DNA from: Sneathiellales bacterium
Lineage (GTDB): Bacteria > Pseudomonadota > Alphaproteobacteria > JANQFL01
Reading direction: 5' to 3'
Length of the DNA stretch: 54,239 nucleotides
Assembly: GCA_028277845.1 (NCBI GenBank)
Contig: JANQFL010000079.1
Coordinates: 1 to 54,239, forward strand
Shown: positions 1 through 54,239 of the stretch, piece after piece
How the letters are laid out: every line of letters begins with the position of its first letter
Numbering within the stretch: position 1 is the stretch's first letter
Made by a program: the position numbers and the translations under genes
The notes under the pieces: generated by a model
Told to the model about the DNA's origin: nothing
What the model saw: only the letters and a program-made list of their open reading frames with translations
The model's database searches: none

Positions 1-1005
<1,005 letters not shown>

Positions 1006-1164
1006 CGTTGTCGAGGCCTCCAGCAGAGTGAGTTTTTTGACCGTAGACGGGACGTTCGCCGCCCCTATTGACCCAAGCCGATTATTGAATCAAAACCTTG
1101 TCTGCACAAGACGGCCACCGCGCCCTAAAAAGCTCACCGTTTCCGGCAATCCGAGGACCCCCAC

Positions 1165-1905
1165 ATGCTGCTGCACCACTGTACCTGGCAAGAAGTCGAA
1201 TCCTATCTGGCCGACCGGACGGCGGTCATCATGCCCATCGGTTCGACCGAGCAGCATGGCCCCAACGGCCTGATCGGCACCGACGCCATCACCGCCGAGC
1301 ACATCGCCCATGCCGTCGGCGACCGTACGGGCGCGTTGGTGGCGCCGACCATCAGCGTCGGCATGGCGCAGCATCACATGGCGTTCACGGGCTCCATGAC
1401 GGTGCGGCCTTCGACCCTGATCCTGATTATCCGTGAGTATGTCGAGAGTTTGAGCCGGCACGGCTTCGACCGCTTCTATTTCATCAACGGACACGGCGGC
1501 AACGTCACCACCGTCAACGCCGCCTTCCAGGAAATCTACGCCGCCGCGAGCCTTGCCGGCGGCGATGCCAAATCCGTCACCTGCCTGCTGCGCAACTGGT
1601 ACATGGCGCCCGGCGTCGATGCCCTGTCGAAGGAACTCTACGGCAACAAGGAAGGCAGTCACGCGACGCCGTCCGAGGTGGCCGTCACCCAATACCTGTT
1701 TCCCGATACCATCAAGCAGGTGCCCGATTTCGGCCCGCCGTCCAATTCGGGACCCGGTTTCGCCGACGCCGCCGACTACCGCCAGCGCTTCCCCGACGGC
1801 CGCATCCAATCGTGGCCGCAACTGGCGACGCCGGACGCCGGCAAGCGCATTTTCGAGGCGGCGGTCGACGGACTGGTCGACGATTTCAAGACGTTCGAGA
1901 AGTAG
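1165..1905 (+). CDS. Creatininase-family amidohydrolase
   Basis: 246-residue protein of the creatininase/creatinine amidohydrolase family, metal-dependent hydrolases of cyclic or linear amides (creatininase, FAPy deformylase ArfB, mycofactocin MftE). Visible signatures are IMPIGSTEQHGPNGLIGTD near residue 25, with the metal-binding Glu/His, an INGHGGN motif near residue 112 and GSHATPSEVAVTQ near residue 168. Length is normal. The substrate cannot be read from sequence: no creatine-pathway genes are nearby. A degenerate copy of its last ~40 bases is found at 3906-3950, on the far side of the Ni-SOD operon. Confidence 0.85.
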   Translation: MLLHHCTWQEVESYLADRTAVIMPIGSTEQHGPNGLIGTDAITAEHIAHAVGDRTGALVAPTISVGMAQHHMAFTGSMTVRPSTLILIIREYVESLSRHGFDRFYFINGHGGNVTTVNAAFQEIYAAASLAGGDAKSVTCLLRNWYMAPGVDALSKELYGNKEGSHATPSEVAVTQYLFPDTIKQVPDFGPPSNSGPGFADAADYRQRFPDGRIQSWPQLATPDAGKRIFEAAVDGLVDDFKTFEK

Positions 1906-1990
1906 GGATGATTCATGTACCGCATGACGTCATATATTTTACGGAGTAGAAACGGTTGCCGGCCCGTCAGGCGGCAGAAGGAGGGTGCGC

Positions 1991-2419
1991 ATGGGTGACG
2001 AATGGCAGTATCAACTTCGGATTTATCTGGACGACGCCATGTCTGCCGCGGCTCGCGGCGCCGGTGACGATCCGGCGCTAATGCCGCTTTCGGATGTGCT
2101 GCGCAGGCATCAAGCGGCATTGAAGTGCCAATACGACGCCTTCGCGGACTATGTCGGCGAAGCGGAGCGCCAGGGGACCGAAGCCTACCCGCTGTACGCC
2201 TGGACCAAGGCGGTGATCGACGACCCGGCGAAGAGGGCAAAGTTCCTCACGACATTCACCCTCTATGTCGACGGCGAGGAAGTCTATGCCAAGGCCAAGG
2301 CGGAGGCGCTAGAGGCGGATTTGCAGCCGCTCATCGACGGCAAGACGATCCTGCGGCTATCGAAGCACGACACCAATCCCGCCAACAATCCCCAGCCACC
2401 GGAACGTTACCGCCAGTAA
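1991..2419 (+). CDS. Hypothetical protein beside the Ni-SOD genes
   Basis: 142-residue acidic soluble protein of no recognised family. The ATG at 1991 is preferred over the in-frame GTG at 1985 because an AAGGAGG Shine-Dalgarno ends about 7 nt before the ATG and nearly abuts the GTG. There is no signal peptide and no membrane segment. The N-terminal half looks helical; the C-terminus is Pro/Asn rich. It converges on sodX with only 17 bp between the stops, and it lies inside the segment bounded by the creatininase 3' end and its degenerate copy, so it may have arrived with the sodN genes. Function unknown. Confidence 0.6.
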   Translation: MGDEWQYQLRIYLDDAMSAAARGAGDDPALMPLSDVLRRHQAALKCQYDAFADYVGEAERQGTEAYPLYAWTKAVIDDPAKRAKFLTTFTLYVDGEEVYAKAKAEALEADLQPLIDGKTILRLSKHDTNPANNPQPPERYRQ

Positions 2420-2436
2420 CGCCGGCACCGCAGCGG

Positions 2437-2793
2437 TCACTTCGGCATGCCGCTGTGCGCGGTCGGAGCGGCGGGACGCACCCGTTGCACTCCACGTGGC
2501 GAGACACGCCAATGGACGAGAGCTTGAAGCGCGGAGCCGTCGAGCGCACCGATCGTATCGCCCGGAATCGAAAGCGGATTATCGCCGGCAACGCGATAGC
2601 GGCCGTCGGCATCCCTTGCGCGGATACGCTTAACAATTGGCCCGAACGTCGGATGCCTGACGAGGACGACCGCGCCGCCGACGACCGGTTCCCGGCACCG
2701 ACATGCCAGCACGTAGTCACCATCGAGCAGTGTCGGTGCCATGCTGTCACCGTCGACACGCGCGATGGACCAGCCGAATATGGGTGCGGCCAC
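2437..2793 (-). CDS. sodX: Nickel-type SOD maturation protease (S24/S26-like)
   Basis: 118-residue peptidase-like protein with the LexA/signal-peptidase fold signature: the Ser motif DGDSMAPTLLDGD near residues 14-26 and the catalytic-Lys segment PIVKRIRA near residue 52. Families of this size next to sodN remove the SodN propeptide so that the new N-terminal His can bind nickel. It starts with GTG at 2793, whose first base is the last base of the sodN TAG stop, so translation is coupled. No transmembrane anchor is obvious, as expected for SodX and unlike signal peptidase I. The assignment rests on family plus context and is strong. Confidence 0.85.
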   Translation of the reverse strand: MAAPIFGWSIARVDGDSMAPTLLDGDYVLACRCREPVVGGAVVLVRHPTFGPIVKRIRARDADGRYRVAGDNPLSIPGDTIGALDGSALQALVHWRVSPRGVQRVRPAAPTAHSGMPK

Positions 2794-3293
2794 TACAGTT
2801 TCGGGCAGACGACCGGCAGCGATGGGGGATAGGGTGATGTCTTCCGCTCGGATTCGATGTCCTTGGTCGCCCAGAAGATTTCCGCGAACTGATTGACCAG
2901 TTCCAATAGCGCTTCGGCGTCGGTACGGTTGGTGCCCTGCTTGCAGGCGCTCGCCTTCATCATGATCCGGTGCGTCAGGTCGTGAATGTGCGGATGCGCC
3001 TCGGTCTGCGGCGCCTTGAAATAGTCGCCCCAGATGATGCGCACCTCGTGCTTGACCTTCTCGGCTTCCTCTTCCTTGCGTTGCACGCAGCGTACCAGCG
3101 TGTTCAAGCGCCCGAGCGATGCCCCGTCGCCCGCCGCATCCGCCTCATCCATAATGTCGATCATGCGGATGACGGACAGGACGGCGATCAACGCCGGCCC
3201 AGGGTCATAAATCTTGCACGGCACGTCGCAATGTGCACTGACCGCAGGCAACCCGATGTGTGAATCCAGTTTGTTCAGAACTTTGTAGAGCAT
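2793..3293 (-). CDS. sodN: Nickel-containing superoxide dismutase
   Basis: Ni-SOD disproportionates superoxide using a nickel hook at the mature N-terminus. The 166-residue product has a 20-residue propeptide ending in AVSA, then the hook HCDVPCKIYDP at residues 21-31: His21 and Cys22/Cys26 become His1, Cys2 and Cys6, and Tyr29 matches Tyr9. The conserved core WGDYFKAP and the C-terminal EIFWATK helix are also present. A C-terminal tail of about 16 residues after EIFWATKDIE is longer than in the Streptomyces enzyme. It sits between a HupE-like gene and sodX in one operon with a Fur-like box upstream, consistent with use of an iron-free SOD when iron is scarce. Confidence 0.93.
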   Translation of the reverse strand: MLYKVLNKLDSHIGLPAVSAHCDVPCKIYDPGPALIAVLSVIRMIDIMDEADAAGDGASLGRLNTLVRCVQRKEEEAEKVKHEVRIIWGDYFKAPQTEAHPHIHDLTHRIMMKASACKQGTNRTDAEALLELVNQFAEIFWATKDIESERKTSPYPPSLPVVCPKL

Positions 3294-3303
3294 TTTCTAC
3301 CTT

Positions 3304-3720
3304 TTAATCGAACACCGACCGCTTGGCCGCTAACCGTCTTGTCGCACGGGCCGCAACTCTCCGCGCCATGAACTGCGCATAGAAAAGGTATGCGGCACGC
3401 CATGCGCCCATCGCCAGAATGGCGCCTGCGACCGCCACTTCCACACCAAACAATGTGCCGCCTTCGGCCGCATGCGCCACGCCTTGCATCAGCAGGAGAA
3501 AGGCAAGCACCCCATTGGCGACAATCACCGCCACCGGATGCCGGAACAACATGATCGCACCGGCAGCGGCGCCGATGCCGAGAAACGTCAGCACGTGGTT
3601 GAACGACAGCAAGACATGGACCGCACCGATTTCGTGCTCATGGCCCGGGTGCGCCACCGCGACGGACGGCAGTATCAGCAGCCCAACCAAGGCCGCATTC
3701 ATGTATCGCAGAATTCGCAT
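3304..3720 (-). CDS. HupE/UreJ-like small membrane protein, putative nickel permease
   Basis: 138-residue protein with a signal peptide (cleavage probably after VAVA), a His-rich stretch HPGHEHE just after it, and about three hydrophobic segments containing further His residues (FNHVLTFLGIG, GVAHAAEG). The exported start followed by HPGH and membrane helices resembles HupE/UreJ nickel permeases, but it is shorter than their usual ~190-200 residues and the canonical HPxxGxDH motif is degenerate. It is the first gene of the sodN operon (10-bp gap to sodN), so nickel supply for SodN is the natural hypothesis. It could instead be an unrelated metal-binding membrane protein. Confidence 0.55.
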   Translation of the reverse strand: MRILRYMNAALVGLLILPSVAVAHPGHEHEIGAVHVLLSFNHVLTFLGIGAAAGAIMLFRHPVAVIVANGVLAFLLLMQGVAHAAEGGTLFGVEVAVAGAILAMGAWRAAYLFYAQFMARRVAARATRRLAAKRSVFD

Positions 3721-3837
3721 CTTCGATTTACGCCTCTTCTATTGCCATTGCCGCGCATTCACTCTGTTACGGCGACCGGTCGTTTGAACAATGTCCGGGC
3801 TGCCGGTCCGGTTGATCTTGATTTGATTGTTAATAAT

Positions 3838-3856
3838 AATAATGATTATCATTCTT
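3838..3856. promoter_or_regulatory. Fur-like box upstream of the Ni-SOD operon
   Basis: AATAATGATTATCATTCTT matches the 19-base Fur consensus GATAATGATAATCATTATC at 15 positions by hand count and is centred on the palindrome AATGATTATCATT (3841-3853). It lies 118 bp upstream of the first gene of the hupE-like/sodN/sodX operon and extends from an AT-rich run. Fur or a Fur paralogue (Nur) is the likely regulator; which one cannot be told from the site. Confidence 0.7.
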
Positions 3857-3905
3857 AAATATGCCATGACGGCCTATCGGGAGCAAGTCAAAGATATGCC
3901 GCGGC

Positions 3906-3950
3906 AATCGAGCGGTGAGGCGACGAATTCAAGGCGTTCGAGATCCATAG
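3906..3950 (+). pseudogene. Degenerate copy of the creatininase 3' end
   Basis: The stretch CGACGAATTCAAGGCGTTCG and following bases match the last codons of the creatininase gene (1882-1904) at 21 of 23 ungapped positions, with weaker similarity on the left and a TAG at the right end. It is in the same orientation as the intact gene. Everything between the two copies is the hypothetical gene plus the Ni-SOD operon, so this looks like a scar of insertion by recombination. Confidence 0.55.
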
Positions 3951-3955
3951 ACCGG

Positions 3956-4059
3956 CCACCCCCCACCTGACCTCCCCCCTTAATTAGGGGGGAGGAACGT
4001 AAAACGGCTCAGCCACATTTCCCCTCCCCCTGCGAGGAGGAGGGTCAGGGTGGGGGTAC
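3956..4059. repeat. Intergenic inverted-repeat element with C/G-run hairpins
   Basis: An imperfect inverted repeat of about 104 bp. The outer arms CCCCCACCTGACCTCC and GGAGGGTCAGGGTGGGGG pair. Inside is a near-perfect hairpin with 9-bp arms of C and G runs (3971-3979 with 3987-3995) around TTAATTA. Repeats of this composition are dispersed between genes in many Rhodospirillales genomes. It may also act as a bidirectional transcription barrier between the Fur-controlled promoter and the LysE gene. Confidence 0.6.
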
Positions 4060-4093
4060 CCAGTCTCTGAGGCGGAACAACCGCGCACTCAAG

Positions 4094-4140
4094 ACTTCAT
4101 GCCCCCAGCTTGCACACCGGTGTCCACGTCATGGTGTCGA
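4094..4140 (-). pseudogene. Degenerate copy of the EVE gene 3' end
   Basis: Positions 4091-4140 align without gaps to 4841-4890, the 3' end of the EVE-domain gene, with 38 of 50 bases identical by hand count. The longest exact run is CCCAGCTTGCACACC. Same orientation as the intact gene. The LysE-type exporter gene lies exactly between the two copies. Confidence 0.5.
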
Positions 4141-4192
4141 CGGCTCCCCAGCCGTCTGCTAACAATCCGACCACCAAAGAAGACTTGGAGCC

Positions 4193-4813
4193 ATGATGAC
4201 CTTGGAAACGGCGTTCGCGTTTGTCGCGGCCTTGGCGGTATGGGTGCTGATACCGGGCCCGGCGATTTTAATGGTCGTGGGGCGATCGCTGTCCAGCGGT
4301 TTCCGGTCCACCGCGGGGTTGATCGGCGGCATCTTGTTGGGCGATCTGTTTTACATCACGCTCGTTTTTCTTGGGCTGGCCGCGCTTGGACAGATACTCG
4401 GCGAGTTTTTCGTTGTCGTCAGGGTACTCGCCGCCGTGTATTTGATCTACCTCGGCATTGCCCTTTGGCGTAAGGATCCGCAAAAACAAATCGCTGCACC
4501 GGCGACTCCCGGCGACACGCTCAAGAGCTTTCTCACCGGATTCGGAGTCACGCTTGGCAATCCGAAGGCAATCCTTTTTCACCTGGGCTTTTTGCCCACG
4601 TTTTTCGATATGCAATCCATGACGGTTCTGGACGCGCTTGCGGTCATGGGAATCTTCGTGGCCGTGCTCGGGGCGGCATTCGCGGCCTATGCCTACGCCG
4701 CGAGCCGTGCAGGGGCCGTGTTCAAGAGCCCGCGCAAGGTGCGTATTCTGAACAGAGCATCAGGAACCATGTTGATCGGGGCGGGAACCGCGATACTGCT
4801 CAAACGCGGTTAG
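4193..4813 (+). CDS. LysE/RhtB-family amino-acid exporter
   Basis: 206-residue inner-membrane protein with the LysE/RhtB layout: six hydrophobic segments, the N-terminal motif VLIPGPAILMVVGRSLSSG near residue 20, and the conserved GNPKAILFHLGFLP segment near residue 120. The family exports amino acids such as homoserine, threonine, leucine or lysine; the substrate is not predictable here. Two ATGs are adjacent (4193, 4196). GGAG at 4187-4190 is better spaced for the second, so the true start may be one codon later. The gene is flanked on both sides by copies of the EVE 3' end, suggesting a separate insertion. Confidence 0.88.
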   Translation: MMTLETAFAFVAALAVWVLIPGPAILMVVGRSLSSGFRSTAGLIGGILLGDLFYITLVFLGLAALGQILGEFFVVVRVLAAVYLIYLGIALWRKDPQKQIAAPATPGDTLKSFLTGFGVTLGNPKAILFHLGFLPTFFDMQSMTVLDALAVMGIFVAVLGAAFAAYAYAASRAGAVFKSPRKVRILNRASGTMLIGAGTAILLKRG

Positions 4814-4837
4814 CCCGAAACCAAGCAACGCACCCGC

Positions 4838-5251
4838 TTACGGCTTCACGCCGCCCAGCTTGCACACCAGCTTCCACGACTTGGCGTCGATCGGCATGAC
4901 GGAAAGCCGCGACTGGCGCACCAGGTGCAAGTGGTTGAGGCGTTCGTCGTCCTTGAACTGCTGCAGCGTCACCGGGGTTTTCAGCGGCTCCAACGCCTTG
5001 ACGTCGACCATGCCGAAACGGCCCTTGGGGTCGGTCGGATCGGGGTAGTACTCCTTGACCACTTCGACGACGCCGACCACCTGCTTCTCGTTGACGGAGT
5101 GGTAGAAGAAGCATTTGTCGCCGATCTTCATGGCCTTCATGTTGTTGGCCGCCTGGTAGTTGCGCACGCCATCCCATTCGGCGGTGCCCGCCTTGACCTG
5201 GTCGTCCCACGACCACGCTCCCGGCTCCGACTTCATCAACCAATAGGCCAT
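4838..5251 (-). CDS. EVE-domain protein
   Basis: 137-residue single-domain protein of the EVE family (relatives of human thymocyte nuclear protein 1), part of the PUA-like superfamily that reads modified bases. Signatures are MAYWLMKSEPGAWSWDD at the start, WDGVRNYQAANNMKAMKIGD, FFYHSVNEKQVVGVVEV and a final LVRQSRLSVMPID segment. The ATG has a good AAGGAG about 8 nt upstream. Full-length and solitary, as in most alphaproteobacteria. Some EVE proteins accompany restriction modules, but this one shows no such partner. The cellular role is unclear. Confidence 0.88.
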   Translation of the reverse strand: MAYWLMKSEPGAWSWDDQVKAGTAEWDGVRNYQAANNMKAMKIGDKCFFYHSVNEKQVVGVVEVVKEYYPDPTDPKGRFGMVDVKALEPLKTPVTLQQFKDDERLNHLHLVRQSRLSVMPIDAKSWKLVCKLGGVKP

Positions 5252-5333
5252 GCCCTGTCTCCTTGAACGAATGTATTACCGCTGCCGCGTTTGTTCTGCG
5301 TTAGAGTGATAAAACATATCGCGCGCGGATTGA

Positions 5334-6572
5334 ATGTCTTTGGTGATGAATACCGCTGAATCCCTCCCACCCCGAAAGTGGATCGCCCTGTCGCTATTGG
5401 CGCTGAGCCAGGTGGCGGCCATGGCACTGTGGTTTTCGGCCTCGGCCATCGTGCCGGCGTTGGTGCGGGAGTTCGGGCTCAGCGGATTTCAGCAGTCCCT
5501 GCTGACCAGCGCCGTCCAGGCCGGTTTCGTCACCGGCAGTCTGATCAGCGCCGTGCTCGGGCTGGCCGACCGGCTCGACCCGCGCCGTTTCATCGCCGCT
5601 TCCACCATCGTCGGCGCGACGGCGAATATTCTGATCCTGGCCGCCGACCCGGCGTCGCCGTCGGTGGTCGTCCTGCGTTTCATCACCGGCATGTGCATGG
5701 CCGGCATCTATCCCGTCGGCATGAAGCTGGCCGCGTCCTGGGCGAGCCGCGACATGGGCCTGGTCGTCGGGCTGCTGGTCGGCGCCCTGACACTGGGCTC
5801 CGCCCTGCCCCATCTGTTCAATGCATTGGGCGGAATCGACTGGCGCTTCACCCTGATCACCGCCAGCATCTCGGCGGCAACGGCCTCGGTGATCGTGCTG
5901 TTCGTCGCGGCCGGTCCGAACCTGCGCACGTCGCCCCGCATCGATCCCCGCGCCGTCTTGTCGGCCTGGCGCATCAGACCGCTGCGGCTGGCCAATTTCG
6001 GTTATTTCGGTCACATGTGGGAGCTCTACGCCATGTGGGCCTGGGTCGGCGTGTTCCTGCAGGCCAGCTTCGTACAGACCATGAGCGGCGGCACGGCGGC
6101 CACGGCCGCCAAGCTGGTGACCTTCGCCACCATCGCCGCCGGCGCCATCGGCTGTCTGTTCGGCGGCCTGGTGGCCGACAGAATGGGGCGCACGACGTTG
6201 ACCATGGGTGCCATGGCCATCAGCGGCACCTGCGCCGCCGCGGTCGGACTGCTGTTCGGCGGCAATGTGTGGCTATTGACGGTCGTCTGTCTGATATGGG
6301 GCGTGACCATCGTCGCGGATTCGGCACAGTTCTCCGCCTCCATCGCGGAATTATCGCCCCAAAACCTGATCGGCACCATGCTGACGGTGCAGACCGCCGT
6401 CGGCTTTTCGCTGACCTTGATCACCATTCATATGATGCCGACCTGGGTCGAGACATTGACCTGGCAGTATGCCTTCGTGCCGTTAGCCATCGGGCCGTTC
6501 CTCGGTGTCCTGGCCATGGCCCGGCTGCGCGCCCACCCCGACGCTGTCAAGCTGGCCAACGGCCAACGCTAA
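5334..6572 (+). CDS. Major facilitator superfamily transporter
   Basis: 412-residue MFS permease with about 12 predicted transmembrane helices. The N-terminal half has an MFS motif-A-like loop replaced by GLADRLDPRRF near residue 82, and the second half has GLVADRMGRTTLTMG near residue 280, the usual internal pseudo-repeat. Substrate unknown. The start at 5334 has only a weak ribosome site; an in-frame ATG lies at 5346. The last ~270 bp are duplicated at 9065-9336, so this copy is the intact one. It is convergent with a broken yciI copy. Confidence 0.85.
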   Translation: MSLVMNTAESLPPRKWIALSLLALSQVAAMALWFSASAIVPALVREFGLSGFQQSLLTSAVQAGFVTGSLISAVLGLADRLDPRRFIAASTIVGATANILILAADPASPSVVVLRFITGMCMAGIYPVGMKLAASWASRDMGLVVGLLVGALTLGSALPHLFNALGGIDWRFTLITASISAATASVIVLFVAAGPNLRTSPRIDPRAVLSAWRIRPLRLANFGYFGHMWELYAMWAWVGVFLQASFVQTMSGGTAATAAKLVTFATIAAGAIGCLFGGLVADRMGRTTLTMGAMAISGTCAAAVGLLFGGNVWLLTVVCLIWGVTIVADSAQFSASIAELSPQNLIGTMLTVQTAVGFSLTLITIHMMPTWVETLTWQYAFVPLAIGPFLGVLAMARLRAHPDAVKLANGQR

Positions 6573-6705
6573 GCTAGGCCGCCGGCAGCACCTGTTTCTA
6601 CGGCCGGATGACGACACTTTCGAACAGGCCGGCCTGGGCGTAGGGATCGGTGGCGGCCCAGGCCTGGGCGGCGGCCAGGTCATCGAATTCGGCGACGATC
6701 AGGCT
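6301..6705. repeat. 405-bp direct repeat, left copy
   Basis: This segment (3' end of the MFS gene plus 3' end of a yciI gene) aligns without gaps to 9065-9469 at a constant offset of 2764 bp. By eye about nine bases in ten are identical, with many of the differences at third codon positions. The copies flank the AT-rich TIR island. Confidence 0.85.
6574..6705 (-). pseudogene. Truncated yciI copy
   Basis: The minus strand encodes the C-terminal ~43 codons of a YciI protein matching 9338-9469, but its upstream part is missing at 6705, and the Trp codon TGG of the intact gene (in the segment IRPWKQV) has become TAG here. The loss of the 5' end and the nonsense codon mark it as non-functional. 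Confidence 0.8.
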
Positions 6706-6780
6706 AACGTCAAAACGCACCTGGATGCGTGCTCAATCGCCAGAAAATGGGTTATGCCCGCGAGGACAGTCACTTAGATA

Positions 6781-7608
6781 CTAGGCAATCGTGCGCAATC
6801 GGCCGACTATATCTCCGGCCAAGTTGTTGCAGCCTTCTTGGTTGTTCAGGTACGTAATGCATCGCAGCGAACGCAGGTCGAATGGAACATCGTTCATTGA
6901 CTGCGTTATGAGGATAACCTCTTTACCCAACGTGTGTGCTATACCCGTTTCATAAAACACATTGGGATTTTTGTCTGACAAGTCGCAGATTACGATACTA
7001 GATGTGCAAATTAGTTCGATGATGTCCTGAATGATATGGGGATTGATCCAGAAATCATCAGCGCGTGTGCACTCATAGCCTTCCGCCTCAAGCGCCGTTT
7101 TGACGGTCTGGTAAACCCGGCTAAAGCCCTCCGAGAATGGCATCATCATTGAAATGAGATTGGGCCTAATAGGCTTTTCACTCAACTGGAAAACCGTAGG
7201 CACTGGGCGTTGAGCCGCCTTTTGTCGATATAGAACATGAAACAAGTCTACGTCTTTGATTGCCCAATGATTCCTAGAAAACTCCCAATCGTGGATACGA
7301 AGCTCGGAAGCCAAAGCGTAAATATCTGCATTTGTCATCAGGGGAACATCGGGATCGACAGCATAAAAATAATGGTAGCTGTCCCCACGTAGCTCAACGC
7401 GGGAAAGCCACCCGATGCCTACAATCTCATCCGAAACGCCTTCTTCCATGAATATTGTTGGAAGCGTTGTTAATGCCGGGATGTCGAGTCTACCGTCGCG
7501 TCTAAAACGATCGCCAATCTCATCATCGGTGTACTCAAACACTCGACCGGCAATGATTGAGCCGCTACGTCCATTTTCCAGTCCGCCGGATACAATCAAG
7601 TTGAACAT
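6781..7608 (-). CDS. Nucleoside deoxyribosyltransferase/TIR-like Rossmann protein
   Basis: 275-residue soluble protein in two parts. Residues ~1-120 form an N-terminal domain I cannot name, with a WEFSRNHWAIKDVDL motif. Residues ~145-270 are a Rossmann-like domain with MMPFSEGFSRVYQTVK, VICDLSDKNPNVFYETGIAH and KEVILITQ, the pattern shared by nucleoside 2-deoxyribosyltransferase-like and TIR-like nucleotide-binding proteins. The ATG at 7608 follows GGGGA with proper spacing. It is the last gene of the island, 198 bp downstream of the TIR pair. Such domains often bind or cleave NAD-type nucleotides in bacterial immunity; this role is inferred from family and neighbours. Confidence 0.6.
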   Translation of the reverse strand: MFNLIVSGGLENGRSGSIIAGRVFEYTDDEIGDRFRRDGRLDIPALTTLPTIFMEEGVSDEIVGIGWLSRVELRGDSYHYFYAVDPDVPLMTNADIYALASELRIHDWEFSRNHWAIKDVDLFHVLYRQKAAQRPVPTVFQLSEKPIRPNLISMMMPFSEGFSRVYQTVKTALEAEGYECTRADDFWINPHIIQDIIELICTSSIVICDLSDKNPNVFYETGIAHTLGKEVILITQSMNDVPFDLRSLRCITYLNNQEGCNNLAGDIVGRLRTIA

Positions 7609-7806
7609 GTGTTTCCCCAAATTCGGAGCTAGTCAGATAGTCGACTTCGTGCCATGAACTCAAGAAGACAAGCCGATTGACAACTCCTTGATTAAAAATC
7701 GTTTCTGAAGAAATAAAAGGTCGCTTCGCGACAACACTGGCGCCAAGGTGGGCGAAACTGGATCTGCCAAATCCTCAAACTAGGAGTTATCGAGAGCAGT
7801 TCGATC

Positions 7807-8226
7807 TCAAGAATCTTGAACCGACTCTGGTATTGGTACAGCTTCAACTGTCAGAGGCAGTTGACTTGGCTCAGCGGTAGGTAGTCGGTCTAAATCTGTA
7901 GTTTCGGTAACGGGACCAAGTTTAGTAACAGACTCTGGATTTAGCACCACCTTCCAAATAGCACCCATCAGTCCAAGAACATCAACGAACAGTGCGCCAG
8001 CGGCAGCGGTCACCGTAGCAGTTGAATAACCAGAAGAGTTGAGAATGATGTATCCACTGATTGCTGCAACAGTTGGTAGAAGTATGACAGCGGTGTAGCC
8101 CATTCTAAGTCTGAGTGAGAACCATCTCTCCTCTTGTTTACGGCGCTGCTCAAATGTTTCCGTTTCTTGACGGAGCCGCTCAATTGCATTCTGTATTGCA
8201 ATTGTATTTGCAGTCATATCCGTCAT
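7807..8226 (-). CDS. Coiled-coil plus two-helix membrane protein, partner of the TIR protein
   Basis: 139-residue protein: a charged helical, probably coiled-coil segment (residues ~8-40), two transmembrane helices (~43-63 and ~71-93, with GYTAVILLPTVAAISGYI and AAAGALFVDVLGLMGAIWK) and an acidic, Pro-rich tail. It starts inside the 3' end of the TIR gene (ATGA overlap, 8223-8226), so the two are translationally coupled. The layout resembles the membrane module described for TRADD-N-associated bacterial proteins, but I cannot confirm that from memory alone. AT-rich codon use differs from the host genes. Likely an effector or anchor of the same module. Confidence 0.6.
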   Translation of the reverse strand: MTDMTANTIAIQNAIERLRQETETFEQRRKQEERWFSLRLRMGYTAVILLPTVAAISGYIILNSSGYSTATVTAAAGALFVDVLGLMGAIWKVVLNPESVTKLGPVTETTDLDRLPTAEPSQLPLTVEAVPIPESVQDS

Positions 8227-8966
8227 TTTGGCGACCCATTACTGGATTTTTCATTAGACTTATCTGTAGTTGAGCCAAAATAAAATCCCAATACGGAGCC
8301 AATTAGACCAGTAGATACTGACAGAAGTACTGTAACTATTTCTCGATATTTTGTTTCCTGTCCAGGGTCGTAAAAAATCAGAATTGATGCCACTGAAATT
8401 CCGAGCATCATAGCCACGAGTGACAAAAAACCTACAACACGCACTCGCAGATTCTTAATCCCTAGTTCAATTTCAAAACTCCGAGTTTGATCCTCAATTT
8501 TCTTTATCTGCAAAAAGGAACCGGCTTTTATGTCCGATACGGATATGTCTGGTCCAACATCTTCAGCTGGAGTTTTGATTATTGAAGCAAGCTTCGACGC
8601 ACTCTCTTTAAGATCAGTTCCAGAGCTCATATCCATATATTGGTATTGATCAATAAAGCTTGGTATCTTTGAGTTCCGTTCAATCAATATAGGGATAATT
8701 TTCTTTCTTGAATCTTGTGCCTTGGCTGCAATTGCAGCTGCGATTTCGGACGAAAAGTAGTTACTACGCGAAGAATACTTGGAAATAATCGGAATAAATA
8801 CAGATGTATTCTGAACTGCATTCGAAATAGCAGTCACCCAATTGTCTCCGGCTTTGATTTCCGCCTTATCAAGCCAGACGCTAATCCCATCTTCTTTAAG
8901 TGACTCAGCAAGCTTTTCCGCGAAGTGGGCGTCATCCGCTGCATAACTGAGAAATACATCTGGCAA
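8223..8966 (-). CDS. TIR-domain membrane protein
   Basis: 247-residue protein with an N-terminal TIR domain (residues 1 to ~135): MPDVFLSYAADD (box 1), SLKEDGISVWLDKAEIKAGD (box 2) and SKYSSRSNYFSSEIAAA, where Glu74 fits the catalytic glutamate of NAD-cleaving TIR enzymes. A linker follows, then two transmembrane helices (~177-199 and ~209-231). TIR domains in bacteria hydrolyse NAD+ or make cyclic ADP-ribose signals during phage defence (Thoeris, CBASS-TIR, Pycsar-TIR). The membrane-anchored form and its overlap with a second membrane protein suggest a two-component effector. It is the first gene of the island operon. Confidence 0.85.
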   Translation of the reverse strand: MPDVFLSYAADDAHFAEKLAESLKEDGISVWLDKAEIKAGDNWVTAISNAVQNTSVFIPIISKYSSRSNYFSSEIAAAIAAKAQDSRKKIIPILIERNSKIPSFIDQYQYMDMSSGTDLKESASKLASIIKTPAEDVGPDISVSDIKAGSFLQIKKIEDQTRSFEIELGIKNLRVRVVGFLSLVAMMLGISVASILIFYDPGQETKYREIVTVLLSVSTGLIGSVLGFYFGSTTDKSNEKSSNGSPK

Positions 8967-9064
8967 TTGTTCAGGCCTCTTTCTATCAATAGAAAAACGA
9001 GAGTGTAGCGCAAAAAGCGGACTATTAGTAGGGGCACAGAGTCACGTCCAGTCGCGCACCTGAG

Positions 9065-9336
9065 GTATCACCGTCATCGCCGATTCGGCGCAATTCTCCG
9101 CCTCAGTCGCTGAACTGTCGCCGCAGAACCTGATTGGCACCATGCTGACGGTGCAGACCGTCGTCGGTTTCTCGCTGACCTTGATCACCATTCACCTGAT
9201 GCCGGCCTGGGTCGAGACGTTGACCTGGCAGTATGCCTTCGTGCCGTTGGCCATCGGGCCGTTCCTCGGTGTCCTGGCCATGGCCCGGCTGCGCGCCCAC
9301 CCCGATGCTGTCAAACTGGCCAACGGGCGGCGCTAA
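9065..9336 (+). pseudogene. MFS transporter 3' remnant
   Basis: The plus strand encodes the last ~90 residues of the MFS transporter (ADSAQFSASVAEL, then LTWQYAFVPLAIGPFLGV and a stop) with a few substitutions relative to 5334-6572. No upstream coding sequence remains: the reading frame emerges from island DNA. Non-functional remnant created by the duplication. Confidence 0.8.
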
Positions 9337-9469
9337 TTCAAGCCGCCGGCAATACCTGTTTCCATGGCCGGATGACCACACTTTCGAACAGGCCGGCCTG
9401 GGCGTAGGGATCGGTGGCGGCCCAGGCCTGGGCTGCGGCCAGGTCGTCGAATTCGGCGACGATCAGGCT
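9065..9469. repeat. 405-bp direct repeat, right copy
   Basis: Right-hand partner of 6301-6705 (offset 2764 bp, no gaps). It contains the truncated MFS 3' end and the 3' part of the intact yciI gene. Confidence 0.85.
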
Positions 9470-9622
9470 GCCGGTCATGGCGCCGCCGTCTTCGGTGGTG
9501 GTGGGACCGGCCAGCTTGACCGTGTCGCCGGCGGCCTTGAGGAACGCCACGTGGGCGGGGCGGTTGTCGAGCCGGACCTGAGCCCGGCCCGGCCGGTCGG
9601 TACAGAAGATGGCGAAAAGCAT
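9338..9622 (-). CDS. YciI-family protein
   Basis: 94-residue protein of the YciI/YCII family, a ferredoxin-like fold with a conserved His/Asp pair whose activity is mostly unknown. Visible are MLFAIFCTDRPG at the start, RPAHVAFLKAAGD, GSLIVAEFDDLAAAQAWAATDPYAQAGLFESV and a final RPWKQV. This copy is intact, whereas the one at 6574-6705 is broken. Minus strand with gpsA 48 bp upstream in the same direction, and tsaD beyond that, so the three may be cotranscribed, an arrangement common in alphaproteobacteria. Confidence 0.85.
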   Translation of the reverse strand: MLFAIFCTDRPGRAQVRLDNRPAHVAFLKAAGDTVKLAGPTTTEDGGAMTGSLIVAEFDDLAAAQAWAATDPYAQAGLFESVVIRPWKQVLPAA

Positions 9623-9670
9623 AACGCACTCCTTATGGTGTGTAACTTGCGCCCACGGGTCGGCGCGAAA

Positions 9671-10672
9671 TCAGTGTACGGATTCCGATTTGAAGGGACG
9701 GGCGAGCAGGCCGGACACGGCCTCGGTCACCGACGCCTGGCCCTTGAGCACCGAATCGACGGCCTGGCAGATGGGCATGTCCACATTGCGCTGTTCGGCC
9801 AGGGCGCATACGGCGGCGGCGGTGAAGACACCCTCCGCCACCGAATGCCGCTCGCCCAGCACATCGTCCAGCGCCCGGCCCTCGCCCAGCGCCGCGCCGA
9901 GCGACATGTTGCGCGATGTCATGGAGGTACAGGTCAACGTCAGGTCGCCTATGCCGGACAGGCCCATGAGGGTTTCCCGCTTGCCGCCGAGCGCCAGGCC
10001 GAGGCGGACGATTTCAGCGACACCCCGGGCGATCAAGGCCGCCCGGGCGTTGTCTCCCAGTTCGGCGCCGGTGACGATGCCGCAGGCGATGGCAATGACG
10101 TTCTTGACCGCGCCGCCCACCTCGGCGCCGACCAGGTCGTCCGACAGGTAAGGCCGGAACGTGGGCCGTCCCAACTGCGCCATCAGCGTCTGGCCGGTCA
10201 TTTCGTTTTCGCAGGCCAGGGTATACGCGGTCGGCAGTTCCCGCGCCACTTCGATGGCGAATGTCGGCCCGGACAGGACCGCCGCAACGGCCTGGGGCAA
10301 TTCCTCGGCGACGATCTGGTGTGGCAGCAGGCCGCTGTCCCGTTCGATACCCTTGCAGCAGATGACCACCGGCGTGCCGTCGGGCAGCAACGGTTGGAGG
10401 GCCTGGCACAATTCGCGCAGGTTCTGGGCCGGCGGTACCAGCAGGACGGTATCGGCACCGCCCACGGTCACCGCAAGTTCGCTGCCGGCGATGATGTCGG
10501 CGTCGAGCGGGACATCCGGCAAGTAGCGGTCGTTGCGTTGCGTGTCGTTGATGGCTGCCGCGTGGTCGGGTTTGCGGGTCCACAAGGCGACCGATGCCCC
10601 GTTGGCCCGCGCGACCATGGCCAGCGCCGTACCCCATGCACCCGCCCCCAATACGGCAATCTTGTTCGTCAT
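9671..10672 (-). CDS. gpsA: NAD(P)-dependent glycerol-3-phosphate dehydrogenase
   Basis: 333-residue cytoplasmic enzyme that reduces dihydroxyacetone phosphate to sn-glycerol 3-phosphate for phospholipid synthesis. The N-terminal Rossmann motif is IAVLGAGAWGTALA; other signatures are VVICCKGIERDSG, the catalytic-Lys region GGAVKNVIAIACGI near residue 190, GLSGIGDLTLTCTS and SRNMSLGAALGEG. Length is normal for GpsA. It lies 38 bp downstream of tsaD on the same strand, the usual tsaD-gpsA pairing. Confidence 0.95.
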   Translation of the reverse strand: MTNKIAVLGAGAWGTALAMVARANGASVALWTRKPDHAAAINDTQRNDRYLPDVPLDADIIAGSELAVTVGGADTVLLVPPAQNLRELCQALQPLLPDGTPVVICCKGIERDSGLLPHQIVAEELPQAVAAVLSGPTFAIEVARELPTAYTLACENEMTGQTLMAQLGRPTFRPYLSDDLVGAEVGGAVKNVIAIACGIVTGAELGDNARAALIARGVAEIVRLGLALGGKRETLMGLSGIGDLTLTCTSMTSRNMSLGAALGEGRALDDVLGERHSVAEGVFTAAAVCALAEQRNVDMPICQAVDSVLKGQASVTEAVSGLLARPFKSESVH

Positions 10673-10710
10673 GGCGCTGTTTATGGCGCGCTAACGCCCA
10701 GGTGTCCAGG

Positions 10711-11766
10711 TCAGGCTTTGACCCCGGCCCCCTTCGCCGGGGCAGCATCCGGATCCAACGGCCAGCGCGCCCGGGGCGCCAGATCGAGCGGGTCCGACAG
10801 GCCGGCCTGCGCCCGCTCCAGTCCCGCCCAGGCGATCATGGCGCCGTTGTCGGTGCACAGCGCGGGCGGGGGAACATGCAGCACGAACCCTTCCTGGTCG
10901 GCCACGTTGCCGAGCCGGGCGCCCAGAAATTGGTTGGCCGCCACGCCGCCGGCGACGACGAAGCGCCGGATGCCGCCGTGGTGCGCCGCGAAATGCGCCA
11001 TCGCCCGCCGCACCCGGTCGGCCAGGACATCGGCCACGGCCAACTGAAACGCCGCCGCCACATCCGCCTTGTCCTGGTCGGACAACGGTTGGGCAAGGCT
11101 TTGGATTGTCAGCCGTACCGCGTTTTTCAGGCCGGAAAACGAAAAATCCAGGGTGTCCCGGCCCAGCAGCGGGCGGGGCAAGGGAAAGCGGTCCGGATCG
11201 CCGCCCCGGGCCGCCCGTTCCACCGCCGGGCCACCGGGATATCCCAGGTCCAGCATCTTGGCGGTCTTGTCGAAGGCCTCGCCCACCGCGTCGTCGATGG
11301 TGGTGCCGAGGCGCCGGTACCGGCCGACCCCGTCGACCGTCAGCAACTGGCAATGCCCCCCCGACACCAGCAGCAGCAGATAGGGAAAGTCGATGCCGTC
11401 GGTCAGGCGCGCCGTCAGGGCATGGCCTTCCAGGTGATTGACGGCGATCAGCGGCTTGCCCGCCGCCGCCGCGATGCCCTTGGCGGTCATCAGGCCGACG
11501 ATGACACCGCCGATCAGACCGGGACCCGCCGTCACCGCCACGGCATCCAGGTCGCCATAGTCCAGCCCGGCCTCGTCCATGGCCGTGTGGACCAAGCGGT
11601 CCAGGTGATCCAGGTGGCTGCGGGCGGCGATTTCCGGCACAACGCCACCATAAATGCGGTGCTCGTCGATCTGGGACAGCACCAGATTGGACAGCACCGC
11701 GCGTTCCGCCGTCACCACGGCGGCGGCGGTTTCGTCGCAACTGGTTTCGATGCCCAGAACCTTCAT
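10711..11766 (-). CDS. tsaD: tRNA N6-threonylcarbamoyladenosine synthase subunit TsaD
   Basis: 351-residue ASKHA-fold protein that transfers the threonylcarbamoyl group to A37 of ANN-decoding tRNAs. It begins [18 protein letters not shown]; the metal ligands lie in [11 protein letters not shown] (His near residue 115); [24 protein letters not shown] and [12 protein letters not shown] are the other family motifs. Length is normal. Divergent from hemC across 88 bp and cotranscribed with gpsA. Note that the window also contains a tRNA-Thr, one of its substrates. Confidence 0.96.
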
Positions 11767-11854
11767 CGGCCGGCCTCACGAAAAAAACACAATCTTCGGC
11801 GTGAATTCCGCTATAACGCGGAATTGCTCCGGTTCCAAGATCAACGTACCCATT

Positions 11855-12802
11855 ATGGCGCAGAAACCCGCTTCCCACCGCCCCGCCCTCCGTGTCGGTA
11901 CACGGGGCAGCCCGCTCGCCCTGGCCCAGGCGCACGAGACCAAACGCCGGCTGCTGGCGGCCCATGGCGACCTGAGCGAAAACGACGTGGACATCGTCGT
12001 CATCAGCACCAAGGGCGACCGCATCCAGGACCGGGCCCTGTCGGAAATCGGCGGCAAGGGCCTGTTCACCGAGGAAATCGAGGACGGGCTGCTGAACGGC
12101 GAGTTGGACCTGGCCGTGCATTCCATGAAGGACATGCCGACGGTGTTTCCCGACGGCCTGGACATCACCTGCTTCCTGCCACGCGAGGACGCCCGCGACG
12201 CGTTCATCAGCCCCAAGGCCGGATCGCTGGCCGACCTGCCCGCCGGCAGCGTCGTCGGCACCTCGTCCCTGCGCCGCCAGGCCCAGGTGCTGAACAGGCG
12301 CCCCGACCTGACAGTCATCACCTTCCGCGGCAACGTGCAGACCCGGCTGCGCAAGCTGGACGAAGGCTTGGCCGACGCCACCTTCCTGGCCATGGCCGGA
12401 CTGCGCCGTTTGGACATGGCCGACGTGGCGACCGGTCCCGTGTCCATGGACGACATGCTGCCGGCCGTCGCGCAGGGCGCGATCGGCATCGAACAGCGTA
12501 TCGGCGACGACCGGGTGTCGGCCTATCTCGCGCCCATCAACGACGCCCAGACCCAGGTCCGCGTGGCCTGCGAGCGCGCCTTTCTGAAAGTGCTGGACGG
12601 TTCCTGCCGCACGCCGATCGCCGGGCATGCAACATTGGCGGAAGACGGCACGATGCATTTCCGCGGCCTGATCCTGAAGACCGACGGCAGCGAGGCCTTC
12701 GCCACAGAACGCACCGGCGTGGCCGACGATGCCGCCACCATGGGTGAAAGCGCCGGCGAGGAACTGCGGGCCCGGGCCGGCGACGGTTTCTTCACGGACT
12801 GA
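11855..12802 (+). CDS. hemC: Porphobilinogen deaminase (hydroxymethylbilane synthase)
   Basis: 315-residue enzyme joining four porphobilinogens into hydroxymethylbilane in heme synthesis. Motifs: LRVGTRGSPLALAQAH near residue 10, STKGDRIQDRAL, HSMKDMPTVFPDG (catalytic Asp in the KDMP motif) and VLDGSCRTPIAGHA with the Cys that carries the dipyrromethane cofactor. I chose the ATG at 11855, which puts the conserved region at the usual distance from the N-terminus; the longer upstream frame has no family similarity. First gene of the hemC-hemD-mitofilin-hemY run. Confidence 0.95.
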   Translation: MAQKPASHRPALRVGTRGSPLALAQAHETKRRLLAAHGDLSENDVDIVVISTKGDRIQDRALSEIGGKGLFTEEIEDGLLNGELDLAVHSMKDMPTVFPDGLDITCFLPREDARDAFISPKAGSLADLPAGSVVGTSSLRRQAQVLNRRPDLTVITFRGNVQTRLRKLDEGLADATFLAMAGLRRLDMADVATGPVSMDDMLPAVAQGAIGIEQRIGDDRVSAYLAPINDAQTQVRVACERAFLKVLDGSCRTPIAGHATLAEDGTMHFRGLILKTDGSEAFATERTGVADDAATMGESAGEELRARAGDGFFTD

Positions 12803-12809
12803 CCGCCTG

Positions 12810-13532
12810 ATGGCCACCGCGACCCGCGCGCTGATCACCCGGCCTCTCGAGGATGCCAAACCCGTTGCCGCCCGGCTTGCCGATTTGGGCATCGATGCCG
12901 TCATCGAACCGCTCCTGTTCATCGACTACAAAGACGATGCGGACGTCGCCTTCGACGGCGTGCAGGCGCTGCTGTTCACCAGCGCCAACGGCGTGCGGGC
13001 GCTTGCCCGCAATTCCGATGAACGCAGCCTGCCCGTATTGACGGTGGGCGATGCCTCGGCCCGCGAAGCCCGGGTGGCCGGTTTTGCCGACGTCACCAGC
13101 GCCGGCGGCGATGTGGAGGATTTGGCGGCCCTGGCGATGGGGCGGCTCAAGAGCGAAGACGGCATATTGCTGCATATCGCCGGCAGTGCCGTGGCGGGCG
13201 ATCTGGCCGGCCGGCTTGAACAGGCCGGCTTCGCATACCGGCGCGCGGTGCTGTACGGGGCCCGCACCGCCGACGCCCTGAGCTATAAATGTGTGCGGTC
13301 CATCCGCGACGGACAGATCGACGCAGCGCTGTTTTTCTCTCCCCGCACGGCGGCCACCTTTGTTAGGCTGGCGCAGGCTCAAGGCCTGAGTCCGCATTGC
13401 CGGAGCATGGATGCCGTCTGCCTGAGCGCGGCCGTGGCCGAGACAATGTCCGAGTTGCCCTGGCAGCGATGTCTGACCGCCCGCGAACCCACCTTGGACG
13501 CGCTGCTGGACATCCTGGATGAAGACGCATAA
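12810..13532 (+). CDS. hemD: Uroporphyrinogen-III synthase
   Basis: 240-residue protein, the next enzyme after HemC, closing hydroxymethylbilane to uroporphyrinogen III. Sequence in this family is weakly conserved; visible are ALITRPLEDAKPVAARLADLG at the start, LLFTSANGVRALA near residue 50, and ALFFSPRTAATFVRL near residue 170. The ATG at 12810 lies 7 bp after the hemC stop; the in-frame extension upstream overlaps hemC and is rejected. Length is normal, and position between hemC and the mitofilin-like gene supports the call. Confidence 0.9.
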   Translation: MATATRALITRPLEDAKPVAARLADLGIDAVIEPLLFIDYKDDADVAFDGVQALLFTSANGVRALARNSDERSLPVLTVGDASAREARVAGFADVTSAGGDVEDLAALAMGRLKSEDGILLHIAGSAVAGDLAGRLEQAGFAYRRAVLYGARTADALSYKCVRSIRDGQIDAALFFSPRTAATFVRLAQAQGLSPHCRSMDAVCLSAAVAETMSELPWQRCLTAREPTLDALLDILDEDA

Positions 13533-13589
13533 GGCACTCGGCCAATGGTCCGCTGGAAAGCTCCACCGGCGGCGAGCAAGGACGACGCG

Positions 13590-14978
13590 ATGAGCGAACA
13601 CGACGACGACAAGAAACCGGCAACCGTCCCGCAAACCGAGACACGGCCGCCATCCCCGTTCGGTGACGCGGAAGGCCTGGGTGACGAGACGGCGGAAGCC
13701 GCCGAGCCGAGCAGCGTTGAAACGGAGCTACCGGACGAACCCGAACCGCCGGTGAAAAAGCCCCGTTGGGGCCGCCGCATCCTCTTCGCCGTGGTACTGC
13801 TCGTGTTCGTCTTCGGCGCCGGCCTGTTCACCATGCCGCAGATCGCGCCGCGGCTGGCGACGTATCTGCCCGCCAGTCTTGTGTACGGCGAGGGCATGAC
13901 GGGACGGCTCGAGGCCCTCGAATCGCGCGTCGCCACCTTGGAATCGGCCGGCGCGCAGCGCGATCCGGCCATCGCCGAACTGCAGGCCAGCATCGCCAAG
14001 ACCGCCGCGACGGCACAGGACGTGGCCGCGCGTCTGGACGGCTTGTCGATCCCCGACCTGTCGCCCGATATCGCCGCCGTGAACGCCAAGCTGCTGGCCT
14101 TGAGCACCAGCGCGACGGCGGCCGATGACGAGACGCGGCGGGCGATCGCCAATGAGATTGCCGTCCTGGCCGACCGCCTGACGGCCATGGAAGCGAACCT
14201 GTCGCAAGTGGCCGCGGCAGCACCGGCGGCGCCCAGCACATCTGACGGCGGTGTGGACAGCGCGGCTGTCGCCACCTTGCGCAGCCGGATGGCGGCCGCG
14301 GAACGGGCCGTCGCCGACGTCCGGCGTGAAACCCAGCGGCTCAATCAGACGCTAGCGGATGCCCAGACCGAAACCTCGGCGCGGCACGCGGCCCTGGAAT
14401 CCCGTGTCGAGACCCTGGCCACGACGCCCAGGGCGGACGATGGATCCCGCATCTCGGTCGGCTCGGCCTTCGTGCTGGCGGTGAGCCAATTGCGCGGCGC
14501 TGTTGTTTCGGGGAACCCCTATGGAACCGAACTGGACGCGCTGCAAGCCTTGGCGACAGGTTCGCGGGACGAGACATTGTCGGCGGCGCTGGTCTCGCTC
14601 GCAGCCGGTGCGGATAACGGTATCACCAGCCTCGATGATCTGCGCGCAACCTATGCCGATGCCGCACAAGCAGCGTTGCGCGCCAGCCGATCCCGTGGCG
14701 AAGGCTGGGTGGCACAGACGATGGATCGTCTGTCTTCCGTCGTCTCGGTGCGCCGGGTGGGCGAAGTTGCCGGTGATGACGCGGAAGCGGTGCTGGCCAG
14801 GGCGGAAACCCGATTGAACGCCGGCGACATCCAGGCGGCGTTGACCGAGCTGGAGGCGCTCACCGGTCCGGCCGCCGAAGCAATGGCGGCGTGGACGGCG
14901 CGCGCCAAGGCCCATGCCGGCGCGCATCGGGCCTTGCGCGACTTGCAGACGCTGGCCATCGCCGGCTTGAAAGGTTGA
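13590..14978 (+). CDS. Mitofilin-like inner-membrane protein
   Basis: 462-residue protein of the alphaproteobacterial mitofilin/Mic60-related family found between hemD and hemY. An acidic, Pro-rich cytoplasmic N-terminus (~60 residues) is followed by one transmembrane helix (RRILFAVVLLVFVFGAGLF, near residues 66-84) and a long periplasmic region with heptad-like coiled coil (repeated RLEALESRVATLE-type segments), then a helical C-terminal mitofilin-signature-like domain. In Rhodospirillales and Rhodobacterales this protein shapes intracytoplasmic membranes. AAGGA precedes the ATG at 13590, which I prefer to the upstream in-frame GTG. Confidence 0.8.
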   Translation: MSEHDDDKKPATVPQTETRPPSPFGDAEGLGDETAEAAEPSSVETELPDEPEPPVKKPRWGRRILFAVVLLVFVFGAGLFTMPQIAPRLATYLPASLVYGEGMTGRLEALESRVATLESAGAQRDPAIAELQASIAKTAATAQDVAARLDGLSIPDLSPDIAAVNAKLLALSTSATAADDETRRAIANEIAVLADRLTAMEANLSQVAAAAPAAPSTSDGGVDSAAVATLRSRMAAAERAVADVRRETQRLNQTLADAQTETSARHAALESRVETLATTPRADDGSRISVGSAFVLAVSQLRGAVVSGNPYGTELDALQALATGSRDETLSAALVSLAAGADNGITSLDDLRATYADAAQAALRASRSRGEGWVAQTMDRLSSVVSVRRVGEVAGDDAEAVLARAETRLNAGDIQAALTELEALTGPAAEAMAAWTARAKAHAGAHRALRDLQTLAIAGLKG

Positions 14979-14987
14979 GGCCCGGTC

Positions 14988-16358
14988 ATGGTGCGTGTCT
15001 TTGTCACCGTTCTGATCATCGCGGTCATCGCGGCGGGCTTCGCCTGGTTCGCCGAACTGCCGGATTTGAAGATAAACTGGCTGGACCGGCGGATCGACAT
15101 TCTAGCCGTCGCCATTCCCATTGTCCTCGCCTTGCTCGCCGCCACCCTGATCATCCTCGACCGCCTGTGGCGCTGGCTGCGCCGCAGCCCCGGTATGCTG
15201 GGCGCGGCCCGGGGGGAAAAGCGCAAACGCCAGGGCTATATGGCGCTGACCCAGGGCATGGCGGCCGTGGCCGCCGGCGACGCCGAACAGGCCGCCAAGA
15301 TGGCGCGCAAGGCGGAGGCGTTGCTGGACGAACCGCCGCTCACCTTGCTGCTGTCGGCCCAGGCGGCGCAGTTGGGCGGCGATGCCCGGGCGGCCAATAC
15401 GGCGTTTTCCGCCATGCTGGAAAAACCGGAGACCGAATTCCTCGGCCTGCGCGGCCTGCTGGTTCAGGCGCTGCGCCAGGGCGACACGGCGACGGCGCTC
15501 AAGCACGCCAAACGGGCCTATCGGCTCAGACCGAATACGCCTTGGGTGGTGCGCAGCCTGTTTGCCCTGCAGACCGGCGCGGGGCTTTGGACCGACGCCC
15601 GGACCACCCTGGCCCACGGCGCCAAACAGAGCCTGATCCCCGCCGACGATGCCGCCCGCCAGACAGGTCTGCTGCTGCTGGCCGACGCCCAGGAGAAAAT
15701 GGCGGCCGGCCAGGGCAAGGAGGCCCGCTTCCTGGCCGTCAAGGCGCACGAGGCGGCACCGTCCTTCGCGCCGGCGGCGGAACTGGCCGCACGGCTGTTG
15801 CTGGAGGAAGGCAAGAAGCGCAAGGCGGTGAAATTGATCAAGGACACCTGGACCCGGGCGCCGCACCCCATGTTGGCCGAGGCATTCAACGCCGCCGAAC
15901 CGGGCGAGACGCCGGAGCAGAAGCTGAAACGCTTCTCCGGGCTGCAGGCCGTCAAGCCGGACCACACCGAAACCCGGTACGCCCACGCGCAACTGGCCAT
16001 GGCCGCCGGGGCCTGGGACACGGTGCGCGACAACCTGACCCGCATCATCGACGGCGGCGAGGCCGACAACCGCGTCTATGCGCTGATGGCGGAGCTGGAG
16101 AAACAGCAGCACGGCGACAGCGCCTCGGCCCGGGAATGGCTGTTCAAGGCCGCCAACGCGCCCGAGCCGCAGACCTGGTCGTGCCGCGCCTGCGCCTCCC
16201 ATGCCGGCGACTGGTCGCCGCGCTGCCCGTCCTGCGAGACCTTCGATGGCCTGACCTGGGGCAGCACGGCCCGGCAGGCGAAACTGGCGCCGTCGCTGGA
16301 ATCCCTGGCTCAGGACGGCGACCTGGAAACCCTGCCGCCGCCGGAACCGGCGCAGTAA
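14988..16358 (+). CDS. hemY: HemY-like TPR membrane protein with zinc ribbon
   Basis: 456-residue protein annotated as heme biosynthesis protein HemY (not the oxidase of the same name). Two N-terminal transmembrane helices (residues ~4-20 and ~38-58) are followed by a region of TPR-like helical pairs (residues ~80-370). The C-terminus carries a four-Cys ribbon, CRACASHAGDWSPRCPSC, near residue 400, similar to the rubredoxin-like metal ribbon of LapB. The ribbon probably binds zinc or iron. Last gene of the hem run, 9 bp after the mitofilin-like gene. A role in lipid or heme-envelope homeostasis is likely but unproven. Confidence 0.8.
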   Translation: MVRVFVTVLIIAVIAAGFAWFAELPDLKINWLDRRIDILAVAIPIVLALLAATLIILDRLWRWLRRSPGMLGAARGEKRKRQGYMALTQGMAAVAAGDAEQAAKMARKAEALLDEPPLTLLLSAQAAQLGGDARAANTAFSAMLEKPETEFLGLRGLLVQALRQGDTATALKHAKRAYRLRPNTPWVVRSLFALQTGAGLWTDARTTLAHGAKQSLIPADDAARQTGLLLLADAQEKMAAGQGKEARFLAVKAHEAAPSFAPAAELAARLLLEEGKKRKAVKLIKDTWTRAPHPMLAEAFNAAEPGETPEQKLKRFSGLQAVKPDHTETRYAHAQLAMAAGAWDTVRDNLTRIIDGGEADNRVYALMAELEKQQHGDSASAREWLFKAANAPEPQTWSCRACASHAGDWSPRCPSCETFDGLTWGSTARQAKLAPSLESLAQDGDLETLPPPEPAQ

Positions 16359-16486
16359 CCCACGGCCGCCACCGGCCGGCGATTGATCAAGATTTAACCA
16401 ATTCCCCCGAGAGTACCGAATGTCCGAAGCCCTTGGCCGAAACGCCGTTGACGGATCAGGCCATCGGCAGTAGCTTCCGGGCGCGT

Positions 16487-16562
<76 letters not shown>

Positions 16563-16593
16563 GCTTTCCTCCCGAACTTCCTCCGAACTCATC

Positions 16594-18129
16594 ATGGCAT
16601 CCAAGGGCGTCGTCGCGGCAGGTCATCCGGAAACGGCCGAAGCCGCCGCAGAGGTGCTGCGCGCCGGCGGCAATGCCTTCGACGCCGCATTGGCGGCGGC
16701 CAGCATGGCGTGCCTGGCCGAACCGGTGCTGGCATCATTGGGCGGCGGCGGGTTTCTGCTGGCCCGCCCGGCAGGCGGCCAGCCGGTGGTCTACGATTTC
16801 TTCGTGCAGACGCCGAAGGCGCGACGGCCGGCCGGCGAGATCGATTTCCATCCCATCATCGCCGACTTCGGCACCACCACCCAGGAGTTCCATATCGGCA
16901 TGGGAGCGGTGGCGACGCCCGGCATGGTCCGCGGCCTGTTCGACATTCACCGCGACCTGGGCCGCATGCCCATGGCCGACGTGGTGGCGCAGACCGTGCA
17001 CAAGGCGAACACCGGTCTGCCCATGAACGACCTGCAGGCCTACATCCTGTCGGTCGTCGGGCCGATCTTCCGGGCAACGGACAGCGCCCGGGCGATCTAC
17101 GCCGGCCGCGCGCATCCGGACGCACTGCTGGCCGAAGGCGAGGCGCTGCATCAGCCGGACATGGCCGCCGTGCTCGACGTTCTGGCGGGGGACGGCGACG
17201 ACACCTTCTATCTGGGCGACATCGCCAAGCGCATCATCGCCGACTGCCGGGACAATGGCGGGCACCTGACCGACGACGACCTGGCGGGATACCGCGTCGC
17301 CAGGCGCCAACCCCTGCAAACCGCGTACGGCGACTGGAGCGTCTTCGCCAACCCGCCGCCGTCGGCCGGCGGACTGCTGATCGCCTTCGCCCTGAAACTG
17401 CTGGCGGGGACGCCGTGGCAAGGCGAGCCGTTCGGAACCCTGCCGCATCTGACTGCCCTGGCGCGGGTGATGGACGCGACCAACGAGGCCCGGGCGCAGG
17501 CCGGCGATCCGGCGCAATTGCAGGACGAAGCGTACATCGAACGCTACCGCCGTGAAGTGGCCAATCACCCGCCATCGTGGCGCGGCACCACGCACATCAA
17601 CGTCATCGATGCCGCGGGCAACGCCGCCGCCATGTCTCTGTCCAACGGCGAAGGCTGCGGCTCCATCCTGGCCGGGACCGGCATCATGCTGAACAACATG
17701 CTGGGCGAGGAAGACCTCAATCCGGACGGGTTCGGCCGCTGGCCCCTGGACAGCCGCATGAGCTCGATGATGACGCCGGCCCTGCTGCTGGGACCGGAGG
17801 GAGAGGAAACCGTCATGGGGTCGGGCGGCTCCAACCGCATCCGCACGGCCATCCTGCAGGTGATCGTCAACCTGATCGGTTGCGGCCTGCCGGTCGAGCA
17901 GGCCGTGCGCCACCCGCGGCTACACTTCGAACGGGGTGAGCTGAACGCGGAGCCGGGGTTCGCAGCCGCCGTGCTGGACGCGCTGGAAGACGAGTTTCCG
18001 CACCAGACCCGGTGGCAGGACAGGAACATGTTCTTCGGCGGCGTGCACACGGCCTGTTTCGACCCGCGCGCGGGTGCCTTCGACGGCACCGGCGACCCGC
18101 GCCGCGGCGGCGTTTGCCAAATCGTATGA
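16594..18129 (+). CDS. ggt: Gamma-glutamyltransferase
   Basis: 511-residue Ntn-hydrolase that self-cleaves and transfers or hydrolyses gamma-glutamyl groups, for example from glutathione. The N-terminal GVVAAGHPETAEAAAEVLRAGGNAFDAALAA is typical. The autocleavage and nucleophile Thr lies in RGTTHINVIDAAGN near residue 332, followed by GCGSILAGTGIMLNNML and MGSGGSNRIRTA. No clear signal peptide, so this member may be cytoplasmic, like some alphaproteobacterial relatives. Starts 31 bp after the tRNA. Which donor it uses is not predictable. Confidence 0.9.
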   Translation: MASKGVVAAGHPETAEAAAEVLRAGGNAFDAALAAASMACLAEPVLASLGGGGFLLARPAGGQPVVYDFFVQTPKARRPAGEIDFHPIIADFGTTTQEFHIGMGAVATPGMVRGLFDIHRDLGRMPMADVVAQTVHKANTGLPMNDLQAYILSVVGPIFRATDSARAIYAGRAHPDALLAEGEALHQPDMAAVLDVLAGDGDDTFYLGDIAKRIIADCRDNGGHLTDDDLAGYRVARRQPLQTAYGDWSVFANPPPSAGGLLIAFALKLLAGTPWQGEPFGTLPHLTALARVMDATNEARAQAGDPAQLQDEAYIERYRREVANHPPSWRGTTHINVIDAAGNAAAMSLSNGEGCGSILAGTGIMLNNMLGEEDLNPDGFGRWPLDSRMSSMMTPALLLGPEGEETVMGSGGSNRIRTAILQVIVNLIGCGLPVEQAVRHPRLHFERGELNAEPGFAAAVLDALEDEFPHQTRWQDRNMFFGGVHTACFDPRAGAFDGTGDPRRGGVCQIV

Positions 18130-18220
18130 GGCCGCCGGCGGACACCGCGCGACGACGACGGTTGCATAATCACCCGTAACACGGGAGACTTCCCGGACAC
18201 ATCACGACAGGGGAGTGACC

Positions 18221-19198
18221 GTGAGAATCGGAACCGTTCTCGGGTTGGCGACGATGATGTTGACGGCGGCGCCGGCCCTGGCCGAGATCAAGCCGCCGCC
18301 CGCCGGTGCACAGTACGACTTCAAATGCACCCTCAAGGGCCAGCCGGACTGGACCGTGCAATGGGACATCCTCAAATCGGAAGCCAAGTCGATCGTCATT
18401 GGCGAACGCATCGGTGACGAGGAACACTGGCGCGAACTGCCGCCCTATCTGATCGGCACCACCATCGCCACGAAACGCTCGGCGCTGGACGGCACCCGGG
18501 CCATGACGTTCGACCAAGGCGGATTCCTCGGTTTCGGCGACTTTACCGGCATCCGCGGCCTGAACGTCAACTCGTCGTTCTCCGGAGAGGTCACCGAAAC
18601 GGCGCCGGAGGGCCTGCAGATCGCGTGGAAATACACACTGACGGTAGAGGCCCACGGCAAGACGCCGCATGACGTGCTGGGTGAGCCGGAGATCTTTCAG
18701 ATTTCCGAGACCCGCACCGCCGGGCATTACAAGTCGGTGCGCAAGATCTTCTACGCCCCGTCGATCCGCGGGCCGCTGGCGTACAATTACGTCGACAACA
18801 CCGGTGTCGACGAACGCTGCATGCTGACCGCCTACCGCAAGCCGGGCGACGCGGCACCGCGCATGACCATGGCCGTGGTCGACCGCAGCCCGGCGGCACC
18901 CGAACCCGTGGCGTCGGCGACTCAACCGGCACAGCAACCCGCGACCACCGCCACGCCGGCACCGGCTCCCGCACCGGCGCAACAATCCGCCGCGGCACCA
19001 TCGGGCTCGTTCCCGAAGGGCGTGCGGACCATGACGATCGTGACCCGCACCACCAACTACAACTTCGACGTCAACCGGCGCAGCGAGGAACCGTCGAAGA
19101 TGGTCAAGGTGCCGCTCGTCGGGACGTCGCTGGTCGGCGACAAGGTCGGCGAAGTCTTCTGGGACGGCAACACCCTCACCATCGTCATCGACAACTAG
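18221..19198 (+). CDS. Exported protein of unknown function
   Basis: 325-residue protein with a Sec signal peptide (residues 1 to ~20, ending APALA), a globular region of about 200 residues, then an Ala/Pro/Gln-rich linker near residues 220-265 and a C-terminal segment beginning FPKGVRTMTIVTRTTNYNFDVNRR. GTG at 18221 is preferred because AGGGGAG ends about 6 nt upstream; an in-frame GTG at 18215 is too close to it. Only a few cysteines, no obvious catalytic motif. The linker suggests two separately folded parts in the periplasm. No family recognised. Confidence 0.65.
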   Translation: MRIGTVLGLATMMLTAAPALAEIKPPPAGAQYDFKCTLKGQPDWTVQWDILKSEAKSIVIGERIGDEEHWRELPPYLIGTTIATKRSALDGTRAMTFDQGGFLGFGDFTGIRGLNVNSSFSGEVTETAPEGLQIAWKYTLTVEAHGKTPHDVLGEPEIFQISETRTAGHYKSVRKIFYAPSIRGPLAYNYVDNTGVDERCMLTAYRKPGDAAPRMTMAVVDRSPAAPEPVASATQPAQQPATTATPAPAPAPAQQSAAAPSGSFPKGVRTMTIVTRTTNYNFDVNRRSEEPSKMVKVPLVGTSLVGDKVGEVFWDGNTLTIVIDN

Positions 19199-19218
19199 AC
19201 CTTCGGTTGGACGAAACC

Positions 19219-19725
19219 ATGATCCACAGAACCCTGCTTGCAATCATCATTTCGTTGTCCCTGGCCCTCACGCCCGCTGCCGTTCATGCGGATAGCGGCG
19301 GTGGCGGCGATGCCGGCGGCTTGGGCGACGACCCCTTCGCCGTTCAACAACGTGCCGCCGTGGTATTGACCGTTATCCTGGTGGCGACCGTCTTCGACCA
19401 GACCGCCCGTTCCATGACCCTGCTGAACCTGGGCGGCCTGCTGCAAAACCAACAGAACCTGCTGATCCAGGGCGGCCCCGATGCGTTGTCGTCGATGAAC
19501 CAGTTGCTGGCTCTCAGTTTGCTGGCCTTTACCGCGACGGCGGTTTTGTTGCTGGCCATGGCGCGTGGGGCGCGCTGGCAAAAACGGCACTTCGTGCCGC
19601 CAAGAGAAGCCCGGACATTTCCCATCGGCATGGCCATGATGGCGTTCGTCCTTGTCGGCTTGCTGCAATTGCCGTGGGCCATGGCGAAGACGTACAGCCG
19701 GCACGGATTGATGTCGACGCAGTAA
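19219..19725 (+). CDS. Membrane protein of unknown function
   Basis: 168-residue protein: an N-terminal signal-like helix ending near HADS, a Gly/Asp-rich stretch, then three hydrophobic segments (AAVVLTVILVATVF; LLALSLLAFTATAVLLLAMARG; IGMAMMAFVLVGLLQLPWAM). The ATG at 19219 has a poor ribosome site, but the gene follows the preceding exported protein by only 20 bp in the same direction and may be translated with it. No motif suggests a function. Confidence 0.55.
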   Translation: MIHRTLLAIIISLSLALTPAAVHADSGGGGDAGGLGDDPFAVQQRAAVVLTVILVATVFDQTARSMTLLNLGGLLQNQQNLLIQGGPDALSSMNQLLALSLLAFTATAVLLLAMARGARWQKRHFVPPREARTFPIGMAMMAFVLVGLLQLPWAMAKTYSRHGLMSTQ

Positions 19726-19831
19726 CCGCCGGCGCCCTCAACGGACGTTGTGAAACGCCGGCCGGGTTTTGCTTGCGCCCGGCTGGCACATCGCCCATGT
19801 TGGTCGATCTTGCTGCAAGACGAGTAACGAA

Positions 19832-20347
19832 GTGCGCGGGCGACGGAAAAGCTGGGGGTTTCCCCGTTGGGAAGGCTATGAAAAGGGCCGCGACGCGGCG
19901 ACGGTCCGCATGTGCGAGTTCCCCGGCTGCACCGATCCCGGCGAACATCCCGCGCCCAAGCACCGGGATTCCGACGAGAAGTGGTGGTTCTGCCAGGCCC
20001 ATGCGGCCGAGTTCAACAAGAACTGGAACTACTTCACCGGCATGACCGACGAGGAGAAGGAAGCGGCGGCCAACGATGCCCGCTATCACGCCACCCGCAA
20101 CCGGGCTTGGGACTGGTCAAGCGACAGCGATGGCGGCGACCACGTCTGGACCAGCCAGGAACGGGCAGCGCTTTCGGTGCTGGGCCTGCACCCCACGGCC
20201 ATGCCCGACGAGATCAAAACCCAGTACCGGCAGTTGGCCAAGGAAAACCACCCCGACGCCAATCTGGGCGACCCGGAATCGGAAGAACGGTTCAAACAGA
20301 TCCAGGCCGCCTACGATGTGTTGCGCACGGCCATCGGCGACACCTGA
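19832..20347 (+). CDS. J-domain protein with N-terminal CxxxxC motif
   Basis: 171-residue co-chaperone-like protein. Residues ~30-90 carry the alphaproteobacterial pattern MCEFPGCTDPGEHPAPKH ... WFCQAHAAEFNKNWNYFTGM, and the C-terminal ~60 residues are a J domain (ALSVLGLHPTAMPDEIKTQYRQL) with YRQLAKENHPDAN: the HPD tripeptide that stimulates DnaK ATPase is present. I took the GTG at 19832 as start because similar proteins begin shortly before the Trp/Arg-rich WGFPRWEGYEKGRD segment; the exact start is uncertain. Its clients are unknown. Confidence 0.75.
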   Translation: MRGRRKSWGFPRWEGYEKGRDAATVRMCEFPGCTDPGEHPAPKHRDSDEKWWFCQAHAAEFNKNWNYFTGMTDEEKEAAANDARYHATRNRAWDWSSDSDGGDHVWTSQERAALSVLGLHPTAMPDEIKTQYRQLAKENHPDANLGDPESEERFKQIQAAYDVLRTAIGDT

Positions 20348-20361
20348 CGTCAGCCCAACTT

Positions 20362-21318
20362 TTATCCGCGTCCGGACAGGACACCCGACTCCGCGATGAC
20401 CTGCGCCGCCGCCTGCTCCTGGTGCGGCGCCATCAAATGCACGCCATTGACGCCGGGAATGTCACGTATCTGCTCCATCAGTTCCATGCAGATGCGCCGT
20501 CCTTCCGCCGCCTGGTCGGCGGCGCCGTCGAGCCGGGCAATGAGTGCGTCCGGGATCGATACGCCGTAAAGGTTTTCGTGCATCCAGCGGGCCGATTTCG
20601 CCGAGGCCAGCGGCCCGATGCCGACGAGAATGTACAATCGCTCGGTGATGCCGTGGTCGGCAAGACGCGCCATGTAGCGGCGCAGGATATCCATATCGAA
20701 GGCGTATTGGGTCTGCACGAAATCCGCCCCCGCCGCGATCTTGGCTAGCAGGCCGTTGGGCGCCCAATCGGCGGGCGGATCGAAGGGCGCGTCGGCGGCG
20801 CCGAGAAACAGTCCGGGCGCCGCCGCCACCTTGCGGCCCGATGGCAGTTCGCCGGCATCGCGCATGCGGGCCGCGGTTTCCAGGATGCCGGCGCTTTCCA
20901 GATCATAGATCTGTTTCGCATCGGGCTGGTCGCCGGCGGAAACATCATCGCCGCGCAAGGCCAGAATATTCGGCACGCCGAGCGCCGCCGCGCCCAGCAA
21001 GTCGCCCTGCAGCGCCAGCCGGTTGCGGTCGCGGCAGGTCATCTGCAGGACCGGCTCGATGCCCGCGCGGGCCAGGATGGCGCAGGCAGCCAAGGTCGAC
21101 ATGTGGCTTTTGGCGCTGGCGCCGTCCGTCACGTTGACCGCGTCGGCCAAACCTTTCAGGCAGCCCGCCCGGTCCAGCACCGATTGCGGGTCGGCCGAGA
21201 CCGGCGGCGTGGTTTCCGCGGTGACCGCGAAATGGCCGGCGCGCAGGACCTGTTCGAGATGTCCGGGAGATCGGATCGGGACGGCCGGACCGCCGCCCGC
21301 CGCGTCACTCGGCCGCAA
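20362..21318 (-). CDS. Methylenetetrahydrofolate reductase-family protein
   Basis: About 318-residue TIM-barrel flavoprotein of the MetF family, which reduces 5,10-methylene-THF to 5-methyl-THF. Visible are FAVTAETTPPVSADP near the start, GASAKSHMSTLA, EPVLQMTCRDRNRLALQGDLLGA and ADFVQTQYAFD with the conserved Gln. Shorter and more divergent than the methionine-synthesis MetF; relatives of this kind often pair with methyltransferases or corrinoid proteins. No ATG exists near the conserved start: a TTG at 21318 overlaps the end of the glutamine amidotransferase gene by 14 bp, and a more distal ATG at 21366 is possible. Confidence 0.75.
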   Translation of the reverse strand: MRPSDAAGGGPAVPIRSPGHLEQVLRAGHFAVTAETTPPVSADPQSVLDRAGCLKGLADAVNVTDGASAKSHMSTLAACAILARAGIEPVLQMTCRDRNRLALQGDLLGAAALGVPNILALRGDDVSAGDQPDAKQIYDLESAGILETAARMRDAGELPSGRKVAAAPGLFLGAADAPFDPPADWAPNGLLAKIAAGADFVQTQYAFDMDILRRYMARLADHGITERLYILVGIGPLASAKSARWMHENLYGVSIPDALIARLDGAADQAAEGRRICMELMEQIRDIPGVNGVHLMAPHQEQAAAQVIAESGVLSGRG

Positions 21319-22033
21319 CGGTTTGTTCCCGGTCGGCGCCCAGGCGGCCATCCAGCCAGGCTTCAAGGAAGGAGGGGATCCACCGATCGACCAGCGGTTC
21401 GCTGATCGGCCGGAACCGGTGTTGCACTTCCTGGCATTGGGCGCCGGGCATGACCAGCCGGTGCACGGCGATGGAACTCCAGCGTTCCATCATCGCCGCC
21501 GTCACCTCGGGATGGAACTGCAGGGCCAGCGCGTTCGAACCGTAGCGGAACGCCTGGTTGGGAAACATCTCACTGGTCGCCAGCAACTCGCAGTGGTCAG
21601 GCAGGTCGAAACCTTCGCCGTGCCATTGGTAGAATAGACGCTTGGGCCCGAACAACGGTTCGCCGGCCGGCGTCGGCGTGATGTCGTAATAACCGATTTC
21701 GTGAAAGCCCTGCGGATGCGGCCCGACCCGGGCACCCAGCGTGCGGGCCAGCATCTGGCCCCCCAGGCAGACCCCGAGATAGGGCTTGCCGGACGAGACG
21801 GCCATGGCGATCCAGTCCAGCTCGGCGCGGATGAACGGCAGATGATCGTCGTTGGCGCTCATTGGGCCGCCGAACACGACGGATCCGGCGTAGCCGTCCA
21901 TGCTTTCGGGCAGGTCGTCGCCGCAGGCCGGGCGGCGGATTTCCAACGCATATCCCAGGGCCTCCAGCGTGCGGCCGATCCGGCCGGGATCCGAGGTTTC
22001 CTGATGGACAATCAACAATACGGTTTTGGTCAT
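21305..22033 (-). CDS. Class I glutamine amidotransferase-like protein
   Basis: 242-residue protein of the GMP-synthase-like glutamine amidotransferase (GATase1) family. The catalytic Cys lies in GVCLGGQMLARTLG, and the His of the Cys-His-Glu triad in LQFHPEV; GGPMSANDDHLPFI precedes them. Such stand-alone GATases hydrolyse gamma-glutamyl compounds or act on unknown substrates. Overlap with the following MetF-like gene suggests one transcript. An in-frame ATG at 22045 is an alternative start. Confidence 0.82.
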   Translation of the reverse strand: MTKTVLLIVHQETSDPGRIGRTLEALGYALEIRRPACGDDLPESMDGYAGSVVFGGPMSANDDHLPFIRAELDWIAMAVSSGKPYLGVCLGGQMLARTLGARVGPHPQGFHEIGYYDITPTPAGEPLFGPKRLFYQWHGEGFDLPDHCELLATSEMFPNQAFRYGSNALALQFHPEVTAAMMERWSSIAVHRLVMPGAQCQEVQHRFRPISEPLVDRWIPSFLEAWLDGRLGADREQTVAAE

Positions 22034-22137
22034 AACCCATGACATTATGGCGCACGTCGCTATTCGGCAAGGCTATGCTAGACTCATTAAAACAGCTTTA
22101 GGGCGATTCGCCGGCGGCGGCCGGACCAAAACAGGCC

Positions 22138-24003
22138 ATGGACAAGAAAACACAGCTGCATATCTGGTACTTCATTCTCGCCATGCTGGGCATTCTGGTG
22201 CTGCAGAGCCTGTGGGGCCAGGGCCAGCAGGTCGAGGTGATCCCGTACAGCCGGTTCCAGGCGCTGCTGGAGGAAGGCCGGATCGCCGAAATCACGGTCA
22301 GCGAGAACCACATTCGCGGCCGCCTGAGCGAGCCATTATCGGATGGCCGCACCCACTTCCAGACCAACCGGGTGGAATGGGACGTGGCCAAGGACCTTGC
22401 CAAATACGGCGTTACCTTCGCCGGCCAGATCGAAAGCACGGCGCTGCGCGACATCCTAGGCTGGGTCCTGCCCATGGTGATTTTCTTCGCCATCTGGATG
22501 TTCGTCTTCCGCCGCTTCGCCGACCGCCAGGGCATGGGCGGCGGTCTGTTTTCGGTCGGCAAGAGCAAGGCCAAGGTCTACATGGAGAAAGAGACCGGGG
22601 TGACGTTCGACGACGTCGCCGGGGTCGACGAGGCCAAGGAGGAGCTGCAGGAGATCGTCGCCTTCCTGCGTCAGCCCGACGACTACGGCCGGCTCGGCGC
22701 GCGCATCCCCAAGGGCGTACTGCTGGTCGGCCCGCCCGGCACCGGCAAGACGTTGCTGGCCCGCGCGGTGGCCGGCGAGGCGGGGGTGCCGTTCTATTCG
22801 ATCAACGGCTCCGAGTTCGTCGAGATGTTCGTCGGCGTCGGCGCCGCCCGCGTGCGGGATTTGTTCGAGCAGGCCCGCATGCATGCGCCGTGCATCATCT
22901 TCATCGACGAGCTGGATGCGCTTGGCCGGGCCCGCGGCCTGTATCCCGGCGGCGGCGGCGGACACGACGAGAAGGAGCAGACCCTCAACCAGTTGCTGGC
23001 CGAACTGGACGGCTTCGATCCGTCGGCCGGCATCGTGTTGCTGTCCGCCACCAACCGGCCGGAAATCCTCGATCCCGCCCTGCTGCGGGCCGGGCGCTTC
23101 GACCGGCAGGTTCTGGTCGACCGGCCCGACAAAACGGGCCGCATCGCCATTCTCGGCGTGCATCTGAAAAAAATAGAGCTGGCCGACGATGTCGATGCCG
23201 AACAGATTGCCGCCCTGACGCCGGGGTTCTCCGGCGCCGACCTGGCCAATCTGGTCAACGAGGCCGCCCTGCTGGCCACCCGGCACGGCAGCGAGGCCGT
23301 ATCGATGGACGATTTCACCGCCGCCATCGAACGCATCGTCGCCGGCCTGGAAAAGAAGAACCGCCTGCTGAACCCCCATGAACGCCGTGTCGTCGCCCAT
23401 CACGAAATGGGCCACGCGCTGGTCGCCATGGCCCTGCCCGGCACCGACCCGGTACATAAGGTATCGATCATTCCGCGCGGTATCGGCGCGCTCGGTTACA
23501 CCATCCAGCGGCCGACCGAGGACCGCTATCTGATGAGCCGGGCGGAACTGGAAAACAAGATGGCCGTGCTGCTGGGCGGCCGGGCGGCGGAGGTGCTGAT
23601 CTTCGAGGAAGTGTCGACCGGTGCGTCCGACGACCTGGCCAAGGCCACCGACATCGCCCGCAACATGGTGATGCGCTACGGCATGGTCGAAGGCCTGGGC
23701 CAGGTGGCCTACGACAGCGACCCGGCGCCCTTGCTGGGCACGCCGCAGGGCATGGCCTTCAAGCCGCGCCAGTACAGCGAACAGACGGCCCACGAGATCG
23801 ACGTGGCCGTCCGCCAGATCATCGATGCCGCGTTCGAGCAGGCGCTGTCCATTCTGACCCGGCACCGGGGCACACTGGAGACCGGCGCCGAACATCTGCT
23901 GCGGGTGGAAACCCTGCAGGAAACGGAATTGTCCAAACTGGCCGCCGACGTCACGCCCGACGCCGAACCGCCGGCCGGCACGATCGCCGCATCGGCGGAT
24001 TAA
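22138..24003 (+). CDS. ftsH: ATP-dependent zinc metalloprotease FtsH
   Basis: 621-residue membrane AAA+ protease for quality control of membrane and short-lived proteins. Two N-terminal transmembrane helices (~10-24 and ~105-122) bracket a ~75-residue periplasmic domain. Walker A is GPPGTGKT, Walker [12 protein letters not shown], the SRH region contains [10 protein letters not shown], and the zinc site is HEMGH (most FtsH have HEAGH) with the third ligand in [11 protein letters not shown]. Length is typical, without the long acidic tail of some homologs. It may be a second, divergent FtsH rather than the essential one linked to tilS. Confidence 0.92.
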
Positions 24004-24013
24004 TCCGCGCCCC

Positions 24014-24574
24014 GTGGCACAGACGCACGCCGATTTCGTCGTCGAAACGGTGGTCCGGGACGACACCCGCCGTTCCGCCCTGGATTGCGTCTTTCAATTG
24101 AACCTGCGCGACGGCTGGATCGGCGCCGGCTTCGTGCGCAGCGCCGTGTGGGACCGGCTCAGCGGTCGCCCGAACCGGACACCGCTTCCCGACATCGACG
24201 TGATTTATTTCGACCCGGACGACACCTCGAAAGACGTCGAGAGATCTTTGGAGCGGGCATTGTCGGACATGCTGCCCGGTTTTCCCTGGTCGGTGAAAAA
24301 CCAGGCCCGCATGCATGTGCGCAATGACGATCCGCCCTATGTTTCAACGGACGACGCCATGCGGCATTGGGCGGAGACGGCGACCTGCGTCGCGATACGG
24401 ACAACGGGGATGGGCAGCTATGAACTCTTGGCGCCGTTCGGCCTGGAGGATCTGATGGCCATGTGCATTCGGCCGACGCCGCATTTCGTCCGCAAACCGG
24501 ACGTGTTCCGGGCGCGCACCGGGCGCAAGGACTGGCGCGCCATTTGGCCGGAAGTGACGGTCAGGGAATACTGA
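24014..24574 (+). CDS. Nucleotidyltransferase-family protein
   Basis: 186-residue protein of the COG3575-type nucleotidyltransferase-like family, common in proteobacteria and uncharacterised. Motifs include LRDGWIGAGFVRSAVWDRLSG and LPDIDVIYFDPDD, whose acidic residues could bind metal as in the Pol-beta superfamily, then SVKNQARMHVRN and APFGLEDLMAMCIRPTP. Starts with GTG at 24014, 10 bp after ftsH, and converges on the next gene with a 14-bp overlap of 3' ends. Confidence 0.75.
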   Translation: MAQTHADFVVETVVRDDTRRSALDCVFQLNLRDGWIGAGFVRSAVWDRLSGRPNRTPLPDIDVIYFDPDDTSKDVERSLERALSDMLPGFPWSVKNQARMHVRNDDPPYVSTDDAMRHWAETATCVAIRTTGMGSYELLAPFGLEDLMAMCIRPTPHFVRKPDVFRARTGRKDWRAIWPEVTVREY

Positions 24575-24884
24575 ATTCCGGAATGTCGCCGAAATCGGTC
24601 ACGGCGACTCGGGTCTCCACGTTGACCCAGTTGGCGCCGGCGGCGACGAAGCAGGACGGTCCGCCCGGCTCGGTCAGCACGATCGACCAGGTGTTGCCCT
24701 TGGGCGACGCCAGGACCTCGACCATTTTGCCGTTGGAGGTCACGCCGATGGCGACCTGCTGCTCGACGAACTTCTCGGCCAGCCGTTTGACGAGGGTGCT
24801 GCGGTCGCCGCAGCGCGGGGCCGATTGGGCGTGGGACAGTGCTGGCAAAGCGATCAGGCTTGCGGCGATGATATATTTCAGCAT
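24561..24884 (-). CDS. Small periplasmic protein of unknown function
   Basis: 107-residue exported protein: signal peptide of 19 residues (ending LSHA before Q), then a compact acidic domain with two Cys (APRCGDRSTL, GGPSCFVAAG) that could form a disulfide. An AAAGG site lies about 8 nt before the ATG at 24884. Similar small secreted proteins are common in Rhodospirillales. The 3' end overlaps the convergent nucleotidyltransferase gene by 14 bp. Function not recognisable. Confidence 0.65.
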   Translation of the reverse strand: MLKYIIAASLIALPALSHAQSAPRCGDRSTLVKRLAEKFVEQQVAIGVTSNGKMVEVLASPKGNTWSIVLTEPGGPSCFVAAGANWVNVETRVAVTDFGDIPEFSIP

Positions 24885-25130
24885 GGCGTCACCTTTCCGT
24901 ATAGGCGTCCGGTCCCCTTGCGGGTTCGAACGCGGTATCCATGCGACGCTGTCCCTGATCTCCAATGCTAAATGGCCACAGTTGGCAAAAGGTTAACACG
25001 GTTTTTGGCGGAAAACAGGGATATATCGACGGACAGGAGATATGTGCCCATACACTTTTTGGTAAGATGGGACTGTTATAAGCTGACCATTGCGCAATCC
25101 TCGCAGACAAAACGGCGTCCGGCCTGAACC

Positions 25131-25370
25131 ATGGATTCCATCTATTTCGCCTTGACCCTGGTTGTCGTCGTCTGGCTACTGGTCTGGAGCCTGCGAAACG
25201 ACAAGGCAAGATCGATCGACGATCAGTCGGGCCTGTTTGCCATGCGCAGCCCCGGCAACAAGTCCCGCAAATCGACCAAGAAACAACCCTACGTGCCGGG
25301 CCAGGACGCGGCCAAAGCGGCGGAGAACCTGGCGCAGGAGCATTCGGGCGCCGAATCCCCGACGCGTTAG
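25131..25370 (+). CDS. Small single-pass membrane protein
   Basis: 79-residue protein with one N-terminal transmembrane helix (residues 4-20, YFALTLVVVVWLLVWSL) and a basic, Lys/Ser-rich tail. No cysteine or catalytic motif, and no clear Shine-Dalgarno. It converges on the methyltransferase gene with a 4-bp overlap of 3' ends. The 246-bp gap upstream, shared with the periplasmic protein gene, shows no site I can name. Confidence 0.5.
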   Translation: MDSIYFALTLVVVVWLLVWSLRNDKARSIDDQSGLFAMRSPGNKSRKSTKKQPYVPGQDAAKAAENLAQEHSGAESPTR

Positions 25371-26059
25371 TCGGCCGACATATTCCTGCACACCAGAAAA
25401 ACCGACCGGCACCCGTCGGTAAAGTCCTGCCGGTCGATGCGCCAGCCGTTTGACTCGACCTTGCGGCGCAGATCTTCCAGGGCATAGCCCTTGTAGCCCA
25501 CCTCCCACTTGTGGGCGTCGAAATCCTCGTCGTCCGAGATGACGAAGCGGTCGAGCCAGCGCAACTTCTTGAGGAAGCTGCGTTTGCGGAAAACATGGCG
25601 GTTCCAATACAGGCTCAGGCCGAACTGGGTCGCCTCGTAAGGCACGGACATGACGAGCCAGGGTGCGCGTGAGTCGGCGAAGGCGCGGAGAATACCGTCC
25701 ACCTTGGCCCAGTGCAGATGCTCCAGCGTTTCGCAGCAAACGATGCAGTCGAAACCCTGTATTTGCGCCGCATCCAGTTCCCGCAGATCGGTTTGAATGT
25801 GACCGGTCGCGCCGTTGCGCGGGCCATGGGGCTCCACGTCCAGCGTCGTCACGTCGTAACGGGCGTTGGCCAGCATGGCCGTGACCAGGCCCATATACGG
25901 GCCGATTTCCAGCACCTTCTGCACACCGAGCGTATTGACCAGATGCACCTGGAACCACTGATGCACGATGCGCTTGTCGGTGTAGTAGCGCTGCCAGGTC
26001 TCGCGGAAATTGTCGTCGTTGAATGCCAAGGAATCGGGCCTGCGTATAGGATGGGACAT
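25367..26059 (-). CDS. SAM-dependent methyltransferase
   Basis: 230-residue class I methyltransferase. Motif I is VLEIGPYMGLVTAML, motif II contains TTLDVEPHGP, and motif IV FDCIVCCETLEHLHW carries the acidic/aromatic pattern of small-molecule or sugar methyltransferases. The ATG at 26059 with GGAG about 6 nt upstream is favoured over a TTG at 26101. It is monocistronic and divergent from the agmatinase-family gene. Substrate unknown. Confidence 0.78.
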   Translation of the reverse strand: MSHPIRRPDSLAFNDDNFRETWQRYYTDKRIVHQWFQVHLVNTLGVQKVLEIGPYMGLVTAMLANARYDVTTLDVEPHGPRNGATGHIQTDLRELDAAQIQGFDCIVCCETLEHLHWAKVDGILRAFADSRAPWLVMSVPYEATQFGLSLYWNRHVFRKRSFLKKLRWLDRFVISDDEDFDAHKWEVGYKGYALEDLRRKVESNGWRIDRQDFTDGCRSVFLVCRNMSAD

Positions 26060-26237
26060 CGTCTCCGAGGTTTTAGAGGGGTTGGCGTCCAAAGGGAACA
26101 AGGGAAGGTGGTGACGGCGTCGACGGCACGGACTATTGTCTTGCGGCGTTCGGGCCCGATCAATAACAGCCTACGTGATCGAATGTTCCCATTCTCAGAG
26201 GTTGCCCGGCGCGATACTCAACAATAGGTCATGACAG

Positions 26238-27209
26238 ATGGGAAATGGTAACGAGGCAACAATGCTCATCGAGGCACCCAGCGGACCGCCGAGAACATTT
26301 TTGGATTTTCCATTGGCTCTCGATCTCGATGCGCTCGATGCCCACATTGCCGTCCTGGGCATTCCATTCGGCAAGCCCTATCAACCCGGCGAAATGGCAA
26401 ACGACCAGAGCCGGGCGCCCGATGCGATCCGCAATGCATCCGAGCACACGCACTATACCCGTGAGCATTTCGATTGGGATCTCGGCGGACCCCTGCTCGA
26501 CGGCCGCGACATCAAGGTGGCGGATTGCGGCAATGTGACCGCCGACATGTCCGATCATGGCGCGCATTACCGGCGCGCCGAAGCGGCGGCCCGGAAGATC
26601 ATTCGTGCCGGCGCCACCATTGTTACGCTGGGGGGCGACCACGGCATCCCGATCCCGGTCATGCGCGCCCTCGAGGAGCACGGCGAGACCATCACCCTCG
26701 TTCATATCGACGCCCATCTCGATTGGCGCCACGACGTGAACGGCGAGACCGAAGGGTATTCCAGCCCGATCCGAAGAGCCTCGGAAATGGATTGGTTCGG
26801 ACCGATCGTGCAAATCGGCATGCGCGGCATCGGCAGCGCCCGGACCGGCGAAGTCGAGGACGCCCGCGCCTATGGCTGCGACATCATCACCGCTTACGAC
26901 ATGCACGACATGGGTATGGCGGCCGTTCTGGACCGGATCCCCGACGGCGGCCCCTATTACCTGACGATCGACGCCGACGGCATCGATCCGACGATCATGC
27001 CGGCCGTCATGGCGCAGACGCCGGGTGGCCTCGATTGGATACAAACGCACACGCTTATCCATGGCCTCGTCAAAAAAGGCCGGGTTTTGGGCATGGACCT
27101 GGTGGAAATCGCGCCCAGTTTCGATGTGGGCATCACGACCTTGGTGCATGCCGAGCGCCTTATCTGCAATTTCATCGGCGCAGCCGTCCGGGCCGGTTAC
27201 TATGACTGA
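26238..27209 (+). CDS. Agmatinase/ureohydrolase-family protein
   Basis: 323-residue binuclear-Mn hydrolase of the arginase/agmatinase superfamily, which removes urea from guanidino compounds. Metal ligands are all present: GGDHG near residue 134, DAHLDWRHD near residue 158, and DADGIDPTIMPA near residue 246. Family relatives also include guanidinobutyrase, proclavaminate amidinohydrolase and formimidoylglutamase, so the substrate is uncertain. CGAGG just before the ATG at 26262 makes that an alternative start. Confidence 0.85.
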   Translation: MGNGNEATMLIEAPSGPPRTFLDFPLALDLDALDAHIAVLGIPFGKPYQPGEMANDQSRAPDAIRNASEHTHYTREHFDWDLGGPLLDGRDIKVADCGNVTADMSDHGAHYRRAEAAARKIIRAGATIVTLGGDHGIPIPVMRALEEHGETITLVHIDAHLDWRHDVNGETEGYSSPIRRASEMDWFGPIVQIGMRGIGSARTGEVEDARAYGCDIITAYDMHDMGMAAVLDRIPDGGPYYLTIDADGIDPTIMPAVMAQTPGGLDWIQTHTLIHGLVKKGRVLGMDLVEIAPSFDVGITTLVHAERLICNFIGAAVRAGYYD

Positions 27210-27637
27210 TGCTTCGATAGGAAAGCGGTTTCCACTGTGCTAACGACAGAAATGTAGGAAATTTGGTGGACCTGCAGGGACAAAGTTGGAACCGGTTGTT
27301 CGACGTTTTGCACGACTGGAATGACTCACTGCTGAGTGCTGAAGCCGATACGGCACCTCTACCTTGATGTCTGGTTTTGCGCCAGAATCGGATGTTGTCC
27401 GAAACTGCCGAGCGGGCCGGCTTAGAGCCGAGATTGTTGAAGAAGACCGGTTTCGATAGGAAGTTGATATCCACAGTTGGTAACGGGAAGTCATTGCTCG
27501 CGGCATAAAAGCAAAAACCGGTCGGATTATGATTTTGGGCCTTTTGTCTCGGACACTAGCCCAAGGTTCACGCATCGATTGGTCTCGGTGTTAGGAGGGC
27601 GGTAAGTTTAGCCAGACTTCGTTATGGCACCATTCGT
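27210..27637. other. Intergenic region with a degenerate short repeat
   Basis: No convincing gene. Two similar segments about 235 bp apart share TTCGATAGGAA followed by a looser match (TTTCCACTGTGCTAACG versus TATCCACAGTTGGTAACG), at 27212-27255 and 27448-27492. Minus-strand reading frames here are Ser/Arg-rich and lack ribosome sites. It probably contains decayed DNA; no known element was recognised. Confidence 0.4.
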
Positions 27638-28978
27638 TTAGACACCCGGCGTCATCGCGAGTAAGCGCGCCCAAAGACCGGTTTGCACGAAATCGTTTCC
27701 GATCACGAAGAGAACGAACAACAATACGGAGAACAGGCCCAATTGCTGGGCCCGTTTTATGGCTGCTTCGGACAGGCGTTTGCGTCGGACCGCCTCGATG
27801 CCGAAGAAGACGAGATAGCCACCGTCAAGCGCCGGGATCGGCATCAAATTGACGACGCCGAGATTCAAGGAAATCAGGGCGGCCAACATGACCAACTGCT
27901 CGATGCCAAGCGCTGAAGCCTGGCCGGCGTACTGCGCCACCCGAATCGGCCCACTGAGGCCGTCCAGGTTGCGGCCGCCGGTAATCATGTCGCCGACATA
28001 CCTGGCTGTCCGAAACAGCAGGTCGACTGAAACCTCGACGCCACGGACGAAGCTGCGAGTGGCCGACAGTGTGTTACGCGGCGAGGGATTGCGAACAACG
28101 CCGATGAGCCAGCGGCCGCCGGCGCCGGCCGCCGGTGACAGGGTGACCTCGGCCTCCTCCCCGCCGCGGCGCAACGTGAGTGTCAACGGCGCGCCGTTGC
28201 CGGCACGTACATGGGTTTGCAACTCCTCGAAGTAGGCAATCGGCCTGCCGTCGACGGCAAGAATGCGATCGCCGGGTAATATGCCGGCCACCTCGGCCGG
28301 TCCTTCGGCGTCGACTCCGAGGACAACCGGATCATGCGCCGGCCGCATACCCAGTTCGCCAACCGTCATTGTCAGGCCACCCACGTCGCGGATCATGCGC
28401 TCCTCGACACGCAACGACATGCCGTGTCTTGTGCCGCCTCGGTCGATTTCGATGACCATGGTCCGGCCGGCATCCAGCAGCGCGAGTTGGCGAAGTTCCT
28501 CGAAACTGCCGACCGGCTGTCCGCCGGCGCGCAGGATTCGGTCGCCGGGTTCGATGCCAGTTATGTCGGCCGGCCCTCCGGCTTCCACGTACCCGACGAC
28601 GGGGGGTGTGGAGCGTTCGCCATGGAGCCAGAAGAGGGCCGCCAGCGCCAGCACGGCAAACAGGACGTTGGCGAACGGCCCCGCCACGACGATGGCGATG
28701 CGGGCCGGCAGGCTTTTGCTTTCAAAAGTCTCCGCGTCGGACAGGGCGTGGTCGGTGGCGAACTTGACGTACCCGCCGATCGGCATCAAGCCGACGCGCC
28801 ACCGGGTGCCCGAGGCGGCTGTCCAACCAAACAGCTCGCGCCCGAAGCCGACGGAGAAGACATCGACACGCACGCCGCAAAGACGGGCGACGGCGTAGTG
28901 ACCGAGTTCGTGGACAAAGACCAGGACCGCCAACATGGCAAGAAACGGCAGCACGTAATAGCCGAGCAAACCGATCAT
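27638..28978 (-). CDS. rseP: RseP-type site-2 intramembrane metalloprotease
   Basis: 446-residue M50 zinc protease that cuts transmembrane anti-sigma factors and leftover signal peptides. The active-site HELGH lies near residue 24 in the first helix, with the third ligand in the NLMPIPALDGG motif near residue 390. Two PDZ domains (~125-200, ~210-290) occupy the periplasmic loop. Unusually for an alphaproteobacterium it is not in the usual dxr-rseP-bamA cluster, which raises the chance that it is an extra paralogue. Confidence 0.88.
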   Translation of the reverse strand: MIGLLGYYVLPFLAMLAVLVFVHELGHYAVARLCGVRVDVFSVGFGRELFGWTAASGTRWRVGLMPIGGYVKFATDHALSDAETFESKSLPARIAIVVAGPFANVLFAVLALAALFWLHGERSTPPVVGYVEAGGPADITGIEPGDRILRAGGQPVGSFEELRQLALLDAGRTMVIEIDRGGTRHGMSLRVEERMIRDVGGLTMTVGELGMRPAHDPVVLGVDAEGPAEVAGILPGDRILAVDGRPIAYFEELQTHVRAGNGAPLTLTLRRGGEEAEVTLSPAAGAGGRWLIGVVRNPSPRNTLSATRSFVRGVEVSVDLLFRTARYVGDMITGGRNLDGLSGPIRVAQYAGQASALGIEQLVMLAALISLNLGVVNLMPIPALDGGYLVFFGIEAVRRKRLSEAAIKRAQQLGLFSVLLFVLFVIGNDFVQTGLWARLLAMTPGV

Positions 28979-29112
28979 GACGACAGCCGGTCGGTACGTT
29001 GTGGATCTGAACGGGAGAGACCCGATCCCGGCTGGACGACGGTGTCTTTACCTTTTGTTATCCACGGCTCTCTAGATTTCCCATACCGATTCCGGGCATT
29101 GGGAGATAAACA

Positions 29113-29325
29113 ATGTTTCGAGTTCGTGTCATTCCGGGTTTGCTGATGCTGTCGCTGTTCGTCATCGGTCAGCCGGAGATCGTCGCCTACTTTTTCTTCG
29201 CGGCGGCGGTTGCCGTTTTTGCTACGGCAATGGTGTCCATTCTGTTGCGCGGTCCCGGCGTCCTGCTCGAGCCCGTCACCATCGAAACATTTCGAATACC
29301 TTCGCGAATATCGTTCGCTCGTTAA
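29113..29325 (+). CDS. Small hydrophobic protein
   Basis: 70-residue protein with two hydrophobic segments (GLLMLSLFVIGQPEIVAYFF and FAAAVAVFATAMVSILL). A GGGAG ribosome site lies 8 nt before the ATG, which supports expression, but there is no recognised family. It stands alone between rseP and the pilus/secretion operon, on the opposite strand. Confidence 0.45.
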   Translation: MFRVRVIPGLLMLSLFVIGQPEIVAYFFFAAAVAVFATAMVSILLRGPGVLLEPVTIETFRIPSRISFAR

Positions 29326-29462
29326 GCCTTTGATTGTTAAGCATATCTCCAGGGACTTCTGTCCCCCCAGCCAGATACTGCATAGCAACTGTATTGACAT
29401 ATCGGTCACCGGTATGCGGTAGCGATCGCTTTCAATGCGTTGGCTCAACGGATGCTTCCGAC

Positions 29463-30701
29463 CTACCGGCTCAAAGACGCCTGGATCGCCGCCTGGAATG
29501 TGGCGATGTAAATCACGGCGACGAAGCCGCCGACGGCCAGGATCAGGACCGGCCCGATGATGGCAACGAGGCGGCTCACGCGGACCCTGAGCAGTCCGTA
29601 GTAATGTGTGCCGACCGATTCCATAACCGTGTCCAGTTCACCGCTCTTCTCGCCGATGGCGGCCATGTGCTGAACCAGATCGGGCATTTGCTTCGTGGTC
29701 AGGCTGGCGGCCAGGGTCTGTCCTGCCAGGATGCTGTCGGCGGCCCGGTCGACCAGGGATACGAACACGGAATTGCCCATCACATTGCTCATCACACGCA
29801 GGGAATCGACCACCGTCAGCCCGCTGTCCAGCAACAGGGACAAGGTCGTGCCGAACCGTGCCACAAGGGACAGCAGGATCGACTTACCGAAAATGGGCAG
29901 GTGCAAGGCCATGACATCCAACACGTGCTTGCCCCGCTTCGTCCGCGACGCGGCCAAGGCCAGAAAGGTGCCGAGGCCCACGGCACCGGCCAGGTACGGT
30001 CCAACCAGGATCATGAAATCGGACATGTCGATCAGAAACTGGGTCAACGGCGGCAGGGTGATGTTGCGCCGCGCGAAATAGCTCGCCAGCATGGGGATGG
30101 CCTTGGTCATCAGGAACCACAGCACCAGGAACGACACGATGATGACGATGGTCGGATACAGGGTGGCGGTGATGAGTTGACGGCGCAGTTCCAGCGCCGA
30201 ATCGATATTGTCGGCGATCCGCTCCAGAACCGTATCGAGGGTACCGCTGGCCTCGCCGGCGGCCACCAGGTTGGTCATGAGCGGCTTGAACAACTTGTCC
30301 TCCCTGGCCATCGCCGCCGACAGGCTTGATCCGGACCGCACCGCGTCTGCAATTCGCGCCAGGGCGTGGGACAAGGATTTCTTGCCGACCAGGTTCGACG
30401 AAATTTCCAGGGTTTCGACGGCCGTGTGTCCGGCCCGCAGCATCAGGGCGAACTGCCGGAACAGGAACATGATGTCGCCACGCGTCGCCGGCATGTGCCG
30501 TTTGATGCCGGCGCCGATGCGCGGCATTTGGAAGCGTGCGGAACCACCGCCCCGGCCGGTGCCGTCGAATTCCTGAATGCTGACCGGATAGAGAGACTGG
30601 CGGCGCAGGATCTGCGCCACTTCGCGTCCGTTACCGGCATTGACCGTGCCGCGGCTCTCCTTGCCTTTGTCGTCCAGCGCGATGTAACTGAATTCCGTCA
30701 C
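29463..30701 (-). CDS. PilC/GspF inner-membrane platform protein
   Basis: 412-residue polytopic protein of the GspF/PilC family that forms the platform under pseudopili. It has the duplicated T2SSF cytoplasmic domain (LFRQFALMLRAGHTAVETLEI near residue 80; RFGTTLSLLLDSGLTVVDSL near residue 285) and three transmembrane segments (~180-205, ~230-255, ~380-405). N-terminus YIALDDKGKESRGTV is typical. GTG at 30701 overlaps the PilB/GspE stop by 3 bp. It is the last gene of a minus-strand operon that begins with the prepilin at 39115. Confidence 0.9.
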   Translation of the reverse strand: MTEFSYIALDDKGKESRGTVNAGNGREVAQILRRQSLYPVSIQEFDGTGRGGGSARFQMPRIGAGIKRHMPATRGDIMFLFRQFALMLRAGHTAVETLEISSNLVGKKSLSHALARIADAVRSGSSLSAAMAREDKLFKPLMTNLVAAGEASGTLDTVLERIADNIDSALELRRQLITATLYPTIVIIVSFLVLWFLMTKAIPMLASYFARRNITLPPLTQFLIDMSDFMILVGPYLAGAVGLGTFLALAASRTKRGKHVLDVMALHLPIFGKSILLSLVARFGTTLSLLLDSGLTVVDSLRVMSNVMGNSVFVSLVDRAADSILAGQTLAASLTTKQMPDLVQHMAAIGEKSGELDTVMESVGTHYYGLLRVRVSRLVAIIGPVLILAVGGFVAVIYIATFQAAIQASLSR

Positions 30702-32296
30702 GCCAGCGCACCGACCAGACCGAGACGGTGGAGTTCGTCGGCACTGGTGTCCCCGGCCCGCAGTTTCTCCAGCGCATCCTCGCGCAGGGATCTGTAATGC
30801 GTCGCGTTTTCACGCAAGACGGTCTCGCCCCCGCCTTGCGCGATCAGCGCCGACAGGTCATCGTCTACCCACAGGGATTCAAACACACCGATGCGGCTTC
30901 GGTAACCGGTGCCGAGACAATGGGCGCAGCCACCGGCGTGCCATTGTTGCGTTACGCCTTCGTCTCCCTCCTCCGCCGCAACCGGTGATTTGCACTGCGG
31001 ACACAGCCGCCGGGCCAGACGCTGGGCGATCACGCCGATCAGGGTGGCGGCGATGAGATAGGGTTCGCAGCCGATGTCGATCAGGCGGGTCACGGCGCCG
31101 GCGGCATCGTTGGTGTGCAGGGTGGAAAACACCAGATGACCGGTCAGCGCCGCCTTCAACGCCGCGTCGGCGGTGTCGCGGTCGCGAATTTCCCCGATCA
31201 GCATGACGTCCGGGTCATGCCGCAAAAACGCCCGTACGGCTTCGGCGAAACCCACCTTCTGGGTCACCTGAACCTGGGAAATCGCCGGAATGACCTGCTC
31301 GACCGGATCCTCCACCGTCATCACGTTGGCCCGATGGGTATCCAGTTCGCGCAACGCGGCGTACAGCGTCGTGGATTTGCCGCTGCCCGTGGGACCGGTC
31401 ACCAGGACAATGCCATGGGGCCGATGGATGGCTTCGCGGAATTCCGACAAAATGACCGCCGGCATGCCCAGGGCCTCGAGGGTCAACGCCTCGTTCTGTT
31501 GGCCCAGCAAGCGCAGTGTCAGGCGTTCGCCGAAGCGCGTCGGCATGACGGCGACACGGATGTCGGTCTCGGGGATGTCCCATTCGGCGATCTCATAAGC
31601 GAAGGCGCCGTCCTGGGCGATGCGTTGCTCGGATATGTCCATGCCGGCAAGCACCTTGATCCGCGTGGTCAGGCCGTCCCGCTCCGCACCGGTGGAAACG
31701 CGCAGATACTCCTGCAGCCGGCCGTCGACCCGGAGGCGCACTTTCAGGCCGCGATCGTCAGGCTCGAAATGAATGTCGGACGCCCGGCGTAGATAGGCTT
31801 CCTTCATGATCTCGTCGAGCAAGGCGACATAATCGGTCTGCTCGCCCGCCGGCCCCACGCCGTCCCCGTCGAGCACGTCCGACAACAGGCGGGCGAGCGT
31901 CATGGGATCGGTCAGGGCTATGCGGAAATCCGGACCGAGCGTCCGGCTGGCGCCGTCCGTCGCCACATGATCGTCCGGGTCGGCGACCACCAGGTAGTGC
32001 CCGCCGTCCAGCCCCTTGGCCGGCAGAAACCGCCGGCGCTGTACCAGGGCGGCCGACAACCGGGTCATGCTGTCGGTGTCGGGATCCATCGAGGCGGCAT
32101 CGAGAAACGGCATGGCCCGCAACTCGGCATAGGCCCGGTATAGGGACGACAGGGGAAAACGGCCTTCCCGCGTGACCACTTCGAGCAGGCGCAGCCGCTC
32201 GCGCCGGGCCTGAACGCGGCAGCGGGACAGCATCTCCTGGTCCATCAGCCCGGCCTGCAGGCCCGCGTTGAGCAGGGCGCTTTCCTGAATGGTCAT
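30698..32296 (-). CDS. PilB/GspE assembly ATPase
   Basis: 532-residue hexameric ATPase that powers pseudopilus or pilus extension. The N-terminal ~140 residues are a helical GspE_N-like domain. Walker A GPTGSGKSTTLYAAL, the Asp box TVEDPVEQVIPAI, Walker B DVMLIGEIRDRDTA, and the His box LVFSTLHTNDAAGAV are intact, and the tetracysteine zinc motif (CPQC ... CAHC) near residue 445 is present. I start at ATG 32296; the longer in-frame extension lies inside pilT and is spurious. Its start overlaps the pilT stop (ATGA). Confidence 0.92.
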   Translation of the reverse strand: MTIQESALLNAGLQAGLMDQEMLSRCRVQARRERLRLLEVVTREGRFPLSSLYRAYAELRAMPFLDAASMDPDTDSMTRLSAALVQRRRFLPAKGLDGGHYLVVADPDDHVATDGASRTLGPDFRIALTDPMTLARLLSDVLDGDGVGPAGEQTDYVALLDEIMKEAYLRRASDIHFEPDDRGLKVRLRVDGRLQEYLRVSTGAERDGLTTRIKVLAGMDISEQRIAQDGAFAYEIAEWDIPETDIRVAVMPTRFGERLTLRLLGQQNEALTLEALGMPAVILSEFREAIHRPHGIVLVTGPTGSGKSTTLYAALRELDTHRANVMTVEDPVEQVIPAISQVQVTQKVGFAEAVRAFLRHDPDVMLIGEIRDRDTADAALKAALTGHLVFSTLHTNDAAGAVTRLIDIGCEPYLIAATLIGVIAQRLARRLCPQCKSPVAAEEGDEGVTQQWHAGGCAHCLGTGYRSRIGVFESLWVDDDLSALIAQGGGETVLRENATHYRSLREDALEKLRAGDTSADELHRLGLVGALA

Positions 32297-33357
32297 GGCC
32301 GGCCCCGCAACATCTGGTCGATGGCGTCGGGGCTGCGGGCACGTTGACGCGCCTGGTCCGGGGTGATCCAGCGGTCCCGGACCAGTTCGGCCAGGGATTG
32401 GTCGAGGGTCTGCAGACCGTCGGCCCGGCCGGCCTCCATGGCGGAATAGATCTGTTTCGACTTGCTGGTCGCGATCAGATTGGAAATCGCCGGGTTGACC
32501 AGCAGGATCTCCACCGCCGGAACCCGCCCCCGGCCGTTCGACGCCGGCAGCAGATGCTGCGCCACGACGGCCCGCAGGCACATGCCGATGCGATGACGGG
32601 CAACCACCTGTTCCTCGGCCGGGAAACTGCCCACCAGCCGCTCGATCGAGCCGACCGCGTCGCCCGTGTGCAGTGTGGAAAAAACCAGGTGGCCGGTTTC
32701 CGCCGCGGTCAAAGCCGTGCGGATGGTCTCGGTGTCGCGCAGCTCGCCGATCAACACCACGTCCGGGTCTTCCCGCAAGGCGGCGCGGACGGCATCGGGA
32801 AAACTGGGCACGTCTGTGAACAGCTCCCGTTGATGAATCAGCGCCCGGCGATCCTCATGCACGAACTCGATCGGGTCCTCGATGGTGATGATGTGACAGG
32901 CGCGCTTTTCGTTGATCTCGTCGATCAGCGTCGCGAGCGTCGTCGACTTGCCGCTGCCGGTGGCGCCGCAGACCAGAACCAGGCCGCTGTGCAGTTTCGC
33001 CAGATCGTTCAACTGCGGCGGCAGGTGCAATCCGGTCAGGGACAGCATGTCCTTCGGCAGCATGCGGACGGCCAGGGCTGTTTTGCCCCGTTCGCGATAG
33101 ACGTTGACCCGGAACCGGCTGTCGTGGGCGGACACACCCAGATCGAGCGACTTGCGCTCGTTGAACACCGCCGGCTGGTAGTCCTGCATCAGCGACAACG
33201 CGATAGCGTCGACATCCTCCTCGGGCACCGGTTCGTCCGACGGACGTTCGAGCAGGCCGTGCAGGCGAAAGGCCGGAACGGCACCGGCGCCGATATGCAA
33301 GTCCGACGCGCCCATATCGACACATTGGCGCAGCAGCCTGTCGAGAAGTTCATGCAT
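32293..33357 (-). CDS. PilT-like retraction ATPase
   Basis: 354-residue ATPase of the PilT/PilU type, which depolymerises type IV pili. Walker A GATGSGKSTTLATLID near residue 130, Asp box TIEDPIEFVH, Walker B DVVLIGELRDTETI, and the His box HLVFSTLHTGDAVGSIERL are present. It lacks a zinc motif, as PilT does. A T2SS has no PilT, so its presence argues for a retractable type IV filament or a hybrid system. Overlaps the PilB/GspE gene by 4 bp and follows PilO by 21 bp. Confidence 0.88.
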   Translation of the reverse strand: MHELLDRLLRQCVDMGASDLHIGAGAVPAFRLHGLLERPSDEPVPEEDVDAIALSLMQDYQPAVFNERKSLDLGVSAHDSRFRVNVYRERGKTALAVRMLPKDMLSLTGLHLPPQLNDLAKLHSGLVLVCGATGSGKSTTLATLIDEINEKRACHIITIEDPIEFVHEDRRALIHQRELFTDVPSFPDAVRAALREDPDVVLIGELRDTETIRTALTAAETGHLVFSTLHTGDAVGSIERLVGSFPAEEQVVARHRIGMCLRAVVAQHLLPASNGRGRVPAVEILLVNPAISNLIATSKSKQIYSAMEAGRADGLQTLDQSLAELVRDRWITPDQARQRARSPDAIDQMLRGRP

Positions 33358-33378
33358 GATATCGTTCTTGTTCCGCGG

Positions 33379-34038
33379 TTACAGGGCGAGCAGCAGGGCG
33401 ATCTTGAGTTTTTGAGCGTCCACGGGCATGCCGGCGGACGCCTTGCCGCTGCGATCGCCATCGATCTTGAGATCGAGGCGCACGACCGACACGTTGAAAG
33501 TCAGGCCCTGCAGTCCCTCGAGAAACCGCATCAGCGCATGGTAGTGACCCTCGGCCGAGAGGGTGAGCAGCGGCCGTCCAAACCGATTGGCCGTTTCCTG
33601 GCGCAGCAGTTCGCCTGTTTCCTGCGCGGTCGCCTGGTTCTTGGATTCATTCAGCTTGCTCAGGCGCAATACGTTGATGCCGCTGGTTTCCGACAACTGT
33701 GTGATTTCGAGGCGCAAACGCTGCAGATCGGACACCGAGTCCAGCGACGCGAAACGCGGAGACAGGCTGGCCAAGCGCGTACGCGTTCTCTCCAGACCCG
33801 TTTTTAGTTCACCCAGGCGTCGCTCCAATTGCGTCGCCGAGGCATCGGGTTCGGGGATCTTCCCGAAGCGGGTTTCGATGCGGTTGATTTTCCGGTTCAG
33901 AAGCTTTTCGCTCTCGAACGCCCGTTCATGAGACGACGGGTATTGCAGCAGAAAATAGGCCGCGATGATCAAGGCTGTGAGAAGAATAATGACCCTGTTT
34001 TTTTCTCCGGCGGTCATGCGCCTCCAATAGTCGATCAT
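33379..34038 (-). CDS. PilO/GspM-like assembly protein
   Basis: 219-residue bitopic protein: cytoplasmic N-terminus, one transmembrane helix (NRVIILLTALIIAAYFLLQY, residues 14-33), a long coiled coil (~45-130) and a small ferredoxin-like C-terminal domain (HYHALMRFLEGLQGLTFNVSV). This is the layout of PilO and GspM, which bridge the PilM/PilN or GspL ring to the secretin. It overlaps the PilM-PilN fusion gene by ATGA and is therefore translationally coupled with it. Confidence 0.8.
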   Translation of the reverse strand: MIDYWRRMTAGEKNRVIILLTALIIAAYFLLQYPSSHERAFESEKLLNRKINRIETRFGKIPEPDASATQLERRLGELKTGLERTRTRLASLSPRFASLDSVSDLQRLRLEITQLSETSGINVLRLSKLNESKNQATAQETGELLRQETANRFGRPLLTLSAEGHYHALMRFLEGLQGLTFNVSVVRLDLKIDGDRSGKASAGMPVDAQKLKIALLLAL

Positions 34039-35771
34039 GGCTTGCGCTCCCCGGCCTTTGGTGAACCGTTCCCCCCGGCGACTTCCGCCTCCCCTTGCGG
34101 CACGATGCGCAGTTGGATGCGGTATCCGTCCAGGTCCATCGGACCGTTGGCGCGCGCGACACTCTCGTCGACAACATTGAGTTGCCAGCGCTCGACGTTG
34201 CGATCGAGCCGGTTCATGAACAACTGCGCGGATGTATCCGTAAGCGCCCAGCCGCTGACCTGATAGATGCCTGTGCTTGAATAGTTCTCGCTGATACCAT
34301 TAATCACCACATCGTCGTTCATGGCGCCCTGCAAGGCCCGCAGGATCCCCGGCACCGACTTCACCCGTGCCAGCAACACGTTTTCCATGATGGTCAATCG
34401 GGCGTCGGCGTCGGCAACGGCGGTTTGAAGAGTTTCAACCTGATCCCGCAATGCCTTGGCCTGGGAATTGATGGTTTGGACCTTCCTGGATAGTTGCGAC
34501 CGTTCCTCGAATTCCTCCTCGCGCTGTGCCAACTGGGTTTCCGCATCGTAGGCAGACATTCGGAGATAGGTTTCGGTGCCGCCGGTCACGGCGATGGCGC
34601 TGAAGACGGCGGCCGCCCGGATGGCCGTCACGTTACGCCACATGGGCGGCGACGGATCGTGCGCGGCAATGCGTACGCCAAGCACGTCGCGGGCCACGCC
34701 CAGCATGTGCGCGGCCGTGCCTTCGGCGATCCAGCGACGGCTGTCTTCCGATACCACTTGCCGGCCGAGACGGGCCGACAGTTCGTCGACCAAGCCGGCG
34801 TCTCCGCCATGCACGACGATGCGTTCGGTTTCAGCGCGCAGGTGCTCGTGCATCAGATCGGCGCATTGCGCGGCGGTGACCGGTTCCACCGGCCGGCGGC
34901 CGACCCGTAATCCGGCGATGACGCCGCCGGCGAGGCGGGCACTGACCATCTGGTCCGCGTGCAGGTCCAGCACCACCACTTCGCCCATGGCCGCCCGGAG
35001 CGACTGCCCGGTGGCGTTGGACACCGAAAGCGCCCCGCCGACGATCGACGGATAGATCCAGGTCAGCTTCAACCCGTTGCGCTGAAGCGCCGAGGTCCAG
35101 ACATCGCGGGCCGAACGGCCCATGGCGCAGGCCAGCCAGGCGTGGTACTCGCCGCCCTCGGCGTCCTTGACGGTTTGCGGCTGCCAGTGGCACAGGACGT
35201 CCTCGTCGACCACCGCCAGACGTTCCTGGACGCGCAGGCATTCCTCCAATTGCGTCCGGTCGACATAGCCCTGCTCGACCGCCAGTTCACCGAACCGCGC
35301 CATCGACCGCCCGCCGTCCGGACCGGTGGCCGTGGCCAGCATTTGCGCGATGTGCAGTCTCTGTTCGGCGGTGATATAGCCGCGCCCCTGGAGCACGGCG
35401 CCGATGACCCACAATTCGGCCTGTTCCGCCAGCACCGATTCCAGTTCCCAGCGGATCAGTTCGGTCATTTCCGGGTCGGACCGGGGTTTCGACGGATGCA
35501 CCGGCAACTCCAGCAATTGCACGACGGCCGACGGCGTGCTCAGCGCCGCGCGCCGCGGCACCGGGCCGACCTTGCCTTGCAGCGACGATTTGATTTCGCC
35601 GACCGCCTGGCTGTGATCGACGGCCCGCGAGTGCGCCTCCGCCAACACGTTCACGCGCCCGTCCCGCAGTTCGGCAACCAGACCGCTCAGGGAAAACCCG
35701 TCGCTGTGAAACACCAGCACCCGCTTGGAGAGCGACGGCAGCGCGAAGATGGGGAAACGAAATCTGCTCAT
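34035..35771 (-). CDS. PilM-PilN/GspL-like fusion with an inserted GspE_N-like segment
   Basis: 578-residue protein. Residues ~15-125 and ~195-390 resemble the actin-like PilM/GspL domain (RVLVFHSDGFSLSGL start; VVVLDLHADQMVSARLAGG). A transmembrane helix near residue 400, a coiled coil (~425-480) and a PilN-like C-terminal domain follow, so PilM and PilN are fused as in GspL. Residues ~128-187 are an insert that reads like two copies of the helical motif found at GspE/MshE N-termini (GYITAEQRLHIAQML; RFGELAVEQGYVDRTQLEECL). The ATG at 35771 overlaps the upstream prepilin stop. The fusion call is solid; the insert's identity is an inference. Confidence 0.8.
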   Translation of the reverse strand: MSRFRFPIFALPSLSKRVLVFHSDGFSLSGLVAELRDGRVNVLAEAHSRAVDHSQAVGEIKSSLQGKVGPVPRRAALSTPSAVVQLLELPVHPSKPRSDPEMTELIRWELESVLAEQAELWVIGAVLQGRGYITAEQRLHIAQMLATATGPDGGRSMARFGELAVEQGYVDRTQLEECLRVQERLAVVDEDVLCHWQPQTVKDAEGGEYHAWLACAMGRSARDVWTSALQRNGLKLTWIYPSIVGGALSVSNATGQSLRAAMGEVVVLDLHADQMVSARLAGGVIAGLRVGRRPVEPVTAAQCADLMHEHLRAETERIVVHGGDAGLVDELSARLGRQVVSEDSRRWIAEGTAAHMLGVARDVLGVRIAAHDPSPPMWRNVTAIRAAAVFSAIAVTGGTETYLRMSAYDAETQLAQREEEFEERSQLSRKVQTINSQAKALRDQVETLQTAVADADARLTIMENVLLARVKSVPGILRALQGAMNDDVVINGISENYSSTGIYQVSGWALTDTSAQLFMNRLDRNVERWQLNVVDESVARANGPMDLDGYRIQLRIVPQGEAEVAGGNGSPKAGERKP

Positions 35772-36781
35772 GACGTCACCGTGCGGGTAAAGGACAATGT
35801 GGTGGGCGTCGTTCGCGGCACGATCTGCACCCGCTCGGGCGTGCTGGCGTCGAACGTATCGACGCAACCGGCGGAAGCGCCATCCTCAAGCAACTGTACC
35901 GAGCGCACGCCGATGGGGACCAGAAGGTCCGCGCCCGGCGACGGCACGAAGGTCAGTTCGACGGAGTCCCCCGAAGGCAGGGACGGCAAGGCCTGTGTCG
36001 TCGTGGTCGTGTTGGAGAGGGCTCCGTCGACCGGATAATGCAGCCGCGCGCAGACGGTCCGCGCCGTCGAGGCCGACCCGCCGGTGTTGGTCACGGTGAT
36101 CTTGACCTGCCAATCACGCACATTGACGAACGCATCCGCGCCGACAACCAGATTGCCGGACGGTGGAAAATCCGCTTCGTAGGTGCCGCTTCCGCCGCTC
36201 GCACCGTCCAGCCCGAGGCTCACCACCTGGACCGACGTGCCGGCGGTTACGGTTACGTTCCAACCGGAATTATGGGTGTTGCCGTCGTTGCCCCAGGCGT
36301 CGCGGTAAACGAGGTTGCCGGATAAATCGGTGGTGGTTTCCACATAGGGCCCGTTCCAGCCGACGAAGATATTGGCCGCCGATTGAAAGCCGTAGACGGG
36401 AATCGCCGTATCCGGAACGGTATCCTGGTTACAGTCGTTGCCGCTGGCCTGCAGCAGTTCGGTCAGGCACAGGGGAAACCGTCCGACGTCGGCGACGAAG
36501 CCGGACAGGACCGGGGCGCCGTTGGCCGTGCGGGACGGGTCGCCGGCGATGGCCGTGCGCAGGGCGGCCAGGCGGTTGCGGGTATCCTCGAAGCGCCACT
36601 GATCGTCGGTGCTGCCCAGGCTTTGCAGCGTGAGAAACGCCACGCCGGACAGAATGACCACCACGGCCAGCAGCTCCAGCAGGGTGAAACCGGCCTGCCC
36701 GCGCCGCGCCGCAACCACGGTTCGCGGCCGGAGAGAAGGCCGCGAGGGGAGAACGGAACGGAACGGCGCGGGCAGGGTCAC
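35768..36781 (-). CDS. Prepilin with C-terminal adhesion-like domain
   Basis: 337-residue type IV prepilin or minor pilin. The cleavage site is Gly31/Phe32 in RGQAGFTLLELLAVVVILSG with Glu5, after a long 31-residue leader. A pseudopilin-like alpha-beta region (WNGPYVETTTDLSGNLVYRDAWG) continues into a Ser/Thr/Gly-rich beta domain (residues ~210-335) resembling CARDB/Ig-like modules (VRDWQVKITVTNTGGSAS). The extra domain suggests a tip or surface pilin. GTG start, with 3 bp to the upstream gene. Confidence 0.8.
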   Translation of the reverse strand: MTLPAPFRSVLPSRPSLRPRTVVAARRGQAGFTLLELLAVVVILSGVAFLTLQSLGSTDDQWRFEDTRNRLAALRTAIAGDPSRTANGAPVLSGFVADVGRFPLCLTELLQASGNDCNQDTVPDTAIPVYGFQSAANIFVGWNGPYVETTTDLSGNLVYRDAWGNDGNTHNSGWNVTVTAGTSVQVVSLGLDGASGGSGTYEADFPPSGNLVVGADAFVNVRDWQVKITVTNTGGSASTARTVCARLHYPVDGALSNTTTTTQALPSLPSGDSVELTFVPSPGADLLVPIGVRSVQLLEDGASAGCVDTFDASTPERVQIVPRTTPTTLSFTRTVTS

Positions 36782-36784
36782 GGC

Positions 36785-37252
36785 TTAGTCCTCCACCCCG
36801 GAAATGACGATCGCCGGCCCCTTGGAATAGTTGTAGACGTGATAACCCAGGAACCGGACACGCCGCTCCACGGGCAGGTGCTTGCGGATCGCCTTGACCA
36901 TGCGGTCTTCCACATAGAGCGGGATGACCTTGCCCTGGTCGGTGGCGACGAACATACGGTGATTGACCACCGGCAGCGGCTCGACGTTCATCACGGACAA
37001 GGCCGTGTAGAGATACTTGACGGTGATTTTTTCGGGATGGCGCTTGATAGTGGCGCTGAAGCGCACGCCGCGGGGCGGCAGGATGGTTTTCGTGCCCGGT
37101 TTCATGGGCCGCTGCGTTTCGATGAAGCGGTCCAGGTTGACTTGCCGATAGTCCTCGCGCGCATCCTGTTGGGCGGGCGCCACCGCCCAGGGCAGCAGCA
37201 CGAGCAGCAACGCAAACAAAAGGACAAAACTGTTCATTCCGGTTTTTCTCAT
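36785..37252 (-). CDS. Exported protein in the pilin operon
   Basis: 155-residue protein with a signal sequence (MNSFVLLFALLLVLLPWAVAPA from the second Met). The mature part has about 125 residues with KTILPPRGVRFSATIKRH and YLYTALSVMNVEPLP, predicted beta-rich, and no cysteine. The first Met gives start 37252; a second in-frame ATG at 37237 is equally plausible. Packed between two prepilin genes (3 and 22 bp gaps), it is presumably a periplasmic part of the same machine. No family recognised. Confidence 0.6.
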   Translation of the reverse strand: MRKTGMNSFVLLFALLLVLLPWAVAPAQQDAREDYRQVNLDRFIETQRPMKPGTKTILPPRGVRFSATIKRHPEKITVKYLYTALSVMNVEPLPVVNHRMFVATDQGKVIPLYVEDRMVKAIRKHLPVERRVRFLGYHVYNYSKGPAIVISGVED

Positions 37253-37274
37253 GACAGACGCGGGACTCGGTTAA

Positions 37275-38051
37275 TCAGAAATTCAAAACGATGTCGTCGC
37301 CCCCTCCTCCGTCATATTCGCCGTCCGGTCCCAGGGAAACCAGGCACGGCACGGCACAGCCGACGACATTGCCGGGCGCGCCGGACGCAGGGTCGATGAA
37401 ATAGAGGTACGGCCGGCCGCGCAGTTCGACGTTTCTGGCGGACGTCGGCTCCTGCCAGACGAAGAACGCACCTTCGGGCCGGCGTTCGAACGGATCGGCG
37501 ATACCCGGCACCCGCCGGGCCGTGCCGTCCAACGGACTGGTGGTCTGATCGCCGTCGACGGAAAACCCGTCGCCGAACGTGACCGTGCCTTCGCCGAACG
37601 TGGTCAGATAGGGTCCGCGCCAGCCACGCCCGGTTTCGGTGTTCCAGGGCATGATCTCGGCGCTCGAGGCATTGATCGGTGCCTCGATCAACTGGGACAA
37701 ATTAGCCGGGGACTGGGGCGGTTCGGTGGCGCTGACAGGAACCTGGCCGCTGCCGCTGCCGGCCACGGCGAAGGGGCCGGTCTTGGGATAATAGCCCGTG
37801 TCCTGGCGGAAGCGTTCGACGGCAGCCGCCACCTGGCGGATTTCCGCATTGATCATGCGGGATTCGGCGACATCGTCGCTACCTCTGAAAACGGTCACGC
37901 CGATGACCACCAGCGATACGAGGACCGACAACGTGACCAGCAATTCCAGCAGCGTGAAACCACGGCAATCGCGGACAGGCACGTGGCACGGGACCGGGCG
38001 GTCCTTGTACGACGTCAAGCCGTTCTGGTTGGAATTCGGTCGCACGGTCAT
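37275..38051 (-). CDS. GspG-like prepilin
   Basis: 258-residue type IV prepilin. The cleavage site is Gly31/Phe32 in CRGFTLLELLVTLSVLVSLV with Glu5. The body has the major-pseudopilin pattern: ETGRGWRGPYLTTFG, then PYLYFIDPASG and a C-terminal LVSLGPDGEYDGGGGDDIVL, the Ca-binding-like acidic loop of GspG. A long Ser/Pro-rich insert makes it larger than usual (~140 residues). TTG then ATG occur in tandem; I use the ATG at 38051. Confidence 0.82.
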   Translation of the reverse strand: MTVRPNSNQNGLTSYKDRPVPCHVPVRDCRGFTLLELLVTLSVLVSLVVIGVTVFRGSDDVAESRMINAEIRQVAAAVERFRQDTGYYPKTGPFAVAGSGSGQVPVSATEPPQSPANLSQLIEAPINASSAEIMPWNTETGRGWRGPYLTTFGEGTVTFGDGFSVDGDQTTSPLDGTARRVPGIADPFERRPEGAFFVWQEPTSARNVELRGRPYLYFIDPASGAPGNVVGCAVPCLVSLGPDGEYDGGGGDDIVLNF

Positions 38052-38176
38052 CAAACGGTCAAATCACTCAGAGTAAGGAAGGGCCGGCCCGGCTGCGAGA
38101 GCGCCCGGACCGGCCCAAGGGGAAGGATATGAATGCAAGGTGTGACGAGGCGCGCATTCATACCCATCGTGGAGAC

Positions 38177-39115
38177 TTAGATCGTGTTACGCGTACCGTC
38201 CCACTCACCCAGTTCTTCTTCCTTGGTGTCGCCGGCGCCATCGACGATGGCCTGCAGCAGCACCTGGTCGACAGGAACCGGCGTGGCCGTTCCGTCGGTC
38301 GTGGCAATGTGGAACAGAGCCAGGAAGCGGTTGTACTGGTCGTCACCGACATGACGGTAGACCGGAACCGTGGTCATGCCGCCCAGGTTGGCGACGTCGA
38401 ACAGGGTCGTGCTCGGGCCAAGGCCAACGACCATAAACAGCGGAACGTCAGCATCTGTATTCGTGAAGTCGGCAATGTCGATATCGTTGGTGGTTTCGAC
38501 ACCCGTGATACGCTCAGTGCCGCCGGTCCACACCATGATAGGTGCATTGATGTGATCAACCGGTGTAGCCGTCGAGAACACATAGTTCTCACCGCAGCCA
38601 TTTGCGGCGGGGCTGAGGTAAATATTGCCGGCCACGACGGCGTTGCCGCGACTATTGATCAGCCCCTGCATGTTGGAACAATCACCGTCACCGTCCGGAT
38701 TCAGTGTGGTGTTCGCGATACGCATATTTGTAATGCCGATGTCGCTCAACCGTTCCAGCATCACGTTAGAGAGATCTCCAGCGGTGGTTGCAGCTGGCGG
38801 CGTATATGGCTGCACATCCGCAGCTTCAAATCCAGCCCGAGTCAACGCAACGGGGGTGCCAGTGCCACCCCATTCGAGCAACGAGTCGTAATTGTTCGGA
38901 TAGGCGTTGTTGTTGAGCACGCGGAAGGTCCGGATACCCTTGTTGAGTTCGTCCATCATGGCCACGTGCGCGGCGGCCGAGGCGCGGGCGTCCGTGTCCT
39001 GGAGGGCGATGGTGGCCGTGCCGGCGACCGCGGCCAGGATGGCCACGACAACCAGCAGTTCAAGCAGGGTAAAACCCGCTTGACGGCGGCGACGCTGAAT
39101 TCTGCTGAACTTCAT
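38177..39115 (-). CDS. Prepilin, first gene of the operon
   Basis: 312-residue type IV prepilin with the cleanest leader: MKFSRIQRRRRQAG then FTLLELLVVVAILAAVAG with Glu5, cleavage after Gly14. The mature part has a helical spine, an early LNKGIRTFRVLNNNAYPNNYDSL segment, two Cys (DCSNMQGL, NGCGENY) likely to form a disulfide, and a long C-terminal domain. As the first and least embellished leader it may be the major subunit. Its 5' region (39121-39459) is long, suggesting a regulated promoter. Confidence 0.82.
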   Translation of the reverse strand: MKFSRIQRRRRQAGFTLLELLVVVAILAAVAGTATIALQDTDARASAAAHVAMMDELNKGIRTFRVLNNNAYPNNYDSLLEWGGTGTPVALTRAGFEAADVQPYTPPAATTAGDLSNVMLERLSDIGITNMRIANTTLNPDGDGDCSNMQGLINSRGNAVVAGNIYLSPAANGCGENYVFSTATPVDHINAPIMVWTGGTERITGVETTNDIDIADFTNTDADVPLFMVVGLGPSTTLFDVANLGGMTTVPVYRHVGDDQYNRFLALFHIATTDGTATPVPVDQVLLQAIVDGAGDTKEEELGEWDGTRNTI

Positions 39116-39120
39116 TGTTA

Positions 39121-39459
39121 ACTCCGTCAGATTTGGTTTTGAAAATTCCGTTGACGGATTCCACCCACAGGAACTCACCCAACGTGCCACCGCACCGCCC
39201 GGGCTTCTGCCCGCAACAACGCAACGGCGATGACTGCGCAGTTGGCTTGACGCCTCAAACCTGTCGAAACTGACTGCGCGACCGCACCGAAAGGCTTCTG
39301 CCCGCCCGATGCGGTATCTCGCGAAACCATCGTCCGGTCACCGTCCGCCGCGCCACCGTTCCTCACGAACGCCCCTCAGGCCCGACATCTTGTGGCTAAC
39401 CGTGATCGGTTTCAGCGACTGATAAACGCGTTACACTGTCTCCTTCCCGTTTCGCCGGC
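39121..39459. other. Leader region of the pilin operon
   Basis: 339 bp without a credible gene. It contains two copies of GGCTTCTGCCCGC in similar contexts (39210 and 39290 regions), one inside a short GC hairpin. The prepilin operon promoter probably lies here, but I could not place -35/-10 boxes or a Fur box in it. The nearest Fur-like site is upstream of the next small gene. Confidence 0.4.
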
Positions 39460-39678
39460 CTAGGCCAGCTCCACCTCGTCGCCGGGATAATCGACGACAT
39501 AGCGATACTGCTTGCCGCAGTGAATGATCACTTCCTTCTGGCCGCGGCGCATGATCTTGATCTCGACCCGCACCTCTCCGTAACCGTCGTGGCGGACCAG
39601 GTCGTTGTAGAGCTCCACCATCTTGGCGACCACGGCCCGGTTGGTGTTGCGCGACGGCTTTTCCCCGACCTCAGACAT
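39460..39678 (-). CDS. Small conserved-looking protein downstream of a Fur box
   Basis: 72-residue soluble basic protein: MSEVGEKPSRNTNRAVVAK, then KMVELYNDLVRHDG and EVRVEIKIMRRGQKEVIIH, ending CGKQYRYVVDYPGDEVELA. AGGTGG lies 5 nt before the ATG. The strand alternation looks like a small alpha-beta fold; a single Cys-Gly near the end has no known role. It lies 167 bp downstream of the Fur-like box at 39845. Family not recognised; the earlier in-frame extension has no ribosome site and is rejected. Confidence 0.6.
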   Translation of the reverse strand: MSEVGEKPSRNTNRAVVAKMVELYNDLVRHDGYGEVRVEIKIMRRGQKEVIIHCGKQYRYVVDYPGDEVELA

Positions 39679-39844
39679 TGCCGCCACCTGTCGCGTTGCC
39701 GGCACGGTCGCGGTTCGACCGCCGAACCAACCGGGCCGGCAAACGACACCCCCATGCCCCACCGAACCGGCCGGCATCCGCATTGTTACGTCCTCGTGTC
39801 CCCATCGAACCGTGGCCCGAAAACGATCCTCTAAAACTGCAATT

Positions 39845-39863
39845 GCAAATCATTCTCATTATT
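39845..39863. promoter_or_regulatory. Fur-like box
   Basis: GCAAATCATTCTCATTATT; on the opposite strand it matches GATAATGATAATCATTATC at 14 of 19 positions (hand count). It sits between the end of the tgpA-like gene and the small gene at 39678, so it most likely controls that gene and possibly the pilin operon behind it. Confidence 0.6.
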
Positions 39864-39915
39864 AAAATTCAGTTAAAATTGTCAATATGTGAGTCTCGGG
39901 ATGCGACAATGCGTC

Positions 39916-42162
39916 TCATGCATGGCTCCGCCGCCCGAGACGCGACACACGGCGCACGGCGGTCCAGGCCGCCTCCACCGTCAATGCGTTCTCTCCCCTA
40001 CGTAATCCGTAACGCCGCGCGGCGTAGGCCCGCAGCACCGGTACGGCACCCCGGCCGATCTCCGACCGGTCTCCGAAGCGCTGGGTGACCCGTTCCGCCA
40101 GTTCAAGCGGACCCTCGGTGTCGGCCCGGACAAGTCCGGCTCGGGACAGGGCCAGACAAAGGCTTTCGAAGATGCGCCGCCACGGATCCCGGCGCCGTTC
40201 CGCCAGACGCCGCGCCACGGCCCGCCAGATCAACCAGGCCAGCCCGTAGACAGCGCCGATGGCCAGCAGCGTATAGCCCGCCAGCCGCATGAGTTTCTGC
40301 CAGTTGGTGGTGCCGCCGGACAGGGCCTGGTGCAGCGCCACCTGATTGTCGGCGTCATAGTCGACCACCCATTGGCGCCACAGCCGGTTCAGGAACGTCC
40401 ATGCCGGCTCCTGGCTGTCGTCCTTGACCTCCTCGTCGCCCACATGGGCATCCAGATTTTCGCTGTGGTCGACGAACCCGCCGGTGGGCGCCTGGGCGTC
40501 TTCGGGCTTGGCGGCGCTTTTCGGCTTGTCCTTCTCGTCGTCGCCGTCCTCGGCGCCGGCCTCGTCGTCCTCTTCCTCCGTCGACATGATGTCGAAGCCG
40601 CCACCCGCCCCCAGGGCCGGTCCCACATAGGGATCGGCGGGGTCGAAGCGGACCCAGCCGAAGCGCTCGGACCAGACCTCGGCCCAGACATAGGCGTTGT
40701 TCTCCATGACGATCAGGTTGTTGGTCAGCCCGACCTTGGTGCCGCCTCGATAGCCGGAAATCAGCCGCGCCGGCAGACCGGCGGCCCGCATCAGCAAAAC
40801 GAAGGCGCTGGCGAAGTGGCCGCTGTGGCCCTCCTTCGCATCGAACAGAAAACGGTCGTTGCGATGCGGACCATCGGGCAGTCTGGCCTGGGGATTGTAT
40901 TCGTACCCCTTGGCGACGTAATCGAGCGTCCGGTCGACCAGCGCCTGCCCCGTCCCCAACTCGGCCGCCCACGCCTCCGCCATCGCTCTGAGGCGCGGGT
41001 CCTGGCCGGGCGGCATGGTCAGGGCCAGGGCGCGGTCGGCCTCGGTCACCGACCGTCCGGCCTTGTATTCCAGGTAGGAACTGACGTTGTATTTCAGCGT
41101 TTCGCGCACCGGGTTCATGTTGACCAGTTGATAATCGCGGGTGACGAAGGCCGACGGCACAGACATCGCCGGAATATCGAGGGCGTAGAGCCAGTACGAA
41201 TTATGCGGCAGCACACGCACCATGTAGGCCGACAGGATGCCGGTTTCGATCAGGTCGCGTTCCAGCTTGACCCGGTTGAAGCGGCCCTTCATGCGCACGG
41301 AGCGCTTCTCCCAGCCTTCGCGGCCGTGCCACGACACGCCGTCATAGCGCCACAACACCGGCCCGCGCCAGTAGAGCTGATAACGCGGCGGCACGCCGTT
41401 GAAGAAGGGCTTGATGCCTTCGTGGAACGTCACCGCCATGACCCGGCTGTCGGACCCGCCCCGGCTGGCGATATCGCCGAGCGACAGGGTATCGGACAGG
41501 GCCGGTTGCTGTTTTTCCTCCGTGGTTTCGATCAACGTGGGCAGACCGAGCGCGAAACCGAGGTCGAACAGCGAGCCCGTGATGCGCGGGAAGAACACGA
41601 ACAAGGCGGCCATCAGCGGCAGGGACAGGGCCATCAGCGCGGCCGTGCGCTGCCACGACCGGCGGGTGCCGAGCCCGCCGCCGTGCAGGTCGATCAGCGC
41701 GGCGACGACCAGCGTCAGATGCACGATCAAGGCGATGGCGGCGATACCCGACTGGGTCTCCAGGGTGGCGTAGGCCATGATCACCAGGCCCAGCAGCAAC
41801 ACGACCTGGCAGTCGCGCACGGTGCGCGATTCCACCAGCTTGAGCCAGGCGCCGCAGACCAGGGCGGCCATGATGAAATCGCCGCTCGACCACGATAATG
41901 TCGCAACGATCACCGCTGCGGCCACAAGGCCGCCGGCCGCGACGAACGGCCAGCGCCGCCGGACCCGGCGGCGATGCAGGACCCAGGCCAGAACGGCCGC
42001 GGCCAAGGCATAGGCGGCGGTCCACAACGGCAAGGCGACGATCAGGGATGCCGAAGCCACCGCCAGCGCCAGCGCCGCGACGATCATCGGCCGCCCGCGC
42101 ACTGCACGCGGCGGCGTGCGGTTCATAAAATAGCGGGCGAACGGTATGGCGGCGGCGTTCAT
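39916..42162 (-). CDS. TgpA-like transglutaminase-fold membrane protein, predicted inactive
   Basis: 748-residue TgpA-family protein: N-terminal membrane domain of about six helices (residues ~25-190), a periplasmic region with the transglutaminase-like core (~400-515), an acidic linker (~525-600), a last transmembrane helix near residue 635 and a C-terminal DUF4129-like domain. In active relatives the core reads GFCEHFASAF and HAWAEVW. Here they are GHSGHFASAF, with Ser447 replacing Cys (AGC at 40822-40824), and YVWAEVW, with Tyr491 replacing His. Asp507 is kept. The fold is thus probably a binding scaffold. Third gene of the MoxR-DUF58-TgpA set. Confidence 0.85.
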   Translation of the reverse strand: MNAAAIPFARYFMNRTPPRAVRGRPMIVAALALAVASASLIVALPLWTAAYALAAAVLAWVLHRRRVRRRWPFVAAGGLVAAAVIVATLSWSSGDFIMAALVCGAWLKLVESRTVRDCQVVLLLGLVIMAYATLETQSGIAAIALIVHLTLVVAALIDLHGGGLGTRRSWQRTAALMALSLPLMAALFVFFPRITGSLFDLGFALGLPTLIETTEEKQQPALSDTLSLGDIASRGGSDSRVMAVTFHEGIKPFFNGVPPRYQLYWRGPVLWRYDGVSWHGREGWEKRSVRMKGRFNRVKLERDLIETGILSAYMVRVLPHNSYWLYALDIPAMSVPSAFVTRDYQLVNMNPVRETLKYNVSSYLEYKAGRSVTEADRALALTMPPGQDPRLRAMAEAWAAELGTGQALVDRTLDYVAKGYEYNPQARLPDGPHRNDRFLFDAKEGHSGHFASAFVLLMRAAGLPARLISGYRGGTKVGLTNNLIVMENNAYVWAEVWSERFGWVRFDPADPYVGPALGAGGGFDIMSTEEEDDEAGAEDGDDEKDKPKSAAKPEDAQAPTGGFVDHSENLDAHVGDEEVKDDSQEPAWTFLNRLWRQWVVDYDADNQVALHQALSGGTTNWQKLMRLAGYTLLAIGAVYGLAWLIWRAVARRLAERRRDPWRRIFESLCLALSRAGLVRADTEGPLELAERVTQRFGDRSEIGRGAVPVLRAYAARRYGLRRGENALTVEAAWTAVRRVSRLGRRSHA

Positions 42163-42171
42163 TTCGTCCGC

Positions 42172-43059
42172 TCACGCCTTGTGCAGGGCCAACGCCCGCA
42201 GGCACCGGTCGCGATGGCCGTCACCGGCGGCTGGCCCGATCTCATTGCCGGCGAGCCGCAGACCGAATTCACGGCCCTGCCGGCTGACCTCCAGCACCCA
42301 CTGGCACAATTGCGACACGGCCGGTTCGGCGCCCAGGCCGGAGACGCTACGCCAGTCGAGCATGAGCCGGTCTATTCCGGCGGCGCCGTCATAGATCCGG
42401 GTCACGAGGCGCGATGTGCGGGCGCTGGCCTTCCAATGGATGCGGTTGAGCGGATCCCCCGCCGCGTAGTCCCGCACGCCGTCGAAATCGTCGGGATCGC
42501 GCTGCAATCGGCGCCCGGCCATGTCTTCCGGCTGCGGCAAAGGCTGCGCGCCGTGCGGTTGAGGATAGACCAGGCACTCTGGATGTTGCGCACCGAAGCT
42601 GATGCGGACGCGGGCTTCGAACAGTCCCATGGGATAGCGGCTCGCCCCGACCACCGCCAGTAGACGCAGCATACCCCGCGCCGATGCCGCTACTTCAAAC
42701 GTTGCGGCGCTGCCGTGGCCCGGGGTGCCATCCACCGCTTCGACCGGGCCGGCGTCGGTTTCGACGTGGTGCACCGACAACCCCGCCACATCCCGCGCCT
42801 CGATGCCGAACACGGCGCCTTGCCCGACGAACACCGGCCGTCCCGACGTCACGGCAAACGATTCACCGGCCATGTTGCGCCACGCGGCGAAATATCCCAG
42901 CGCCAGAAGCGCGATCATCCAGAAGCAAAGCGCGAACGCCAGATTGCTGCTGTAGTGCACGGCGATGAGGAAAACGGCGAGGGCGGCAACGAAAAACGCG
43001 CCACCGAACCCGGTGGGGCGCACGCGGGGCCGTTTCGCCGTTCCCTCGATACCGGTCAT
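42172..43059 (-). CDS. DUF58-domain membrane protein
   Basis: 295-residue protein with two N-terminal transmembrane helices (~22-37 and ~43-58) and a C-terminal DUF58 domain whose hallmark is RRLQRDPDDFDGVRDYAAGDPLNRIHWKASART near residue 195. DUF58 proteins are vWA-like partners of MoxR AAA+ ATPases and usually sit next to a TgpA-type transglutaminase, exactly as here. Starts 5 bp after moxR and ends 10 bp before the tgpA-like gene, so the three form one unit. Their substrate is unknown. Confidence 0.87.
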   Translation of the reverse strand: MTGIEGTAKRPRVRPTGFGGAFFVAALAVFLIAVHYSSNLAFALCFWMIALLALGYFAAWRNMAGESFAVTSGRPVFVGQGAVFGIEARDVAGLSVHHVETDAGPVEAVDGTPGHGSAATFEVAASARGMLRLLAVVGASRYPMGLFEARVRISFGAQHPECLVYPQPHGAQPLPQPEDMAGRRLQRDPDDFDGVRDYAAGDPLNRIHWKASARTSRLVTRIYDGAAGIDRLMLDWRSVSGLGAEPAVSQLCQWVLEVSRQGREFGLRLAGNEIGPAAGDGHRDRCLRALALHKA

Positions 43060-43063
43060 AGCA

Positions 43064-44023
43064 CTACGGGATGGCGACGGTGTCGAGCACCAGACGCGCC
43101 GCGCCGTCCGCATCCAACCCGGGTTCGAGCGGCCGCAACCGGTGACCGGCGATGGCGCCGAACACCGCTTTGACGTGCTCGGGTACGACCGCGTCGTCGC
43201 CCTGCAACAACGCCCAGGCCTTGGCCACCGAAATCATCGCCAGGCCGGCCCGGACCGACAGCCCGGTTTCGAACTGGCCGGACTCCCGGGTATGGGCGAT
43301 GAGGTCCTGCACATAATCCAGCAATGCCGGCGTCACATGAACGGACCGAACCTGCGCCTGCACCCGTTCCAGCGCATCGGCGTCCAGTACCGCTGCGAGG
43401 CCACTCAGGGTCACCCGCCGGTCCTCGCCTTCGAGGACGTGGCGTTCGGCGGCCCGATCGGGGAAACCCAGATGCACGCGCACGAGGAAGCGGTCGAGTT
43501 GGGCTTCGGGCAGCGGGAATGTACCGAGCAACTGCGTGGGATTTTGTGTGGCGATGACGTAAAACGGCTGCGGCAAAGCGTGGCTTTCACCGTCGACGGT
43601 AACCTGCCGTTCTTCCATGGCCTCGAGCAACGCGCTTTGCGTCTTGGGTGTCGCCCGGTTGATTTCGTCCGCCAGCACCACCTGGGAAAAGACCGGCCCG
43701 GGATGAAACCGGAAGGCGCCGGCGGTCTGCTCGAAGATGGTGACGCCGGAGACATCGGAGGGCAGAAGGTCGCTGGTGAACTGGATACGCCGGTAATCGA
43801 GGCCGAAGGTCGCCGCCAGGGCGTGCGCCAGCGTCGTCTTGCCGACGCCGGGCAGGCCTTCGAGCAACAGGTGCCCGCCCGCCAGCATGCAGGCGACACT
43901 GAGGCGCACCGGCGTTTCCATGCCCACGACGACATCGTCCAACTGGGCGACGGCCCGGTCCAGCGTTCCTTTGCTGGACGCGGGCGTGTCGGTGGCAACG
44001 GCCTCGAGCGACGCTCCCGTCAT
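43064..44023 (-). CDS. MoxR-family AAA+ ATPase
   Basis: 319-residue MoxR AAA+ ATPase, a chaperone-like activator for vWA or DUF58 partners. Walker A LEGLPGVGKTTLAHALA, a QFTSDLLPSDVSG substrate loop, Walker B VVLADEINRATPKTQSALLEAMEERQVT, and sensor 1 ATQNPTQLLGTFPLPEAQLDRF are intact. ATG 44023 is used; the longer frame runs into DUF1111 antisense-like sequence. Follows the DUF1111 gene by 7 bp. Confidence 0.9.
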   Translation of the reverse strand: MTGASLEAVATDTPASSKGTLDRAVAQLDDVVVGMETPVRLSVACMLAGGHLLLEGLPGVGKTTLAHALAATFGLDYRRIQFTSDLLPSDVSGVTIFEQTAGAFRFHPGPVFSQVVLADEINRATPKTQSALLEAMEERQVTVDGESHALPQPFYVIATQNPTQLLGTFPLPEAQLDRFLVRVHLGFPDRAAERHVLEGEDRRVTLSGLAAVLDADALERVQAQVRSVHVTPALLDYVQDLIAHTRESGQFETGLSVRAGLAMISVAKAWALLQGDDAVVPEHVKAVFGAIAGHRLRPLEPGLDADGAARLVLDTVAIP

Positions 44024-44030
44024 GCCGGCC

Positions 44031-45536
44031 TCACAGCGACTTGAGGAAGGCGATGATGGCGTCGCGGTCGACCTTGGAGAACGTGCGGTACGCCTCCTTG
44101 GATTCCTCCGCCTCGCCGCCGTGCCACAGGATCGCTTCCTCCAGATTACGGGCGCGGCCGTCGTGCAGGAATTTGGTATGGCCGTTGACGGTTTCGACCA
44201 TGCCGATGCCCCACAGCGGCGCGGTGCGCCACTCACGCCCGTTGGCCGCGAAGCTGGGCCGGTCGTCCGCCAGACCCTCGCCCATGTCGTGCAGCAGCAA
44301 GTCCGTGAACGGTTGGATCGCCTGGCCGCGCAGACGGCGGCGCACATGGTCGTCACCGGTGACCACGTTGGTCTTGTGGCAGGACGCGCACCCGGCGTCG
44401 GCGAACAGCTTCTCGCCGCGCACCACGCGTTCATCATCCAGATGGCCGCGGGCCGGGACACTGAGGAACTCGAGATACGTGGTCATTTCCTCCAGCATCT
44501 TGTCCGACATTTCATAGCCGCCCTCGGCATCGCCGTGGAACGTGTTGACGCAGTCGGTTTGTTTCGGGCTACACGGCTGTGCCGGATGCAGGCGATTGGT
44601 CACCCCCATGTCGTTGACGGCGGCGCCGGCGGCCTGGTTCATCAGCGTCGCTTCTTCCGCCTTCCAGCCGAAACGGCCGATGGCCATGAATTTGGCGTCG
44701 TTGTCCCAGACCCGGTTGACCTTGCCGGAAATACCGTCGCCGTCGGCATCGTCCGGGTCGGCCCAGGCCAGCAGCGTATCGTCCGAGATCGCCTCCAACA
44801 GGCCCAGTCCGAAGATCGACGGCGCCCCGCGCGCCGACATCATGATGTCCTTGCCGAGCGGCCCGTAGTTCAGGTCGTTCAGAACCACCGTCGGTTTGCG
44901 CAAGGTATAGGGTGTGCCGTCCCCGAACGTGCCGGGCACGTCTTCGTAGCGGATTTCGACCGAGCCCTCCGGCATCACGCCGGCGCTGGCGACATCGCCG
45001 AACTGGCCGCCGTAAACCGGATGGGGATTGGGACCGCCTTGGGCGCCCTTGCCGGGCACGGACAGACGAACCAACAGGCTGCCGCCGGGCACCGGATCGG
45101 TGCGGCCGTCCGAGAAATGGCAGTCCTCGCAGGAGGTGCGGTTGTAATGCGGACCGAGACCGTCGTTGAACGATCCTTGAGTCGACGCCGTCGCTTCCTT
45201 GAACGGACGTTCGAAGTGGCCGTCGCCTTCGTCGAAGTCGCGCGACAATTGCCACGGCAGATTGGCCGCTTCCTCGGCGAAGCTGTTTTCGCCGAATTTG
45301 AAGTGGGTCAGATCGCCGCCGGCCAACGCGCGCGGATCCTGGCCCTCCAGATAGGCCAGTTCCTCCGGCCGGTCGCCATAGGCCGGCAGGTAATAGGCCT
45401 TGTAGGCGTAATAGGCCAAGGCGCCGATTGCGGCGACCAACGCCACCAACCCGGCTTTCAGAATGAACGAGCCCGACCCTTCGTTTCTCGGAGAGGTTCC
45501 GAACAACGGTGTATTCGCCAATTTCTGCAAGGACAT
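44031..45536 (-). CDS. DUF1111 di-heme c-type cytochrome, membrane anchored
   Basis: 501-residue protein of the DUF1111 ('di-haem oxidoreductase, putative peroxidase') family. An uncleaved-looking anchor (residues ~24-46) replaces the usual signal peptide. Two CxxCH motifs bind c-type heme: CEDCH near residue 136 and CASCH in the C-terminal third. FLHDGRARNLEEAILWHGGEAEES is the MauG/CcpA-like family signature. Relatives occur in Fur-controlled operons with imelysin-type proteins. Here it follows a lipoprotein and a secretin gene. The site of the reaction is periplasmic; the substrate is unknown. Confidence 0.85.
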   Translation of the reverse strand: MSLQKLANTPLFGTSPRNEGSGSFILKAGLVALVAAIGALAYYAYKAYYLPAYGDRPEELAYLEGQDPRALAGGDLTHFKFGENSFAEEAANLPWQLSRDFDEGDGHFERPFKEATASTQGSFNDGLGPHYNRTSCEDCHFSDGRTDPVPGGSLLVRLSVPGKGAQGGPNPHPVYGGQFGDVASAGVMPEGSVEIRYEDVPGTFGDGTPYTLRKPTVVLNDLNYGPLGKDIMMSARGAPSIFGLGLLEAISDDTLLAWADPDDADGDGISGKVNRVWDNDAKFMAIGRFGWKAEEATLMNQAAGAAVNDMGVTNRLHPAQPCSPKQTDCVNTFHGDAEGGYEMSDKMLEEMTTYLEFLSVPARGHLDDERVVRGEKLFADAGCASCHKTNVVTGDDHVRRRLRGQAIQPFTDLLLHDMGEGLADDRPSFAANGREWRTAPLWGIGMVETVNGHTKFLHDGRARNLEEAILWHGGEAEESKEAYRTFSKVDRDAIIAFLKSL

Positions 45537-45573
45537 ATCTAAAGATCCGTTTGCGTTGGTTGGAGGAACGGCC

Positions 45574-45813
45574 TCAACGGCCGGAGAGTGAAAACCGGAT
45601 ATTGAATCCCGACCGCCGGCCGTCACGGCCCGGCAAACGGGGACCCGAGAAGACGTACATGCTCAGGGTCTCCTCCGGAGCCGCACCCCCGGACATGGCC
45701 GGCGGCTGGAAGTCCGCCTTGCCGGGCAATGGTGGTTTGGTGCTGCCGGCCGCGCACCCCACGAGGGCGGTCAACACGAACGAAAAGACGACTGCACGGG
45801 TAATCTGTTTCAT
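45574..45813 (-). CDS. Small lipoprotein next to the secretin
   Basis: 79-residue lipoprotein: lipobox LTALVGC with Cys20, then a Pro-rich mature part of about 60 residues ending NIRFSLSGR. Residue +2 after Cys is Ala, compatible with outer-membrane sorting. Its ATG overlaps the secretin stop by 4 bp (45810-45813), as pilotins often do, but it is shorter than known pilotins. A pilotin-like role for the secretin is an inference from context. Confidence 0.65.
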   Translation of the reverse strand: MKQITRAVVFSFVLTALVGCAAGSTKPPLPGKADFQPPAMSGGAAPEETLSMYVFSGPRLPGRDGRRSGFNIRFSLSGR

Positions 45814-47999
45814 TTGAGCGTCCCCAACCGTTTGGCCGTGGCGTACTCCGGCGATTCGGCCAATGTCTCCAGGAAGGGTTGATCGGAAATGAGAAACGCC
45901 AGGCCGCGGTCGCCGGTTCGGCCATGCGCCGCCAGGCTCGGCCGGTCGAAGGTGATGGCCCGCCAGTTGCCGGCCACCCGACCGCCGTCGAGAACGAGAT
46001 TCTTGCCTGCCTTGTTCTTGATGACGACCGCCGTGACGTAATACGACCCGCGCCGCCACGAAGAATGGGGCGTGATCTCCAGGCTGCCGTCGGACGTGAG
46101 GAAGACCGGCGTGGTGATTTTCAGACGTGTCGGGATCATCGACCGGTCGACCGGCTTGCGGTCCTTCAGACTGTTGGCGGCAAACCGTGTCATGATGATG
46201 AAGTCTTCGACCGCGCCGCCCGCATCCAGGGCCGAGGGCGTGCGGTTCTTGCCGGCCTGAAACCCGCCCCGGTCGATTTCCGGGTTGTCCGAGGTGCTGC
46301 CCAAGCGCTGGCGGGACTTCTGCTCGCCTTCGGGGGCGGACGTGATGATGTGCGGGGTAATCAGCAGCACCAGTTCCGTCTTGCTTTCCTCATCGACCTT
46401 CTTGGTGAACAGCGTTCCAACGGCCGGAATGTCACCGAGCAGTGGAACCTTTTGAATGTCTTTGTTCTTTTTCTTCTTGATCAGGCCGCCGATGGCGACG
46501 GTCAGCCCATCCTGGGCGACAACAATACCGCTGATGTTGGAACTGGATACTGTATCAATGGTTTGCGTGACCAGGGTTCCCCCGGCGCCGGGCACCAGAA
46601 TGGTGGCGTTGTTTTCCTTCACCTCCGAACTGTCCTGGAAGATGCTCAGCGTCACCGTGCGATCACTGTTGATACGCGGCCGGATTTCCAGCGTCGTGCC
46701 GATTTCGCGCAATTCCTGTTCGATGGCATTGCCGGCCGTGGTCGTGTTGCCGTCGCTGACGATGGTGGTTTGCGAGCCGCTTCCCGTGACCACCGGCACT
46801 TCGTCGCCGATGAAGATGGTGGCGAGCTGGTTGTTGGCCGCCAGCAACATGGGCGTGGCCAGCACCTCGACCTTGTTGTCGCGTTCGAACAGTTCGAGCT
46901 GAATTTGCAGTTGTTCGTCCAGTATCTGGAACAGAAACTGGCCGCCCTGGAGGGCTTGATTGCCCAGGCTCAGCAACGTGCCCGGTCCGGTGATGTTGGA
47001 GCCGTTGTAGGTCACGGATTTGGTCTTGTCCGAATTCAACCCGATATTGAAAATCGAGCGGAAATCGTCACCCACCGTGAACTGCAGGATCTTCATTTCC
47101 AGCAGAACCTGCGTTAGCGGTTTATCGGCATCCTTGATGATGCGTGCGATATCCGCCATGGCCTCTTCATCCGCCGTGCGCACGAACAACTGGTTGTGCA
47201 TACGGTTCGTCGTAATGTAGATCGGTGGAACGTTGCGCGTAACGCGCGAGAGTTCCTGCACTGACACCGCTGGCAACGCATCGTCCTGTTCAGGCCTCAA
47301 TGCCGCAACCTGACCGGCCGTGAGGTCGCGTCCGTCAATCGAGATGACGGAATTTGAGGACGAGCCACTCCGTCCGCCGCCGCGCCGGTCACTCGACCGG
47401 CGACGGTCGCGGTCCCGCGATCGCCGGTCACGATCGTCAGTGCGCGAAGACGAAGATCTAGACGAACTGCTGCCGGATCGGCTGCTGCTGCCCCCTGCCC
47501 CCATATCCTCCAGGCCGTCTTCGTCTGCGTCTTCGGTCACCTCGACCCGGCCGGGATCGAACAGACCTTCGATGATGCGCGCCGCCGAAAGAACGTTCTG
47601 GTGCTGCAGCGTGAACACCCGGGTCTGATCGTTGCGGTAGACGACGATGTCCTGCTTGTATTCCTCCGCCGTCATCAACAGGTAGACACGGGTCTTGGAA
47701 TTGTAGCGGTACCAGAGACCGCTGACGCGGCATATGCCGTCGATGGCGTCACCCACCGTCGTATCGCGGATGAAAAGCGAAACTTCCTTCGCGCCGGCCG
47801 CCTTGGTGGCGACAATGTTGACGCCGGTCAGTTCGGACAGGACGCGGATGGCATTGATGACCCGGGCGTCCTTGAATTCGAGGGATTGGATCCGTTCGTT
47901 TTCGCCGGCGGCGATCGCGGTGTTCAGGGCTGCGGGTGCGAACACGATCAAGAAGGCGCAAATCCACACCATCATCGCCTGTCGCAACACCGTCCTCAT
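45810..47999 (-). CDS. PilQ/GspD-type secretin
   Basis: 729-residue outer-membrane secretin. Signal peptide (1-31), an N0/STN-like domain (~35-110), an N1-like segment, then a low-complexity Ser/Arg/Asp-rich linker at residues ~169-217, and N3/secretin domains: IYITTNRMHNQLFVRTADEEAM, then the secretin core (~370-552) with VEVLATPMLLAANNQLATIFIGDEVP and VPLLGDIPAVGTLF. About 177 residues follow the secretin core, an extension most secretins lack. The gene forms one unit with pilP upstream (16-bp gap) and the lipoprotein downstream. Confidence 0.9.
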   Translation of the reverse strand: MRTVLRQAMMVWICAFLIVFAPAALNTAIAAGENERIQSLEFKDARVINAIRVLSELTGVNIVATKAAGAKEVSLFIRDTTVGDAIDGICRVSGLWYRYNSKTRVYLLMTAEEYKQDIVVYRNDQTRVFTLQHQNVLSAARIIEGLFDPGRVEVTEDADEDGLEDMGAGGSSSRSGSSSSRSSSSRTDDRDRRSRDRDRRRSSDRRGGGRSGSSSNSVISIDGRDLTAGQVAALRPEQDDALPAVSVQELSRVTRNVPPIYITTNRMHNQLFVRTADEEAMADIARIIKDADKPLTQVLLEMKILQFTVGDDFRSIFNIGLNSDKTKSVTYNGSNITGPGTLLSLGNQALQGGQFLFQILDEQLQIQLELFERDNKVEVLATPMLLAANNQLATIFIGDEVPVVTGSGSQTTIVSDGNTTTAGNAIEQELREIGTTLEIRPRINSDRTVTLSIFQDSSEVKENNATILVPGAGGTLVTQTIDTVSSSNISGIVVAQDGLTVAIGGLIKKKKNKDIQKVPLLGDIPAVGTLFTKKVDEESKTELVLLITPHIITSAPEGEQKSRQRLGSTSDNPEIDRGGFQAGKNRTPSALDAGGAVEDFIIMTRFAANSLKDRKPVDRSMIPTRLKITTPVFLTSDGSLEITPHSSWRRGSYYVTAVVIKNKAGKNLVLDGGRVAGNWRAITFDRPSLAAHGRTGDRGLAFLISDQPFLETLAESPEYATAKRLGTLK

Positions 48000-48015
48000 C
48001 GACCCCTACTCCGGA

Positions 48016-48723
48016 CTACCGAACGATGATCAGTTGGCCGAGGGAACCGACCTCGACGATGACGCTCAGGGAATCGACCTTGACCACCTTGAGCACGGTG
48101 TTGCGGCCGATTTCATGCAATCCCACCGTATCGCCTTCGCGCACGACATGGACGCCGCTGCCCTCGATCTCCAGCAACGCGGCGACCCGTGCTTCCTTCT
48201 GGGTGTTTTTGCCGTTCTGGGCGCTGTTCCTTGACTTCTTCACGGCCTGGCGTACCAGCCCGCGCAGCTTCATCGCCGGAATGACCCCGGCGCCGCCGGA
48301 GCTGGGCACGAATGCGTTGGCGAGACCGCCCTGAATGGACACGTGACGCAGCCGGTCGGTAATCGCGAACGGATCGCGCCCGAAATCGGCCCTACCGCCC
48401 GGCCCCGCCGGCCAAAGTGTCCTGGGCGGAACGAGCCCGTCCTGGGTCAACTGCCGGTACCGGTCGAGCGACTGCTTGAGGCGCTCGGTTGTCGCCGCCG
48501 ATTCCTTGGACACCGTCGCGGCGTCCTCACCCAGCGCCTTGCGCACCGTGTCGTAGTAGGTTTGGATCGTCTCCAGGTTCTTGACCAGACCCTTGCGAAC
48601 CGGCATCGGCGCGGTTTCGCCTTCATTGGCTGGGGTCTCTTCGGCCTGCTGCGAAGACACCGGGATAGCGCCGACGGCCAAGAGCGCGGCGGCCAGCGCA
48701 ACGCGCGCGCACCACGCAGTCAT
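48016..48723 (-). CDS. PilP/GspC-like periplasmic protein
   Basis: 235-residue protein with an N-terminal signal or anchor (MTAWCARVALAAALLAVGAI), a helical linker (~35-110) and a C-terminal beta domain with the PilP/GspC pattern (DPFAITDRLRHVSIQGG; then EGDTVGLHEIGRNTVLKVVKVDSLSVI). PilP links PilN/PilO to the secretin, and its position before the secretin gene is the standard one. Weak ribosome sites leave the start open among 48723 (ATG), 48738 and 48750 (GTG). A Fur-like box lies 178 bp upstream. Confidence 0.75.
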   Translation of the reverse strand: MTAWCARVALAAALLAVGAIPVSSQQAEETPANEGETAPMPVRKGLVKNLETIQTYYDTVRKALGEDAATVSKESAATTERLKQSLDRYRQLTQDGLVPPRTLWPAGPGGRADFGRDPFAITDRLRHVSIQGGLANAFVPSSGGAGVIPAMKLRGLVRQAVKKSRNSAQNGKNTQKEARVAALLEIEGSGVHVVREGDTVGLHEIGRNTVLKVVKVDSLSVIVEVGSLGQLIIVR

Positions 48724-48900
48724 ATTCCCGAATGACACTCTTCCCGACACTGTGTACGCCGCCCCTTTTCGGACGCATGTTTATTCGCGACCACGGGGCA
48801 GTGTTCATGGATCTCCCATGCGCCCACCGCACCGTTCGATCACCGGGTTCGCCGGCGCGACCACCGCGCCCGTACGACCCGTCGCTCATATTTTGCTAAT

Positions 48901-48919
48901 GAGAATGAATATCATTATT
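48901..48919. promoter_or_regulatory. Fur-like box upstream of pilP-secretin operon
   Basis: GAGAATGAATATCATTATT matches the Fur consensus at 15 of 19 positions (hand count) within a longer AT-rich run (48893-48922). The gap 48724-49056 holds nothing else recognisable. It faces pilP on the minus strand and probably controls the whole run down to the tgpA-like gene. Confidence 0.7.
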
Positions 48920-49056
48920 AATTCGAGGAGTCCACACGGGGCACGCAGATCGGTGTTCCGGCATTGAAGTCCCGCATGAACGCGCTCACCCCGCCCGAAC
49001 CCATGTGAAACGGTGTCAGGTTTCCCGCTCTGTACTGCGTGCATCGATCGGTCCCG

Positions 49057-49995
49057 TCAACGCCAAACACTCAGGAACCACGTGGAATCCCTTAGAATTT
49101 CCGGGCCGAGGAACAGAAACAAGGCCCCGGCGAACAACAGGGGCGGCCCGAAAGGAATAGCCAAGGCGGACGCCGCGACCACTTCGGATTTACCCCCGGT
49201 TTCGGTCACCCGTGGCGGCACCGCGACAATGTGCCGCAACACCCCGATGACAATGCCGATCAGCGCGGCACACAGAACCAGGAACGGCAATTGGGTCCAA
49301 CCCACCCACGCGCCCAAGGCGGCGAGCAATTTGGCGTCTCCGCCGCCCAGTCCGTCGTAACCGCGCACCTTGGCATAGGCCCATCCCAGGGCCGCGAACA
49401 CCGCGTAGCCGGCGATCGCGCCGATGACGGCCGCACCGGGCTCGACGAACGCGGCAAAGCCGTTCGCCGCAAGGCCGAGCCACAGCAACAGATAGACGAC
49501 GGGATCGGGCAGCAACAGGCGGTCGATGTCGATTGCGGCCAGAGTCAATGCCAAGGCTACGAAGCCCCACATCCACAGGGTCTGTTCGGTGGCGCCGTAG
49601 CGAAACAAGGCCGCCGCAAACAGCAGTGCCGTCACAACTTCGATCAATGGATACACCAGCGAAATCGGCGTCCGGCAGGACTTACAGCGGCCCGATTGCA
49701 GCACGTAGCTGACCAGGGGGATATTTTCCAGGGCGGTCAATGAATGCCCGCAACCGGGGCAGCGCGACCGCGGGCTAATCAGGTTGATCTTTTCCGTGGC
49801 GGGCTTTTTTTTTGCGGCCTTCTTTGATTTGGCCGGCGGCAAATCGAGAAACTCCCGCGCCGCCGCGTCCCATTCCCGCTCCAGCATCAGCGGCAACCGG
49901 TGGATCACCACGTTGAGAAAGCTGCCGATGGCCAGGCCGAACACAATGACGAAGGCATAGACCGGGACCGGATAGGCCGTGACGAGTTCAACCAT
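49057..49995 (-). CDS. Prepilin peptidase (GspO/PilD type)
   Basis: 312-residue bifunctional membrane aspartic peptidase that cleaves prepilin leaders and methylates the new N-terminus. It has about eight helices and FGLAIGSFLNVVIHRLP near residue 20, a Lys-rich insert (~55-70), the four-Cys zinc site (CPGC ... CKSC) near residues 80-107, and both catalytic Asp motifs, AAIDIDRLLLPD and GLGGGDAKLLAALGAWVG. ATG at 49995 is preferred. Bounded by Fur-like boxes at 48901 and 50096. Confidence 0.92.
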   Translation of the reverse strand: MVELVTAYPVPVYAFVIVFGLAIGSFLNVVIHRLPLMLEREWDAAAREFLDLPPAKSKKAAKKKPATEKINLISPRSRCPGCGHSLTALENIPLVSYVLQSGRCKSCRTPISLVYPLIEVVTALLFAAALFRYGATEQTLWMWGFVALALTLAAIDIDRLLLPDPVVYLLLWLGLAANGFAAFVEPGAAVIGAIAGYAVFAALGWAYAKVRGYDGLGGGDAKLLAALGAWVGWTQLPFLVLCAALIGIVIGVLRHIVAVPPRVTETGGKSEVVAASALAIPFGPPLLFAGALFLFLGPEILRDSTWFLSVWR

Positions 49996-50095
49996 GAACC
50001 CTGACTCCGAATAACGCCTTCCACCGCTCAATAACGCCATATCGCGCGGCAATTGGACGCACAAAAAGCACTGGAAATGACAAGACGGTCACTCT

Positions 50096-50114
50096 AATAA
50101 TGCGTCTCATTCTT
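50096..50114. promoter_or_regulatory. Weak Fur-like box in a divergent promoter
   Basis: AATAATGCGTCTCATTCTT matches the Fur consensus at only 12 of 19 positions, but it lies in an AT-rich run that continues with TATTTGCAATTG to 50125 and resembles the sites at 39845 and 51072. It lies between the prepilin peptidase start (101 bp away) and the small membrane gene at 50135 (20 bp away). Confidence 0.45.
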
Positions 50115-50134
50115 ATTTGCAATTGTTGGATCCC

Positions 50135-50329
50135 ATGCAGACAGAAGTTCGCCCTTGGCACATCGTGATCGTGGTCGCCGTCATGGCTGCGCTCGGCTGG
50201 TTCGTTTGGCCGACGCCGTGGAATACCCAGACTTTCGAAAATCATACGGTTCGGCAGCACCGCTTTTCCGGAGAGGTGCAGATCAAGACGGACGACGGCT
50301 GGACCACACGGAATCAAATAAAGGACTGA
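50135..50329 (+). CDS. Small membrane protein behind a Fur-like box
   Basis: 64-residue protein: one transmembrane helix (WHIVIVVAVMAALGWFVW, residues ~8-25) and a polar C-terminal tail (TFENHTVRQHRFSGEVQIKTDD). It is the only plus-strand gene inside the 24-kb minus-strand cluster, and its ATG is 20 bp from a Fur-like site. The start of a possible TTG extension at 50117 would overlap that site. Possibly a small iron-stress membrane protein; no family recognised. Confidence 0.55.
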   Translation: MQTEVRPWHIVIVVAVMAALGWFVWPTPWNTQTFENHTVRQHRFSGEVQIKTDDGWTTRNQIKD

Positions 50330-50354
50330 TCGCAGCACCCGCTTCACCCGTTGT

Positions 50355-51056
50355 CTACCGTGCCGTCAGGCGCGGAAAAACCCGTCCCGTACGGGCGGCG
50401 TAATCGTCGTACACCTGCCCGAATTGCGCCCGCATCATCGCCTCTTCCTTCGGGATGCGGATCACCCACATGGCCAGAAACGCCGGCACCACCAAGGCGC
50501 CGCCGATCCAGTTCTGCAGCAGCAACGGCTGCGCCAGCACCGACAGCCAGATTGCGGCGTACATCGGATGGCGTATGGACCTATAGACTCCGTTGGTGAC
50601 CAAGCCGTGATCCACGCGCACTTCCAGTCCAGGGCTCCAGTTGCGCCCGAGATCGGCATGGGAGCGCCAGAACAGCCACAGGCACGGCACCTGGACGGCG
50701 GCGCCAATGGCCGTGGCCCAATTCGGCAACGTGTAGTCGGCGAAGGACAGGAACGGTGTCGCCAGATAAAACAGCGGCAGGACCATCATGGTCGCGAACA
50801 TTGCGGCCAGAACGATTCGTTCCGGCCGGTCGTTGCGGTCGTCGACGATGGTATTTTTCCGATAGGTCGCGGCGTGCGGCGCCCTGAGCATCGACATGAC
50901 GATGAACGCCGCGAACCAAACCCATTGCCCCCAGTGTATGGCGTGCCAGCGATAGGCGGCGGCCGCCGCCAGCCCTATCGCCAGCAACCAGATCAGCCTG
51001 GCCGGCCACCCTGACATCATGGGCTGCTGCGGCTTTTGTTCGGCGGTCTCGGACAT
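50355..51056 (-). CDS. Isoprenylcysteine carboxyl methyltransferase-like membrane protein
   Basis: 233-residue ICMT/PEMT-family membrane methyltransferase with about five helices. The SAM-binding region GLVTNGVYRSIRHPMYAAIWLSV and the C-terminal RIPKEEAMMRAQFGQVYDDYAART are diagnostic. Bacterial members methylate small lipids, quinone precursors or unknown substrates. The start at 51056 is only 15 bp from a strong Fur-like site at 51072-51090, suggesting tight iron regulation. It is the only membrane methyltransferase in the cluster; its substrate cannot be read from sequence. Confidence 0.82.
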   Translation of the reverse strand: MSETAEQKPQQPMMSGWPARLIWLLAIGLAAAAAYRWHAIHWGQWVWFAAFIVMSMLRAPHAATYRKNTIVDDRNDRPERIVLAAMFATMMVLPLFYLATPFLSFADYTLPNWATAIGAAVQVPCLWLFWRSHADLGRNWSPGLEVRVDHGLVTNGVYRSIRHPMYAAIWLSVLAQPLLLQNWIGGALVVPAFLAMWVIRIPKEEAMMRAQFGQVYDDYAARTGRVFPRLTAR

Positions 51057-51071
51057 CGGTATCCCTTATTT

Positions 51072-51090
51072 GCGAATGATTATCATTTGC
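51072..51090. promoter_or_regulatory. Fur-like box at the methyltransferase promoter
   Basis: GCGAATGATTATCATTTGC: a near-perfect palindrome around AATGATTATCATT (51075-51087), 14 of 19 matches to the Fur consensus by hand count. It ends 16 bp upstream of the methyltransferase start on the minus strand and shares its core with the Ni-SOD box at 3838. Confidence 0.7.
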
Positions 51091-51145
51091 ATAATAGACC
51101 GTCACCGGGTCCGCCACAAGTCCGGCGAGACGTTTCCCTGCCCGG

Positions 51146-51568
51146 TCAATAGGGCTGCCAGCCGACGACGTCGTCGTCGCTCTCGACGCCGTCCGGACCC
51201 AGCGAGAGGATATCGAAATAGGCGTTCAGGCCGGGAAACCGGTAGACATAATCCCGGCCCCAGGGGTCTTTCGGCAGGTAGGGCATACCGGACAGGATGC
51301 CGCCGTCGGCAAAGGCGGGATCGGCGACGGCGCCGAGCCCCTGTTCCGTCGTCGGCAGTTTTCCGGCTTCCGCCACATAACCGGTGAGCGCCGACCGGAT
51401 GGCGCGGATGTCGTCGCGGGCCTGTTTGACTCGGGCCTCTTCCGGTGACAGGGACTCCGGCAGCACCAGCGGAATCAGGGCGGCCGCCACCAGCATGACG
51501 GCGCCGACGAGAAACGGCTCCAATGTCAGCGGCTTTTTCTTTGCCGCTTCGTTTACAAGTTCGCTCAT
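51146..51568 (-). CDS. GspG-like pseudopilin without a prepilin cleavage site
   Basis: 140-residue protein with a clear GspG body: YLPKDPWGRDYVYRFPG and FDILSLGPDGVESDDDVVGW, including the acidic loop that binds calcium in GspG. The N-terminus is KKKPLTLEPFLVGAVMLVAA, which keeps the hydrophobic spine but has Pro instead of Gly(-1), Leu instead of Phe(+1), and Glu one position early. Prepilin peptidase should not cut it, so it may stay as a signal-anchored protein. It starts inside the end of the cytochrome gene (ATGA overlap, 51565-51568), so the two are coupled. Confidence 0.78.
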   Translation of the reverse strand: MSELVNEAAKKKPLTLEPFLVGAVMLVAAALIPLVLPESLSPEEARVKQARDDIRAIRSALTGYVAEAGKLPTTEQGLGAVADPAFADGGILSGMPYLPKDPWGRDYVYRFPGLNAYFDILSLGPDGVESDDDVVGWQPY

Positions 51569-53724
51569 TGCGACACCTCGGCCGGCGATACATTCAGAGC
51601 CGCTTGACCGCCCCGCGGCGACGGCACGGTGACCGTGGTTTCCTCCATCAGCACCGGCGGAATGATGGCGTGAAAGCCCGCGTCGAATTTGTCCCGGATG
51701 TTTTGCACGATGTCCTGCAGGGCCAGCCGGTACCAAAGGCGAACCTCGACGGTAAGGTCACCGTCCGGCGCCGCATCCGTCAGCGGAACGGTGTACGGAA
51801 TGCGGTCGGACTGGCCGGCCGGGATCGGCTTGCGAGTGTATTCCAGGCGGTCGACATCGAACAGAACATGGTTCCGGATGTGATTGCCGTCCTTGTCGTA
51901 TAGTATTTTCAGGTACTTCACGGCATCGGGATCCTCGTAGCCTTTCTCGCCGTCGAACCAGCCGCTGTGGAAGACCGTCTTGCCGGTGCTGTCGTTCACC
52001 TTGACTTCGAGCCACATATAGCGCTGATCCAGCGGCCCGGTGGGCAGGTGATGGCCGGCACCCGAGTTGGTGATCGTCACCGCCAGATCGAGGCTGTCAC
52101 CGTCTTTTCCCGGCCGCGCCTCGGCCTTCAGATCCGCGGCTTCCTGCAGCAACGCCAGGATCAGTTTCTGCTGGCGGCCGAGGTCCTCGAGCCATTCCTT
52201 CTTGGTCAGCAGCGTGTTGTGACCGGTCGGCGGGCCGCCGCGCAGGAAGGTCTGCGGCAAGGACGGATCGGTCAGCAGGTAGTTGTTGCCGACGAACCGG
52301 TGCGACACCACCCGCTCGGGCCGCTCGCCCTTCTTCAGCCGGGCGACATAGTCGGCCGGGTCGGGCGTCATGTGGCAGTTCTGGCACTGGATGCCTTCGC
52401 GGGCGTAGGACGTGCGGCGCCATTCGTCGTAGGTATCCTGCAGGTGCATGGCGCTTTGTCCGTTCACCTCCGGCGGCCGGATCTCGGTGTGGCAGGCACC
52501 GCACATGTCGGACGAGGCCATCATCGGGTTGGACGACACCGCCTGCATGGACCGGGCATGCTGCTGCGGCGCCGCCATGATCAGGGCCGGGTCGATGTGG
52601 CGGTCCAGTTCGTTGAGGGCCACGGTCAGGCCGCCGTTGCCGGCCAGCGGCCTGGCCTCGACCGCCGTATGGCACAGGATGCAGCTGGCGCCCTCTTCCA
52701 GGGCCTCGTTGGGGCCGACGCTGTTGATGGGCGAGCCCCCGCCCGCCAGGATGCCGAGCGGCTCATGGCACGAATCGCACCAGCGGATCTTTTCGGTCGC
52801 CGTGGCGCCGCCGGCGTGGCTGTCCAATTCATTCGTGATGATGGTCGATTCGTAGATCACGTCGGGACCGGTGACCGCGTGAATGGACGAGACCCATTCG
52901 CGGAATTCCTTCTTGTGGCATTCGCCGCAGACCTCGGCCGACGGCACCCGACGCCAATCGATAAGCTTGCCGTCCGTGGTTTTCCATTCCGCCGGGAAGT
53001 AGGGATCGTCGCCCCACGGCAACGAGTAGTAGGGCAGATCCTTGCCCGGCGCGAGGCCGGTCGAGCCCTGCTGCGGCAGGACGACGGTCAGCACCATGAC
53101 GGCCACGACCGATCCGGCGGCATAGTAACTCAGCCGTCGGCTTGCGCCGGGCATGCGGCTGCGGATGAGTCCGCTGGCCGCCATCGGAACGCGGCGCAGA
53201 TGGAACACCCAGAACACGGCGGTCAGGATGGACAGGATCAAATGGGCCCAGGACATGCCGGCATAGGCCGATTTGCCCGCCATCACGATGACGCCGGGAT
53301 ACCACAACAGAGCCGGGATAACGAACGCCACACCCGTCAGGTGCGCCGCCAGGGTGTGCCAGTGCAGGAGATGCCCGCTGAGCCGCTTGCCGAAGGATGA
53401 ACCGGAAGCGTCCTCGCCGCCGCCGAACAATCGGAAGGGAAACAGGAAGCCGAGTACCGACCCCTCGGTCTCGCGCAGGTGGACAATGACGTAGAACAGG
53501 TACAGGACCAGTGACAGACCGCCGGCCACCAGATGCACCACCAGGACCACCTGGAACGCCGGCCAGTTCCATTCCGCCGGGGCCCAGGCCAGCCAGCCCC
53601 CCGACCCAAATGCCAGCCCCAGCATGGCGATGAAAGACCCCGCCAGCGTCCGGCGATGGTCCCCCTGCCGCCGCCGATCTTTGACGGCAGCATTTTTTCC
53701 ACCGCCAGCCTCTGCCGAACTCAC
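51565..53724 (-). CDS. Five-heme c-type cytochrome with an N-terminal His-rich membrane domain
   Basis: 719-residue protein. Residues ~27-218 form about five transmembrane helices with His64, His82, His118, His121, His123, His128, His161 and His175, a spacing that would suit b-type hemes or quinol contact. The periplasmic part (~225-500) carries five CxxCH motifs: CGECH (266-270), CDSCH (316-320), CILCH (348-352), CGACH (408-412) and CQNCH (447-451), as in cytochrome c554-like multiheme proteins. A C-terminal ~200-residue beta domain follows (GAGHHLPTGPLDQRYMWLEVKV). Such a fusion could pass electrons from the quinone pool to a periplasmic or surface acceptor. The exact family name is uncertain. 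Confidence 0.82.
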   Translation of the reverse strand: MSSAEAGGGKNAAVKDRRRQGDHRRTLAGSFIAMLGLAFGSGGWLAWAPAEWNWPAFQVVLVVHLVAGGLSLVLYLFYVIVHLRETEGSVLGFLFPFRLFGGGEDASGSSFGKRLSGHLLHWHTLAAHLTGVAFVIPALLWYPGVIVMAGKSAYAGMSWAHLILSILTAVFWVFHLRRVPMAASGLIRSRMPGASRRLSYYAAGSVVAVMVLTVVLPQQGSTGLAPGKDLPYYSLPWGDDPYFPAEWKTTDGKLIDWRRVPSAEVCGECHKKEFREWVSSIHAVTGPDVIYESTIITNELDSHAGGATATEKIRWCDSCHEPLGILAGGGSPINSVGPNEALEEGASCILCHTAVEARPLAGNGGLTVALNELDRHIDPALIMAAPQQHARSMQAVSSNPMMASSDMCGACHTEIRPPEVNGQSAMHLQDTYDEWRRTSYAREGIQCQNCHMTPDPADYVARLKKGERPERVVSHRFVGNNYLLTDPSLPQTFLRGGPPTGHNTLLTKKEWLEDLGRQQKLILALLQEAADLKAEARPGKDGDSLDLAVTITNSGAGHHLPTGPLDQRYMWLEVKVNDSTGKTVFHSGWFDGEKGYEDPDAVKYLKILYDKDGNHIRNHVLFDVDRLEYTRKPIPAGQSDRIPYTVPLTDAAPDGDLTVEVRLWYRLALQDIVQNIRDKFDAGFHAIIPPVLMEETTVTVPSPRGGQAALNVSPAEVSQ

Positions 53725-53775
53725 GTCTGATTCCCCTGTTAAGCCGAGTTTTTTTGTCGATCATCTATTAGTATT

Positions 53776-53794
53776 AATAATCATTCGCATTATC
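53776..53794. promoter_or_regulatory. Fur-like box upstream of the multiheme cytochrome
   Basis: AATAATCATTCGCATTATC; read on the minus strand it begins GATAATG and matches the Fur consensus at 15 of 19 positions. It lies 51 bp upstream of the cytochrome start, a promoter-like distance, and about 90 bp upstream of the broken plus-strand gene. Confidence 0.65.
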
Positions 53795-53795
53795 A

Positions 53796-53809
53796 TTGAC
53801 CTTGATCAA
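53796..53809. promoter_or_regulatory. FNR/Crp-type box beside the Fur box
   Basis: TTGACCTTGATCAA matches the FNR consensus TTGAT-N4-ATCAA with a single change (C for T). It starts one base after the Fur-like box ends. An oxygen- or redox-sensing Fnr/Anr-type activator for the cytochrome promoter is the simplest reading. Confidence 0.5.
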
Positions 53810-53882
53810 GCCGGTCACGAGAGGCGGCAGTGGAGACTCCGATTCGGTCTTGGCATGACGCTCCTCGGCGCCGGATACTGAG

Positions 53883-54128
53883 ATGAACTCGCAACCAACG
53901 CCGGCGCACGGTTCGCGCCGAAAAACGGACTGTCCAAGTTTCGACTGACCCTCGCCCTCGTCCTATTCGTCCTGTTACCCGCCGTCTCCCAAGCGTCGCC
54001 ATTCTCGGATGCCCGGCAACCCAATTTCGAAAGCGAGCGGGCGAAGGGTGCCGCTCAGCCGACGGCAAATGCATGATTTTCCTGAGCGAACGGGTGAAGG
54101 ACAAGCCGTTCTACCAGATGTATCTAAT
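53883..54128 (+). pseudogene. Frameshifted small exported protein, interrupted by IS481
   Basis: Three plus-strand frames join into one plausible small protein: ATG at 53883 (MNSQPTPAHGSRRKTDC), then, after a shift near 53932, KFRLTLALVLFVLLPAVSQA SPFSDARQPNF (a signal-peptide-like stretch), then, after a second shift near 54060, DGKCMIFLSERVKDKPFYQM up to the IS end at 54129. Each frame alone stops early. Two indels plus an IS insertion suggest decay, although sequencing indels cannot be excluded. It faces the cytochrome gene across the Fur/FNR region. Family not recognised. Confidence 0.5.
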
Positions 54129-54239
54129 TGTGATCTTTCGACAGGTTGTCCATTCGGGCCGGACCGAGGAGACTGGAGTTACCAAGCTTCAGACTTGCTC
54201 GGAGGACGGCCCGAATGAACATGCACAAGAATGCCCGTT
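54129..54239 (+). mobile_element. IS481-family insertion sequence, left end
   Basis: The terminal segment begins TGTGATCTTTCGACAGG, with the TGT end typical of the IS481 family, about 86 bp before a transposase start. It runs off the window edge, so the right end and any target-site duplication are not visible. It has inserted into the broken exported-protein gene. Confidence 0.6.
54215..54239 (+). CDS. IS481-family transposase, first codons only
   Basis: Only 25 bases (8 codons, MNMHKNAR) lie in the window, but this is how IS481 transposases characteristically begin. A GGAGG lies upstream at 54201-54205. DDE motifs lie outside the window. Confidence depends on the start resemblance and on the IS-like terminal sequence upstream. 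Confidence 0.6.

Follow-up and report, generated by a model that had tools for sequence, protein, structure and literature searches.

The 54,239-nucleotide window analyzed here, a stretch of contig JANQFL010000079.1 from a Sneathiellales bacterium, encodes a protein in which a predicted di-heme b-type membrane domain and a pentaheme c-type cytochrome are joined within a single polypeptide. This b2c5 protein probably serves iron acquisition as a membrane-spanning electron-transfer arm. Its close relatives are encoded as two separate genes, most of them beside or near genes for the iron permease FTR1 and often imelysin, whereas the fused gene resides in a type II secretion-like cluster carrying Fur-box-like sites. 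The features of this cluster are compiled in Table 1.

Table 1. Coordinates of the cytochrome gene, the neighboring genes of its cluster, and the Fur-box-like sites (window positions).
Feature	Position	Strand	Remarks
Fused b/c cytochrome gene	51565..53724	-	719 aa; GTG start, TGA stop
Membrane stretch with H64, H82, H161, H175	53200..53535	-	Invariant in alignments A2, A3, A6, A7
Periplasmic stretch with five CxxCH and distal His 282, 389, 475, 558, 619	51868..52929	-	Invariant columns of alignment A8; Pfam
GspG-like pseudopilin	51146..51593 (start approximate)	-	Overlaps cytochrome 3' end; PF08334 E 7.9e-21
ICMT-family membrane methyltransferase	50355..51056	-	NF040696 230.5 bits vs cut-off 160
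Prepilin peptidase (A24)	49057..50064	-	
Secretin (GspD-like)	45810..47999	-	PF00263 1.3e-40
DHOR diheme oxidoreductase (DUF1111 type)	44031..45626	-	PF06537 6.2e-92
MoxR AAA ATPase, DUF58, TgpA-like transglutaminase genes	39916..44030	-	Relatives in Rhodocyclaceae and Azoarcus clusters
Rest of type II secretion-like cluster: pseudopilins, GspE and GspF relatives	29463..39190	-	
Fur-box-like site	53773..53794		~50 bp upstream of cytochrome start; 15/19; derived pattern, 2 mismatches
Fur-box-like site	51069..51093		Upstream of ICMT-like gene
Fur-box-like site	48895..48919		16/19; upstream of 48016-48750 gene and secretin gene
Fur-box-like site	39842..39863		14/19; upstream of pseudopilin genes

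The cytochrome start codon is preceded by a Shine-Dalgarno-like AGGGGA, and third-position GC remains between 0.75 and 0.95 along the whole length of the open reading frame, the b/c junction included. The gene is single-copy in its 5.39-Mb genome, which is 98.5% complete, and lies 515 bases from the contig end upstream of it. From its N-terminus, the protein consists of a membrane domain (residues ~8-178) with four predicted helices (8-47, 54-85, 111-141, and 151-178), a linker helix (193-215), a pentaheme region (~260-480), and an Ig-like beta domain (~527-707), while the charge pattern points to a cytoplasmic N-terminus and a periplasmic c-type domain. CxxCH motifs occur at residues 266, 316, 348, 408, and 447, whereas residue-shuffled copies average 0.005 and never exceed 1. 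The initial annotation had described five such motifs behind about five transmembrane helices, and this holds, with four core helices plus the linker helix and five motifs counted. Among Pfam families, Cytochrome_C7 and Cytochrome_C554 both score above cut-off in the periplasmic part and none does so for the membrane domain.

One of the key features of the membrane domain is its content of histidines (64, 82, 118, 121, 123, 128, 161, and 175). At least eight had originally been proposed as capable of b-heme ligation; all eight are indeed present, but only H64, H82, H161, and H175 are conserved and the other four are not kept. In an alignment of ten orthologs from three phyla (20-31% identity), the invariant positions are G42, H64, G68, H82, G131, P137, H161, and H175, and the same four histidines are retained in distant fused homologs of 25-27% identity. 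The spacing of the histidine pairs on helices 2 and 4 is near-fixed as well. The conservation of four of the eight histidines supports a prediction of two b hemes, not more, with H64, H82, H161, and H175 as the likely bis-His ligands. Given the N-in topology with the c-type domain outside, as indicated by the charge distribution, H64 would pair with H161 on the periplasmic side and H82 with H175 on the cytoplasmic side.

The membrane domain was modeled as a four-helix bundle with core pLDDT values mostly of 84-93. Its best solved structural matches are HyaC (Z 13.6), CybB (12.4), b6 (10.6), and FdnI (9.9). Z-scores of this size are reachable by chance for helical bundles, and the weight is therefore placed on the matches being heme-binding and on the conserved histidines. 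The histidines of HyaC and FdnI are arranged on helices 1, 2, and 4, unlike those of the window domain. STEAP and Dcytb, which are ferric reductases, are also among the structural neighbors. The original b-heme proposal was vulnerable to a match with a non-redox family or to histidines incapable of binding heme; the best structures are instead diheme b cytochromes, and the model, a diheme-cytochrome-like bundle with invariant paired histidines, is consistent with heme binding.

Classification of this domain is less straightforward. The NrfH/NapC family, an early candidate, did not hold up, as PF03264 reached 17.3 bits versus a cut-off of 24.1 over 39 profile positions, and NrfH membership was likewise rejected (TIGR03153, 16 vs 134.2), both being weak partial matches. 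Cytochrome b561 (PF01292) yields no match above the gathering cut-off for the window domain and matches orthologs only, the best being 7.5e-10 in 1 of 11, while Ni_hydr_CYTB is matched weakly by orthologs. For DUF4405 (PF14358, gathering cut-off 26.7 bits), neither the window domain nor the rest of its genome gives a match, whereas the Nitratiruptor ortholog scores 31.9 and the Shinella ortholog 23.7. As the window domain falls below the cut-off, it is called DUF4405-related here rather than a member. Heme b binding has been demonstrated for a DUF4405 protein (PMC11334425). Profile-profile comparison of the membrane alignment with DUF4405 loci gave little (23 columns); comparison with a mixed set of b561-type and other matches from the DUF4405 search gave P 1.2e-4 over 163 columns, which is supportive, although the set is heterogeneous. 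Separately, a search of the membrane-alignment profile against solved structures returned only a transporter and chlorophyll-binding proteins, all at E values of 0.025 or higher, which were judged to be chance matches. When the fused protein was aligned jointly with the two separate partners (A4), helices 3-4 were mis-scattered, and this alignment was left out of the modeling.

In the periplasmic part, an alignment of eleven sequences (24-55% identity to the window protein) contains exactly five invariant histidines outside the CxxCH motifs, namely 282, 389, 475, 558, and 619. These five distal histidines match five bis-His c hemes, which suggests a role in electron transfer rather than catalysis. 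The C-terminal beta domain, which had been left without an assigned role, now has a relative in the penta-heme c552 of Thermochromatium tepidum (5ze8), with a profile E of 6e-10, a Foldseek value of 3.7e-13, and Z 13.3 over 164 residues. Since this domain holds H558 and H619, two of the five invariant distal histidines, its role is likely to supply heme ligands. Five CxxCH motifs and, after them, an Ig-like beta domain similar in sequence to 5ze8 place the protein with the c552/PHC group, although the ExtKL model NF040886 is not reached (48.9 bits vs cut-off 250) and the pentaheme core was modeled with low confidence (pLDDT < 50). PMC11976967 describes similar Ig-like domains in the pentaheme ExtKL family and discusses multiheme proteins of the pentaheme family for extracellular electron transfer, and its reference list includes the c552 paper, whose title calls that protein low-potential.

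Close relatives (48-58% identity in the c-type part) occur in Anaerolineae, Rhodocyclaceae, Azoarcus, and a few further sampled genomes, with more distant ones on Shinella and Nitratiruptor plasmids, whereas no ortholog was found among 385 genomes of the window's own class. In all twelve relatives whose flanks were read, the membrane protein and the cytochrome are encoded by adjacent, mostly overlapping separate genes; a thirteenth, from a second Shinella lacking annotation (L080), was read for the cytochrome only. The window protein belongs to a five-member clade tied to type II secretion-like genes (support 99/100), which is nested among FTR1-linked members. Based upon the split relatives and this nested position, the fusion is therefore derived. 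Four distant homologs (25-27% identity, four genomes) are fused in the same b-then-c order, from which it follows that the joined form is viable. In genome G580 (L073 ~10128-10134), the membrane and cytochrome genes share one frame with a TAA stop alone between them, an arrangement that is a plausible one-step route to fusion. In one fused homolog (L077:5675-8584), the pentaheme part is followed by an additional TPR-like region at the C-terminus. At L070, L071, L076, and L082, spanning several phyla, the neighbors of FG-GAP/UnbV_ASPIC (CRTAC1-type) genes encode distant b/pentaheme c fusions or TPR relatives of these. CRTAC1-like genes, not iron genes, adjoin three of the four distant fused homologs, so the fold can also serve other purposes.

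Of the 9 orthologs whose flanks are intact, 8 have an FTR1 permease beside or near the b-c pair, G348 being the exception, and imelysin often accompanies it. The gene order is FTR1, imelysin, membrane protein, cytochrome in Chloroflexota and imelysin, DUF4405 protein, cytochrome, FTR1 in Shinella; in neither group did the FTR1 operons show another oxidase. In Nitratiruptor, the order is transcriptional repressor, ferritin, imelysin, membrane protein, cytochrome, FTR1, flavodoxin, and this entire iron island is borne on a 27-kb plasmid (L081). A small plasmid of this kind is a possible vehicle of spread between phyla. FTR1 is separated from the pair by a few genes in Rhodocyclaceae and Azoarcus, where MoxR, DUF58, TgpA, and GspG-like genes also occur. 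No FTR1 was found in the G348 genome, in the four genomes with distant fused homologs, or in the 98.5% complete window genome, where the idea of a copy elsewhere received no support from a genome search, though the contig breaks off 515 bases upstream of the cytochrome gene. Accordingly, the partner in the branch of the window protein and G348 is not the permease.

A type II secretion-like cluster recurs with the cytochrome at L022, L024, and L069 as well as in the window (39916-51736), all within the single clade, with the GspG-like gene just after the cytochrome and mostly with MoxR, DUF58, and TgpA. At the former three loci, at most one gene separates the c gene from the GspG-like gene behind it. 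The window secretin has an unusual architecture, ending (residues ~600-720) in a match to DUF3438/TIGR03749 of integrative conjugative elements. A second contig of the same genome (C45) holds imelysin and DHOR genes. No DHOR gene was found in 5 of the 6 searched genomes of close relatives.

Five site clusters in the window match the Fur consensus at 14/19 or better, four of them in intergenic gaps of the cytochrome cluster, compared with 0.2 expected across the whole window from order-3 Markov sequence at this threshold and 0 at >=15/19. When the derived pattern was searched genome-wide, 5 of ~12 distinct places fell within this 1% of the genome and a reversed control gave 1, a count that leans towards the window sites because the pattern was derived partly from them. 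A further Fur-box-like site lies upstream of the cupredoxin/imelysin/DHOR genes on C45. No site at >=14/19 was found in the Rhodocyclaceae, Azoarcus, and G348 clusters (L022, L024, and L069), and several sites at 15/19 in the Nitratiruptor locus, which is AT-rich, are not counted as evidence. Iron control of the window cluster is a prediction from these motifs. Neither the sites nor the iron-related surroundings figured in the initial annotation. Elsewhere in the window (3829-3856), a strong 16/19 site precedes a 138-aa ORF and the gene for a nickel-containing superoxide dismutase (2793-3293), an enzyme that may therefore also be under iron control.

Several inferences can be made regarding the function of the b2c5 arm. 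Two bis-His b hemes stacked across the membrane would shuttle electrons between the quinone pool and a set of five periplasmic bis-His c hemes, the quinone link being presumed. As both ligands appear to be present for all seven hemes, the protein appears to be a wire rather than an enzyme. With relatives beside FTR1 and imelysin and Fur-box-like sites in the window, the redox partner would be iron on its way through the periplasm into the cell. Fe(II) oxidation falls to the peroxidase EfeB in Efe systems and to Fet3 in yeast. That FTR1 transport depends upon this oxidation has been described for Ftr1p, and the same is assumed of the bacterial homologs (PMC9174327, PMC11966278). The need of FTR1 for Fe(II) oxidation, together with an arm standing in place of the Efe peroxidase, favors flow from iron to quinone, and for the FTR1-linked relatives we lean, tentatively, towards an arm that accepts the electron from Fe(II) oxidation at the EfeB/Fet3 place. 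The opposite direction is favored by a window genome lacking FTR1 and by the low-potential character of c552, and the partner in this host may be the DHOR protein or ferric iron. A bolder and more speculative version, which we consider possible without expecting it, is that FTR1 is driven by a b2c5 wire to the quinone pool replacing the peroxidase or copper oxidase, thus permitting oxygen-independent ferroxidation, and that the window branch rebuilt this wire as a fused protein within an iron-regulated type II secretion-like cluster.

Certainly, other explanations are conceivable. Electrons could run outward, from quinol through the b hemes and c hemes to ferric iron or its chelates in the periplasm or outside, with Fe(II) then imported; in the window host, the secretion-like apparatus would serve to position or export an additional component. 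Such a scheme accords with a host that lacks FTR1 and thus requires no ferroxidation step, with the ferric reductases STEAP and Dcytb among the structural neighbors, with the low-potential label in the title of the c552 paper (as listed in the references of PMC11976967), and with a membrane potential that should favor outward electron movement, yet we regard it as less likely, as the relatives' pair sits with FTR1, a class dependent on Fe(II) oxidation, in Chloroflexota and Shinella operons where no other oxidase accompanies it. It is rather improbable that the protein is instead a respiratory arm for DHOR, or a route of extracellular electron transfer via the secretion-like cluster, with a link to iron that is regulatory only. 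DHOR and secretion genes do share its cluster, the five secretion-linked members form the strongly supported clade described above, and proteins of the same family are discussed for extracellular electron transfer in PMC11976967; against this, DHOR is missing from most of the searched genomes of close relatives and the deeper branches of the tree lie in FTR1/imelysin operons without secretion genes.

Two further possibilities concern the protein itself. The membrane histidines might bind a non-heme ligand, such as a metal ion in transport, the domain then being only an anchor for the cytochrome. The window domain does lack a Pfam match above cut-off and the histidine pairing is derived from topology, but two near-fixed pairs on helices 2 and 4, a bundle like those of diheme cytochromes, and an ortholog within DUF4405, a family for which heme b has been shown (PMC11334425), make this very unlikely. 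The least probable explanation of all is that two genes are really present and were joined by an error of assembly or sequencing. Although only a single assembly is available for the window and close relatives are uniformly split, the reading frame runs uninterrupted with third-position GC of the coding type along all of it, and the homologs in four other genomes are fused in the same order. An arm serving iron acquisition remains the favored reading.

The component families are known, but neither the b-c pair with FTR1 and imelysin nor its single-chain form in a putatively iron-regulated secretion-like cluster was found in the open-access literature searched. Likewise, that literature on FTR1 with multiheme cytochromes, imelysin, or DUF4405 does not describe the operon, subscription papers lying outside the search. 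In Chloroflexota, Pseudomonadota, and Campylobacterota, the conserved b-c pair of the FTR1 operons is a candidate electron partner of bacterial FTR1 transport, a matter of particular interest where the permease has no peroxidase or copper oxidase beside it, and culturable strains, such as those of Shinella, would allow a direct test. For biochemistry, the fused window protein offers a single polypeptide. In addition, DUF4405 cytochromes, whose partners are known mainly from flavinylated systems, are now linked to multiheme c cytochromes.

Several known systems are comparable to the b2c5 protein and its neighborhood. DUF4405 proteins and the related ferrosome protein FezC (PMC11334425) likewise carry four conserved histidines in a transmembrane bundle, but their published partners are flavinylated proteins, whereas that of the window domain is a pentaheme c cytochrome. 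The b561-type membrane subunits HyaC and CybB provide the best structural likeness, at ~10% identity, without a fused c-type domain. Conversely, c552 (5ze8) and PHC/ExtKL share the five CxxCH motifs and the beta domain with its HxxPTG-type motif with the window protein, but descriptions of them mention no attached di-heme b membrane domain. EfeUOB-type transporters combine FTR1 with an M75 imelysin, as do the operons of the b-c-pair relatives; EfeB was not seen in the latter, which hold a transmembrane b/multiheme c pair. FTR1 is thus encoded alongside the pair in the relatives, as in an EfeUOB-type system, whereas the window genome departs from this pattern in having the fused cytochrome and no permease.
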